This document shows, piece after piece, positions 1-41,165 of a DNA stretch of 41,165 bases. A program made the position numbers and the translations under genes. The stretch spans positions 1 to 41,165 of the forward strand of contig JACCXK010000219.1 in NCBI GenBank assembly GCA_013697055.1. The letters are read 5' to 3'. The notes under the pieces are model-generated. The model had not been told where the DNA came from. It saw nothing but the letters and a program-made list of their open reading frames with translations, and ran no database searches. Positions within the stretch are counted from its first letter, which is position 1, and every line of letters starts with the position of its first letter. The stretch is from Alphaproteobacteria bacterium (GTDB taxonomy: Bacteria > Pseudomonadota > Alphaproteobacteria > Micropepsales > Micropepsaceae).

Positions 1-148
1 GGCCTCTGTGTGCCGCACAAACAGGCCGCACACGCTTCGAGCGCGTGTTATTGATCGGGACCCGTCTTAGCGCACATGGCCGCACCGACCGAAGGACAGA
101 ACATCAAGAAAGCCCTTGCCAAAGGGGAGCCGTCCACACATGGCGCAA

Positions 149-184
149 AGCGGACGTTCGGGTCGACCGGGGCGAATGTCCGCT
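149..184. repeat. Imperfect inverted repeat (11-bp arms, one G-T pair)
   Basis: AGCGGACGTTC at 149-159 pairs with GAATGTCCGCT at 174-184 across a 14-nt loop. Ten positions pair normally and one is a G-T wobble. No T-tract follows, so it does not look like an intrinsic terminator. It lies downstream of the small minus-strand gene at 215-400. It could be a dispersed intergenic repeat; one copy alone cannot show that. Confidence 0.45.
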
Positions 185-214
185 TCTGGGGTTACCGAAA
201 CCGCCGGGGCCGTT

Positions 215-400
215 TTAGCTCTGATCTTTGTCCTTATTGGCATGATATGCCGCCCAGCCTGGGTGCCGCTGGCGCGCCCACCAGGGGTTACAGGGGTGCT
301 TGGACAGCGGGATCTTGTAGTTGGCGTAGATGTGGCGGCTGTTCTCCAGCGCCTGATCTAGGACTCTCCTGGTACCCTTCCGATAGTTCTTGAAAGACAT
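215..400 (-). CDS. Small basic protein of unknown function (61 aa)
   Basis: Short minus-strand gene. The start at 400 is chosen because a strong ribosome binding site (AAAGGAGAA) sits just upstream; an in-frame ATG at 436 lacks one. The product is basic and aromatic-rich, with a Trp/His-rich C-terminal half (NPWWARQRHPGWAAYH) and an N-terminal stretch that could be helical (RRVLDQALENSRHIYA). There is no signal peptide, membrane segment or family motif I recognise. Three TGTCCTAA boxes precede it at 437-496, so the gene may be locally regulated or may be cargo of a small mobile element whose end carries those boxes. The start is well supported; the function is unknown. Confidence 0.5.
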   Translation of the reverse strand: MSFKNYRKGTRRVLDQALENSRHIYANYKIPLSKHPCNPWWARQRHPGWAAYHANKDKDQS

Positions 401-436
401 GGGGTTCTCCTTTGTTGGAGAGACCCCAATAAGCAC

Positions 437-496
437 TTAGGACACCTGGTCTAGCGACTTAGGACAGTCAAGCGGGTTTTGTTTACAGTTAGGACA
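437..496 (-). repeat. Three direct copies of TTAGGACA upstream of a small gene
   Basis: TTAGGACA occurs exactly at 437-444, 459-466 and 489-496, with start-to-start spacing of 22 and 30 bp. The first two copies extend to ACTTAGGACA. Read on the minus strand they are TGTCCTAA boxes located 37-96 bp before the start codon at 400. They could be operator sites for a regulator, or transposase-binding repeats at the end of an insertion sequence. The sequence alone does not decide. Confidence 0.5.
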
Positions 497-535
497 GCAC
501 CCAAGGGCCCGGGTGGTGCCGTCCAAGGCGCTGGA

Positions 536-973
536 TCAGTCGTTTCTACGACGTTCGTCCCTGCGGTCCTGGCGGTCCTGCCGGTCATGCATGGCTTCCA
601 TGTCCGCACGATCCAGGTCGCGGGTCTGCAATTGCACGCTCTGGATGATGCACTGGTTAGGGCCGACAGGATCGTTCATCAAGACTTCATCGCCCCGTTC
701 GATGCAGGACAGGGTGCCGACGCCGCGGCTCTTGAAGGCCAAGCCGAACTGATGCTGCAGGTTGTAGCAGCGCCCCATGAAATTGAGCCGGAAGCGCTGG
801 CGGGAAAGATCGGTAACGACCAGCGAGCGATTCCCCGGCACCACCTGATAGTCATAGATGTTGCGCTGGCGCAGGCATGGCGCTTCGCGCCTGTCTTGCT
901 CACGATAGGGCTGGGCGATGGTCGGTACGGCGACGCACACAAGCGCGGCGGCGAGAACAAGGGAACGGAACAT
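536..973 (-). CDS. Secreted DUF6491-like protein
   Basis: Predicted 145-residue exported protein. The start at 973 is chosen over upstream in-frame codons because a clear AGGAGAG site precedes it and a typical Sec signal peptide follows (MFRSLVLAAALVCVAVPTIA). The mature part has a Cys early (APCLRQRNI), a central strand-rich region (FRLNFMGRCYNLQ) and a later Cys-Ile-Glu-Arg-Gly-Asp motif. This pattern fits the small periplasmic DUF6491 family, whose function is unknown. The C-terminus is a charged Arg/Asp-rich tail (RQDRQDRRDERRRND), probably disordered. It is a single minus-strand gene divergent from the gene at 1133. Family call from pattern recognition. Confidence 0.7.
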   Translation of the reverse strand: MFRSLVLAAALVCVAVPTIAQPYREQDRREAPCLRQRNIYDYQVVPGNRSLVVTDLSRQRFRLNFMGRCYNLQHQFGLAFKSRGVGTLSCIERGDEVLMNDPVGPNQCIIQSVQLQTRDLDRADMEAMHDRQDRQDRRDERRRND

Positions 974-1132
974 CTGAACTCTCCTGGCTGCCCTCCAGAT
1001 ACTATACGCGCGAGGGGCCCGCTGGATCAGGGTTATCATATGTGAAGGTGCGATGGAGCAAAGTTGGTACTCCTGGCGCGCAATCCAAATTATCAAGCGG
1101 CGCGTATTGATGATCCAGACAGGAGTGCATCC

Positions 1133-1453
1133 ATGAAAATCCTTCTCGCCGCCGTCATCAGTTCCTGCATTCTCACGCCGGCATTCGCGGGAGAAGAACG
1201 CAGCCCGATCGTGTGGAACGCCATGGAGAATGAAGTCGCGGTCATCAAGGGAGGATCGGAGCGGTTCGGGCCCAACTATGTCGTCATTCAGCCGACGCAA
1301 AAGTTCCTCGATCTGGGCCGGTACGAGGTGGTTATTCCCGCTGCTGCGCTTCAGCCCCGGGCAAGAGGTGGCTGGTATTCGGCCGTCTCCAATGACGACA
1401 TCCCGTATCTGCTCCCCGAAGTGCCCCAGTACTTTCAGCCGAGCGGCAAGTAA
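1133..1453 (+). CDS. Small secreted protein, unknown function (106 aa)
   Basis: Starts at the ATG at 1133 behind CAGGAGT. Residues 1-19 form a signal peptide (MKILLAAVISSCILTPAFA). The mature protein is about 87 residues, has no cysteines, and holds short beta-type stretches (NYVVIQPTQKFLDLGRYEVVIP) and a Gly/Trp/Tyr turn (RGGWYSAVS). I do not recognise a family. It ends eight bases before the small HTH gene at 1461, so the two are probably cotranscribed. Confidence 0.6.
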   Translation: MKILLAAVISSCILTPAFAGEERSPIVWNAMENEVAVIKGGSERFGPNYVVIQPTQKFLDLGRYEVVIPAAALQPRARGGWYSAVSNDDIPYLLPEVPQYFQPSGK

Positions 1454-1460
1454 CGCGACA

Positions 1461-1682
1461 ATGTCTCTTGTGACGCGACGCAAACACGGCGCGATAAAGT
1501 CGGCGCGCAATCGCGCGATGATGGCCGCCTTCGAGGGAGGCGCGTCAATTTCCAAGCTGATGGTAGACTATGGTCTGGGCGAAAAACGCATAAGGGCCAT
1601 ACTCGCGGACGAAAGAAACAGGCGCCGGAACAGCCCCGATCCTTTTTACCGCACCATGCGCGCGGGCGCGCAGGCCGACTAG
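1461..1682 (+). CDS. Small helix-turn-helix-like protein (73 aa)
   Basis: ATG at 1461, eight bases after the preceding gene. The N-terminus is very basic (VTRRKHGAIKSARNRAMM). It is followed by a helix-turn-helix-like segment (GGASISKLMVDYGLGEKRIR) in the style of small resolvase or sigma-region-4 HTHs, then a basic tail (DERNRRRN). There is no signal peptide, so it is probably cytoplasmic and DNA binding. The start has only a weak ribosome binding site, consistent with coupling to the upstream gene. Function and targets are not evident. Confidence 0.5.
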   Translation: MSLVTRRKHGAIKSARNRAMMAAFEGGASISKLMVDYGLGEKRIRAILADERNRRRNSPDPFYRTMRAGAQAD

Positions 1683-1750
1683 GGCGTGCTTGGAAGCCTT
1701 GGCAGCCTTGGTCTATACTGACGTGAGCAGGTTTCACCGTGGAGAGACAG

Positions 1751-2137
1751 ATGCGGCGTACCCTTCCCGGCATCATTTTTTGCGGTCTTCTGGGGTTTTG
1801 CTTGCCGGCCGCCGCGCAATCGCCAGCGCATTCCTATGTGGTGACGGTGGATTTCGGCACCGCGCCGGAAAATTTCGAGCGCTTCAAGGTCATGATGGCC
1901 GAGAACGCCAAGGCCTCGGTCGCCAACGAAGCCGGCTGCCAGCAATTCAATGTCTATGAGCTGGCCACCACGCCGAACCATCTGTTCCTCTACGAAGTCT
2001 ATGACGACGAGGCGGCGTTCCAGCAGCACCTGGCCGCGGCGCATTACAAGCACTTCAAGGACACCTCGGACCCGATCATCACCTCGCGCGGCGGCACGCG
2101 CGGGATTATGCTGGTGGCGTACCGGAAGCCTTCCTGA
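1751..2137 (+). CDS. Exported antibiotic-biosynthesis-monooxygenase (ABM) domain protein
   Basis: A 128-residue protein. The ATG at 1751 is preceded by GGAGAGAC at 1741; the GTG at 1739 is less well placed. Residues 1-22 are a signal peptide (cleavage near PAAAQ). The mature chain is a single ferredoxin-like ABM/YgiN-type domain, with the characteristic features ENFERFKVMMAENAKAS, EAGCQQFNVYE, LYEVYDDEAAFQQHL and a His-rich segment (AAHYKHFKDT). Family members act on quinones or polyketide aromatics or serve as small heme/quinone oxygenases; the substrate cannot be told here. The signal peptide is less usual, since most ABM proteins are cytoplasmic. It is 11 bases upstream of, and likely cotranscribed with, the gene at 2149. 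Confidence 0.8.
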   Translation: MRRTLPGIIFCGLLGFCLPAAAQSPAHSYVVTVDFGTAPENFERFKVMMAENAKASVANEAGCQQFNVYELATTPNHLFLYEVYDDEAAFQQHLAAAHYKHFKDTSDPIITSRGGTRGIMLVAYRKPS

Positions 2138-2148
2138 GGAGTGATTGC

Positions 2149-2613
2149 ATGATGCGGAGTTTGCCCGGCATCGCCGGCGGCGCGTTCCTGATTTTGGGCA
2201 TGGCTCTGGCGCGCGCGGAACCCGCGCCCAGCGGCGCAGCAGATCCCGAAGCCATCACCTGCAACGCGCCGGAACTGGTGGCTGCCTCCAAGGAACGCGG
2301 CTGGCCTGTCTGCGTGCAGAACGACATGGTGGGCACGTCGCTTGCGAACGCGCCCGTAATGGACCGGCCCAGCGGCGAAGGCGATCCCGGCGCCATCACC
2401 TGCCGCGCCCGTCAGGAACTGACGGGAACGCGCGTGATGGGTCCGGAAACCTGCGCCTATAACAGCTTCTGGGCCAAGCTGGCGGTGGATGGCTGTGTGT
2501 TGAGCCCGGGCAGCCGTACAATTTTGCGTCTGGGAACCACAAAGGTCCTCAGGCCCTTGGCATGTGCACACATCCAGGGCCGCAACGGCACGATGCCGCC
2601 CACTTTCTTCTGA
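2149..2613 (+). CDS. Secreted protein with two Cys-containing repeats (unknown function)
   Basis: 154 residues, started at the ATG at 2149 behind GAGGAGTG (the next codon is also ATG). A signal peptide covers roughly residues 1-24. Two similar units follow, each starting DPxAITC and containing a second Cys about 20-25 residues later (DPEAITCNAPEL ... VCVQN; DPGAITCRARQEL ... TCAYN). This suggests a tandemly duplicated, disulfide-linked mini-domain. The second unit resembles short secreted proteins common in proteobacteria that carry a CR...TGTR...C pattern; none has a known role. The extra tail after the second unit carries two more Cys. Downstream of and probably in an operon with the ABM gene. 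Confidence 0.6.
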   Translation: MMRSLPGIAGGAFLILGMALARAEPAPSGAADPEAITCNAPELVAASKERGWPVCVQNDMVGTSLANAPVMDRPSGEGDPGAITCRARQELTGTRVMGPETCAYNSFWAKLAVDGCVLSPGSRTILRLGTTKVLRPLACAHIQGRNGTMPPTFF

Positions 2614-2723
2614 AAAGTACAGTGGGCTTGCCGAAAAACGGCGTATTTTCAGGACGATGGACGGAGGTGGGGGAGCCCGCTACAAGGGGCGCTTGCCGCC
2701 TTGCGGACTGTCTGGAGAATTTC

Positions 2724-3002
2724 ATGCGTATCGTTGTGGCCGCCGTGCTGGCCGCCAGCCTTCTGGCCACTGGCGCTTTTGCGCAAACCCTCGCGCCCGG
2801 CCGCCCGGCCGGCGTGCATCCGGCGCGCATGACCGCAAACCAGACCGCGCTGATGCTGGGCACCGGCGCGGTGATCATGGCCGGCGTCGGCATCCTGATC
2901 TCGGGCGACAGTTCGGCGATCGGCACCCTGGTGATCAACAGCCAGAACAATGTCGTGGCCCCGCCGGTGAGTACCGTGGTGTCCACCTCGACGACCAGCT
3001 GA
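2724..3002 (+). CDS. Small exported/membrane protein with PAGVH motif
   Basis: 92 residues from the ATG at 2724 (TGGAGAAT just upstream). A signal peptide (MRIVVAAVLAASLLATGAFA) is followed by the short motif LAPGRPAGVHPA, then a Gly/Ala-rich hydrophobic segment long enough to span a membrane (ALMLGTGAVIMAGVGILISG), then a Val/Ser/Thr-rich tail. The gene at 18955 encodes the same layout with the motif LPAGKPAGVHQA, so the two are paralogues in one window. The family function is unknown to me. A likely cell-envelope protein. Confidence 0.6.
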   Translation: MRIVVAAVLAASLLATGAFAQTLAPGRPAGVHPARMTANQTALMLGTGAVIMAGVGILISGDSSAIGTLVINSQNNVVAPPVSTVVSTSTTS

Positions 3003-3060
3003 TCAGTACTGCCAGCCCTTGGTGTCTTGACCGCGAAGTTGCGGAACGCCGTAGGCGCGG
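3003..3060 (-). pseudogene. Decayed 3' end of a LysR-type regulator gene
   Basis: Read on the minus strand, this stretch matches the last codons of the intact LysR gene at 3245-4141. One frame gives AFRNFAVK and, after a one-base deletion, another gives TKGWQY followed by a stop. The intact gene ends AFRDFAVKSSKDWQY. Similarity fades beyond about 3055. It is best read as a relic of a second, deleted LysR copy. It begins directly after the stop codon of the plus-strand gene at 2724. Confidence 0.55.
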
Positions 3061-3071
3061 TCCTTTGGCCT

Positions 3072-3108
3072 AGCTTTTCTTTGCGAGCGCAGCGAGCTTA
3101 GAAAAGCT
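3072..3108. repeat. Perfect 9-bp inverted repeat in the gap between 3003 and 3244
   Basis: AGCTTTTCT at 3072-3080 pairs with AGAAAAGCT at 3100-3108 across a 19-nt loop containing GCGAGCGCAGCGAGC. There is no U-run on either side. It could limit read-through between the plus-strand gene ending at 3002 and the minus-strand LysR gene, but it is not a canonical terminator. The remaining 3109-3244 stretch is GC-rich and I see no gene in it. Confidence 0.35.
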
Positions 3109-3186
3109 GGCCCCGCTTCGAGCCCGCATGGCGGGCGAGGGCGGTAGCGGGTTCGTCGCGTCCATACGCTGCCGCTATGGACCGCT

Positions 3187-3204
3187 CGTGTACGTTTGTA
3201 CACG
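3187..3204. repeat. Perfect hairpin CGTGTAC-GTTT-GTACACG
   Basis: A 7-bp perfect stem with a 4-nt loop, 40 bp beyond the stop codon of the minus-strand LysR gene. No T-tract follows in either direction. It could be an mRNA 3'-end stabiliser or a regulator site. Single copy in this window. Confidence 0.3.
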
Positions 3205-3244
3205 TCGCTAGGCGCTCCTGCTCACGCCACAAAATGCCGCGCGC

Positions 3245-4141
3245 CTAATATTGCCAATCTTTAGAAGATTTCACGGCAAAGTCGCGGAACGCCGCCACGC
3301 GCTTGGACTGGCGCAAGGCGTCGGCATAGACCAGGTGCACATCAAAGCCTAAGGGAGCGACTTCGGGCATCACCCGTTCCAGCGCCGGATGCTGGGCGGC
3401 CAGATAGTCCGGCACCACGCCGATCCCCAGCCCGGCTTCCACCGCCTGCAAGATACCGGTCATGTTGTTGATGCGGATGACGCGGCCCTTGCCGCCCGGC
3501 TTGGCGTTTTTCTTGAACGCCTCCAGCAGCCAGTTGATGTCGCGGATTTCCGGCACCGCCGTCTCGCCATAGACGATGATGGAATGGTCGGAAATCTCGT
3601 CCAGCGACTTGGGCGCAGGATGCTCCTTCAGGTACGATTTTGCGGCGTACATATGGTAATGGACGGTGAAGAGCTTGCGCTGGATCAGATCGGCCTGCAC
3701 GGGCGCGCGCATGCGGATTGCGAGGTCCGCCTCGCGCTGGGCCAGATCCAGTTCCTTGTCGTCCATCACCAGATGCACTTCGACTTCGGGATATTGCGCC
3801 AGGAAAGCGCCCAGCCGCGGCAGCAGCCAATAGGCGCCGATGCCGTGGCTGGCGGTGATCTTCAGCGCCCCGCGCGGGCTCTCATGGACATTCTTGAGGG
3901 CTTCTTCGGCAGCTGCCAGCCGTCCCAGCACGTCGGTGACGGCGGTGAACAGGAGCTCGCCCTCGTCGGTGAGGGTGAGGCCCCGGGCATGGCGCTGGAA
4001 CAGCGGGGTGGAGATTTCCTCCTCCAGCGCGCTGATCTGGCGGCTGACCGCCGATTGCGACAGGCCCAGGCTCTGGCCGGCATGGGTGAAGCTTCCGGCC
4101 GATGCAACGGCGTGGAAGATGCGAAGCTTGTCCCAGTCCAT
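3245..4141 (-). CDS. LysR-family transcriptional regulator
   Basis: 298 residues, normal LTTR length. The N-terminal winged helix-turn-helix is clear: DWDKLRIFHAVASAGSFTHA, then SLGLSQSAVSRQISALEEE and the wing ARGLTLTDEGELLF. Residues from about 90 form the two-lobed inducer-binding domain (ALKITASHGIGAYWLLPRL, GLGIGVVPDYL). The protein binds DNA in the cytoplasm as a tetramer; its inducer is unknown. It follows trxB on the same strand with a 23-bp gap, so it is probably cotranscribed with it rather than divergent from its target as LTTR genes often are. The start at 4141 has a weak GGGGTAAG site. A decayed second copy of its tail lies at 3003-3060. Confidence 0.93.
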   Translation of the reverse strand: MDWDKLRIFHAVASAGSFTHAGQSLGLSQSAVSRQISALEEEISTPLFQRHARGLTLTDEGELLFTAVTDVLGRLAAAEEALKNVHESPRGALKITASHGIGAYWLLPRLGAFLAQYPEVEVHLVMDDKELDLAQREADLAIRMRAPVQADLIQRKLFTVHYHMYAAKSYLKEHPAPKSLDEISDHSIIVYGETAVPEIRDINWLLEAFKKNAKPGGKGRVIRINNMTGILQAVEAGLGIGVVPDYLAAQHPALERVMPEVAPLGFDVHLVYADALRQSKRVAAFRDFAVKSSKDWQY

Positions 4142-4164
4142 TTTCTTACCCCCTCTGCCTGTAT

Positions 4165-5139
4165 CTAGGCCGACAATGGCAAATCCCCGGTATGCGATCC
4201 GGCGAGAAAGCGTTCGGCTTCCAGCGCCGCCATGCAGCCCATGCCCGCCGCCGTCACGGCCTGGCGGAACACTTTGTCCTTGACGTCGCCGGCGGCGAAC
4301 ACGCCCGCCACGCTGGTATGGGTGGAGTCCGGCGCGGTCTTGATATAGCCGTCCCCGTCCATCTCGAGCTGGCCGTGGAACAGGCTGGTGGCCGGCGAAT
4401 GGCCGATGGCGATGAACAGGCCATGGACCGCCTGTTCGTGCACCGAGCCGGTGACAGTGTTGCGCAAGCGCACGCCGGTGACGCCTTTGGGCTCAGCGGT
4501 GCCCAGCACTTCGGCGATTTCGGTGTCGTAGAGGATGTCGATCTTCTTGTTGGCATTCAGCCGCGCCTGGTTGGTCTTGTCGGCGCGCAGGAAGTCGCGG
4601 CGATGCACCAGGGTGACCTTGTCGGCGAAGTTGGTGAGAAACAGCGCCTCTTCGACCGCGGTGTTGCCGCCGCCGACCACCGCGACATCCTTGCCGCGAT
4701 AGAAGAAACCATCGCAGGTAGCGCAGGCCGAGACGCCAAAGCCCTGGAACTGGCCTTCGCTGGGAAGGCCCAGCCAGTTGGCGCTGGCGCCGGTGGCGAT
4801 CACCAGCGTGTCGGCGGTGTAGACGTCGCCGCTGTCGCCGAGCAGCGTGAAGGGACGCCGCGACAGATCGACCTTGGCGATGGTGTCGGTGACGAAGTTG
4901 GTGCCCAGGGCTTTGGCCTGTTCCTGCATCTGGTCCATCAGCCAGGGGCCCTGGATGGCCTCGGCATACCCGGGATAATTCTCCACCTCGGTGGTGATGG
5001 TGAGCTGGCCGCCCGGCTGGATGCCGGCGATCAGGGTGGGCTCCAGCATGGCGCGCGCCGCATAGATGGCGGCGGTGCAGCCTGCGGGACCGCTGCCGAG
5101 GATGATGATTTTGGAGTGTTTGGCGGTGTTGGCGGTCAT
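4165..5139 (-). CDS. trxB: Thioredoxin-disulfide reductase
   Basis: 324-residue cytoplasmic flavoenzyme that passes electrons from NADPH through FAD to thioredoxin. The FAD-binding motif GSGPAG lies near residues 15-20. The redox pair is C139-A-T-C142 in CATCDGFF, as in the E. coli type enzyme (C135/C138). The NADPH-binding [10 protein letters not shown] follows, and the second FAD motif near the end reads [20 protein letters not shown]. Length and order of motifs match the bacterial low-Mr class. It is the first gene of a minus-strand pair with the LysR gene and is divergent from the Lrp-type regulator at 5360; the 220-bp space between them should hold both promoters. Confidence 0.96.
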
Positions 5140-5359
5140 GGTCGGTCTTCAGGTTGGCTTTGCGGCATTCGCGGGTCTGGCCATGTCATATCGTAATGGC
5201 AAGGCGCGTCGTCAAGACCGGTAGAAACCCTAGCCGGTGCATAAGGTTATAAGGACCCATTCGGACGCAAACTTCTGGCCGTTACATCCCGATTCGAGAA
5301 ACATTATTGCGCGGCCGCCCACCGCGCGTTATAGCACCCAGCCCAATATCAGGATTGCC

Positions 5360-5839
5360 GTGGACACCCGCAAACTGGACTCTATTGACCTGCGCATCCT
5401 GTCCGAGCTGCAGGCCGACGGGCGCATCACCAATGTCGAGCTGTCGCGCCGCGCCAGAATCACCGCGCCGCCCTGCCTGCGCCGCATCCGCGCGCTGGAG
5501 AAGGCCGGCTTCATCAAGGGCTATCACGCCGAGCTGGACGGCAAGGCGCTGGGGTTTGAAGTCACCGGTTTCGTCTTTGTCGGACTGGCCAGCCAGAAGG
5601 ATGGCGACCTCAAGCATTTCGAGGAAAGCGCGCGGCGCTGGCCGGAAGTGCGCGAATGCCACATGCTGTCGGGCGAAGTGGATTTCATCCTCAAATGCGT
5701 GGCGCGCGACCTGTCGGCGTTCCAGAGCTTCATCACCGACACCGTCACCGCCGAGAAGAATGTCGCCTCCGTGAAAAGTTCGCTGGTGATCCATGCCTCC
5801 AAGCAGGAGCCGGGTTATCCCTTGGTGGTGCCCGCTTAA
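5360..5839 (+). CDS. Lrp/AsnC-family transcriptional regulator
   Basis: The start is placed at the GTG at 5360, preceded by CAGGA. This gives 159 residues, the usual Lrp length; an earlier in-frame start at 5237 would add about 41 residues with no family match. The N-terminal HTH reads LDSIDLRILSELQADGRITN followed by VELSRRARITAPPCLRRIRA. The C-terminal RAM domain contains GKALGFEVTGFVFVGL and VRECHMLSGEVDFILKCVA, where amino-acid effectors usually bind. It is divergent from trxB-LysR and may regulate across that intergenic region. Its own effector is not determinable. Confidence 0.9.
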   Translation: MDTRKLDSIDLRILSELQADGRITNVELSRRARITAPPCLRRIRALEKAGFIKGYHAELDGKALGFEVTGFVFVGLASQKDGDLKHFEESARRWPEVRECHMLSGEVDFILKCVARDLSAFQSFITDTVTAEKNVASVKSSLVIHASKQEPGYPLVVPA

Positions 5840-5930
5840 AAGGCAGGCTTTCATGGCCAAGGGCCCTTCTGCGATGCGGCGGAAATGGGCTAGGCTGGCG
5901 CAACAAACGATAATGGGGAGTGGGAAGAAG

Positions 5931-6695
5931 ATGAAGCAATCAACAAGTCTGTTGCTGGCGGGTGCGGCGCTTCTGGCCTCGACCGCGTTGGTGTTCGCCG
6001 CTGCGACGGCGAAGATGAAGGCGGCCGTTGCAGACGCAGGCCGTCCCGCCGCCGACACGGCGCGCGACGAGAACCGCAAGCCGGCCGACATGCTGGCCTT
6101 TGCCGGCATCGGGCCAGGCAAGGTGGTGGTCGACATGCTGCCGGGCGGCGGCTACTTCACCCGCATCTTCGCGCACGCGGTGGAGCCGGGCGGCCGGGTC
6201 TATGCCTATTTCGGCAGCCAGTATGACGCGCGCCTGAAGGGCCAGGGCAAGGATCCGGACAACCAGTTCGCCGACCTGAAAGCGACTTACAAGAATCTGG
6301 GCGTGATCCACGGCCCGCTGCCGCAGTTTGTCACCCCAGAGCCGGTGGATGTGGTGTGGACCTCGCAGAATTATCACGACATGCACAACAAGCAGTATGC
6401 GATGGACGTGAATGAGGTGAACAAGGCGATCTTCAAGTCGCTGAAGCCGGGCGGCTATTACGTCATCATCGACCACAAGGCGGCCGACAGCGCCGGCGAC
6501 GACGTCACCGAGGCCCTGCACCGCATCAAGGAAGATACCGTCAAGAAGGAAGTGGAAGCCGCCGGCTTCAAGCTGGTGGGCGAGGGCCATGACCTGGTGG
6601 TCGCCAGCGACGACGGCACCAAGCGGGTGTTCGAGGCCGATGTGAAGGGCAAGACCAACCAGTTCATGCTCAAGTTCCAGAAGCCGCGTCGTTGA
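5931..6695 (+). CDS. Exported class I SAM-dependent methyltransferase-like protein
   Basis: 254 residues from the ATG at 5931 (GGGAG and GGAAGAAG upstream). The N-terminus is a Sec signal peptide (SLLLAGAALLASTALVFAAA). The rest is a methyltransferase fold: motif I VVVDMLPGGGYFTRIFAHAV, a VYAYFGSQYD acidic-loop equivalent, VDVVWTSQNYHDMHN and a GGYYVIIDHKA strand. Such COG4798-type predicted methyltransferases with signal peptides are frequent in proteobacteria but none has an established substrate, and how SAM would reach the periplasm is unclear. The stop codon overlaps the TTG start of the next gene, so the two are translationally coupled. Confidence 0.8.
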   Translation: MKQSTSLLLAGAALLASTALVFAAATAKMKAAVADAGRPAADTARDENRKPADMLAFAGIGPGKVVVDMLPGGGYFTRIFAHAVEPGGRVYAYFGSQYDARLKGQGKDPDNQFADLKATYKNLGVIHGPLPQFVTPEPVDVVWTSQNYHDMHNKQYAMDVNEVNKAIFKSLKPGGYYVIIDHKAADSAGDDVTEALHRIKEDTVKKEVEAAGFKLVGEGHDLVVASDDGTKRVFEADVKGKTNQFMLKFQKPRR

Positions 6696-7420
6696 TCCAG
6701 CGTTTTGGTTTTTCGCTTGCCTGCGCCGCGGTTCTTGCCGCGGCGCAAGTTTTTCCGGCCTTTGCCCAGCCTGTGCAGCGGCTGAAGGCCAAGCTCACCG
6801 CTTTTGACGGACAGGCGATGACCCTGGAGCCGGACGCCAAGTCCGGGCTCAAGGAGCCGCTCACGGTCTTTATCACGCCGACCACTCGCTATGTCGGCTC
6901 CAGCCGCGCCCAGTTCGCGGCCATCAACGCCGGCGACTATGTCGGGGCGGCGGTGACGGAAGGGCGCGGTGGCACATTGCGCAGCAAGGATGTCTTTGTT
7001 TATGCCCCGGCCTTGCGCGGCAGCGGGGAGGGGCGTTTTCCCGACGGCGAGCGGCTGCTGGTCAACGGCACTGTCACGGCCGTGCAGCCCACCTCCGCGG
7101 ACGACAAGAATGACGGCACCCTGACCCTGCATTATCGCGGTGCGGTGCTGAACGGGCTGGGGCAGGGCCGCACCGTTTGCGAGGGCAGGGCCGCACCGCC
7201 CGCCTATGCCAGCCCGCTGGCCTGCGCCGCCGACGCCACCATCCAGGTGCTGCCGGGTGCCCAGATTACCGCCTTGGCGGTGGGAGACAAAAGCCTGCTG
7301 CTGCCGGGCAGCCCGGTGACGGTGGCGATGAACCGGACGGCCGATGGCAAGACCATTGCCGCCGGGGTCACGGTTGAGCCGCCGCCGCCACCCTTGGAAA
7401 AACCGCAATCGCCCAATTAA
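6692..7420 (+). CDS. Secreted protein of unknown function, possible DUF5666-like repeats
   Basis: 242 residues starting at a TTG that overlaps the upstream stop codon by four bases. A signal peptide covers residues 1-25 (cleavage near PAFAQ). The mature chain is beta-rich with repeated OB-like units, each with a FDGQAMTLEPD or VNGTVTAVQP style strand and a T-x-Y/V-x-x-G turn. These resemble DUF5666-type periplasmic domains, though I cannot assign it firmly. One Cys pair (TVCEGR, LACAAD) could form a disulfide. The C-terminus is Pro-rich (EPPPPPLEKPQ). It sits between the exported methyltransferase and the M13 peptidase, 26 bp before the latter. Confidence 0.65.
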   Translation: MIQRFGFSLACAAVLAAAQVFPAFAQPVQRLKAKLTAFDGQAMTLEPDAKSGLKEPLTVFITPTTRYVGSSRAQFAAINAGDYVGAAVTEGRGGTLRSKDVFVYAPALRGSGEGRFPDGERLLVNGTVTAVQPTSADDKNDGTLTLHYRGAVLNGLGQGRTVCEGRAAPPAYASPLACAADATIQVLPGAQITALAVGDKSLLLPGSPVTVAMNRTADGKTIAAGVTVEPPPPPLEKPQSPN

Positions 7421-7446
7421 GCTTCCCCATTCTTCGGAGAATTGCC

Positions 7447-9507
7447 ATGTCCCGTTCCAAGTCATCCCTGGTCCTTCTATGCGGCGCACTGGCGCTTGCC
7501 GTGCCGGCATGGGCCGCCGGCGCCCAGCTGGGCACATGGGGCGTCGACCTCAGCGGCATGGACAAGTCAGTGGCGCCCGGCGACGATTTTTTCCGCCATG
7601 TGAACGGCAAGTATCTCGCCACCATCACCATCCCGCCGGACCGGTCCAGCATCGGTTCCTTCCAGCAGTTGCAGATTTTGAGCGAGGAGCGGCTCAAGAC
7701 CATCGTCAATGATCTGGCGGCCAAGCCGGAATCCGCGCTGGCGCCGGAAGAAAAGAAACTGCGCGATTTGTTCGACACGTTCACCGATACCGCGGCGATC
7801 GATGCGGCGGGGCTGAAGCCGGCGCAGAAGGACCTGGATTACCTGAACGGGTTGCAGAGTTTGCCGGACGTGGCGCGCGCCATGGCCTCGGTGAAGCTCT
7901 CCACCGCCAGCATCTACAATATCGGCATCGGGGTGGACGACAAGAATCCCGACAATTACTCGGTCAATCTTTCGCAGGGCGGGCTGGGCCTGCCGGACCG
8001 TGACTATTACCTCAAGGACGATGCGGAGATCGTCAAGACGCGCGAGGCTTATCGCAAATATCTCGCCGAGATGATGGACCTGGCCGGCATGAGCGACAGC
8101 GCGGCGCGCGCCGATCGCGTTCTGGCGCTGGAAACCGAAATCGCCAAGGTATCCTGGAACCGCGCCGACCGCCGCGATGCCGACAAGATCTACAATCCCA
8201 TGCCGGTCTCATCGCTGAAGACCCTGGCGCCGGAATTTCCCTGGGACAATTTCCTTTCCGAAACCCGCATTCCCATGACGCGGTCGGGCAGCGAACGCCA
8301 GGTGATCGTGGCGGAGAAGACCGCCTTCGGGCTGCTGGCGAAGATTTTCGTCGCCACGCCGGTCTCCACCTGGCGCGATTACCTGGTGGTGCATTACCTG
8401 CATACTTTCTCGGCCTATCTGCCCAAGAAGTTCGACGACCGGGATTTCGCCTTCTATGGCACCGTGTTGTCGGGCCGCACCCAGCAGCTGGACCGCAAGA
8501 CCCGCGGCGTGCATTTGCTGGACAACCTGCTGGGCGAGGCGCTGGGCAAGCTCTATGTCGCGCGGTACTTCCCGCCGGAGTCCAAGGCCAAGGCCGACCT
8601 GTTGGTCTCCAACCTCCTGAAAGCCTATGAAGCCGACATCAACACCCTGACCTGGATGACGCCGGCCACCCGCGCCAAGGCGCTAGACAAGCTGCACCGC
8701 TTCACCCCCAAGATCGGCTATCCCACCAAGTGGCGCGACTATTCAGACTTCCAGGTGGTGCGCGGCGACATGATCGCCGATGTGCAGGCCGGCACGCTCT
8801 ATGAATGGAACCGCGATCTTGCCCGCATCAACCAGCCGGTGGACAAGAGCGAGTGGGGCATGACGCCATCCACCATCAACGCCTATTACAATCCCTCCTT
8901 CAACGAGATCGTGTTCCCCGCCGCCATCCTGCAGGCGCCTTTCTTTGATGCCAAGGCCGACGATGCGGTGAATTACGGCGCCATCGGCGCGGTGATCGGC
9001 CATGAGATCAGCCATGGCTTTGACGACCAGGGCAGCAAATACGACGGCAAGGGCGTGTTCCAGGACTGGTGGACCAAGGAGGATCGCGCCGCGTTCGACG
9101 AACGCACCAAGGCGCTGGTGAAACAGTATGACGGCTATTACCCGCTGCCCCAGACCGATCCGGAACTGCATGTCATCGGCCAGAACACGCTGGGCGAGAA
9201 CATCGCCGACAATGCGGGCCTTGCCATCGCGCTGAAGGCTTATCATTTGTCATTGCATGGCCGGAAGCCGCCGGTGTTGGATGGTTATACCGGCGACCAG
9301 CGCCTGTTCCTGTCCTTCGGCCAGGTGTGGCGCACGAAGATGCGCGAGAACGCCATCCGCACCCAGACCAGGTCGAATGAACATACGGTTGCGGAGTTCC
9401 GGGTGATTGGCCCCACCCGCAACATGGATTCCTGGTACGACGCTTTTGCCGTCAAGCCGGGGCAGAAATACTATCTGGCGCCCGCCGAGCGTGTTCACCT
9501 TTGGTGA
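7447..9507 (+). CDS. M13 (neprilysin-type) zinc metallopeptidase, exported
   Basis: 686 residues with a signal peptide (cleavage near VPAWAA), typical of bacterial PepO/neprilysin homologues. The N-terminal M13 domain starts at MDKSVAPGDDFFRHVNGKY. The catalytic domain carries NAYYNPSFNEIVFPAA, the zinc motif H519-E520-I-S-H523 in GHEISHGFDDQG, and GENIADNAGL with the third zinc ligand E584 and D588. The C-terminal AERVHLW is close to the usual M13 ending. It should cleave peptides in the periplasm. The start is behind CGGAGAATTGCC. A terminator overlaps its stop codon, so the transcription unit ends here. Confidence 0.95.
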   Translation: MSRSKSSLVLLCGALALAVPAWAAGAQLGTWGVDLSGMDKSVAPGDDFFRHVNGKYLATITIPPDRSSIGSFQQLQILSEERLKTIVNDLAAKPESALAPEEKKLRDLFDTFTDTAAIDAAGLKPAQKDLDYLNGLQSLPDVARAMASVKLSTASIYNIGIGVDDKNPDNYSVNLSQGGLGLPDRDYYLKDDAEIVKTREAYRKYLAEMMDLAGMSDSAARADRVLALETEIAKVSWNRADRRDADKIYNPMPVSSLKTLAPEFPWDNFLSETRIPMTRSGSERQVIVAEKTAFGLLAKIFVATPVSTWRDYLVVHYLHTFSAYLPKKFDDRDFAFYGTVLSGRTQQLDRKTRGVHLLDNLLGEALGKLYVARYFPPESKAKADLLVSNLLKAYEADINTLTWMTPATRAKALDKLHRFTPKIGYPTKWRDYSDFQVVRGDMIADVQAGTLYEWNRDLARINQPVDKSEWGMTPSTINAYYNPSFNEIVFPAAILQAPFFDAKADDAVNYGAIGAVIGHEISHGFDDQGSKYDGKGVFQDWWTKEDRAAFDERTKALVKQYDGYYPLPQTDPELHVIGQNTLGENIADNAGLAIALKAYHLSLHGRKPPVLDGYTGDQRLFLSFGQVWRTKMRENAIRTQTRSNEHTVAEFRVIGPTRNMDSWYDAFAVKPGQKYYLAPAERVHLW

Positions 9508-9529
9508 GCACGCTCTATTATTGCTTTTT
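9487..9529 (+). terminator. Rho-independent terminator embedded in the 3' end of the M13 gene
   Basis: GAGCGTGTTCACC (9487-9499) pairs with GGTGAGCACGCTC (9503-9515) over a TTT loop, with 12 normal pairs plus one G-T wobble. The T-rich tract TATTATTGCTTTTT follows (9516-9529). The TGA stop codon (9505-9507) lies inside the 3' arm, so the last codons of the peptidase encode part of the hairpin. Confidence 0.8.
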
Positions 9530-9648
9530 GGCGCGCGGACGCGCGCCGGGGCGCGTGCATCTGTGGTGAACGGATAGCGGTCGCCATGCGTATAGAGTGG
9601 TAACCCGGCAAGGCCTTCTGGCGGCCGCGTTCCCAACAAGGAACTTCA

Positions 9649-10710
9649 ATGGCCGCCGCTTTCATCAACCGCATCGCCACGGCCAATCCGCCGCACGACG
9701 TGCATGACACCTTCCTGCGCTTCGGCCGGCAGATGCTGCGCCATGACAATCGCCGCTCGGCCCTGTTCGACCGCATGGCGGAGCGCAGCGGCATTTCGCG
9801 GCGCTTCTCCTTTCTAGAACCGGGCGCACACGGCGCGGCGGTGGACGCTGAAGGCTTCTACAAGCTGGGCGCTTTCCCCGACACCGCAACACGGATGAAG
9901 AAGTTCGAAGCCTGCGCGCCGGGCCTGGCGGTGGAGGCGGTGGAGAAGCTTCTGGCGGGCGAAGACCGTTCGCGCATAACCCATGTCATTGTCACCAGCT
10001 GTACCGGCTTGTCGGCACCTGGCATCGATCTGGAATTGGTGGAACGCTGCGGCCTCAACCCGTCGGTCGAACGCACCATGGTCGGTTTCATGGGCTGCTA
10101 TGCCGCTATCAATGCGCTGAAGCTGGCGCGGCATATCGTGCGCTCGGAGCCTGGGGCGCGGGTGCTGGCGGTGAACCTGGAGCTCTGCACCCTGCATCTG
10201 CACGAGACCGACAATCTGGAGGAAATCCTCTCCTTCCTGTTGTTCGCCGATGGTTGCGCCGCTGCGTTGGTCAGTGCCGATCCGGTCGGCGTGGAGATGA
10301 CCTCGTTCCGCGCCGCGCTGGTGCCGGACACGCGCGAGCTGATCCGCTGGCATATCCGCGAGCAGGGTTTCGACATGGTGTTGTCGGGCGCAGTGCCCGG
10401 CGCCATTCGCACCGCCTTGTCGGAATCGCGTGACGACATACTGGGCGGCGCCAATGATATCGACCTGTGGGCAGTACATCCGGGTGGACGCACCGTGCTG
10501 GATGCGGTGGAGCAGGCTTTTGCCTTGCCGCCGGTGGCGCTGGCGGCGTCGCGCTCGGTGTTGAACGATTTCGGCAACATGTCGTCGGGCACGGTGATGT
10601 TCGTGCTGGACCGCATCATGCGCGAAGCGAATGCCGGACAACGCGGCTGCGCCATGTCCTTCGGCCCTGGCCTGGTGGCCGAGACCATGATGTTCCGCAT
10701 GGCGGCGTGA
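9649..10710 (+). CDS. Type III polyketide synthase (chalcone/stilbene synthase family)
   Basis: 353 residues, standard length. The Cys-His-Asn triad is complete: C118 in VTSCTGLSAPGIDLE, H277 in WAVHPGGRTVLDAVE and N310 in FGNMSSGTVMFVLD. The homodimeric cytoplasmic enzyme condenses an acyl-CoA starter with malonyl-CoA to give pyrones, resorcinols or phloroglucinols. Bacterial relatives next to methyltransferase and flavoprotein genes (Srs-type in Streptomyces) make methylated alkylresorcinols and quinones, so a phenolic lipid or alkylpyrone is the default guess. The start has an AAGGAA site. The stop codon overlaps the ATG of the methyltransferase by one base, so the genes are coupled. Confidence 0.95.
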   Translation: MAAAFINRIATANPPHDVHDTFLRFGRQMLRHDNRRSALFDRMAERSGISRRFSFLEPGAHGAAVDAEGFYKLGAFPDTATRMKKFEACAPGLAVEAVEKLLAGEDRSRITHVIVTSCTGLSAPGIDLELVERCGLNPSVERTMVGFMGCYAAINALKLARHIVRSEPGARVLAVNLELCTLHLHETDNLEEILSFLLFADGCAAALVSADPVGVEMTSFRAALVPDTRELIRWHIREQGFDMVLSGAVPGAIRTALSESRDDILGGANDIDLWAVHPGGRTVLDAVEQAFALPPVALAASRSVLNDFGNMSSGTVMFVLDRIMREANAGQRGCAMSFGPGLVAETMMFRMAA

Positions 10711-11381
10711 TGCGGGTACTGGTCCCGGAAATCCTGGATCATCTGGCGCCGGACGATCCGCGCGCCCTGCGCTCCCGCCGCGACCTGGCGCGGATCAACT
10801 GGGTGATGTGCCAGGCTGCGATCATGGCCAATACGTTGGCGGATTTTCCGGCGCCTAAAACGATCGCGGATATTGGCGGCGGCGATGGCCGCTTTCTGCT
10901 GTCGGTGGCGCGGCGGCTGGTGAAACGCTGGCCCGGCGTGAAGCTTGTGATCCTCGACCAGCAGGCGATTGTCAGCACCGAGACGCAGAGCAAGTTCGCG
11001 GCGCTGGGCTGGGACTGCGCGGCGATGCAGGGCGACATTTTCCAGACCTTGCCGCAGATCGCGCCCGACATCGTCACCGTCAACCTGTTCCTGCATCATC
11101 TGGAGGACGCGGCGCTGGCGCGATTGCTGGCATTGGTAGCCCGCCGCGCCAAAGGTTTCGCCGCCTGCGAACCGCGCCGTTCTGCTTTTGCCTTGCTCGC
11201 ATCGCATCTGGTGTTTGCGCTGGGCGCCAATGACGTGACCCGTCATGACGCGGTGGCCAGCGTGCGCGCCGGGTTCCGCGATAGCGAGTTGTCGCATCTG
11301 TGGCCGCAGGCCGGGGCCTGGCGGCTGGGCGAACAAGCTGCATTTCCTTTCACCCACGTGTTTAAAGCCCATGCGATATGA
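10710..11381 (+). CDS. Class I SAM-dependent methyltransferase of the type III PKS operon
   Basis: 223 residues from the ATG at 10710, which shares its A with the stop codon of the PKS gene. The SAM-binding motif I is ADIGGGDGRF at about residues 53-62. It is followed by VKLVILDQQ (motif II acidic end), an AAMQGDIF loop and VNLFLHHLEDAALARLL. The N-terminal helical part and the C-terminal FPFTHVFKA resemble small-molecule methyltransferases. It most likely methylates the phenolic or pyrone product of the adjacent synthase on O or C; which atom cannot be told. The last 11 bases overlap the FAD oxidoreductase gene. Confidence 0.88.
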   Translation: MRVLVPEILDHLAPDDPRALRSRRDLARINWVMCQAAIMANTLADFPAPKTIADIGGGDGRFLLSVARRLVKRWPGVKLVILDQQAIVSTETQSKFAALGWDCAAMQGDIFQTLPQIAPDIVTVNLFLHHLEDAALARLLALVARRAKGFAACEPRRSAFALLASHLVFALGANDVTRHDAVASVRAGFRDSELSHLWPQAGAWRLGEQAAFPFTHVFKAHAI

Positions 11382-12489
11382 CGCACTGATCATCGGCTCA
11401 GGTCCGGCCGGCTCCTCCGCCGCGCGGCTGTTGGCGCAGGCTGGCTGGCGCGTGGCGCTGGTGGAGAAGGCTGAGTTTCCCCGCCGCAAAGTGTGTGGCG
11501 AGTTCATTTCCGCCACCACCATGCCGGTGCTGAAGGATTGCGGCGTCGCCGTGCCCTTCATCGCCGCCGCGGGGCCGCTGGTGACGCGGGTGGGCATCTA
11601 TGCCGGCAAGGCGATGCTGGCGGCGCCGCGCGAACAATCCTGGGGCCGGGCGCTGGGCCGCGAGCATCTGGACGTGATGCTGCGCGATGCCGCGCGGACG
11701 GCGGGCGCCGAACTGTTCGCGCCCATGGAAGTCACCGCCGTGACACGCGATGGCGATGGCTTCCTCGGCACGCTGGATGACGGCCGCAGCATCGCCGCCC
11801 GCACCGTGATCGCCGCCTGTGGCTCGTGGAACACCAAGGGCGTTTTTGCGGTGCCGCTGGACGCGCCATCACCGTCGGACCTGTTCGCCTTCAAGGCGCA
11901 TTTTTCCGGCGGCGCTCTGCCGGACGGGCTGATGCCGCTTTTGGCCTTTCCCGGCGGCTATGGCGGGCTGGTGCACACGGATGAGGGCCGCATCTCCCTG
12001 TCCTGTTGCATCCGGCGCGATGCCATGACGGCGGCGCGCGCCCGGCATGGCGGCAAGGCGGCGGAGGCGGTGCTGGCGCATATCATGGAAACCACCCGGG
12101 GCGTGCAGGCGGCGCTGGGCGATGCCGGCCTGCAGGGCCATTTCCTCTCCACCGGGCCGATCCATCCGGGCATCCGCGCCCGCTTTTCGGACGGCATCTA
12201 TTTCACCGGCAATATCGCAGGCGAGGCCCATCCGGTGATCGCCGAAGGCATCAGCATGGCGATCCAGTCTTCCGGCTTGCTGGCCAAGCTGCTGATCGCC
12301 CATCGCGGCGAAACCTATGCGAAAGAGTGGAAGAAGCGTTTCGCACCCCGCATCCGCGCCGCGTCGGTCTTCGCGCATTTGGCGATGCGCGCACCCACCC
12401 GCTTTGCCAGTCTGACGGCGATCCGCGCCATGCCCGGATTGCTGGGACTGGGCGCGCGGCTGTCCGGCAAGGCGCCTATTTCAGCCTGA
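11371..12489 (+). CDS. FAD-dependent oxidoreductase (geranylgeranyl-reductase / aromatic hydroxylase fold)
   Basis: 372 residues from the ATG at 11371, overlapping the methyltransferase gene by 11 bases. The N-terminus has the dinucleotide motif GSGPAGSSAARLLA (residues 9-22), then VALVEKAEFPRRKVCGEFIS, the CGE pattern typical of the geranylgeranyl-reductase-like p-hydroxybenzoate-hydroxylase superfamily. The second FAD motif is GIYFTGNIAGEAHPVIAEGIS. In related type III PKS operons such flavoproteins hydroxylate the phenolic ring; reduction of a prenyl or polyene chain is the alternative. Its last 14 bases overlap the convergent chalcone-isomerase-like gene. Confidence 0.9.
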   Translation: MRYDALIIGSGPAGSSAARLLAQAGWRVALVEKAEFPRRKVCGEFISATTMPVLKDCGVAVPFIAAAGPLVTRVGIYAGKAMLAAPREQSWGRALGREHLDVMLRDAARTAGAELFAPMEVTAVTRDGDGFLGTLDDGRSIAARTVIAACGSWNTKGVFAVPLDAPSPSDLFAFKAHFSGGALPDGLMPLLAFPGGYGGLVHTDEGRISLSCCIRRDAMTAARARHGGKAAEAVLAHIMETTRGVQAALGDAGLQGHFLSTGPIHPGIRARFSDGIYFTGNIAGEAHPVIAEGISMAIQSSGLLAKLLIAHRGETYAKEWKKRFAPRIRAASVFAHLAMRAPTRFASLTAIRAMPGLLGLGARLSGKAPISA

Positions 12490-13009
12490 GCAGCTTGTTG
12501 CGCAGGGAGGGGCTGGATGTATTGGGGAGCAGCCAGAGGCCGAAGAAATCCTTGGCATAGACATTGTCGATGCTGCCGGTCGGCGCGCCGTTGTGGAAGA
12601 AGGCGATCGGCTTGCCGGGGATATACAGCGCCATCAGCCGGTCACCCGCCTTCACCGGCGGATAGACCTTGTTCAGTTGCGGCGTCAGCTTGGCGATCTC
12701 GGCATCGCCCAGCCCCGGATCGACGTGCTTCATTTCCTTGATGGTGCGTTCGGTCAGGTCGGAGGTGTCGAAGCCCATGCCATAGGTGATTTCCATGGCT
12801 GAGGGCGCCTCCATCGACCAGCCGGCGGCATCGGTCCAGAAGCGGGCGTTATAGGCATTGATGAAAAGGAAATTCATATGGCCTTCGCCATAGGGCTTGT
12901 CGGCCTTGATGGTGCCGGCGATCTCGGGCGGAGCGGCCAGCGCCGACTTCGATACCAAAAGTGAAGCTGCGCCGAGCAGAAGCATCAGAAGGGCGAATTT
13001 GCGGTTCAT
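12476..13009 (-). CDS. Exported chalcone-isomerase-like protein (Chalcone_3 type)
   Basis: 177 residues with a signal peptide (cleavage near SALAAP). The mature part matches the bacterial chalcone-isomerase-like family: FINAYNARFWTDAAG, MEITYGMGFDTSDLTERTIKEM, VKAGDRLMALYIPGKPIAFF and the ending FFGLWLLPNTSSPSLRNKLL. Plant chalcone isomerase cyclises chalcones. Bacterial members of this branch are mostly exported, with no proven reaction, and catalysis should not be assumed. It converges on the type III PKS operon and overlaps its last gene by 14 bp, so the two units could interfere in transcription. The start at 13009 has weak spacing but gives the signal peptide directly. Confidence 0.85.
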   Translation of the reverse strand: MNRKFALLMLLLGAASLLVSKSALAAPPEIAGTIKADKPYGEGHMNFLFINAYNARFWTDAAGWSMEAPSAMEITYGMGFDTSDLTERTIKEMKHVDPGLGDAEIAKLTPQLNKVYPPVKAGDRLMALYIPGKPIAFFHNGAPTGSIDNVYAKDFFGLWLLPNTSSPSLRNKLLRLK

Positions 13010-13065
13010 CGGCTTCCCACTTTGGCGATTTTTTGGTCTAGTGGTGGAAAATAAGGGGAAACGGG

Positions 13066-14178
13066 ATGCGGCTCAAGCACGTGGCTCTGACCAGCCTGAT
13101 ACTGCTGGCCCCCGCACCCGCGCTGGCGGCGAAATACATCATGTATGTCGGCAGCTACACCGCCGGCACGTCCAAGGGCATCTACGCCTGGCGGTTCGAC
13201 AGCAAGGACGGCAGCCTGTCCTCGCTGGGACTGATGGCGGAAACGCCGCAGCCAGCGCATGTCTGGATCGCGCCCAATGGCAAGACGCTCTATGCCGTGA
13301 ACTGGGAGACGGTCGGCGGGGTCAGCGCCTATCACATCGATGCAAAAACCGGCGCGCTGACGTTCCTCAACAAGACCTCGGCGCATGGCGCCCAGCCCAA
13401 CCAGGTGGTGGTGGATCCGAGCGGCAGGATCGCGGTGACGGTGAATTATACCAGCGGGTCGCTGGCGGCTTACAAGCTGGAGCCGGATGGCAAGCTGGGC
13501 GAAGCATTCTATGTTAATCAGCACACCGGCAAGCCGCTGTCGCCCAAGCAGCCGGGCCCCAAGCAGCACGGCATCCAGTTCAGCAAGGACAACAAGTTCA
13601 TGTTCATTGCCGACCTGGGGCTGGACCGGGTTTACAGCTACCACTTCGACGCCACCGCGCCGTCGATCACGCCGGCCGATCCGCCTTATGTGAACACCCA
13701 TGCCGGGGCCGGCCCGCGCCGCATCCAGATGTCGCCGGACGGCAAGTTTCTGTATGTCGATCACGAGACGGATTCCGAAGTCGGCGTCTATGCTATCGAT
13801 GGCGGCAAACTGACGGAGATCCAGGTGCTGCCCACGGTGCCGGAAGACGCCAAAGCCAAGAACACCACCGCTGAATTGGTGATTTCGGCCGACGGCAGAA
13901 ACCTCTATGTCGGCAATCGCGGCCATGACAGCGTGGCGGTGTTCGCCATCGACAAGAAGACCGGCATGCTGACCTCGAAGGAAAATGTCCCCTCGGGCGG
14001 ACGCACGCCGCGCAATCTGCGGATAGATCCCACCGGCAACTGGTTCTTCGCCGCCAACGAGAATGGCGGCAATGTCACCGAGTTCAAGATCGACCGGGCC
14101 AGCGGCCACATCACGCCCACCGGCGTCACGGTGCCGATCAACACGCCGGGCGGGATGGTTTTCCTGAAAGTGAAATAA
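13066..14178 (+). CDS. Exported lactonase-family beta-propeller protein (6-phosphogluconolactonase-like)
   Basis: 370 residues from the ATG at 13066 (AGGGGAAAC upstream) with a signal peptide ending near PALAAK. The mature chain is a seven-bladed propeller of the Lactonase (PF10282) family: YIMYVGSYTAGTSKGIYAW, AHVWIAPNGKTLYAVNWE, NQVVVDPSGRIAVTVNY, GPRRIQMSPDGKFLYV and RNLRIDPTGNWFFAANENGG. The blades repeat the S/DPxGxxL/FY pattern. Cytoplasmic relatives hydrolyse 6-phosphogluconolactone; exported ones probably act on unphosphorylated sugar lactones or are of other use. In this context it could open lactones produced by the PQQ dehydrogenase at 19568. It converges with the LamG gene with only 3 bp between stops. 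Confidence 0.9.
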   Translation: MRLKHVALTSLILLAPAPALAAKYIMYVGSYTAGTSKGIYAWRFDSKDGSLSSLGLMAETPQPAHVWIAPNGKTLYAVNWETVGGVSAYHIDAKTGALTFLNKTSAHGAQPNQVVVDPSGRIAVTVNYTSGSLAAYKLEPDGKLGEAFYVNQHTGKPLSPKQPGPKQHGIQFSKDNKFMFIADLGLDRVYSYHFDATAPSITPADPPYVNTHAGAGPRRIQMSPDGKFLYVDHETDSEVGVYAIDGGKLTEIQVLPTVPEDAKAKNTTAELVISADGRNLYVGNRGHDSVAVFAIDKKTGMLTSKENVPSGGRTPRNLRIDPTGNWFFAANENGGNVTEFKIDRASGHITPTGVTVPINTPGGMVFLKVK

Positions 14179-14181
14179 CTA

Positions 14182-14880
14182 CTACGGCACCTTGAGAAAC
14201 TCGCGCGGGCTGAGCGCGTGGTCGGTGAAACGCGCCTCCGCCACCGAACCCTTGAACCAGTTCACATGGTTCATCCGCACTCCTACCATCATGTGGCCCG
14301 CGCCATGCGGGGTGAAGGCGACATCGGCTTCGCCTTCCAGCACGCCGTTGACATACGAGCGATAGGTCTTGCCGTCATAACTTTGCGCCACCGCGTACCA
14401 CTGGTTGGCCGGATGGGTCTTGGTCGGATCGATCAGCGCCTTGCTGCCGGACGCGCTGTTGACGAAGGCGTCCAGCCACCACTGGCCGTCTTTCTGACGC
14501 ACCTCGAACATGAAGCGGGGGTTGGGATCGGAGACGCCGTTCGGGTTGGCGTCCAGGCCCGTCTTGGGATCGGTCTCGGCGATGTGCATCCAGCGTTGTT
14601 CCAGCGCACCGCCTTCGGGGCGGATGATGGCCTCGATGGTGAAGGTCTTGGCGCCGACCAGCGGACGGCTGGGGAAGAACAGGGCGGTATCGGCGCCGTT
14701 GAACTGCACCGCCTTGCCGACGGGCGAATCCACCAGCTGCGGCGCGCCTTCCACCTTCGGCACAATCCCGCCGATGCGCGACAGGTTGTTGAACTTCCAC
14801 GCCGTTTGCGCTGCCGCGGCGCCGGTGGAAATCGCCAGCACGCCCAAAAGCACGGCAAGCCGGATGCTGCACTTGCTCAT
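14182..14880 (-). CDS. Exported LamG / concanavalin A-like domain protein
   Basis: 232 residues. The start at 14880 is chosen because GGGGAG precedes it and a signal peptide follows (LAVLLGVLAISTGAAAAQ). The mature chain is one jelly-roll of the LamG/laminin-G-3 type: GKAVQFNGADTALFFPSRPL, KTFTIEAIIRP, NQWYAVAQSYDGKTYRSYVN and FKGSVAEARFTDHALSPREF. Such domains bind or, rarely, cleave polysaccharides. No other domain is attached, so it is probably a periplasmic carbohydrate-binding protein. It is divergent from the cupin-dehydratase operon (100 bp apart) and faces the lactonase gene tail to tail. Confidence 0.8.
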   Translation of the reverse strand: MSKCSIRLAVLLGVLAISTGAAAAQTAWKFNNLSRIGGIVPKVEGAPQLVDSPVGKAVQFNGADTALFFPSRPLVGAKTFTIEAIIRPEGGALEQRWMHIAETDPKTGLDANPNGVSDPNPRFMFEVRQKDGQWWLDAFVNSASGSKALIDPTKTHPANQWYAVAQSYDGKTYRSYVNGVLEGEADVAFTPHGAGHMMVGVRMNHVNWFKGSVAEARFTDHALSPREFLKVP

Positions 14881-14980
14881 AACATCTCCCCGGAACGTTC
14901 TTCTTTGGCGCCGACGTTGACGCTTAAGCCCCGGCGCTGCAATCTCCCGGCAACAAAAAACATTGGCGGGGAGTGGCTTA

Positions 14981-15910
14981 ATGAGATCGCTGGTTCTGGG
15001 ATTGGTGGCGCTTGCGCTGGGCACGACCAGTGTGCTGGCGCAGGCCGGCGGCGAGAAGGGCCCCGAACGCACCGTTTGGGCGGCGCACAAGGACACGCCC
15101 TATACCGGCGTCAACAAGCCGGTGACGCACGTCGCCGATATCCTGAAAGCCCATCAGGGCAAGCAAAGCTGGGATCAGCCCGTGATGCTGACCCGCGACT
15201 ATGACGGCCATTACATTTCCATGGCGCCGGGCGAGAAGACCAAGTGCCAGTTCTATGCCGATGACCGGGTGTTCGGCTGGATCCATAGCGGCCAGGTCAA
15301 GATCACGATTGATGGCCAGCAGCCTGTCACCGCTACCAAGGGCTATCTGTTCGATGTGGCGCCGCGCCTTGCCTATTGCATGGAGAATACCGGCACAGAG
15401 CCGGTGGTGTTCTACCGCTCCACACCAGCGGGCCAAGTGCCCTCCTATCCGGAAAACGAAACGCCCACGCCTGTCGCCGGCTATCATTATGACAAGGCCA
15501 AGATCACCTCGACCGGCGGCTATGAGGCGGGTAACCAGCCTTCGCTGGATTTCAATGCCTATGCCGCCGGCGGCGGCAAGAGCCGTGACTTCGCCATGGA
15601 TGGTCATACATCCGCGCACATCATCCGCGCCGGCGCCATCACCAAGCTGCCGCCGGACACAAGCTGGGGTCATTTCCACGAGAATATGGTGGAAGCCTGG
15701 GTGGTGATCGAAGGCCAACTCGATGTGTTGGTGACGGGTTACGGCATTGTACATGGCGAAACGGGCGATGTGATCCAGGCCAATGACACGCGCTGGCACC
15801 GGGCGACCTGCGCACCCAACACCGGTTCCTGCACGCGCCTGGCCATGACGCCGCGTCTGAAGGAAGGCCAGGTGCATTATTTCCAGACCGACCAGCCACC
15901 GGGTAACTGA
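14981..15910 (+). CDS. Exported two-domain cupin protein
   Basis: 309 residues from the ATG at 14981, preceded by GCGGGGAG; a TTG at 14963 is less likely. A signal peptide ends near SVLAQA. The first cupin barrel (about residues 70-150) has the fold pattern (FGWIHSGQVKITIDG, GYLFDVAPRLAYCMENTG) but lacks the usual His cluster. The second (about 210-300) has a good metal-binding motif, GHFHENMVEAWVVIEGQLDV, and RWHRATC. It is therefore a bicupin with probably one metal site, an isomerase, dioxygenase or sugar-acid-binding protein. It is the first gene of a plus-strand operon, five bases before the dehydratase. Confidence 0.85.
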   Translation: MRSLVLGLVALALGTTSVLAQAGGEKGPERTVWAAHKDTPYTGVNKPVTHVADILKAHQGKQSWDQPVMLTRDYDGHYISMAPGEKTKCQFYADDRVFGWIHSGQVKITIDGQQPVTATKGYLFDVAPRLAYCMENTGTEPVVFYRSTPAGQVPSYPENETPTPVAGYHYDKAKITSTGGYEAGNQPSLDFNAYAAGGGKSRDFAMDGHTSAHIIRAGAITKLPPDTSWGHFHENMVEAWVVIEGQLDVLVTGYGIVHGETGDVIQANDTRWHRATCAPNTGSCTRLAMTPRLKEGQVHYFQTDQPPGN

Positions 15911-15914
15911 GGGG

Positions 15915-17180
15915 ATGACAATGGATCGCCGCAAGCTGCTCGCCATGGGCGCAGTGTCGTGTTTCGCACTGCCGTACCAGGCACGCGCCCAGTATCTGAA
16001 AAAGAAGGTCAAGATCACCGACGTCAAGGTGATGATCGTGCGCGGTCCCACCTGGGACTGGAACCTGTTCAAGATCGAAACCGATGCCGGTGTCTATGGC
16101 ATCGGCGAGGGCTATTGGGGTCCGGGCGCCAAGGACATTACCCTCAAGCGCTTCAAGGAGCAATTGATCGGCGAAGACCCGCTGAATGTGGTCAAGCTCT
16201 ATACCAAGCTGCTCTTTCTCAATGGCGGCTATGGCGCCACCGGCGGCCTGACCTATCACGCCGCGTCGGGCATTGAGATCGCGCTGTGGGATCTGGCGGG
16301 ACGGCTGCTGCAGACGCCGGTGTGCAACCTGTTGGGCGGCCGTTTCCGCGACAAGGTGCGCTTCTACCGCACCCTGCAGGCGCCGGAGCATAATCCCGCC
16401 GAAGCAGCGTCCTGGGGTCAGCAGGCGGCGGACGCCATCGCCCACAATCCCTTCGGCTTTACGGCTTTCAAGTTCCAGGGCGACTCGGTGCCGACCACTG
16501 CCGATCCGGACTTCAAGGAACCGGGACATGACCGCTACACCAACGAGTTGACCAACCGCGACATTCGCCGCTTGGTCGACCGCATGGACCGGGTGCGCGC
16601 AGCCATCGGTCCCGATGTGGACATGGCGATCGAGTGCCATTGGAAATATTCGGTCAATGACGTAATCAAATACTGCAACGCGCTGGAGCATGTGAACCCA
16701 TTATGGGTCGAAGACGCCACCCCGCCGGAAAATGTTGAGACCATGGAGCGGGTGTCGCGCGCCACCAACGTGCCGCTCTGCACAGGTGAAAATCTCTATG
16801 GGTTGGCGCAGTTCGCCCCTTTGGTCATTCGCCAAGCCTGCGCCGGGGTGCATATCGACATCCCCAAGTCGGGCGGATTGTTCGAAGCCAAGCGCATTGC
16901 CGACCTCGCCGATCTCTATGGCATCTGGACCGCTTGCCACAATCCGGCCAGCGCGGTGGGCACCATCGCATCGGCCCATGCGGCAGCCTCGGTGCGCAAT
17001 TTCCGCGTCCATGAACTGGCGGGCGGGCGCGATCAATGGACCTTCGACATGGTCACGCATGAAGGCCCGTTCTTCAAGGACGGCTATTTCGTGATCCAGG
17101 ACAAGCCGGGTCTGGGCATCGATCTCAATCCGGATGTGGTGAAGGCGCACCTGGCGCCCGATGAAAAATGGTGGGGGTGA
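15915..17180 (+). CDS. Enolase-superfamily (mandelate racemase/sugar-acid dehydratase) enzyme with Tat signal
   Basis: 421 residues. The N-terminus MDRRKLLAMGAVSCFALP, ending near ARAQ, is a twin-arginine signal, unusual for this normally cytoplasmic superfamily. The start is ATG 15915 or ATG 15921. The capping domain is followed by a barrel with metal ligands E240 (in IECHW), E266 (in WVEDATPPE) and E292 (in CTGENLYG), evenly spaced by 26. H242 and H342 (in ACHNPAS) are candidate acid/base residues. The first ligand is Glu instead of the common Asp. Sequence features fit the mannonate/galactonate dehydratase side of the family (ALWDLAGRLLQTPVCNLLGG). It would dehydrate a sugar acid to a 2-keto-3-deoxy acid in the periplasm. 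Confidence 0.9.
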   Translation: MTMDRRKLLAMGAVSCFALPYQARAQYLKKKVKITDVKVMIVRGPTWDWNLFKIETDAGVYGIGEGYWGPGAKDITLKRFKEQLIGEDPLNVVKLYTKLLFLNGGYGATGGLTYHAASGIEIALWDLAGRLLQTPVCNLLGGRFRDKVRFYRTLQAPEHNPAEAASWGQQAADAIAHNPFGFTAFKFQGDSVPTTADPDFKEPGHDRYTNELTNRDIRRLVDRMDRVRAAIGPDVDMAIECHWKYSVNDVIKYCNALEHVNPLWVEDATPPENVETMERVSRATNVPLCTGENLYGLAQFAPLVIRQACAGVHIDIPKSGGLFEAKRIADLADLYGIWTACHNPASAVGTIASAHAAASVRNFRVHELAGGRDQWTFDMVTHEGPFFKDGYFVIQDKPGLGIDLNPDVVKAHLAPDEKWWG

Positions 17181-17184
17181 GGCC

Positions 17185-17203
17185 CGACCGGCTTCGCCGG
17201 TCG
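17185..17203 (+). other. Intercistronic hairpin between dehydratase and cupin genes
   Basis: CGACCGGC (17185-17192) pairs perfectly with GCCGGTCG (17196-17203) across a TTC loop, a few bases after the dehydratase stop codon. No T-run follows, so it should not end transcription. It could protect the upstream mRNA segment from 3' decay and uncouple expression of the two halves of the operon. Confidence 0.5.
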
Positions 17204-17282
17204 AACGCGGCGAGCTTGGGCGCGCCGCCGGGTGGCAGGAGTTATGGCGCCGCGCGAGCGGCTAAGAGAAGGAGTCACGGAT

Positions 17283-17729
17283 ATGCGTGCTTTGTTCACA
17301 ACACTCTTGATTGGCGGCGCGATCCTGGCGACCGGGGTGATGGCCGAGGATTACATGGTCGTTCCCAAGGCCAGCCAGAAGTTCAAGGCCGGTCCCGGCA
17401 ACTTCTACAGCCAGGACCTGCTGCTCAATCACAAGAATGCCCAGGCCAATATCACCCTGCGCGACAAGAGCGGTCAGGCCGAAGTCCATGCTGCTTGGGA
17501 AGATCACATCTTCATCCTGGACGGCGAATGCATCCTGATGTTGGGCGGCACGGTTGAAAATCCCAAGTCGACCGGACCCGGCGAGACGCGCGGCGACAAT
17601 GCCAAGGGCGGCAAAGCCTTCATGGTGCATGCCGGCGACTATATTTATGTGCCGGTCAACACGCCGCATCAGATGATCCTGGCGGCCGGCAAGTCCGTCA
17701 AATATGCCGTGGTCAAGAACCATCCCTGA
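17283..17729 (+). CDS. Exported single-domain cupin protein
   Basis: 148 residues from the ATG at 17283, behind AGAAGGAG. A signal peptide ends near TGVMAE. One cupin barrel follows: ANITLRDKSGQAEVHAAWE, DHIFILDGECILMLGG and GDYIYVPVNTPHQMILAAGK. His residues in EVHAAWEDH and TPHQ could hold a metal. Small exported cupins of this kind often accompany sugar-acid or aromatic catabolic genes, but their function is not established. It is in the same operon as the dehydratase and 12 bases upstream of the RraA-like gene. Confidence 0.82.
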   Translation: MRALFTTLLIGGAILATGVMAEDYMVVPKASQKFKAGPGNFYSQDLLLNHKNAQANITLRDKSGQAEVHAAWEDHIFILDGECILMLGGTVENPKSTGPGETRGDNAKGGKAFMVHAGDYIYVPVNTPHQMILAAGKSVKYAVVKNHP

Positions 17730-17741
17730 CAGGAGTCCGTT

Positions 17742-18713
17742 ATGCTGAAAATGCTCAGGCCGCTTTTGCTCGGCTCTCTGGCGCTGGTCCTCGCCGCGCC
17801 GGCCATGGCGCCCGCATACGCGCAAGTCAAGCAGACCCGCGAACAGATGATGTTCTATACCTCGCAATGGAAGGGCGAGCGCTTTCCCGACGGCCGCCCC
17901 AGGGTGCCGGACGACCTGCTCAAGCGGGTGGTGAATGTTTCCATCGAAGATCTATGGGACTATCTGCGCGACAAGGGTTTCGATTGCCAGTTCGATACCG
18001 GTTACCAGATGCTGCATCCGGAAAAGCCCTTCGCGGGCAGGGCGCTGACGACGCAATACATGCCGCTGCGCCGCGACATGTATGACGCCATCGCCGCCGA
18101 AGGAAAGCGCGAAGGCCGGGTCAGCGGCAACAACAGCTGGCCCATCGCCGAGCTGAAGGAAGGCGACATGTATGTCGCCGACGGTTTTGGCAAGATCGTG
18201 GAAGGCACCCTCATTGGTTCCAACCTGGGTTCGGGCATCGCCACCCATTCCAAGACCGGTTTCGTGTTCGACGCCGGTATCCGCGACGCGGAGGAAAACC
18301 GCGCATTGGAGAATATGAACGGTCTCTACCGCGCCTATGACCCTTCCGCTTGGAAGAACATGACCCTGACGTCCATCAATGCGCCCATCCGCATTGGGAG
18401 GGCGACGGTGCTCCCGGGCGATCTGGTGCTGGCCAAGAATGACGGCGTGATCTTTGTCCCGGCCTATCTGGCGGAGGACGCGGTGTCTCATGCCGAGTTC
18501 ATCAATCTGGAAGACGCCTTCAACTTCGACCTCAACCGCTCGGGCAAGAATGGCGGCGAGTTCGAGGGCGGCTGGAATGCGAAGAAGTACGGCGCCTTTG
18601 TCACCTGGATCGACGCCAATCCCGGCAAGCTGCACATGAGCCGCGCTGAGTTCGACGCGATCCTGGCCGAGCGCAAGAGCCGTCTGCAGAACGTGTCCGG
18701 CGCTCCGAAATAG
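17742..18713 (+). CDS. Exported RraA / HMG-aldolase-family protein
   Basis: 323 residues, longer than cytoplasmic RraA (about 160). CAGGAGT precedes the ATG. A signal peptide ends near PAYAQ. The core carries the family signature GFVFDAGIRD, with R181 and D182 equivalent to the catalytic Arg and metal-binding Asp of 4-hydroxy-4-methyl-2-oxoglutarate aldolases, and the C-terminal GDLVLAKNDGVIFVPAYLAE. True RraA proteins (RNase E inhibitors) lack an aldolase role, but the retained R-D pair argues for retro-aldol or decarboxylase chemistry. The extra parts are an N-terminal stretch before the core and a C-terminal helix region. Last gene of the operon starting at 14981. Export of this fold is unusual. 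Confidence 0.85.
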   Translation: MLKMLRPLLLGSLALVLAAPAMAPAYAQVKQTREQMMFYTSQWKGERFPDGRPRVPDDLLKRVVNVSIEDLWDYLRDKGFDCQFDTGYQMLHPEKPFAGRALTTQYMPLRRDMYDAIAAEGKREGRVSGNNSWPIAELKEGDMYVADGFGKIVEGTLIGSNLGSGIATHSKTGFVFDAGIRDAEENRALENMNGLYRAYDPSAWKNMTLTSINAPIRIGRATVLPGDLVLAKNDGVIFVPAYLAEDAVSHAEFINLEDAFNFDLNRSGKNGGEFEGGWNAKKYGAFVTWIDANPGKLHMSRAEFDAILAERKSRLQNVSGAPK

Positions 18714-18822
18714 GCTTTTCCAGAGTCGGAAAACCGGTGTGCGCCGCACCATCCCTCGTGCGGCCGCCCGCCGGTCCGGCCTGGCTTGGCGTACAAAGAA
18801 CAAGCAAATAACGCTGTATTTT

Positions 18823-18856
18823 TGGGCATTTCGCCCATGGTGACGGCATTGTCACC
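18823..18856. repeat. Two adjacent inverted repeats in the 18714-18954 gap
   Basis: TGGGC-ATTTC-GCCCA (18823-18837) is followed at once by GGTGAC-GGCATT-GTCACC (18839-18856). Neither has a T-tract. They lie about 100 bp upstream of the small PAGVH protein gene and could be operator or leader structures. A further short stem, TTTTCC/GGAAAA, occurs just after the RraA-like gene, near 18718-18736. No gene is seen in the gap. Confidence 0.35.
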
Positions 18857-18954
18857 GCTTGTCCAATTTGTCGCAGGGGTCATTGTGCAATTGCGAATGG
18901 AAATTTCAGCGCCTTCGCTATCGTTTTTCCACGGATTCACTGTTGGAGAGACAC

Positions 18955-19182
18955 ATGCGAAACATCACCGCCACCCTGCTGGCTGCCGGCCTTCTGATTT
19001 CCACCGGGGCAAATGCGGCGGACGGCGCCCTGCCGGCCGGCAAGCCCGCCGGCGTCCATCAGGCCGAGCTTCTCACCACGCCGGTGATCATCGTCGGTGT
19101 GGTGGCCGCCGCCGCGGCCGGCATCGCCATCGGTACTTCCAACAGCGCGCCCGCCACGGTGGTGGTCGCGACCAGCCCGTAA
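18955..19182 (+). CDS. Small exported/membrane protein with PAGVH motif (paralogue of 2724)
   Basis: 75 residues from the ATG at 18955 (TTGGAGAG upstream). A signal peptide (ITATLLAAGLLISTGANA) precedes the motif LPAGKPAGVHQA. A Val/Ala/Gly-rich hydrophobic segment follows (TPVIIVGVVAAAAAGIAIG), then a short Ser/Thr/Val tail. The order and the GxPAGVHxA motif match the protein at 2724-3002. The small size, strong terminator directly behind it and its own spacer upstream suggest a separately transcribed, abundant envelope protein. Function unknown. Confidence 0.65.
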   Translation: MRNITATLLAAGLLISTGANAADGALPAGKPAGVHQAELLTTPVIIVGVVAAAAAGIAIGTSNSAPATVVVATSP

Positions 19183-19205
19183 AAGGCCGCGTTTTTTTGC
19201 GAATA

Positions 19206-19234
19206 AAGCCCGGCGCGTCGCGCCGGGCTTTTTT
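19206..19234. terminator. Strong intrinsic terminator after the small PAGVH gene
   Basis: An 11-bp GC-rich stem (AAGCCCGGCGC / GCGCCGGGCTT, 19206-19216 with 19220-19230) with a 3-nt loop, followed by a T-run through 19234. On the minus strand the hairpin is followed by TTTATT, so it may also serve the convergent gene ending at 19233. Confidence 0.9.
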
Positions 19235-19547
19235 ATGGCTTGTCGGATTTGTTCCGGTCGTCCGGATGCCAGCCGTCGAAATCGGGCAAGAGGGCGATAA
19301 GAGCCAGAAACAGCGCCAGCCCGGTGAACACCGCCAGCAGTTCCGCGTTGCTTGGTTCCGGCGGTTTGACCGCGATCTCCCGCTCCCACATCACCTGCGG
19401 GGACGGTTTCCAGAAAACCGGCATGGCGCCGGGCGAATTGCAACGGATCATATCGCCCTTTGGTGTGAAGCAGGTTCTGCCCGCCAATGCCGGTGTCACG
19501 GCAAGGCTGGCGGCAGCAAAGGCAAGGATCACGATCCAGGCGCGCAT
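19233..19547 (-). CDS. Small membrane-anchored protein downstream of the PQQ dehydrogenase
   Basis: 104 residues. The start at 19547 is behind TAGGAGTG, and the gene follows the PQQ dehydrogenase by 20 bp on the same strand. An N-terminal signal peptide (ILAFAAASLAVTPALAG) is followed by a short Cys pair region (RTCFTPKGDMIRCNSPG), a linker and a hydrophobic C-terminal span (AELLAVFTGLALFLALIALL). It thus looks like a periplasmic domain held by one C-terminal membrane helix. It could be an anchor or accessory subunit for the soluble-looking dehydrogenase, but that rests on position alone. Confidence 0.6.
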   Translation of the reverse strand: MRAWIVILAFAAASLAVTPALAGRTCFTPKGDMIRCNSPGAMPVFWKPSPQVMWEREIAVKPPEPSNAELLAVFTGLALFLALIALLPDFDGWHPDDRNKSDKP

Positions 19548-19567
19548 GGCGCCAGCACTCCTACGTG

Positions 19568-21442
19568 TCAGTCCCCCAAGGTATAGGCGACAAAAGCGCT
19601 GCCCTTGGCCGCCTTGCGGTCATGGCTGGTGCTGGCGGCGATGGCGACATACTGCTTGCCGCCTACCATGTAGGTGATGGGCGTGGCGTTGCCGGCGAAA
19701 GGCAGCTCGGTCTCCCACAAGAGCTTGCCGGTCTTGCTGTCAAAGGCGTGCAGCTTGCGGTCGAAATCGCTGGCCCCGATGATCAGCAAGCCGCTGGCGG
19801 TGACCACCGCGCCGCCATAGCTCTCGCTGCCGGTATCCTTCTGCCCTTTCGCCACCAGTTCGGGATAAGTGCCGAACGGAATGCGCCAGGCGAACTTGCC
19901 AGTCTTCAGGTCGATGGCGGTAAGATGGCCCCAGGGCGCGGCGGTGGCGGGATAGCCGTCCGGGTCCTTGAACTTGTTGTAGCCCGAAAAGGTATAGCGC
20001 GACTGGCTGCCCGGCAGGTCGGGGCCTTCCACCCGTGTCCGGTCCTTGCGGTCGATCACCGCCGTGGTCCACATCACATTCTCGGTATTGGCGAAGAGAT
20101 ATTGCAGCTTGGGATCGAAACTCATGCCGCCCCATTCGCTGCCGCCTGAAAAGCCCGGCGCCGACACGGTTTCCTGCTTGTAGGCGGGCGGGGTGAACGG
20201 GGGACCGTTGAGGAAGGTGGCGAATTTCTCGCGCGCCCATGTGTTGGCTTCCGGCGTGCGCTGGGTCAGTTCGTCGGCCGACACCGTCTGGTGCGACAAG
20301 GGCGGCGGCGCGGTGGGAATCGGCTGTGTCGGCCAGGCGGTGTCGCCCGGGGCGGTGGCCGGCGGCACCGGCACTTCGTTGATCGGGAACAGGCTCTCGC
20401 CGCTCTGGCGGTCGAAGACATAGACATAGCCGGTCTTGTTGGTGGCGGCGACGGCGTCGATGGTCTTGCCGTTCTTGGTCACCAACACCAGGATCGGCGG
20501 CGCCGCGAAGTCATTGTCCCATTCGTCATGATGCACGGTCTGGAAATACCAGCGCATCTTGCCGGTCTGGGCCTCCAGCGCGATCACGCTGTTGGCATAG
20601 AGATTCTTGCCGGGCCGTTCGCCGCCATAGAAATCGTCCGACGCCGAGCCGGTGGCCGCGAAAAGGATGCCACGTTTGGCATCCATCACCATGCCGGGCC
20701 AGTCATTGGCGCCGCCGGCGGTCTTCCAGGCATCGGCCGCCCAGGTCTCGGCATTGGGTTCGCCCGGATGGGGAATGGTGTGGAAGGTCCAGACCAGCTT
20801 GCCGGTGCGCACGTCCCAGGCGCGGATATCGCCGGGGGAGGCGGGGGTCTGCTCGCCAACCTCGCCGCAGGTGAAGAACAGGTCGTGCCACACATTCACC
20901 GCCCCGCCATGGCGGACATAATTCACGGCAGCGGCCCCGCGCAGATTGTCGTTCAGGTCGATGCGGCCATTGTCGCCGAAAGCCGGATCGGGCTGGCCGG
21001 TGGCCGGGTCCAGCGAATAGATAAAGTTGGAAGCCGGCACCAGCAGCCGGCTGGTCTTGCCGTCGCTCCACCAGCTTTCGCCGCGGGGGAAAAAGCCCGC
21101 CCGCGAGCGTTGCGGCAGGGTAGGGGCATAGACCCATTTTTCCTTGCCGGTGGCCGCATCCAGGGCGATGACCTTGCCGGCGCCCACGCCATACAGAACT
21201 CCGTCCACCACGATGGGCGTATTCTGCAGCGCGACGTCAGGCTTGATGTCATAGCGCCAGGCTTGTTTCAGCTTGTGGACATTCCCGGCCTTGATCTGGG
21301 TCAGAGCGGAATAGTGGCTGCCGCCCGCATCGCCGAAGGGATAGGAGGAATTGCCCTGCGCGTCCTTGGCCTGCGCCAGCGACGCCGCCGCCAGCAACGA
21401 TGCCGCGCAAAGCGTGATGCGGTGTTTCAAGTGTGCAGCCAT
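19568..21442 (-). CDS. PQQ-dependent dehydrogenase (glucose/sugar dehydrogenase type)
   Basis: 624 residues with a signal peptide ending near SLAQAK. The mature chain is an eight-bladed PQQ propeller: YPFGDAGGSHYSALTQI, NVHKLKQAWRYDI, QNTPIVVDGVLYGVGAGK, VIALDAATGKEKWVY, TGSASDDFYGGERPGKNLYA and the late GGAVVTASGLLIIGAS. These resemble the propeller of membrane glucose dehydrogenase rather than alcohol dehydrogenases: no adjacent-Cys disulfide motif stands out, and there is no fused heme domain and no N-terminal transmembrane bundle. It should oxidise a sugar or polyol in the periplasm, sending electrons to quinone or a cytochrome. First gene of a minus-strand pair, divergent from the sigma factor gene. 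Confidence 0.9.
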   Translation of the reverse strand: MAAHLKHRITLCAASLLAAASLAQAKDAQGNSSYPFGDAGGSHYSALTQIKAGNVHKLKQAWRYDIKPDVALQNTPIVVDGVLYGVGAGKVIALDAATGKEKWVYAPTLPQRSRAGFFPRGESWWSDGKTSRLLVPASNFIYSLDPATGQPDPAFGDNGRIDLNDNLRGAAAVNYVRHGGAVNVWHDLFFTCGEVGEQTPASPGDIRAWDVRTGKLVWTFHTIPHPGEPNAETWAADAWKTAGGANDWPGMVMDAKRGILFAATGSASDDFYGGERPGKNLYANSVIALEAQTGKMRWYFQTVHHDEWDNDFAAPPILVLVTKNGKTIDAVAATNKTGYVYVFDRQSGESLFPINEVPVPPATAPGDTAWPTQPIPTAPPPLSHQTVSADELTQRTPEANTWAREKFATFLNGPPFTPPAYKQETVSAPGFSGGSEWGGMSFDPKLQYLFANTENVMWTTAVIDRKDRTRVEGPDLPGSQSRYTFSGYNKFKDPDGYPATAAPWGHLTAIDLKTGKFAWRIPFGTYPELVAKGQKDTGSESYGGAVVTASGLLIIGASDFDRKLHAFDSKTGKLLWETELPFAGNATPITYMVGGKQYVAIAASTSHDRKAAKGSAFVAYTLGD

Positions 21443-21567
21443 GCCCCGTTTGACGGCACTATAGCAGCCGGGGCCGTGGCTGCATACGGCTTTTGCGCCG
21501 TATTCCGCTTGTTAACCGACCGGATACCGGACCTTGCCAATCGCACACGCCGGTCCTTAGATGGGCT

Positions 21568-22170
21568 ATGTCATTCTCGGACGAACGGGCGATCTGGCTT
21601 GGGCGGCATGTGCTCCCACATGAACCGGCTTTGCGCGCCTGGCTGCGCCGTCGCCGGTTGGGCGGGCTCGATATCGACGACATCATCCAGGAGACCTATA
21701 CGCGGCTGGTCGCGGCCGAGAGCGTCGCCCATATTCATGACGCCAAAAGCTATACCTTCCAGATCGCGGGTTCGGTGGTGATCGACCACCTGCGCCGCAT
21801 GAAGGTGGTCTCCATCGCCTCGGTTCCGGACCTGGATACCCTCGAGGTTGTGAGCGACGATCCCTCGCCGGAGCGCCAGGTGATCGACCGCGACGAGCTG
21901 CACCGCCTGGCCCAGATGATCGCCCGCCTGCCGGGCAAGGTCCGCGACGTATTTACCTTGCGGCGGGTCTATGGCCTCAGCCAGCGCGAGGTTGCGGCAA
22001 AGCTGGGACTTGCGGAAAGCACCGTGGAAAAGCATATGAGCCGCGGATTTTTAATCATGCTGGACGAATTCGGGTATGGCGGAAAAGAACCCTCCCATAC
22101 GTCTAGTCCCAGATCAGAAAAAGCCGGGATTCAAAGGTTCGATGTCAGGAAAGACCGCTCATCAGATTGA
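21568..22170 (+). CDS. ECF-type RNA polymerase sigma factor
   Basis: 200 residues from the ATG at 21568. The ribosome binding site is weak, so a few codons of uncertainty remain. Region 2 is seen in LGGLDIDDIIQETYTRLVA and SYTFQIAGSVVIDHLRRMK; region 4 in VRDVFTLRRVYGLSQREVAA and LGLAESTVEKHMSRGF. The C-terminal 30 residues (KEPSHTSSP onward) extend past region 4 because the reading frame continues into the FecR gene. It heads a sigma-FecR-TonB receptor set and probably transcribes the receptor genes when the receptor is occupied. Confidence 0.93.
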   Translation: MSFSDERAIWLGRHVLPHEPALRAWLRRRRLGGLDIDDIIQETYTRLVAAESVAHIHDAKSYTFQIAGSVVIDHLRRMKVVSIASVPDLDTLEVVSDDPSPERQVIDRDELHRLAQMIARLPGKVRDVFTLRRVYGLSQREVAAKLGLAESTVEKHMSRGFLIMLDEFGYGGKEPSHTSSPRSEKAGIQRFDVRKDRSSD

Positions 22171-23113
22171 CTCCGAGGCGGCCGATTGGGCCGCCCGGTT
22201 CGATCGCGGGCCGTTGACGGCCAGCCTGGAACAGGAGTTCCGGGCCTGGCTGGACGGCGATGTGCGCTCTCTGGGCGCCTATGCCCGCATCCGGGCCGTG
22301 GCGCTGGCCACCGAACGGGCCCGGGCGCTGGGCCCGGATTTCGATCCCGCCGCCTTTGTGACCGCCCCGCAACGACTGCCCCGCCGCCGGGTGTTGCAGA
22401 TGGGCGGCGCCATCGCCGCCACCCTTTTGGTTGGCGCGGGGGCGACTTGGCAGCTGCTGCGCAATCGCGGCCGCTTCACCACCGCCAAGGGAGAGACCAA
22501 GGTGATCGCGCTGAAGGATGGTTCGGTCGTGACCCTCAACACCGCCTCCGAAATCCTGGTGAATTATTCCGACGCCCTGCGCTCGGTCGAACTGGTGCGC
22601 GGTGAGGCCCTGTTCGACGTGGCCAAGAACAAGGCCCGCCCCTTTGTGGTCGCCGCCGGCGATACAAGCGTGCGGGTGGTGGGCACCAGCTTCAGCGTCA
22701 GCCGCTTCGATGCCGCCCCGGTCCGGGTGCTGGTGCGCGAAGGCATCGTGGAAGTGTTCAAGCCCAGCGCCCTGAACGTCCAGCCGGTGCGCATCACCGC
22801 CAACACCATGGCGATGGCGCCCGCCGACCATGCCGACATTGTCGCCCAGGCCGTGCCTTCGGCGCAGGTCCGCCGCGCCATGGCCTGGCAGGAAGGCCAG
22901 ATCGCCTTTGAAGGCCAGACCCTGGCCCAGGCGGCGGCGGAATTCTCCCGCTACAGCGACACCAAGATCGTGGTCGAGGATCCGGCGCTGGCCCGCGAAG
23001 AAATCGCCGGCCTGTTCAAGGCCACCGATCCGGTCGGCTTCGCCAATACCATCGCCATCAGCCTGAACGCCCATGTCCGGGTCGGGGAAGGGGAAGTGCG
23101 ACTGACGCGCTGA
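22076..23113 (+). CDS. FecR-family anti-sigma factor
   Basis: 345 residues if started at 22076; the ATG at 22142 (AAAGG upstream) would give 323. Either start overlaps the end of the sigma gene (95 or 29 bp). Domains: an N-terminal DUF4880/FecR_N part (EAADWAARFDRGPLTASLEQ), one membrane span preceded by RRR at 103-105 (RRRVLQMGGAIAATLLVGAG, which looks Tat-compatible), the FecR periplasmic domain (KVIALKDGSVVTLNTASEIL, VVGTSFSVSRFD) and a DUF4974-type end (FEGQTLAQAAAEFSRYSDTK). It should hold the sigma factor inactive until signalled by the STN domain of the receptor at 23193. Confidence 0.93.
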   Translation: MAEKNPPIRLVPDQKKPGFKGSMSGKTAHQIDSEAADWAARFDRGPLTASLEQEFRAWLDGDVRSLGAYARIRAVALATERARALGPDFDPAAFVTAPQRLPRRRVLQMGGAIAATLLVGAGATWQLLRNRGRFTTAKGETKVIALKDGSVVTLNTASEILVNYSDALRSVELVRGEALFDVAKNKARPFVVAAGDTSVRVVGTSFSVSRFDAAPVRVLVREGIVEVFKPSALNVQPVRITANTMAMAPADHADIVAQAVPSAQVRRAMAWQEGQIAFEGQTLAQAAAEFSRYSDTKIVVEDPALAREEIAGLFKATDPVGFANTIAISLNAHVRVGEGEVRLTR

Positions 23114-23151
23114 ATGAGCGCGACATGGCGTACGGCCTTATCAAGGGCCGC

Positions 23152-23190
23152 AAGAGCCTTCCGAGCAAGGCCGTGAATGTTTCAGGGGGA
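23152..23190 (+). promoter_or_regulatory. Leader hairpin and strong RBS of receptor 1, conserved in receptor 2
   Basis: AAGAGCCTT at 23152, a GCCTT-CCGAGC-AAGGC stem-loop (23156-23171) and the ribosome binding site CAGGGGGA (23183-23190) precede the ATG at 23193. The same elements in the same order precede the second receptor at 26567. The loop sequence differs while the stem is kept, which suggests that the structure matters. Confidence 0.5.
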
Positions 23191-23192
23191 TT

Positions 23193-26100
23193 ATGGCTTT
23201 CAAGCGCAAGTACTGGCTTGCCTGTGGCGTTGCGTTTGCCACGTTGCCCCCCCTTACCGCCGCCGCAGAGCCGCGCAGCATCAACATCCCCTCGGAAGAA
23301 GCCGCGAAATCGATTCCCGAATTTGCGCGCCAGGAAAATATCCAGATCATCGCGCCGGTCAGCCAGCTGCACGGCATCAAGACGCAGGCCGTATCCGGCA
23401 ACCTGGAGATGGAAGAGGCCCTGGCCAGGCTGCTGGTCGGCACCGGCCTGGAAGTGGCCAGCAATGACCGCGCCACCATCGTCCTGCGCCGTGCGGTGGC
23501 GGCCGCGCCGGCCCCCACTATCTCCGACATCGCCGGTGCGGGCCCCGCGCCATCGGAAATCATCATCGTCACCGGCAGCCGCGTCATCTCCGACATCGCC
23601 TACGCGCCGACACCTGTCACGGTGATTTCCGCCGCGCAGCTGCGCGCCACCACGCCCACCAACCTGCCGGACGGGCTCAACAAGCTGCCCATCTTCCAGG
23701 GTTCGCAGATCATCGGCCGTCCCGGCGATGGCCAGCAGAATTTTTCCAGCAACACGCTGAACCTGCGCAATTTCGGCGTCCAGCGCACCCTGGTGCTGCT
23801 GGATGGCCACCGCGCCACGCCGTCGAATTCCGATGGCTCGGTGGATGTCGATACCCTGCCGCAAATGCTGATTTCACGGGTGGACATCGTTACCGGCGGC
23901 GCCAGCGCCGTCTATGGCTCCGATGCCGTGACCGGGGTGGTAAACTTCGTCCTCGACAAGAAGCTCAGCGGCCTGAAGCTTGACGTCAACAGCGGCATCT
24001 CCACCTATGCCGACGCCGCGAGCATCAATGTCGGCGCGGCCGGCGGCACGGACCTGTTCGGTGGGCGTGGCCATATCGAAGCGGCGCTGGAATATCGCCG
24101 CCGCGATCCGGTCAACCAGTCAGCCCGTCCCTATGGGCCGCCGGCCAACTTCGGCGCCCTGGTGGGCACCGGCACCGCCGCCAATCCCTTCAACACCATT
24201 GCCAACGGCCGCCGTCCCAATTCCAGCTTCGGCGGACTCATCCAAGGGTGCGTTCCAACGTGTCCGGGCGCCAACCAGCAGCAATTCGTTGCCACCGGTG
24301 TGCTGGGCCCGTTCAATCCCGGCATTCCCGGCGCCACCGATGCCAATGGCAATCCCACCGCCGGCACCAGCAACCTGAATTCGGGCGGCGACGGCGCCTA
24401 CAGTCCCTATGGCCAGGTGTTCAACGGTTACCGCCAGGCCACGATCTTCAGCCGCTTCAGCTATGACCTGGCCGACAATGTCACCTTCTATCTTCAGGGC
24501 CAGGGTTCGGAGGCTTACAGCTTTGGCTGGTACTTCCCCCAGAAGATCCAGCCCGGCGCCGGCCAGGCGGACCTGTTCTACAAGAACAATCCCTTTCTGC
24601 CGGCGGCGGTGCAGGCGCAGCTTGGCAACAACGGCACCAATCCGTTGCAGCTGGCCAATGCCAGCCCGGCGGTGCAGCCGTCCAACACGTTCCAGCTTGG
24701 CGAATTCCTGGTGGGCAATGGCCAGACCGAGACCAACGCCACGGGCAGCGTCAACCGCGTGTTGAGTGTCCAGGCGGGATTGGACGGCACCGTCATGGCG
24801 GGCCGCTTCGGCTGGAATCTTTTCTACACCCATGGCGAGAACCGCCTGGCAGTGGACCTGATCAACAACCAGAATCTGCAGAACATGTATGCGGCGGAAG
24901 ATGCGGTGCTGAAGCCGGATGGCACCGTGGCCTGCTACGCGGCGACGCAAAGCCTCACCGCGGCGCGCTATGCGGGATGCGTGCCGATCAACCCCTTCGG
25001 CCCCACCGCCGTGACCCAGAATGCCTTCAACTATGTTTTCCAGACCACGAATTTCCACCAGACCAATATCCTGGACAATTTCGGCGGCAGCATCGCGGGC
25101 AAGATAGCGGATGACTGGGCCGGCCCCATCACGGCCGCCTTGTCGGGGGAAATGCGCCTCAACAGCTATGACATCAGCACCAATGTGCCCTCGAGCACCT
25201 TCGTGGACTGTACGGGCCTGCGCCTGTGCAATGCCACGCTTCCCAGCTATTCCCAGGCCGTGCTGCAGCCGGTCCATGCCAGCCAGAATGTGTGGGAACT
25301 GGCGCTGGAAGGCGACGTGCCGGTGATCAAGGATGTGCCGCTGGTCCAAGCCTTCAACCTCAACCTGGCGGGCCGCTATACCCATTATTCGGTGTCCGGC
25401 CCGGCCCAGACCTGGAAGATCGGCTTCAACTGGAACGTCGTGGACACGCTGCGCTTCCGCGGCACCACCTCGATCGACATCCGCGCGCCCACCCTCGACG
25501 ATCTGTTCCGCCCGGCGACCCTGTTGCAGAACGTTTTCACCGACCTGCATGTCGATCTGCCGGATGGCACCCATTATGCCGGCACCACCACCTTCAGCAC
25601 CCAGGGCAATCCCCGTCTGGTGCCGGAAGTGGCGCGGGCCTACACCGTGGGCGCGGTGTGGACGCCGGACTTCGTTCCCGGCCTGAGCATGTCGCTGGAC
25701 TATTACCGGATCCACATGTCCAACGCGATTGGGCAGATCGCGCCCTCGACCACCATCCAGACCATCTGCGAGCAATCCGGCGGCGCCTCGATCTATTGCG
25801 CCAACTACCAGCGTCCCGGACCGTTCGGCGACCGCACCATCGCCAATTTCGCCACCAGGCTTCTCACCTTCAACCTCAACACCGCCTCCACCCGGACCGA
25901 AGGCTGGGACTTTGAAAGCAATTACCGCTGGCAGATGGCGGACCTGGCGGAAGGATGGAAGGGCGCCTGGACGGCCCGCCTGCTGGCGACCTATCAGCCG
26001 GTCATCAACAAGTCGGTGCTTTTCCCCGGCGCGCCGTTCACCCGCATCCCCGATTCCAGCACCCGTGTCACCACCTTTTTGAACTACACGCTGGATGACT

Positions 26101-26414
26101 GGAGCGTCGGGCTGGAAGACAGCTGGGTGTCCGGCTTCAGCCAGGTGGCGGGGCCTGTCACGCCGGCCATCAACAACTGGGTCAGTCCCCATGTGCATTC
26201 CTGGAATCAGTTGGACCTGAACATCTCGCGCGATTTCAGGATCGAAGGCGCCGGCATGACGGCCTATTTCGTGGTCCAGAACCTGTTCAATGCGCTGCCG
26301 GCCTATGTTCCCAACGGGACCATCGGCCAGTGGTATCCGGTCTATACGTCCGGCTATAGCGTCCAGAGCCCGATGGGCCGCTATCTCTCGATCGGCCTCA
26401 AGGCCAATCTGTAG
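23193..26414 (+). CDS. TonB-dependent receptor with STN signalling domain
   Basis: 1073 residues, outer membrane. A signal peptide (to about residue 25) is followed by an STN domain at about 28-95 (SINIPSEEAAKSIPEFARQE, MEEALARLLVGTGLEV). That domain contacts FecR-type anti-sigma factors. A linker and a TonB-box-like EIIIVTGSRV come next. The plug has TPVTVISAAQLRATTPTNLP, LRNFGVQRTLVLLDGHR and GGASAVYGSDAVTGVVNFVL, then a large 22-strand barrel ends YLSIGLKANL. With the upstream sigma and FecR genes it makes a classical trans-envelope signalling unit. The ligand is unknown; receptors of this group often carry oligosaccharides or plant-derived compounds. It is closely related to the next receptor. 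Confidence 0.95.
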   Translation: MAFKRKYWLACGVAFATLPPLTAAAEPRSINIPSEEAAKSIPEFARQENIQIIAPVSQLHGIKTQAVSGNLEMEEALARLLVGTGLEVASNDRATIVLRRAVAAAPAPTISDIAGAGPAPSEIIIVTGSRVISDIAYAPTPVTVISAAQLRATTPTNLPDGLNKLPIFQGSQIIGRPGDGQQNFSSNTLNLRNFGVQRTLVLLDGHRATPSNSDGSVDVDTLPQMLISRVDIVTGGASAVYGSDAVTGVVNFVLDKKLSGLKLDVNSGISTYADAASINVGAAGGTDLFGGRGHIEAALEYRRRDPVNQSARPYGPPANFGALVGTGTAANPFNTIANGRRPNSSFGGLIQGCVPTCPGANQQQFVATGVLGPFNPGIPGATDANGNPTAGTSNLNSGGDGAYSPYGQVFNGYRQATIFSRFSYDLADNVTFYLQGQGSEAYSFGWYFPQKIQPGAGQADLFYKNNPFLPAAVQAQLGNNGTNPLQLANASPAVQPSNTFQLGEFLVGNGQTETNATGSVNRVLSVQAGLDGTVMAGRFGWNLFYTHGENRLAVDLINNQNLQNMYAAEDAVLKPDGTVACYAATQSLTAARYAGCVPINPFGPTAVTQNAFNYVFQTTNFHQTNILDNFGGSIAGKIADDWAGPITAALSGEMRLNSYDISTNVPSSTFVDCTGLRLCNATLPSYSQAVLQPVHASQNVWELALEGDVPVIKDVPLVQAFNLNLAGRYTHYSVSGPAQTWKIGFNWNVVDTLRFRGTTSIDIRAPTLDDLFRPATLLQNVFTDLHVDLPDGTHYAGTTTFSTQGNPRLVPEVARAYTVGAVWTPDFVPGLSMSLDYYRIHMSNAIGQIAPSTTIQTICEQSGGASIYCANYQRPGPFGDRTIANFATRLLTFNLNTASTRTEGWDFESNYRWQMADLAEGWKGAWTARLLATYQPVINKSVLFPGAPFTRIPDSSTRVTTFLNYTLDDWSVGLEDSWVSGFSQVAGPVTPAINNWVSPHVHSWNQLDLNISRDFRIEGAGMTAYFVVQNLFNALPAYVPNGTIGQWYPVYTSGYSVQSPMGRYLSIGLKANL

Positions 26415-26522
26415 ACAGTCGAGGCGTCCTCGCTTCAGCAATAGCAACCGCGCACGCGAACGATATCAAAAAGGTATCGCCCGGCATGGCGGATTTGTGA
26501 TCCCCCGCCCGTCTAGGTCCCG

Positions 26523-26562
26523 AAGAGCCTTCAACAGAAGGCCGTAACATGTCCCAGGGGGA
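26523..26562 (+). promoter_or_regulatory. Leader hairpin and strong RBS of receptor 2
   Basis: AAGAGCCTT at 26523, a perfect GCCTTC-AACA-GAAGGC stem-loop (26527-26542) and CAGGGGGA (26555-26562) precede the ATG at 26567. This is the counterpart of 23152-23190. The rest of the 26415-26522 gap holds a small CGAGG-CGT-CCTCG stem and no gene. Confidence 0.5.
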
Positions 26563-26566
26563 ATCC

Positions 26567-29551
26567 ATGGCTTTGAAGATCCGGTATCTGCTCGCTTGCA
26601 GCGCGGCTGTTGTTGCACTGCCTCATGCTGCACTTGCTCAGACCAAGGTTGCTGCGGCGCAGAACGTCGAGTCGGTGGTCGTGACCGGCAGCCGCGTTGT
26701 CTCCGACGCCGCCAATTCGCCCACGCCCCTGACCATCGTCTCGACGGAAGACCTGGCGCTGACGACGCCCACCAATATCCCGGACGGCCTGAACAAGCTG
26801 CCGATCTTCCAGGGTTCGCAGTCCATCACCCGCCCCGGCGACGGTCAGCAGAATTTTGCCTCGAACACGTTGAACCTGCGCAATTTCGGCGCCCAGCGCA
26901 CCCTGGTCCTGCTGGATAATCATCGCGTCACGCCGTCCAATTCCGACGGCACCATCGATATCGACACCCTGCCGCAGGCGCTGATCAGCCGTGTCGACAT
27001 TGTCACCGGCGGCGCCTCTGCCGTGTACGGCTCGGACGCGGTGACCGGCGTGGTCAACTTCGTCCTCAACAAGAAGTTCGACGGCTTCAAGGCCGACATC
27101 AACACCGGCATTTCCACCTATGCCGATGCCATGAGCTACAAGCTCAGCGCTGCTGCTGGCACCGACCTGTTCGGCGGCCGCGGCCATTTCGAAGGCGCGA
27201 TCGAGTATCGTCACCGCGATCCGGTCAACCAGTCGGCCCGCCCCTATGGCCCCACCATTCTCACCGCTCCGGCGGGCGAAGCGGGCACCGGCACGGTGGC
27301 CAATCCCTTTAACAGGATCGAAAATGCCCGCCGCCCGAACTCTACCTTTGGCGGCCTGGTGCAGGCCTGCGTTCCGGCTTGCCCGGCGGCGAACATGCAG
27401 CAGTTCGTCTCCAATGGTGTGCTCGGTCCGTTCAATGCCGGCATTGCCGGCGCGCGAGACGCCAATGGCAACCAGACGGTCGGCACGGGCAATTTCAACT
27501 CGGGCGGCGATGGCGCCTACAGCCCCTATGGCCAGGTGTTCAATGGCTATCACCAGGGTTCGGTGTTTGGCCGCTTCAGCTATGACCTGGCCGACAATGT
27601 CACCTGGTATGTCCAGGCCCAAGGCTCGGAAGCGCAAAGCTTTGGCTGGTACTTCCCGCAGAAGATCCAGCCCGGCGCCAACCAAGCGGCGATTTTCTAC
27701 AAGAACAACCCGTTCCTGCCGGCCGCCGTGCAAGCGGCGCTGGGCAACAACAACACCAACCCGCTCCAGACCAGCGGCACGACGCAGCCGTCCAACACCT
27801 TCCAGCTTGGCGAATTCCTGATCGGCAATGGCCAGACCGAGACCAATGCCACCGGCAGCGTCAACCGCGTGCTGCAGGTGCGGACCGGCTTCGACGGCAC
27901 CTTCATGAATGGCCGCTTCAACTGGGACGTGTTCTACACCCATGGCGAGAACCGCCTGGCGGTCGACCTGATCAACAACCAGAACCTGCAGAAAATGTAT
28001 GCATCGCAGGATGCGGTGTTGCTGCCGAACGGCACGGTGGGTTGCTATGCCGCCACCCAGCCCGTGACGGCGCAGGCCTATCAGGATTGCGTGCCGATCA
28101 ATCCCTTCGGCCCCACCGCTGTGACTCAGTCCGCCTTCAAGTACAGTTTCGAAACGACGAATTTCCACCAGACCAACATCCTGGACAATTTCGGTGGCGC
28201 CGTCGCCGGCAAGGTGCTGGACGGCTGGGCGGGACCGATCACCGCGGCCCTTTCGGGCGAAATGCGCTTCAACACCTATGACGTGAGCTCGAACGTGCCC
28301 TCGAGCACCTTCGTGAACTGCACGGGCCTGCGTATCTGCAATCCCTTGCTGCCCAGCTACGCCCAGGCGATCCTGCAACCGATCCATGCCGCCCAGAATG
28401 TGTGGGAAGTGGCGCTGGAAACGGCAATCCCGCTGATCAAGGACGCTCCGCTGATCCAGAACTTCGACCTGAACCTGGCGGGCCGTTACACCACCTATTC
28501 GGTGTCCGGCTCGGTGCAGACCTGGAAGGTCGGCTTCAACTGGAATGTCGTGGACAGCTTGCGCTTCCGCGGCACGACCTCGATCGACATCCGCGCACCC
28601 ACGCTGGACGATTTGTACCGTCCGGCGACCTTGCTGCAGAACGTCTTCAACGGCGATCTGCACTTCCCGGCGGGTTCGTCGCTGCAGAATTACACCACCA
28701 CCTTCAGCAGCCAGGGCAATCCCAACCTGGTGCCGGAAGTGTCGCGCACCTACACGGTCGGCGCGGTGTGGACCCCGGACTTTATTCCGGGCCTGACCAT
28801 GTCGCTCGACTATTTCCGCATCCACCTGAACAACGCCATCGGCTCGATCGCACCCAGCAACACCATCCAAAATCTGTGCGAGGCTTCCGGCGGCACCTCG
28901 ATCTATTGCAACAACTACCAGCGGCCGCTGCCGTTCGCCGATCGCACGATCGCCAACCAGGCGACCAGGTTGTTCACCTTCAACCTCAACACCGCTTCGA
29001 CCTCGACCGAAGGCTGGGACTTCGAAACCAACTATGGCTGGGCGGCGTCGGACCTTATGGAGGGCTGGAATGGTAATTTCAACGGCCGCCTGCTGGCCAC
29101 CTACCAGCCGGTCATCAACAGGTCGGTGCTGTTCCCGGGCGCGCTGTTTACCCGCACACCCGATCCCAGCACGCGCTTCACCTTCATGCTGAACTACACC
29201 CTGAACGACTGGACTGTGGGTCTTCAGGACACCTGGGTGTCGGGCTTCAGCCAGGTTGCGGGTCCGGTCCTGGGCCTCAATCAGTCGCCGCTGGCTCCTG
29301 CGGGCCTCAACAACTGGGTCAATCCCTATGTGCACTCCTGGAACCAGGCGGACGTGAACATCTCGCGCAACTTCGTGCTGGATGGGGCGGACATGTCGGC
29401 CTATTTCGTGGTGCAGAACATCCTCAACGCCCAGCCTGCTTATGTGCCTAACGGGACCATTGGCCAGATCTATCCGACCTATCAGTCGGGCTATAACGGC
29501 CAAAGCCCGATGGGCCGCTACTTCACGATCGGCCTCAAAGCCAATCTGTGA
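26567..29551 (+). CDS. TonB-dependent receptor without STN domain (tandem duplicate)
   Basis: 994 residues from the ATG at 26567, chosen over the ATG at 26549 because CAGGGGGA directly precedes it and the same MA(L/F)K start occurs in receptor 1. After the signal peptide (to about residue 25, LPHAALAQ) the chain goes straight to the TonB-box-like region ESVVVTGSRVV, so the STN domain of receptor 1 is absent. Plug and barrel match receptor 1 segment by segment (LRNFGAQRTLVLLDNHR, GGASAVYGSDAVTGVVNFVL, ending YFTIGLKANL). It should import a related ligand but cannot itself signal to FecR. A terminator follows. Confidence 0.95.
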   Translation: MALKIRYLLACSAAVVALPHAALAQTKVAAAQNVESVVVTGSRVVSDAANSPTPLTIVSTEDLALTTPTNIPDGLNKLPIFQGSQSITRPGDGQQNFASNTLNLRNFGAQRTLVLLDNHRVTPSNSDGTIDIDTLPQALISRVDIVTGGASAVYGSDAVTGVVNFVLNKKFDGFKADINTGISTYADAMSYKLSAAAGTDLFGGRGHFEGAIEYRHRDPVNQSARPYGPTILTAPAGEAGTGTVANPFNRIENARRPNSTFGGLVQACVPACPAANMQQFVSNGVLGPFNAGIAGARDANGNQTVGTGNFNSGGDGAYSPYGQVFNGYHQGSVFGRFSYDLADNVTWYVQAQGSEAQSFGWYFPQKIQPGANQAAIFYKNNPFLPAAVQAALGNNNTNPLQTSGTTQPSNTFQLGEFLIGNGQTETNATGSVNRVLQVRTGFDGTFMNGRFNWDVFYTHGENRLAVDLINNQNLQKMYASQDAVLLPNGTVGCYAATQPVTAQAYQDCVPINPFGPTAVTQSAFKYSFETTNFHQTNILDNFGGAVAGKVLDGWAGPITAALSGEMRFNTYDVSSNVPSSTFVNCTGLRICNPLLPSYAQAILQPIHAAQNVWEVALETAIPLIKDAPLIQNFDLNLAGRYTTYSVSGSVQTWKVGFNWNVVDSLRFRGTTSIDIRAPTLDDLYRPATLLQNVFNGDLHFPAGSSLQNYTTTFSSQGNPNLVPEVSRTYTVGAVWTPDFIPGLTMSLDYFRIHLNNAIGSIAPSNTIQNLCEASGGTSIYCNNYQRPLPFADRTIANQATRLFTFNLNTASTSTEGWDFETNYGWAASDLMEGWNGNFNGRLLATYQPVINRSVLFPGALFTRTPDPSTRFTFMLNYTLNDWTVGLQDTWVSGFSQVAGPVLGLNQSPLAPAGLNNWVNPYVHSWNQADVNISRNFVLDGADMSAYFVVQNILNAQPAYVPNGTIGQIYPTYQSGYNGQSPMGRYFTIGLKANL

Positions 29552-29558
29552 GGCCCTT

Positions 29559-29585
29559 CAGCTGAGGGAATCCAGCTGAGGGAAT
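29559..29585 (+). repeat. Tandem 13-bp direct repeat
   Basis: CAGCTGAGGGAAT occurs at 29559-29571 and again at 29573-29585, a 14-bp period, between the receptor stop codon and its terminator. It could be a slippage product or part of the terminator leader. Confidence 0.6.
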
Positions 29586-29593
29586 AAAGGGTC

Positions 29594-29639
29594 GGCCGGC
29601 TTCTTCCTCCCCTGGGCGGGGCCGGCCGTTTCCTTTTTT
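29594..29639 (+). terminator. Rho-independent terminator after the TonB receptors
   Basis: GGCCGGC (29594-29600) pairs with GCCGGCC (29621-29627) with a 20-nt loop, followed by GTTTCCTTTTTT (to 29639). It separates the receptor operon from the DsbA-like gene. Confidence 0.75.
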
Positions 29640-29701
29640 GGACGGCAGTTGCAGGAATACGGGAACCGGGAGTAGGCATAGGCGCCTGACCCGGGGGACC
29701 C

Positions 29702-30382
29702 ATGAAATCGCTGCTGCTTGCTTTGCTGTTGCTGGCCCCGCTTGCGGCGCTCGCCGCGCCGGTTGATCCCGCCGATCAGAGCCGGATCGAACAGGCCTAC
29801 CAGGCCAGGATCGACGCCGACAAGGCTGCCGCCGGCGACAAGCTTATCGCCAGAAACACCGACGCCTTGTTTCACAATCCCGCCTCCGGCTTCCTGGGCA
29901 ACCCGAACGGCGACGTCACCATCGTCCAGTTCTTCGATTACGATTGCGGCTTCACCAAGCGGGCCGAGCCGCGGGTGGAAGCGCTGCTGAAGGCCGATCC
30001 GGGGGTGAAGCTGATCACCCGCGAGTTCACCATCGAGCCGGCGGAGTCCTCGCCCATCGCGGGACGGGCGGCTTTGGCGTCCATCGCCCAGGGCAAATAT
30101 GCCGAATATCACCAGGCGCTGCTGATGGCGCCGGAACACCCGCTGCCGACGCCGCGCGTGTTCGAGATCGCCAAAAGCGTGGGGTTGGACGTCGAACGGC
30201 TGAAGAAGGACATGGAAGCGCCCGCGATCTATGCCCAGATCATCGCCAACTTCAACCTGGCGCGGGCCTTGCGGATCTTCCAGACGCCCACCTTCATCAT
30301 CGGCGGCCATATCGTCACCGAGCCATCGGCCCAGATCGATTTTCCCAGGCTGGTCGCCGCGGCGCGGGCGAAATCTCCGTGA
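29702..30382 (+). CDS. DsbA-family thioredoxin-fold protein lacking the second active-site Cys
   Basis: 226 residues with a signal peptide (LLALLLLAPLAALAAP); GGGGGA precedes the start. The thioredoxin-like core begins GNPNGDVTIVQFFDYDCGF and has the cis-Pro loop IFQTPTFIIGGHIV. The expected CxxC active site reads C82-G-F-T85, so the second Cys is Thr (codon ACC). No other Cys is present in the mature protein, so it cannot form the normal intramolecular disulfide. It may act as a monothiol isomerase or chaperone, or bind its partner. It is coupled to the amine oxidase gene by a GTGA overlap, which suggests a role in making or keeping that Tat-exported enzyme or its cytochrome. Confidence 0.88.
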   Translation: MKSLLLALLLLAPLAALAAPVDPADQSRIEQAYQARIDADKAAAGDKLIARNTDALFHNPASGFLGNPNGDVTIVQFFDYDCGFTKRAEPRVEALLKADPGVKLITREFTIEPAESSPIAGRAALASIAQGKYAEYHQALLMAPEHPLPTPRVFEIAKSVGLDVERLKKDMEAPAIYAQIIANFNLARALRIFQTPTFIIGGHIVTEPSAQIDFPRLVAAARAKSP

Positions 30383-31959
30383 CCGCGCCCAGCCGCCGCA
30401 GCCTGTTCCAGATGATCGGCGTGGTGGCCGGCAGCGCCGCCATGTATCACGCCATGACAGAGCTGGGCTATGCGGAAGGCTCCAGCTTTGAAGGCCCCAT
30501 CAAGCTGTCGCGTCCGCCGGCCGGCAGCTCGGTGCTGATCCTGGGCGCAGGTGTGGCGGGCATGGTGGCGGCGATGGAGCTGCGCGACGCCGGCTATCAG
30601 GTGCGGCTGCTGGAATATAATGCACGGCCGGGCGGGCGGAACTGGTCGCTCTACGGCGGCGACACTTATACCGAGCTGGGCGGCGCCACCCAGCAGGTCC
30701 GGTTCGATCCCGGCCAGTATCTCAATCCGGGTCCCTGGCGGCTGCCCTTTCATCATCGCGGCATTTTGCATTATGCGCGGCGGCTGAACGTGGCGATGGA
30801 GCCCTTCATCCAGGTCAATTACAATGCCTATGTCCATTCCGGATCCGCTTATGGGGGCAAGCCGCAACGCTACCGCCAGATACAGGCCGATTTTCACGGC
30901 CATGTCGCCGAGCTGTTGGCCAAGAGCGCCAAACAGAACGCGCTCGACCAGGCTGTGACCAAGGAAGATCGCGAAATCCTGATGCAGGCGCTGCAGGGCT
31001 GGGGCGCGCTGGACCAGAATTATGAATACAAGAAGGGCTTCGCCAGCTCGATGCGGCGGGGCTTTGACGTCGATCCCGGCGGCGGCATCAAGTCGGTGAC
31101 GTTGCCGTCTGAACCGTCGGCGCTTAGCGACCTGTTGCGCTCCGGCCTGTGGTCGGGGATCGCCGCCGGCCACAATTACGAACTGCAAAGCACCATCTTC
31201 CAGCCCAGGGGCGGCATGGGGATGATCGGCAAGGCGATGGGCGCCGAGCTGGGTCCGCTGATCGAATACAATTGCAAGGTGACCGACATCCGCCAGGACG
31301 GGCAGGGCGTCACCGTCAGCTATGTCGACAGCCGCAACGGCGGCGGGCGGCGCACCGCGCAAGCCCAGTGGTGCATCTGCACCATTCCCACGCCCATCCT
31401 GGCCCAGATTCCGATGAATGTCGGTCCCAGGATGAAGGCGGCGATCGACCAGCTTCCTTATCTGGCCGCGCTGAAAGTCGGCCTGCAGTTCAAGCGCCGC
31501 TTCTGGGAGGAAGACGAACAGATTTACGGCGGCATCACCTATACCAGCCTTCCCAGTACCACCATCAGCTATCCGATGTGGGATTACTACGCCAAGGGCA
31601 AGGGTGTGCTGCTGGGCGCCTACACGTTTGGACGGCCTGCTTATCTCGCCGCGTCGAAATCGCCGGAAGAACGCATCCAGGATGCGATGCGCGACGGCGC
31701 AAAAATTCACCCGCAATATCCGGCCGAATATGAGAATGGCGTGGCCGTGGCCTGGCATCGGGTGCCCTGGGCGATGGGCTGCCAGGGCGCCTGGACCGAT
31801 GAAAGCCGCGAGCAGCATTACAACAATCTCTGCGCCCTGGATGGCCGCATCGTGCTGGCCAATGAACATGCCTCGCGGCTGGCGGGCTGGCAGGAAGGTT
31901 CGGTGACGTCGGCGCTGGATGCAGTGACGCGGCTGCACGCGCGGGTGGTGCAGCCATGA
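30379..31959 (+). CDS. Tat-type flavin monoamine oxidase family protein
   Basis: 526 residues. The start is placed at the GTG at 30379, which overlaps the DsbA-like stop and gives the twin-arginine N-terminus APSRRSLFQMIGVVAGSAAM (RR at 6-7). The FAD motif GAGVAGMVAAMELRDAGY starts at about 56, followed by LEYNARPGGRNWS and PRGGMGMIGKAMG. The C-terminal FAD/substrate region includes GCQGAWTDE and LANEHASRLAGWQEGSVTSA. The fold covers amine, amino-acid and nicotine oxidoreductases; the substrate is unknown. Since a c-type cytochrome gene overlaps its end, it may be a dehydrogenase passing electrons to that cytochrome, as described for the nicotine enzyme NicA2, rather than an O2-using oxidase. 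Confidence 0.9.
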   Translation: MTAPSRRSLFQMIGVVAGSAAMYHAMTELGYAEGSSFEGPIKLSRPPAGSSVLILGAGVAGMVAAMELRDAGYQVRLLEYNARPGGRNWSLYGGDTYTELGGATQQVRFDPGQYLNPGPWRLPFHHRGILHYARRLNVAMEPFIQVNYNAYVHSGSAYGGKPQRYRQIQADFHGHVAELLAKSAKQNALDQAVTKEDREILMQALQGWGALDQNYEYKKGFASSMRRGFDVDPGGGIKSVTLPSEPSALSDLLRSGLWSGIAAGHNYELQSTIFQPRGGMGMIGKAMGAELGPLIEYNCKVTDIRQDGQGVTVSYVDSRNGGGRRTAQAQWCICTIPTPILAQIPMNVGPRMKAAIDQLPYLAALKVGLQFKRRFWEEDEQIYGGITYTSLPSTTISYPMWDYYAKGKGVLLGAYTFGRPAYLAASKSPEERIQDAMRDGAKIHPQYPAEYENGVAVAWHRVPWAMGCQGAWTDESREQHYNNLCALDGRIVLANEHASRLAGWQEGSVTSALDAVTRLHARVVQP

Positions 31960-32333
31960 TGCGCGGTTTTTGTGTTGTGACTTTACTAATGGCGGTCCCG
32001 GCTTCCGCCGCCGACACGCCCGACATGCGCGGCGCGCCTTTCGCGATGCAGGGCGGCGAGGCGGTTTATCGCGGCGTCTGCCAGGGCTGCCACATGGCCG
32101 ATGCCAAAGGCGCGTCCGGCGCGGGCACCTATCCCGCGTTGGCGGGAAACCCCAAGCTGGCCGAACCCGGCTATGTCCTGTCCATGGTGATGAACGGCCA
32201 TCGCGGCATGCCGCCGTTTGGGGGCCAATTCAGCAACGGACAGGCGGCCGATGTGGTCAACTTTGTCCGCAGCCATTTTGGCAATCATTACAAGGGCAAG
32301 GTCACGGAAGCGGACGCCCAGGCGTTGCGCTAG
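31956..32333 (+). CDS. Periplasmic class I cytochrome c
   Basis: 125 residues, with an ATGA overlap with the amine oxidase stop codon. A signal peptide ends near VPASAAD. The heme-binding motif is C42-Q-G-C45-H46, and GHRGMPPFGG supplies the likely Met ligand. The C-terminal helix NGQAADVVNFVRSHF is typical of small single-heme cytochromes c. It is the probable electron acceptor of the amine oxidase, given the tight coupling. Confidence 0.92.
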   Translation: MMRGFCVVTLLMAVPASAADTPDMRGAPFAMQGGEAVYRGVCQGCHMADAKGASGAGTYPALAGNPKLAEPGYVLSMVMNGHRGMPPFGGQFSNGQAADVVNFVRSHFGNHYKGKVTEADAQALR

Positions 32334-32380
32334 TTGCCAGTCCGGTCCGGCTCTGGCTGAATAGACCGCAAGGGTGATCC

Positions 32381-33859
32381 ATGATTTGGCGTGCCGCCGC
32401 GTTAGCCGGATTTGCCGCAGCTCTGATCGGAGCGAGCGCTGCCGATGCCGCGCCCTGGACGCGTGGCTATGTCGTGGGCACCTATGAGTTCGCGTTCCAT
32501 TATGGCGGCCGCGCCAGTTTCGTCCGCGCCGGCGAGGTTGAGCCGGGCGTGGATTGTCCGCATGGCAGCACCGTTCACTTCTCGAACCCTGAGCATGTCA
32601 AAGAAGCGTTGATGCGCCAGACATGGCGCCAGCAGGCCGACATCGAGAAGATCGCGGTGCCGCCCGGACTGGAAAAAGTCCCCGGCCCCGCCACCACCCG
32701 CTTCAGCATCTGGGGCCGGGCGATTTCCTATCGCGGCTGGAGACGCGGGATCGAGACCTATGTGAATCCCTTTGCCGCCGAAGACACCGGCCAGCCGCAA
32801 GTGACGGGGCGGATCGGCGAGGGGCTGGACCTGGACGGCAATGCCCAGACCGGCTTCATCAGCCCGGATGGCGAGAAGGGCGTGGACAATGCGCTGTATC
32901 GCGCCTGGGGCTGCGATGCGCCCTGGCGTGGGCATGGCAATGCCACCCTGTTCTTGCGTTCCAACGACAAGATGCTGGATGGCCTGTTCACCATCGTGGT
33001 CCGCATCTCCGGGACCAGGGACCCGATGAATGACGACAATGCGGTGGTCGAAATCGGCTATTCCCCCGATAAGATCGTCAAGGATGCCCGCAACGCCGTG
33101 GCGGTGGATTATTCCTACCGCCTGCCGCGCACCACCCAATACACGCGGCTGAAAGCCAGAATCCGCGATGGCGTGGTGGATACCGAGCAGGTGGCTGAAA
33201 TCCATATGCCGCGCATCGCCTGGATCTACGATCAAACCGGCGATGCCGCGTTCCGCAAAGGCAAGCTGCGGCTGGCGATGCTGCCGGATGGTACCGTCAG
33301 CGGCATCGTGGCGGGCTATCGCGACTGGCGCGATCTTTACAGCCAGAACACCTTTGGCCAATCCGGCGCCGAACAGGGCGTGCGCGAGCATGAAGACGCC
33401 ATCGCGCTTTACTATGCGGCCAAGCGCAATGCCGACGGGATGAAGGACCTGGCGACTGGGCGCTTCATGGGCATCTCCACAGCCTATCGCATCACGGCCC
33501 AGCCGGCCTTTGTGGTCGATCCCGACCCGGCCCGCCCCGTAGGTATCCAGGGACTTGCGGCGGAGGAGTGGCGCAAAGCTTCGTTTGAGGCGACCGCTGC
33601 AACCCTGATCAAGTCCACCGCGACGCGGATTGTGCAGGACGTGCCGCCCGGCACCACCGAGGCCCAGGCGCCGCGGCTGGAGCGCATCATCCAGGAACTG
33701 CCCAGCAAGGATTATTTCCTCAAGCTGCTGGATCGTCCGCACTATGCCTGGAAGGTGGACGAGGTCGGCATGCCGCTGGTTGGCATGCCGGAAGACCCGG
33801 TGCCGGGCCCGCCGCCGGAAACGTCCCAGCGGGTCAGCGTCAACATATCTACACCTTAG
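32381..33859 (+). CDS. Secreted protein of unknown function (492 aa)
   Basis: A signal peptide ends near AADAAP; the start is the ATG at 32381. The long mature chain has features such as GEVEPGVDCPHGSTVHF, RFSIWGRAISYRGWRRGI, GRIGEGLDLDGNAQTGFISP, EKGVDNALYRAWGCDAPW and RLAMLPDGTVSGIVAGYRDW. An Asp/Gly-rich GLDLDGN stretch could bind calcium. Two Cys occur, with no CxxCH heme motif and no membrane span. I do not recognise the family. It follows the amine oxidase-cytochrome c pair by 47 bp on the same strand and is probably part of that operon. The end is Pro-rich. Confidence 0.6.
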   Translation: MIWRAAALAGFAAALIGASAADAAPWTRGYVVGTYEFAFHYGGRASFVRAGEVEPGVDCPHGSTVHFSNPEHVKEALMRQTWRQQADIEKIAVPPGLEKVPGPATTRFSIWGRAISYRGWRRGIETYVNPFAAEDTGQPQVTGRIGEGLDLDGNAQTGFISPDGEKGVDNALYRAWGCDAPWRGHGNATLFLRSNDKMLDGLFTIVVRISGTRDPMNDDNAVVEIGYSPDKIVKDARNAVAVDYSYRLPRTTQYTRLKARIRDGVVDTEQVAEIHMPRIAWIYDQTGDAAFRKGKLRLAMLPDGTVSGIVAGYRDWRDLYSQNTFGQSGAEQGVREHEDAIALYYAAKRNADGMKDLATGRFMGISTAYRITAQPAFVVDPDPARPVGIQGLAAEEWRKASFEATAATLIKSTATRIVQDVPPGTTEAQAPRLERIIQELPSKDYFLKLLDRPHYAWKVDEVGMPLVGMPEDPVPGPPPETSQRVSVNISTP

Positions 33860-33911
33860 TATTATTCACAAAAAAGCCAGCGCGTGGTTTCTTTCGATTG
33901 CACAGCATTTG

Positions 33912-33925
33912 TTGCGTTCCATCAA
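33912..33925 (+). promoter_or_regulatory. Fnr/FixK-like site upstream of the cytochrome P460 gene
   Basis: TTGCGTTCCATCAA resembles the Fnr consensus TTGAT-N4-ATCAA (8 of 10 defined bases) and lies 59 bp before the ATG at 33984, in an AT-rich stretch. An oxygen-linked control of a heme protein would make sense, but a single weak match can be chance. Confidence 0.25.
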
Positions 33926-33983
33926 ATTTTCAAATGAACCAGCGCCGGGAATTGGCCCGGCCCTGTGACGTGGAGGTCCATTC

Positions 33984-34514
33984 ATGTCGCATATATCGAA
34001 AAAGACTTTATTTGCTGCCGCCGGATTGCTCGTGGCGCTGGGCGGCGTCGCCATCGCCCAACAGGACCGTTTTTCCGTGAAGGTCCCGGACGGCATCTCC
34101 TTTTCCGAATTCCGGGGCTATGAAAGCTGGCAGATGATTTCCGTCAGCGGCCACGAAGGCATCATCGACGTGATCCTGGGCAATCCGGAAATGATCGCCG
34201 CCTACAAGTCCGGCATCCCCGGCAACGGCAAGCCGTTCCCGGACGGCGCCAAGATGGTGAAGATCCACTGGAATTCGAAGAAGTTTTCGGACACTTTCCC
34301 GGTCCAGGCGCCGGACACCTTGCACGACATCGACACCATGGTGCGCGACAGCAAGCGCTTCACCGGCCCCGATCACTGGGGCTTCTCGCAATTCAATTAT
34401 GACACCAAGACCGCGACCTTCTCGCCGCTGGGAAAGGGTCCCAATTGCGGCACGGCCTGTCACCAGGCGGCGGCGAAGACCGATTACGTCTTCACCGAAT
34501 ATCCGGTGCGTTAA
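33984..34514 (+). CDS. Cytochrome P460-family protein
   Basis: 176 residues with a signal peptide ending near GGVAIAQ. The body fits the P460 / cytochrome c'-beta fold: FSEFRGYESWQMISVSGHEG, IIDVILGNPEMIAAYKSG, KMVKIHWNSKKFSD, and the C-terminal heme site C155-G-T-A-C159-H160 followed by DYVFTEYP. The spacing is CxxxCH, with three residues between the cysteines instead of two. P460 proteins oxidise hydroxylamine or bind NO. Whether the Lys-heme cross-link is present cannot be seen. It has its own AT-rich upstream region with a possible Fnr-like site and ends 3 bp from the convergent gene. Confidence 0.85.
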   Translation: MSHISKKTLFAAAGLLVALGGVAIAQQDRFSVKVPDGISFSEFRGYESWQMISVSGHEGIIDVILGNPEMIAAYKSGIPGNGKPFPDGAKMVKIHWNSKKFSDTFPVQAPDTLHDIDTMVRDSKRFTGPDHWGFSQFNYDTKTATFSPLGKGPNCGTACHQAAAKTDYVFTEYPVR

Positions 34515-34517
34515 GGG

Positions 34518-34862
34518 CTACTTCTCGTATGGCAGCAGATGCCATTGCCCACCCATACCATCGCCTTTTGGCTTGTAGGGCGCGTCGCCGACCAACGTAT
34601 AGACGGGCTTGCCGCGATAGGCCCATTGGCCCTGGCCATTGTCGCTGCGGATGATGGTCCATTGTCCCAGCGGTTTTGCCGTTGGTGAGGCCGGCACTGG
34701 CGTCCAGGTCGCTTGGCAAGCGTCGTTGCAGGCGGAGCGCAGCGGTGTGTCCAGGTCATAGGTGTAGAGTCGCGCGTTGCCCGGGCAGCGGCGAAAGACA
34801 TAGCCCTTGTCGCCTTCGTCGGTCAGCCCGACCTGTTCGGGATAGGGAAGGTTGAAGTCCAA
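34518..34862 (-). CDS. Secreted-repeat (Lipoprotein_15 / COG4315-like) protein without signal peptide
   Basis: 114 residues if started at the TTG at 34862 (AAGGA eight bases upstream); a TTG at 34934 would add 24 residues. Neither start gives a signal peptide, although the family is mostly exported. Two repeats of the type are seen: an RLYTYDLDTPLRSACNDACQ unit with ATWTPVPAS, then WTIIRSDNGQGQWAYRGKPV and YTLVGDA ending GGQWHLLPYEK. The paired Cys (SACNDAC) are normally oxidised outside the cytoplasm, so either the true start is missed or this copy is intracellular. It converges with the P460 gene and is divergent from the LPMO-like gene. Confidence 0.65.
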   Translation of the reverse strand: MDFNLPYPEQVGLTDEGDKGYVFRRCPGNARLYTYDLDTPLRSACNDACQATWTPVPASPTAKPLGQWTIIRSDNGQGQWAYRGKPVYTLVGDAPYKPKGDGMGGQWHLLPYEK

Positions 34863-34950
34863 GAGGAATGTCCTTGATGCGTCAGGATGGCATCTTTGAC
34901 CGCTCCGGACCCTCTGGCTAGGGTGCGCCGGCAATCAGGGCGGGCAGATC

Positions 34951-35562
34951 ATGAACAAAGTTTTGGGTTTCGCGGCGGCGCTTGGCGTCGTCCTGCTGCC
35001 GGCGGCCGGCCAGGCGCATTTCCGGCTGTTGGCGCCCGCGTCCTGGATCGAGGAGAACCAGCTGGGCGATCCACAAAAGGCGGCGCCCTGCGGCGGCACC
35101 AATGCCGATTTCGGCAAGCCGACCTATGCCGTGACCGACGTCAAGGGCGGCGCGATGCTGCATGTGAAGGTGCAGGAGACGGTCTATCATCCCGGCCACT
35201 ACCGCATCGCCCTGGCGGTCAACTCGCCCACCGAATTGCCCATCGATCCCAAGGCCACGACCATGACCAACGACAAGGGCGTGATCGTATCGGTGTCCGG
35301 CGAAGTGATGAGCCCGGTGGCGCCGCCGGTTCTGGCCGACGGGCTGTTCGTGCACACGGCCAAGACGGATACGCCGTTCGAAACCGACGTGGCGGTGCCC
35401 AACATCAACTGCAAGAGCTGCACGCTTCAGGTGGCGCAGTTCATGGAGATGCACACCGTGAACAATCCGGGCCAGTTCACCTATCACCACTGCGCGGTGC
35501 TGCACATCACCGCCGATCCGCGCAAGCCCCTGGACGCCGGCTGGGCGGCGGAGCGGCACTAA
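34951..35562 (+). CDS. Exported histidine-brace (polysaccharide-monooxygenase-like) protein
   Basis: 203 residues. The signal peptide ends AAGQA, and the first mature residue would be H23 (HFRLLAPASW). An N-terminal His is what copper lytic polysaccharide monooxygenases and related copper proteins use for their histidine brace. Further His occur in VYHPGHYRIAL and YHHCAVLHIT. The segment GDPQKAAPCGGTN and the Cys pair CKSC could form disulfides. It resembles the SCE4755-type monooxygenase-like family, whose activity is, as far as I know, unproven. It is divergent from the Lipoprotein_15 gene. The start has a GGGCAG-type site, so the ribosome binding site is modest. Confidence 0.8.
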   Translation: MNKVLGFAAALGVVLLPAAGQAHFRLLAPASWIEENQLGDPQKAAPCGGTNADFGKPTYAVTDVKGGAMLHVKVQETVYHPGHYRIALAVNSPTELPIDPKATTMTNDKGVIVSVSGEVMSPVAPPVLADGLFVHTAKTDTPFETDVAVPNINCKSCTLQVAQFMEMHTVNNPGQFTYHHCAVLHITADPRKPLDAGWAAERH

Positions 35563-35563
35563 A

Positions 35564-35605
35564 GCGCAATCCGAAAATCGGAATCGATTTTCTGGTAAAT
35601 TGCGC
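35564..35605. terminator. Long palindromic element between convergent genes
   Basis: An outer stem GCGCAAT/ATTGCGC (35564-35570 with 35599-35605) and an inner stem AAAATCG/CGATTTT (35574-35580 with 35585-35591) around a GAAT loop. It lies between the plus-strand gene ending at 35562 and the minus-strand gene ending at 35620 and probably separates them. There is no clear T-run, so it may be a dispersed palindromic repeat rather than a classical terminator. Confidence 0.5.
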
Positions 35606-35619
35606 GACAAACTAAAAGT

Positions 35620-36790
35620 CTACCAGTCCACCACCGAGCCGTCATCGGGATCGAACTTGGCCAAGTAAGGCTTGGGTTCCCCGACCTGCGCCATCAGCTT
35701 GTTCTCGTCGATGGTGATGCCAAGGCCCGGCTCGGTCAGCAGCGGGCGGTGGCCATTGACGATCTGCGGCAGCGGCTTGGCCAAAAGGTCGGAATATTCA
35801 TTGTCGCCGCGTTCCTGGATCAGGAAATTCGGGATCGACGCCGCGACCTGCAGGCTGGCCGCCAGCGAGCAGGGGCCTTGCGGATTGTGGGGCGCGATCG
35901 GGGCATAATAGGCCTCGGCCATGCCGGCGATGATCTTGAGTTCGGTGATACCGCCGGCATAGCAGACGTCCGGCTGCAGGATCATGGCCGCCTTCTTCTC
36001 CAGGATTTCGCGGAAGCCCCATTTGGTGAAGATGCGCTCGCCGGTGGCCAGCGGCACGCTGGTCTTGCGGGCCAGCTCCGCCATCAGGTCGACGTTCAGC
36101 GGCTGCACCACTTCCTCATAGAACCAGGGGCTGTGGGGCTCCAGCGCCGCCATCAACCGGATGGCGGTGGAGGGCTGCACCGCGCCATGGAATTCCACCC
36201 CGATGTCCACGCCTGCGCCCATCTTCTTGCGCAAGGCGGCGAAGCGCTCGGTCGCCTCGGAGACGAACTTGTCGCCTTCATTGTATTTGAAGGGATTGCG
36301 GCCTGCCGTGTCCGACAGAATCACCTTCGTGGCGTTGACGCCATTCTTGCCGGGCTGGCCATAGACGCGGATGCGGTCGCGGGTCGGTCCGCCCATCAGC
36401 TTATAGATGGGAAGGTTGTAGACCTTGCCGGTGATGTCCCACAGCGCCTGGTCGATGCCCGACGAGATGGCGGTCTTGATGGGGCCACCGCGATAAAAGG
36501 CGCCGCGCGCGATCGCCTGCCAGTGGAAGGCAACGCGGGTGGGGTCCTGGCCGACCAGGTAGTGGCCCACTTCCAGCGCGCCGGCGGCGCAGGCCTTGGC
36601 GTCGTCCTTCAGCATCTCGCCCCAGCCGGTGATGCCGGCATCGGTGGAGATTTTCACGAATACCCAGGAATTCTTCAGCACAAAGCTTTCGATCTTGGTG
36701 ACGCGGATTTTTTCAGCAGAGCCCAGCGCGGCGCCCTGGCCGCGGGCGGGCAGGGTGGCGGCAAGGCCAAAGGCGGCGGCGGGTGAGCAT
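35620..36790 (-). CDS. Galactonate-dehydratase-like enolase-superfamily enzyme, frameshifted in its Tat signal
   Basis: The body (from KIRVTKIESF to DDGSVVDW) follows D-galactonate dehydratase DgoD: FYRGGPIKTAISSGIDQALW, TSVPLATGERIF, KKAAMILQPDVCYAGGITEL and APHNPQGP. The likely start is the ATG at 36790 behind AAGGA, which encodes MLTRRR. One extra base in the following GCCGCCGCC run (about 36772-36781) then breaks the frame. Without it the N-terminus would be MLTRRRFGLAATLP, a Tat signal. The first metal ligand is Glu (VEFHG) where DgoD has Asp; the catalytic His residues are kept. Either a real mutation or a sequence error. It would dehydrate a sugar acid to a 2-keto-3-deoxy acid. Last gene of the MFS operon, 85 bp after the SDR. 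Confidence 0.85.
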
Positions 36791-36875
36791 TCGGGGCATC
36801 CTTGTGTCCGGCGGCCCAGCGATTCCGGAGCGATTCTGTGGTGCTGTCCAGCCACGCGGGCCGGCACTTCACAGC

Positions 36876-37616
36876 TTAAAGGGACTCGACATTGCCATCG
36901 ACGCCCAGCGACTGGCCCGAGATGTTGCGCCCCGCATCCGACACAAGGAAAACCACCATGGCGGCGACGTCTTGCGGGTCCGTCATGCGGCGCAGCGAGA
37001 TGCGTTCGAGATATTGTTTTTCCATGGCCTCGAACGCCACGCCGGTCTGTTCGGCGCGGTCGCGGATCACTTTCTCCATGCGCGGGCCTTTGATGACCCC
37101 CGGCAGGATGGCATTGACCCGGATGTTCGACGGCCCCAGTTCCTTGGCCAGGCTTTGGGTCAGGCCGATCACGCCCCATTTGGCGGCAGCATAGGGGGTG
37201 CGGAAGGCATAGCCGAAGCGCCCTGCCGCCGAGGACATATTGATGATGGCGCCGCCGCCGGCCTGTTTCAGCATCGGCACGGCGCGGCGGGCGCAGAGGA
37301 ACTGGCCGGTGAGATCGACGTCCAGGGTGCGGCGCCAGTCCGCCAGCGACAGGTCTTCGATCTTTCCGGTGGGACCTGCGATGCCGGCATTATTCACCAG
37401 CACATCCAGCCCGCCGAGTTTCTCGCGGACATCGTCAAACAACCGGTCCACAGCGGCTTCATCCGAAACATCAGCAAGCGTCGATGAAACGCCGGGCATG
37501 TCGGATGGTACCACATCGCAGATGTGAACCCGCGCGCCGGTCTCAACCAACGCTGTGGTGATCGCTTGGCCGATGCCGGCCGCGCCTGCGGTGACCAGGA
37601 CCCGCAGATCCTTCAC
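36876..37616 (-). CDS. Short-chain dehydrogenase/reductase
   Basis: 246 residues, classical SDR length. The start is the GTG at 37616, overlapping the stop codon of the hydroxyacid dehydrogenase gene (GTGA). The cofactor motif is TAGAAGIG at about residues 9-16, followed by the NNAGIAG strand. The Ser of INMSSAAGRFG and the Tyr-Lys pair of YAAAKWGVIGLTQ form the catalytic set. The C-terminus SGQSLGVDGNVESL matches SDRs that oxidise sugar or sugar-acid hydroxyls. Cytoplasmic; probably NAD-linked, since HICDV carries an Asp at the end of the second strand. It sits in a sugar-acid operon. Confidence 0.93.
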   Translation of the reverse strand: MKDLRVLVTAGAAGIGQAITTALVETGARVHICDVVPSDMPGVSSTLADVSDEAAVDRLFDDVREKLGGLDVLVNNAGIAGPTGKIEDLSLADWRRTLDVDLTGQFLCARRAVPMLKQAGGGAIINMSSAAGRFGYAFRTPYAAAKWGVIGLTQSLAKELGPSNIRVNAILPGVIKGPRMEKVIRDRAEQTGVAFEAMEKQYLERISLRRMTDPQDVAAMVVFLVSDAGRNISGQSLGVDGNVESL

Positions 37617-38761
37617 GGCCGGGTCAGCGCCAGATCGCTGTCCAGCTTGCGCACGTCATTCTGCCCGGTCAGCGCCATGGCGACTTCCAGTTCTTCCCGC
37701 ACGATGGCCAGCATGGCCCGGACGCCGGATTCGCCCCGCGCCGCCAGGGCATAGGCCCAGGCCCGGCCCAGCAGCACGCCATCCGCGCCCAGCGCCATGG
37801 CGCGCAGCACATCCAGGCCGGAGCGGATGCCGCCATCCAGCAGGACGGTCATCTTGCCCTGCACGGCGTCGCGCACCGCGGGCAGTGCCGCAATGCTGGA
37901 CAGCGAACCGTCGAGCTGGCGCCCGCCATGGTTGGAGACCACGATCCCGTCCATGCCTTGCTGCGCCGCCATCGCAGCATCGCCCGGATCGGTGATGCCT
38001 TTGAGTACCAGCTTGCCCTTCCAGTGCTGGCGCAGCCAGTCGATATCCTTGTAGGTCACGGAAGGATCGAAATTGCGCGCCACCCAGGCCTGGAACTGCA
38101 CCAGCCCGGCGCCGTTCGGCATGGCCGGCGCGACATTGCCGATGATCAGCGGCCTTCCATTGATGCCGACATCCCAGGCCCAGGCGGGATGAAACAATAT
38201 GTCGAACAGTCGGCCGGGCTGCTTGATCAGACTTTGCGAGCCTGCCAGCCCGCCGATGCGGTCGCGATAGCGGATGCCGTTGATGGCCAGGTCCACGGTG
38301 AGGAACAGCGTGTCAATGCCCGCGGTTTCCATCCGCTTGAGGAAGTCAGTCATGAAGCCGCGGTCGCGGATCATGTAGAGCTGCATCCAGAAGGAACGCT
38401 GCGAGGCTTTGCGCACTTCCTCGACCGGGCAGCAGGACATGGTGGACAGCACGATGGGGATGCCGGCGGATTCCGCCGCCCGCACCGCCTGCGTCTCGCC
38501 CCGCCGGCGGTAGAAACCGGCGATGCCGATGGGGGCCAGCGCGATGGGCAGCGCCATGTCGCGGCCGAACAGCTGGGTGCTGGTGTTGGGGTTCGACACA
38601 TCGCGCAGCACCTTCTGGCGCAAGGTCACGCGTCTAAAGTCGCTCACATTGCGGCGCAGCGTGTGCTCGTCATAAGAGCCGCCATCGATATATTCGAACA
38701 GGAAATGGGGGAGGCGTTTCTGCGCCGCGTCGCGGAATCCGGCGTAATTGACGATTTTCAT
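37613..38761 (-). CDS. FMN-dependent alpha-hydroxy-acid dehydrogenase (LldD-like)
   Basis: 382 residues, standard length. The FMN barrel carries FLFEYIDGGSYDEHTLRRNV, LPIALAPIGIAGFYRRRGE, the Lys of LVLKGITDPGDA, the catalytic SNHGGRQLDG and the phosphate-binding VLLDGGIRSGLDVLRAMALG plus GADGVLLGRAWAY. Such enzymes oxidise L-lactate, glycolate, mandelate or longer 2-hydroxy acids to 2-keto acids at the inner membrane or in the cytoplasm. In this operon the substrate is likely a product of sugar-acid breakdown such as lactate or glycolate. It begins 4 bp after the MFS gene ends and overlaps the SDR start by 4 bp. Confidence 0.93.
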   Translation of the reverse strand: MKIVNYAGFRDAAQKRLPHFLFEYIDGGSYDEHTLRRNVSDFRRVTLRQKVLRDVSNPNTSTQLFGRDMALPIALAPIGIAGFYRRRGETQAVRAAESAGIPIVLSTMSCCPVEEVRKASQRSFWMQLYMIRDRGFMTDFLKRMETAGIDTLFLTVDLAINGIRYRDRIGGLAGSQSLIKQPGRLFDILFHPAWAWDVGINGRPLIIGNVAPAMPNGAGLVQFQAWVARNFDPSVTYKDIDWLRQHWKGKLVLKGITDPGDAAMAAQQGMDGIVVSNHGGRQLDGSLSSIAALPAVRDAVQGKMTVLLDGGIRSGLDVLRAMALGADGVLLGRAWAYALAARGESGVRAMLAIVREELEVAMALTGQNDVRKLDSDLALTRP

Positions 38762-38765
38762 GCGT

Positions 38766-40022
38766 TCAGGCTCTGGCTTTCAGCGGTTCGATTTCGTCGA
38801 TCACGAACATGTAAACCACGGCGCCCAGAAGGCAAATCCCGCCCGCCGTCATCAGCGGCACCACGAAGGAGCCGCCGGTGATGGCCAGCATCACGCCGGT
38901 GAAGCTGGTGGTGACGATGCCGGCGATATTGGCGGCGAAGTTCTGGATGCCGCCGATGGAGGCGACATGCGCCGGCGAGGGCGCCACATCGCCCGGCAGC
39001 GACCAGATGCTGGCGGCGGTGAACGCCAGCGCGCCATAGGCGATGGCGAAGAAGATCAGCGCGACATAGGCATTTGGCGCGAACACCGAGAAGGTGATCA
39101 CCGACGAGGTCAGCATGCCACCGACCAGACACGTCTTGCGCGCCGCCGTCAGGCTCCAGCCCCGGCGGTAGAGCGCGTCGGAGGTAAAGCCGCCCAGCCA
39201 GCCGCATAGGATCGAAACCAGTCCCGGCAGCAATCCCAAGGTGCCCAGCTGCGCCAGCGAGAAGCCGCGCGCCTGGATCAGGTAGGTGGGAAACCAGGTG
39301 ATGAAAAAATAGATCACGAAGTTCAGGCAGAAGAAGCCGATCATCATGCCCCAGATGGTGCGGTAGCTGAACAGCGACGACCATGGCACCTTGGCTTCGC
39401 TTTTCGGCACCCCGCGGCTGGCCTGCAGCGCGGCGAGTTCCTGCGGCGTCACCGACGGATGCTCTTCCGGGCGGCGGTACATGATCACCCAACCGATGGT
39501 CCAGACAATGCCCAGCGCGCCGGTGACGGCGAAGGAGGTGCGCCAGCCCCAGCCGCCGATCAGCCAGGTCACCAGCGGCAAGGACAGCGCCGCGCCGATG
39601 CGGCTGCCGCTGTCGAAGATGCTGGCGGCGATGGCGCGCTCGCTTTTGGGAAACCAGTCCATGTTGATCTTGGCGCCGGAGGGATAGGCGCCCGCTTCGC
39701 CCACGCCCAGCAGCAGCCGGAAGCCCATCAGGGTGCCGACGCCCCGTGCCAAGCCGGTGAGTATGGTGGAAACCGACCACCACATCACCGCCACGGCCAG
39801 CGCGATGCGCGCCCCGACCTTGTCGATGAACCAGCCGAACGGCAGTTGCATCACGGCATATGTCCAGAAGAAGGCGCCCAGGATCACGCCCATCAGGGCG
39901 GGGCTGATGCCGAATTCGCTGCGAATGCCCGGCGCCGCGACGGCCAGGTTGGCGCGGTCGATATAGTTGATCGCGTTCGCCGCGCAGCCCATGAAAATCA
40001 TGGTCCATCTAAGTCTGGGCAT
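38766..40022 (-). CDS. MFS transporter, sugar-acid (ACS-type) family
   Basis: 418 residues with about 12 membrane spans. The first half carries NAINYIDRANLAVAAPGI and GWFIDKVGARIALAVAVMWW, the MFS loop D-x-x-G-x-R style motif of the anion:cation symporter group (ExuT, GudP, hexuronate, galactonate). The motif RLLLGVGEAGAYPSGAKINM is also characteristic of that group, followed by WFPKSERA. It should bring an acidic sugar across the inner membrane with a proton. First gene of a four-gene minus-strand operon (transporter, hydroxyacid dehydrogenase, SDR, dehydratase), so the promoter should lie in 40023-40189. Start ATG at 40022, preceded by a run of G. Confidence 0.93.
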   Translation of the reverse strand: MPRLRWTMIFMGCAANAINYIDRANLAVAAPGIRSEFGISPALMGVILGAFFWTYAVMQLPFGWFIDKVGARIALAVAVMWWSVSTILTGLARGVGTLMGFRLLLGVGEAGAYPSGAKINMDWFPKSERAIAASIFDSGSRIGAALSLPLVTWLIGGWGWRTSFAVTGALGIVWTIGWVIMYRRPEEHPSVTPQELAALQASRGVPKSEAKVPWSSLFSYRTIWGMMIGFFCLNFVIYFFITWFPTYLIQARGFSLAQLGTLGLLPGLVSILCGWLGGFTSDALYRRGWSLTAARKTCLVGGMLTSSVITFSVFAPNAYVALIFFAIAYGALAFTAASIWSLPGDVAPSPAHVASIGGIQNFAANIAGIVTTSFTGVMLAITGGSFVVPLMTAGGICLLGAVVYMFVIDEIEPLKARA

Positions 40023-40189
40023 GCGTCCCCCCGGGTTGTGACAGCCCCTCTACGGGAGCTTGCAGGGAGTGAAGCATGGGTGCGGGAAGGGGGCAAACCG
40101 CCGCGGCTGTGCTTGGCCGCGGACAAGAGCTGTACTAACTTGCCCCTCGTCGAATCACGAAAAGTCCAATGTTTCTGGGGGATGCTGGG

Positions 40190-41165
40190 ATGCTCTGCCT
40201 CCGTTTTTCGCAGGTCAGCATAAAATTCCAGGAAACCGGCTTTCGCATCCTGTTGGCCGGATCGGCCGCGATTTTGCTCGCTGTGCCCGTCCATGCGGCG
40301 GACGACAACTGGAACAACCCGGCCATCACCTATCAATCCTGGTCCACGGGCGCCAACTGGGACCTGGGGACCGCGCCGACCGGGGCGCAGAGCGCCGCCA
40401 TCGCCAATGGCGGTTGGGCGAAGATCGATTCCGCCGTCAGCTTCAGCACCCTGACCATCGGCGGCACCAGCCAGGTGCAGTTGCTCGATGGCGCCAACCT
40501 GTCCGGCGGCGGCGCGATCACCAACAACAATGTCCTGACCACAGCGAACAACGCCGCGCTCACCATCTGCAATGGTATTTCCGGCACCGGCAGCCTGGCG
40601 CTGACGGGCAACGGCACCGTCACCCTGACAGGCGTCAACAGCTATGCCGGGGCCACCACCATCGCCGCCGGGAGCACCCTGGCCGTGGCCGGCGTGGCGA
40701 ACAATACCACGCTCCCCAATTCCAATGTCGTTGTGGCGGGCACGTTCGATATCTCCCAGATGACCGTCGGCGACCCCGGACAGCCCGCATTCATCGCCGT
40801 GAAAAACCTGTCGGGCAGTGGCACCATCGCGCTGGGCTCCAAGGTACTTCTTGTGCGCGGGGGCGGCACGGTCTTCTCCGGCGCGATTGTCGACGGCGGC
40901 ATCGGCGGCGGCACCGGGGGTACTTTTGCTATCACGGGAGGCGGTGGCACCCTTACGCTTACGGGGGTGAGCACCTTCCACGGCACCATTTCCAACCCGG
41001 GAAATGCTTTGGCGCTCGCGGGCAACGGAAGCATTGCCAATGCCGTTATCAACCAGGCATTGGATATCTCGCAGACGAATTCGGGCGCCACCATTGCCGC
41101 CGTGATCAATGGCGGCACGAACGCCTTCGTGTCCCTTGGCTCCAAAACATTGACCATCGCCAATG
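40190..41165 (+). CDS. Autotransporter passenger, 5' part (runs off the window end)
   Basis: The frame is open from the ATG at 40190 (GGGGGAT upstream) to the last base with no stop, so only the N-terminal 325 or so codons are present. The N-terminus is long for a signal: MLCLRFSQVSIKFQETGFRI, then LLAGSAAILLAVPVHAADDN. Such extended signals are common in type V secreted proteins. The passenger is a chain of beta-helix units of the autotransporter-associated beta-strand repeat (PATR) type (GNGTVTLTGVNSYAGATTIA, AAGSTLAVAG and later GGGGTLTLTGVSTFHGTI). The C-terminal barrel should lie beyond the window. It is divergent from the MFS operon. Function: surface adhesin or similar. Confidence 0.85.
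   Translation, partial: MLCLRFSQVSIKFQETGFRILLAGSAAILLAVPVHAADDNWNNPAITYQSWSTGANWDLGTAPTGAQSAAIANGGWAKIDSAVSFSTLTIGGTSQVQLLDGANLSGGGAITNNNVLTTANNAALTICNGISGTGSLALTGNGTVTLTGVNSYAGATTIAAGSTLAVAGVANNTTLPNSNVVVAGTFDISQMTVGDPGQPAFIAVKNLSGSGTIALGSKVLLVRGGGTVFSGAIVDGGIGGGTGGTFAITGGGGTLTLTGVSTFHGTISNPGNALALAGNGSIANAVINQALDISQTNSGATIAAVINGGTNAFVSLGSKTLTIAN

Follow-up and report, generated by a model that had tools for sequence, protein, structure and literature searches.

Does this locus encode enzymes that break down sugar acids outside the inner membrane? Genes for a PQQ dehydrogenase, a lactonase, an enolase-superfamily protein of the mandelate racemase subgroup (MR), an RraA-like protein and two cupins lie within 8.4 kb (13066-21442) of the window, the whole 41,165-nucleotide stretch that was analysed. 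A preliminary description had named these six genes as an exported set, and each is present at or near the position given there with an N-terminal export signal. It overlooked an exported LamG/concanavalin-type protein, whose opposite-strand gene sits between the lactonase gene and a tight plus-strand run made up only of cupin A, MR, cupin B and RraA, successive members of which are separated by about 4, 102 and 12 bases. The PQQ dehydrogenase gene is convergent to this run. A single operon of all six genes is ruled out by gene order and strand.

Table 1 Genes of the locus and a second MR-family gene in the window
Feature	Positions	Strand	Assignment
Lactonase, 7-bladed beta-propeller family, exported	13066..14178	+	PF10282 E 4.4e-99; Sec signal, predicted cut after residue 21
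LamG/concanavalin-type protein, exported	14182..14883	-	PF13385 E 7e-18; signal
Cupin A, two cupin domains	14981..15910	+	PF07883, two stretches; Sec signal
MR, enolase-superfamily (mandelate racemase subgroup), dehydratase-like, Tat signal	15915..17180	+	PF13378, PF02746
Cupin B, one domain	17283..17729	+	PF07883; Sec signal
RraA/HMG-aldolase-fold protein, Sec signal	17742..18713	+	PF03737, above cut-off
PQQ dehydrogenase, glucose/quinate type, exported	19568..21442	-	PF01011 E 2e-173; signal
MR2, second enolase-superfamily protein, galactonate-dehydratase family	35623..36800, start putative	-	NF010624 347.6 bits

Conservation of the gene set

The co-occurrence survey suggested in the preliminary description was carried out and agrees with it as far as two of the genes are concerned. 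A recognisable signal precedes RraA in 41 of 42 other main-group loci from Alphaproteobacteria and Acidobacteria, the exception being a fragment, and of 14 alphaproteobacterial genomes, 12 have main-group MR next to RraA. Among Acidobacteria, 10 of 19 loci have an MR-family gene no more than about 7 kb from RraA, and in a second acidobacterial set 7/10 loci have one beside it. No MR-family gene was found near RraA in two of the 14 alphaproteobacterial loci (L044 and L045), in 9/19 acidobacterial loci and in 3/10 of the second set; in L045 a Tat protein adjoins RraA for which sequence search up to E 0.1 returned no PDB relative.

The remaining genes are more scattered among the 14 alphaproteobacterial genomes. 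The LamG-type protein is found in eight, the lactonase accompanies RraA in six, and cupin A (at least 75% identity) and cupin B (45-52% identity in two cases) are each found in five. The PQQ dehydrogenase accompanies RraA in four, at 80% identity or more, and the whole set recurs in four (the window, G001, G018 and G048). Judged by this distribution, what is conserved as a unit is the MR-RraA pair, with PQQ dehydrogenase and lactonase facultative. The full periplasmic route is ruled out as a conserved unit, the cupins being facultative as well, and the fixed four-step pathway of the earlier account is not supported, since two of its enzymes are found in only 4/14 and 6/14 genomes and are encoded outside the four-gene run.

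The host carries a paralogous exported MR+RraA pair on another contig (C105), and in six other same-genus loci such a pair lies near genes for KdgD, glucarate dehydratase and galactarate dehydratase, calls for which one representative each was tested and scored over cut-off. In 6/19 acidobacterial loci RraA is accompanied by a UxuA-like gene with a twin-arginine N-terminus, from a cluster assigned to the mannonate dehydratase family through one member tested by Pfam.

Candidate chemistry of the pair

Sequence analysis of MR revealed enolase N- and C-terminal domains, both over cut-off, a fold supported by PDB matches and by a structure model (pLDDT 85; best fold match 2qq6). The alignment of main-group MRs comprises 12 rows, one per genome. 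Read by eye, E240 and H242 (as E240-C-H242) are present in all 12; E266, E292, D315 and H342 are kept in 12/12, and E367 is conserved too. From family knowledge we take these residues to provide three acidic metal ligands, a His-Asp dyad and the second His after strand 3. MR is thus predicted to be an acid-sugar dehydratase-like member of the mandelate racemase subgroup. Contrary to this, the window MR falls below the cut-off of every curated NCBIfam dehydratase model that it matched (the best being NF010624, galactonate dehydratase, 187.4 against 311 bits), so the models do not settle its substrate.

Eight of the 14 MR-family proteins of the host have twin-arginine N-termini, five of which pass our signal detector, and six lack them. 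MR2 exceeds the galactonate dehydratase cut-off; its relatives, one of which (in L043) scores 360 against 311 bits, carry Tat signals (MLTRRHTLAGLLGP..), and comparison of frames indicated that the coding of MR2's own signal is interrupted. The two host twin-arginine proteins over this cut-off are MR2, with its broken signal, and a protein on contig C185 with a weak one (score 1.6), which counts against the exported module proposed below; the host also has a signal-free galactonate dehydratase-family protein at 671 bits.

The RraA protein matches the folds of HMG/CHA aldolase 3noj and RraAS2 5x15, and also 2c5q; the Sec signal and 55-70 residues precede the matched domain, and a helical extension follows it. 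Catalytic motifs of the family are D-X20-R-D or G-X20-R-D-X2-E/D. The window protein has S160-X20-R181-D182-X2-E185, with Ser at the position of Asp or Gly in both, and this S-X20-R-D-X2-E pattern is found in 42/42 main-group sequences, while exported RraA paralogs have D-X20-R-D in 9/9. R181, D182 and E185 are kept in all 42 main-group sequences with these columns, the window included; one fragment (L053) lacks the columns of R181 and D182. The idea that RraA is catalytically dead for want of the motif Asp is weakened by the invariance of the Arg-Asp and the next Glu in the main group. In HMG/CHA aldolase, Arg-123 is described as essential and Asp-124 as metal-binding (PMC5065237). The protein scores 48.6 against a cut-off of 304.5 bits for the NCBIfam LigK model (TIGR02798), and identity with the RNase E regulator (NF006875) was rejected on a score of 24.2 against 136 bits together with the signal peptide. 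As the RraA family spans aldolases, decarboxylases and one dehydratase/decarboxylase, C-C cleavage is not assured, and the window protein may be any of the three.

We consider it about an even call that the core of the system is a periplasmic sugar-acid dehydratase (MR) feeding an RraA-type lyase. It is rather unlikely that the exported pair acts on unrelated, non-sugar substrates, with RraA as, for example, an oxaloacetate or hydroxy-keto-acid decarboxylase or aldolase and with MR racemising, epimerising or dehydrating acids derived from amino acids or aromatic compounds. RraA-family enzymes do decarboxylate oxaloacetate, and members of the mandelate racemase subgroup also racemise or cycloisomerise. 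Moreover, RraA in L042 and, by cluster, in L043 has D-serine-dehydratase-like (PF14031) and RidA genes on its flanks, neighbours that hint at amino-acid-like substrates, and a signal-bearing RidA gene precedes RraA in L065. Against this, an acid-sugar dehydratase is the best model for each of ten MR-family proteins scanned, though just three pass a cut-off (a signal-free control, MR2 and the C185 protein), and both the glucarate/galactarate genes beside the paralogous pair and the UxuA-like genes of Acidobacteria point to sugar acids.

PQQ dehydrogenase, lactonase and cupins

The preliminary description envisaged a full and entirely periplasmic route: oxidation of a free aldose to a lactone by the PQQ dehydrogenase, ring opening by the lactonase, dehydration of the aldonate by MR and splitting of the keto-deoxy acid by RraA. 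This route appears unlikely. It is favoured by the closeness of its signal-bearing parts and by the four genomes with the complete set. In the host, six of 14 MR genes (binomial P 0.0044) and three of four RraA genes (P 0.0069) have a quinoprotein gene within 10 kb, and related PQQ genes occur near RraA in 4/19 acidobacterial loci and in L064. However, this test treats clustered genes as independent, and the count for MR drops to 3/14 at 5 kb (P 0.08). Most MR+RraA pairs have neither PQQ dehydrogenase nor lactonase nearby, and at this locus both are separate transcription units. Searches of the host genome gave no match for pqqC and none over cut-off for pqqE, so PQQ would need an outside source. 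Proteins of the PF10282 family have varied roles, and the lactonase lies under the 6-phosphogluconolactonase cut-off (NF008258; 133 against 370).

The PQQ dehydrogenase itself scores 386 bits against the TIGR03074 cut-off of 832.65. It matches model positions 161-782 of 783, leaving the first 160 unmatched, and lacks the family's N-terminal membrane region. In cupin A, domain 2 shows a His-x-His..Glu..His set by eye, and sequence search up to E 0.1 gave no PDB relative; cupin B has two weak quercetinase-type PDB matches (E 0.03).

The proposed steps would need only bound metal or PQQ, and no NAD, ATP or CoA. We regard as improbable the widest form of the proposal, in which a non-phosphorylative, Entner-Doudoroff-like route that uses no NAD, ATP or CoA would break sugar acids down completely outside the inner membrane. 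More than one paralogous set would exist per cell, passed between Acidobacteria and Alphaproteobacteria; sugars would be oxidised, dehydrated and cleaved before uptake, with only pyruvate-sized products imported and PQQ drawn from the environment.

Export signals and the proposed module

Sugar-acid dehydratases of the enolase superfamily are normally cytoplasmic and signal-free, and RraA relatives are normally cytoplasmic. Signals were scored with a home-made heuristic rather than SignalP (threshold score at least 3.3), which marked 175 of 594 ORFs of at least 120 aa in 51 distinct loci, and 104 of 466 once the gene families under study were left out. An evidently cytoplasmic window ORF (4168-5139; thioredoxin-reductase-like by eye) scored 3.2. 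With this background, the run of signals is by itself suggestive only. Firm evidence comes from conservation across loci: the RraA signal as given above, and the twin arginine of MR, whose Tat-type N-terminus (MDRRKLLAMGAVSCFALPYQARA) precedes a mature start at about residue 26, in 12/12 aligned main-group sequences. The predicted RraA cut falls directly ahead of a conserved Gln-Val/Ile in 17 of 19 acidobacterial loci and two residues earlier in the other two. TatC is present in the host. That the N-terminal stretches merely anchor the proteins or do not export them, leaving MR and RraA cytoplasmic like their relatives, is very improbable: although the signals are predictions from a heuristic detector with false positives, they are kept while their letters change (24-52% identity in the RraA signal against 64-92% in the mature protein, six sampled relatives), they precede the region that aligns with solved relatives (the match starts no earlier than residue 27 in any of the 60 chains listed of 172), and signal-free paralogs exist in the same genome.

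Of the exported sugar-acid pathway first described, export of the dehydratase-type and RraA-type proteins and a functional link between the two are supported, and their catalytic residues are intact; its fixed four-step route from free sugar is not supported. For the two-enzyme module, we infer actual export, substrate, products and order of steps from the signals and their conservation, the pairing, the conserved residues and the folds. Folded MR would leave the cytoplasm via Tat and hold Mg2+ through E240, E266 and E292. Its base would be the His342-Asp315 dyad and its acid His242, and it would remove water from a sugar acid, be it an aldonate, uronate or aldarate, to give a 2-keto-3-deoxy acid. 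Sec would export the RraA-type protein, which would cleave or decarboxylate this 2-keto-3-deoxy acid at a site formed by Arg181, Asp182 and Mg2+. The products, probably an aldehyde together with pyruvate or another small keto acid like it, would then be imported into the cell. The cupins could be metal-dependent isomerase or ring-opening helpers and, where present, PQQ dehydrogenase and lactonase would supply the acid from sugar.

The module would thus place known enzyme families in a new compartment. MR has in common with DgoD, ManD and RhmD (D-galactonate, D-mannonate and L-rhamnonate dehydratases) the fold, metal ligands, His-Asp dyad, acid His and best model scores; those enzymes are cytoplasmic and signal-free, whereas MR has a Tat signal and falls short of the galactonate cut-off. 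Similarly, RraA shares its fold and catalytic Arg-Asp with HMG/CHA aldolase and RraA-like proteins (3noj, 5x15), which are cytoplasmic, but adds the Sec signal, the C-terminal extension and the Ser in the first motif position. The quinate dehydrogenase of acetic acid bacteria is PQQ-dependent and periplasmic. A literature search turned up no described pathway with all these steps periplasmic, in keeping with the original claim that none was known, although related chemistry exists. FlDet, a 2-keto-3-deoxy-D-glucarate dehydratase/decarboxylase from an alginate degrader, belongs to the RraA family and has a 2-keto-3-deoxy sugar acid as its substrate, as proposed for the window RraA, but it is part of an oxidative alginate route, and the main text describing it does not mention the periplasm (PMC8563752). 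Quinate oxidation in acetic acid bacteria likewise couples membrane-side oxidation, by an NAD(P)-independent quinate dehydrogenase, to dehydration of the acid by two dehydratases; these are of other families and the route, as outlined there, ends in protocatechuate without a C-C lyase step (PMC9171043). Exported chorismate mutase/cyclohexadienyl dehydratase fusions also carry out two successive, normally cytoplasmic steps outside the inner membrane, but these are described as fused enzymes of aromatic amino acid chemistry (PMC10520331).

If the module is real, dehydration and C-C cleavage of sugar acids would be periplasmic in some Acidobacteria and Alphaproteobacteria, and models of sugar uptake, of pyruvate and small-aldehyde cross-feeding and of PQQ as a shared good would change. 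Tat-exported 'mandelate racemase' and Sec-exported 'RraA family' proteins would gain a candidate function as well. The system may be testable in culture, as an MR+RraA pair is present in Acidobacteriaceae bacterium KBS 89 (L064) and an exported RraA, with no MR gene in the stretch examined, in strains S8, KBS 146 and dw_441.

Export signals in the window and in its relatives

The window (41,165 bases, 63% GC) lies on contig 43 of an assembly of 3.77 Mb in 256 contigs that is 97% complete. The products encoded from 13.0 to 21.4 kb are a lactonase-family propeller, a LamG-type protein, cupin A, a dehydratase-like enolase-superfamily protein (MR), cupin B, an RraA-like protein and a PQQ dehydrogenase. 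The tight gene run is limited to cupin A, MR, cupin B and RraA; the lactonase and the PQQ dehydrogenase are units separate from these four genes, and the LamG-type gene lies on the strand opposite to the lactonase. A signal is found at the N-terminus of each of the seven products, confirming the set of enzymes with export signals put forward in the preliminary description, and the comparison across genomes strengthens that claim beyond what its author could see. The signal of MR is of the twin-arginine type (DRRKLLAMGAVSCFALPYQARA|QYL), and TatC is encoded in the same genome.

Signals were scored with our own detector, which weighs charge, the hydrophobic stretch and small residues ahead of the cut. 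At a threshold of 3.3 it marked 175 of 594 ORFs (at least 120 aa, from 51 distinct loci), or 104 of 466 with the families under study removed, and one cytoplasmic-looking ORF of the window reached 3.2; as the detector is permissive, we relied on comparison between relatives. Besides the window, 42 loci with close (main-group) relatives of its RraA were compared, 13 alphaproteobacterial and 29 acidobacterial. A recognisable RraA signal is present in 41, the sole exception (L053) being a C-terminal fragment; six further signals score below 3.0, the lowest 1.9. Letter identity to the window's RraA in six sampled relatives was 24-52% for the signals versus 64-92% for the mature parts, and the predicted cut falls directly ahead of a conserved Gln-Val/Ile in 17 of 19 acidobacterial loci and two residues earlier in the remaining two. 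The twin arginine of MR is kept in all 12 aligned main-group sequences (12 genomes), among them that of L057, which is shortened at its end, and is also readable in the MR of KBS 89 (L064), which lacks an assigned start codon.

Positions of features in the window and in compared loci of other genomes
Locus	Position	Strand	Feature
Window	9649-13009		Type III polyketide synthase gene, two more ORFs, exported chalcone-isomerase-like protein
Window	15915-17180	+	MR
Window	17742-18713	+	RraA
Window	19568-21442	-	PQQ dehydrogenase
Window	21493-29551	+	Sigma factor (ECF-type by eye), FecR and two large TonB-dependent receptors, adjoining the PQQ gene
Window	30376-34514	+	Flavin amine oxidase (Tat-type by eye), exported cytochrome c, cytochrome P460
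Window	35623-36800	-	MR2, second MR-family protein
Window	36876-40022	-	Cytoplasmic gene set adjoining MR2: SDR, FMN L-lactate dehydrogenase, MFS protein
L042	7732-9224		D-serine-dehydratase-like and RidA genes adjoining exported RraA (tested)
L043	7336-8880		As L042 (assigned by cluster)
L044	9568-10527		RraA without MR, near one Tat-type protein of ~365 aa
L045	6999-10331		RraA without MR, near two Tat-type proteins of ~365 aa
L053	9802-10104		C-terminal RraA fragment, full-length MR nearby
L065	9370-9897		RidA with its own signal beside exported RraA

Active sites and folds

Residues E240-C-H242, E266, E292, D315, H342 and E367 of MR are conserved in all 12 main-group rows (E240 and H242 read from the alignment by eye, the other sites computed); with roles assigned from family knowledge, we take these to be the set expected of acid-sugar dehydratases. 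The MR model (pLDDT 85) best matches 2qq6, a structure whose title names no function, while the RraA model (pLDDT 84.5) matches the HMG/CHA aldolase 3noj and RraAS2 5x15. Arg181, Asp182 and Glu185 of RraA are present in all 42 main-group sequences having these columns, the window's included. Position 160 is Ser in 42 of 42; its equivalent is Asp in the aldolase, by alignment, and in nine of nine exported RraA paralogs. A Gly at the aldolase Asp position together with a downstream Glu/Asp is also compatible with activity. HMG/CHA aldolase depends on Arg-123 and binds its metal through Asp-124 (PMC5065237). Dehydration and decarboxylation of a 2-keto-3-deoxy sugar acid by one RraA-family enzyme has been published (PMC8563752), and for mannan-degrading haloarchaea a single cluster figure includes mannonate dehydratase and RraA genes (PMC10963439).

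Genes accompanying RraA across genomes

Among 100 genomes searched, our own included, 40 contained any RraA-family match; strong matches occurred in same-genus genomes only, the best elsewhere having an E value of 1e-17. The alphaproteobacterial main-group set comprises 14 genomes: 13 same-genus assemblies, one of them the window's, and L056. RraA has MR as its neighbour in 12 of these 14; LamG occurs in 8 of the 14, the lactonase in 6, cupin A and cupin B in 5 each and the PQQ gene in 4, all counts being lower bounds because several contigs are short. Main-group RraA was also found in 24 of 150 genomes of one acidobacterial order (identity 61-74%), of which 19 supplied loci for the neighbourhood count. 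An MR-family gene lies within about 7 kb of RraA in 10 of the 19, and none was seen within that distance in the other 9; a related PQQ gene is near RraA in 4, and UxuA-like cluster members with twin-arginine N-termini (one member Pfam-tested) occur in 6. MR is next to RraA in 7 of 10 further acidobacterial loci (five in genomes among the 24). In a quick FastTree run most alphaproteobacterial sequences nest inside the acidobacterial ones, L044 and L045 falling outside, which tentatively suggests transfer between Acidobacteria and Alphaproteobacteria.

Export and the partnership of MR with RraA are thus well backed by sequence comparison, and the signal-bearing versions do recur together elsewhere, both in the adjacency of MR and in the retention of the RraA signal. 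The preliminary description had gone further, suggesting that PQQ dehydrogenase, lactonase, dehydratase and RraA could act in series in the periplasm. Such a linear route from free sugar is possible, but the frequencies of the PQQ and lactonase genes in the 14 genomes indicate that it is not the conserved unit. Among the matches listed in the open-access literature, we found no account in which enolase-superfamily dehydratases and RraA proteins are both exported.

The first three genes of the block at 9649-13009 have relatives (60-92% identity) beside the MR-RraA pair in several alphaproteobacterial loci, and the pair therefore adjoins a conserved polyketide block. The ~365-aa Tat-type protein gave no Pfam match and no PDB relative for the one L045 copy tested.

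Further copies in the host genome and the possible PQQ step

PF13378 identified 14 proteins over cut-off in the host genome, and a fifteenth match, under cut-off, resembles enolase itself. A twin-arginine N-terminus is present in eight of the 14 and in none of the other six. Five of the eight reach a detector score of at least 3.2 (the window's and those of contigs C105, C38, C228 and C156); the signal of the C185 protein is weak (1.6), and that of C31 fails the detector, its twin arginine being recognised by eye. In the eighth, MR2, the signal coding is interrupted, by mutation or by an assembly error, relative to Tat-bearing relatives in L041, L042, L043 and L056. For galactonate dehydratase the cut-off is 311 bits, which both MR2 (347.6) and the C185 protein (326.9) exceed, so that the host's twin-arginine passers are those with a broken or weak signal; the L043 relative of MR2, with an intact Tat-type start, scores 360, and C143 bears a signal-free copy with a score of 670.7. 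Beside MR2, the FMN L-lactate dehydrogenase exceeds one subfamily cut-off and the best model for the MFS protein is a galactonate transporter, under cut-off; the set resembles non-phosphorylative L-fucose or galactonate use.

Three of the four RraA-family proteins of the host look exported, the C164 copy weakly. Contig C105 carries a second exported pair, its MR 29% and its RraA 40% identical to those of the window, with a quinoprotein gene close by. In six other same-genus loci this second pair lies, in divergent orientation, near sugar-acid genes, with representatives of KdgD (L050; 426 bits, cut-off 374), glucarate dehydratase (L047; 831.6, cut-off 828.7) and galactarate dehydratase (L047; 881, cut-off 731); C105, 14.7 kb long, showed none of the genes in those clusters.

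The PQQ dehydrogenase is of the glucose/quinate type without the membrane region of that type, and the 3.8 Mb draft genome holds about 31 quinoprotein dehydrogenase genes. Neither a pqqC match nor an over-cut-off pqqE match was found in this draft assembly, from which either gene may have been missed. Over the cut-offs, pqqC occurs in 3 and pqqE in 4 of 61 genomes, and in 1 and 2, respectively, of 37 same-genus genomes. Unless its quinoproteins run without PQQ, the host would need to take the cofactor up from outside; it may represent a group of PQQ scavengers or a cofactor-free one. A 2025 paper reports the importer PqqU to be largely absent from Alphaproteobacteria (PMC12124388). Of the 14 MR genes, 6 have a quinoprotein gene no more than 10 kb away (P 0.0044), as do 3 of the 4 RraA genes (P 0.0069), compared with 12% of the genome; at 5 kb this applies to 3 MR genes (P 0.08) and again 3 RraA genes (P 0.0015), values flattered by treating genes as independent.

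One of the two TonB-dependent receptors next to the PQQ gene has a weak STN match. The stretch at 30376-34514 also encodes a 492-aa exported protein with no Pfam match. L056 is syntenic for the amine oxidase, the cytochrome c and this protein, of which it bears a second copy.
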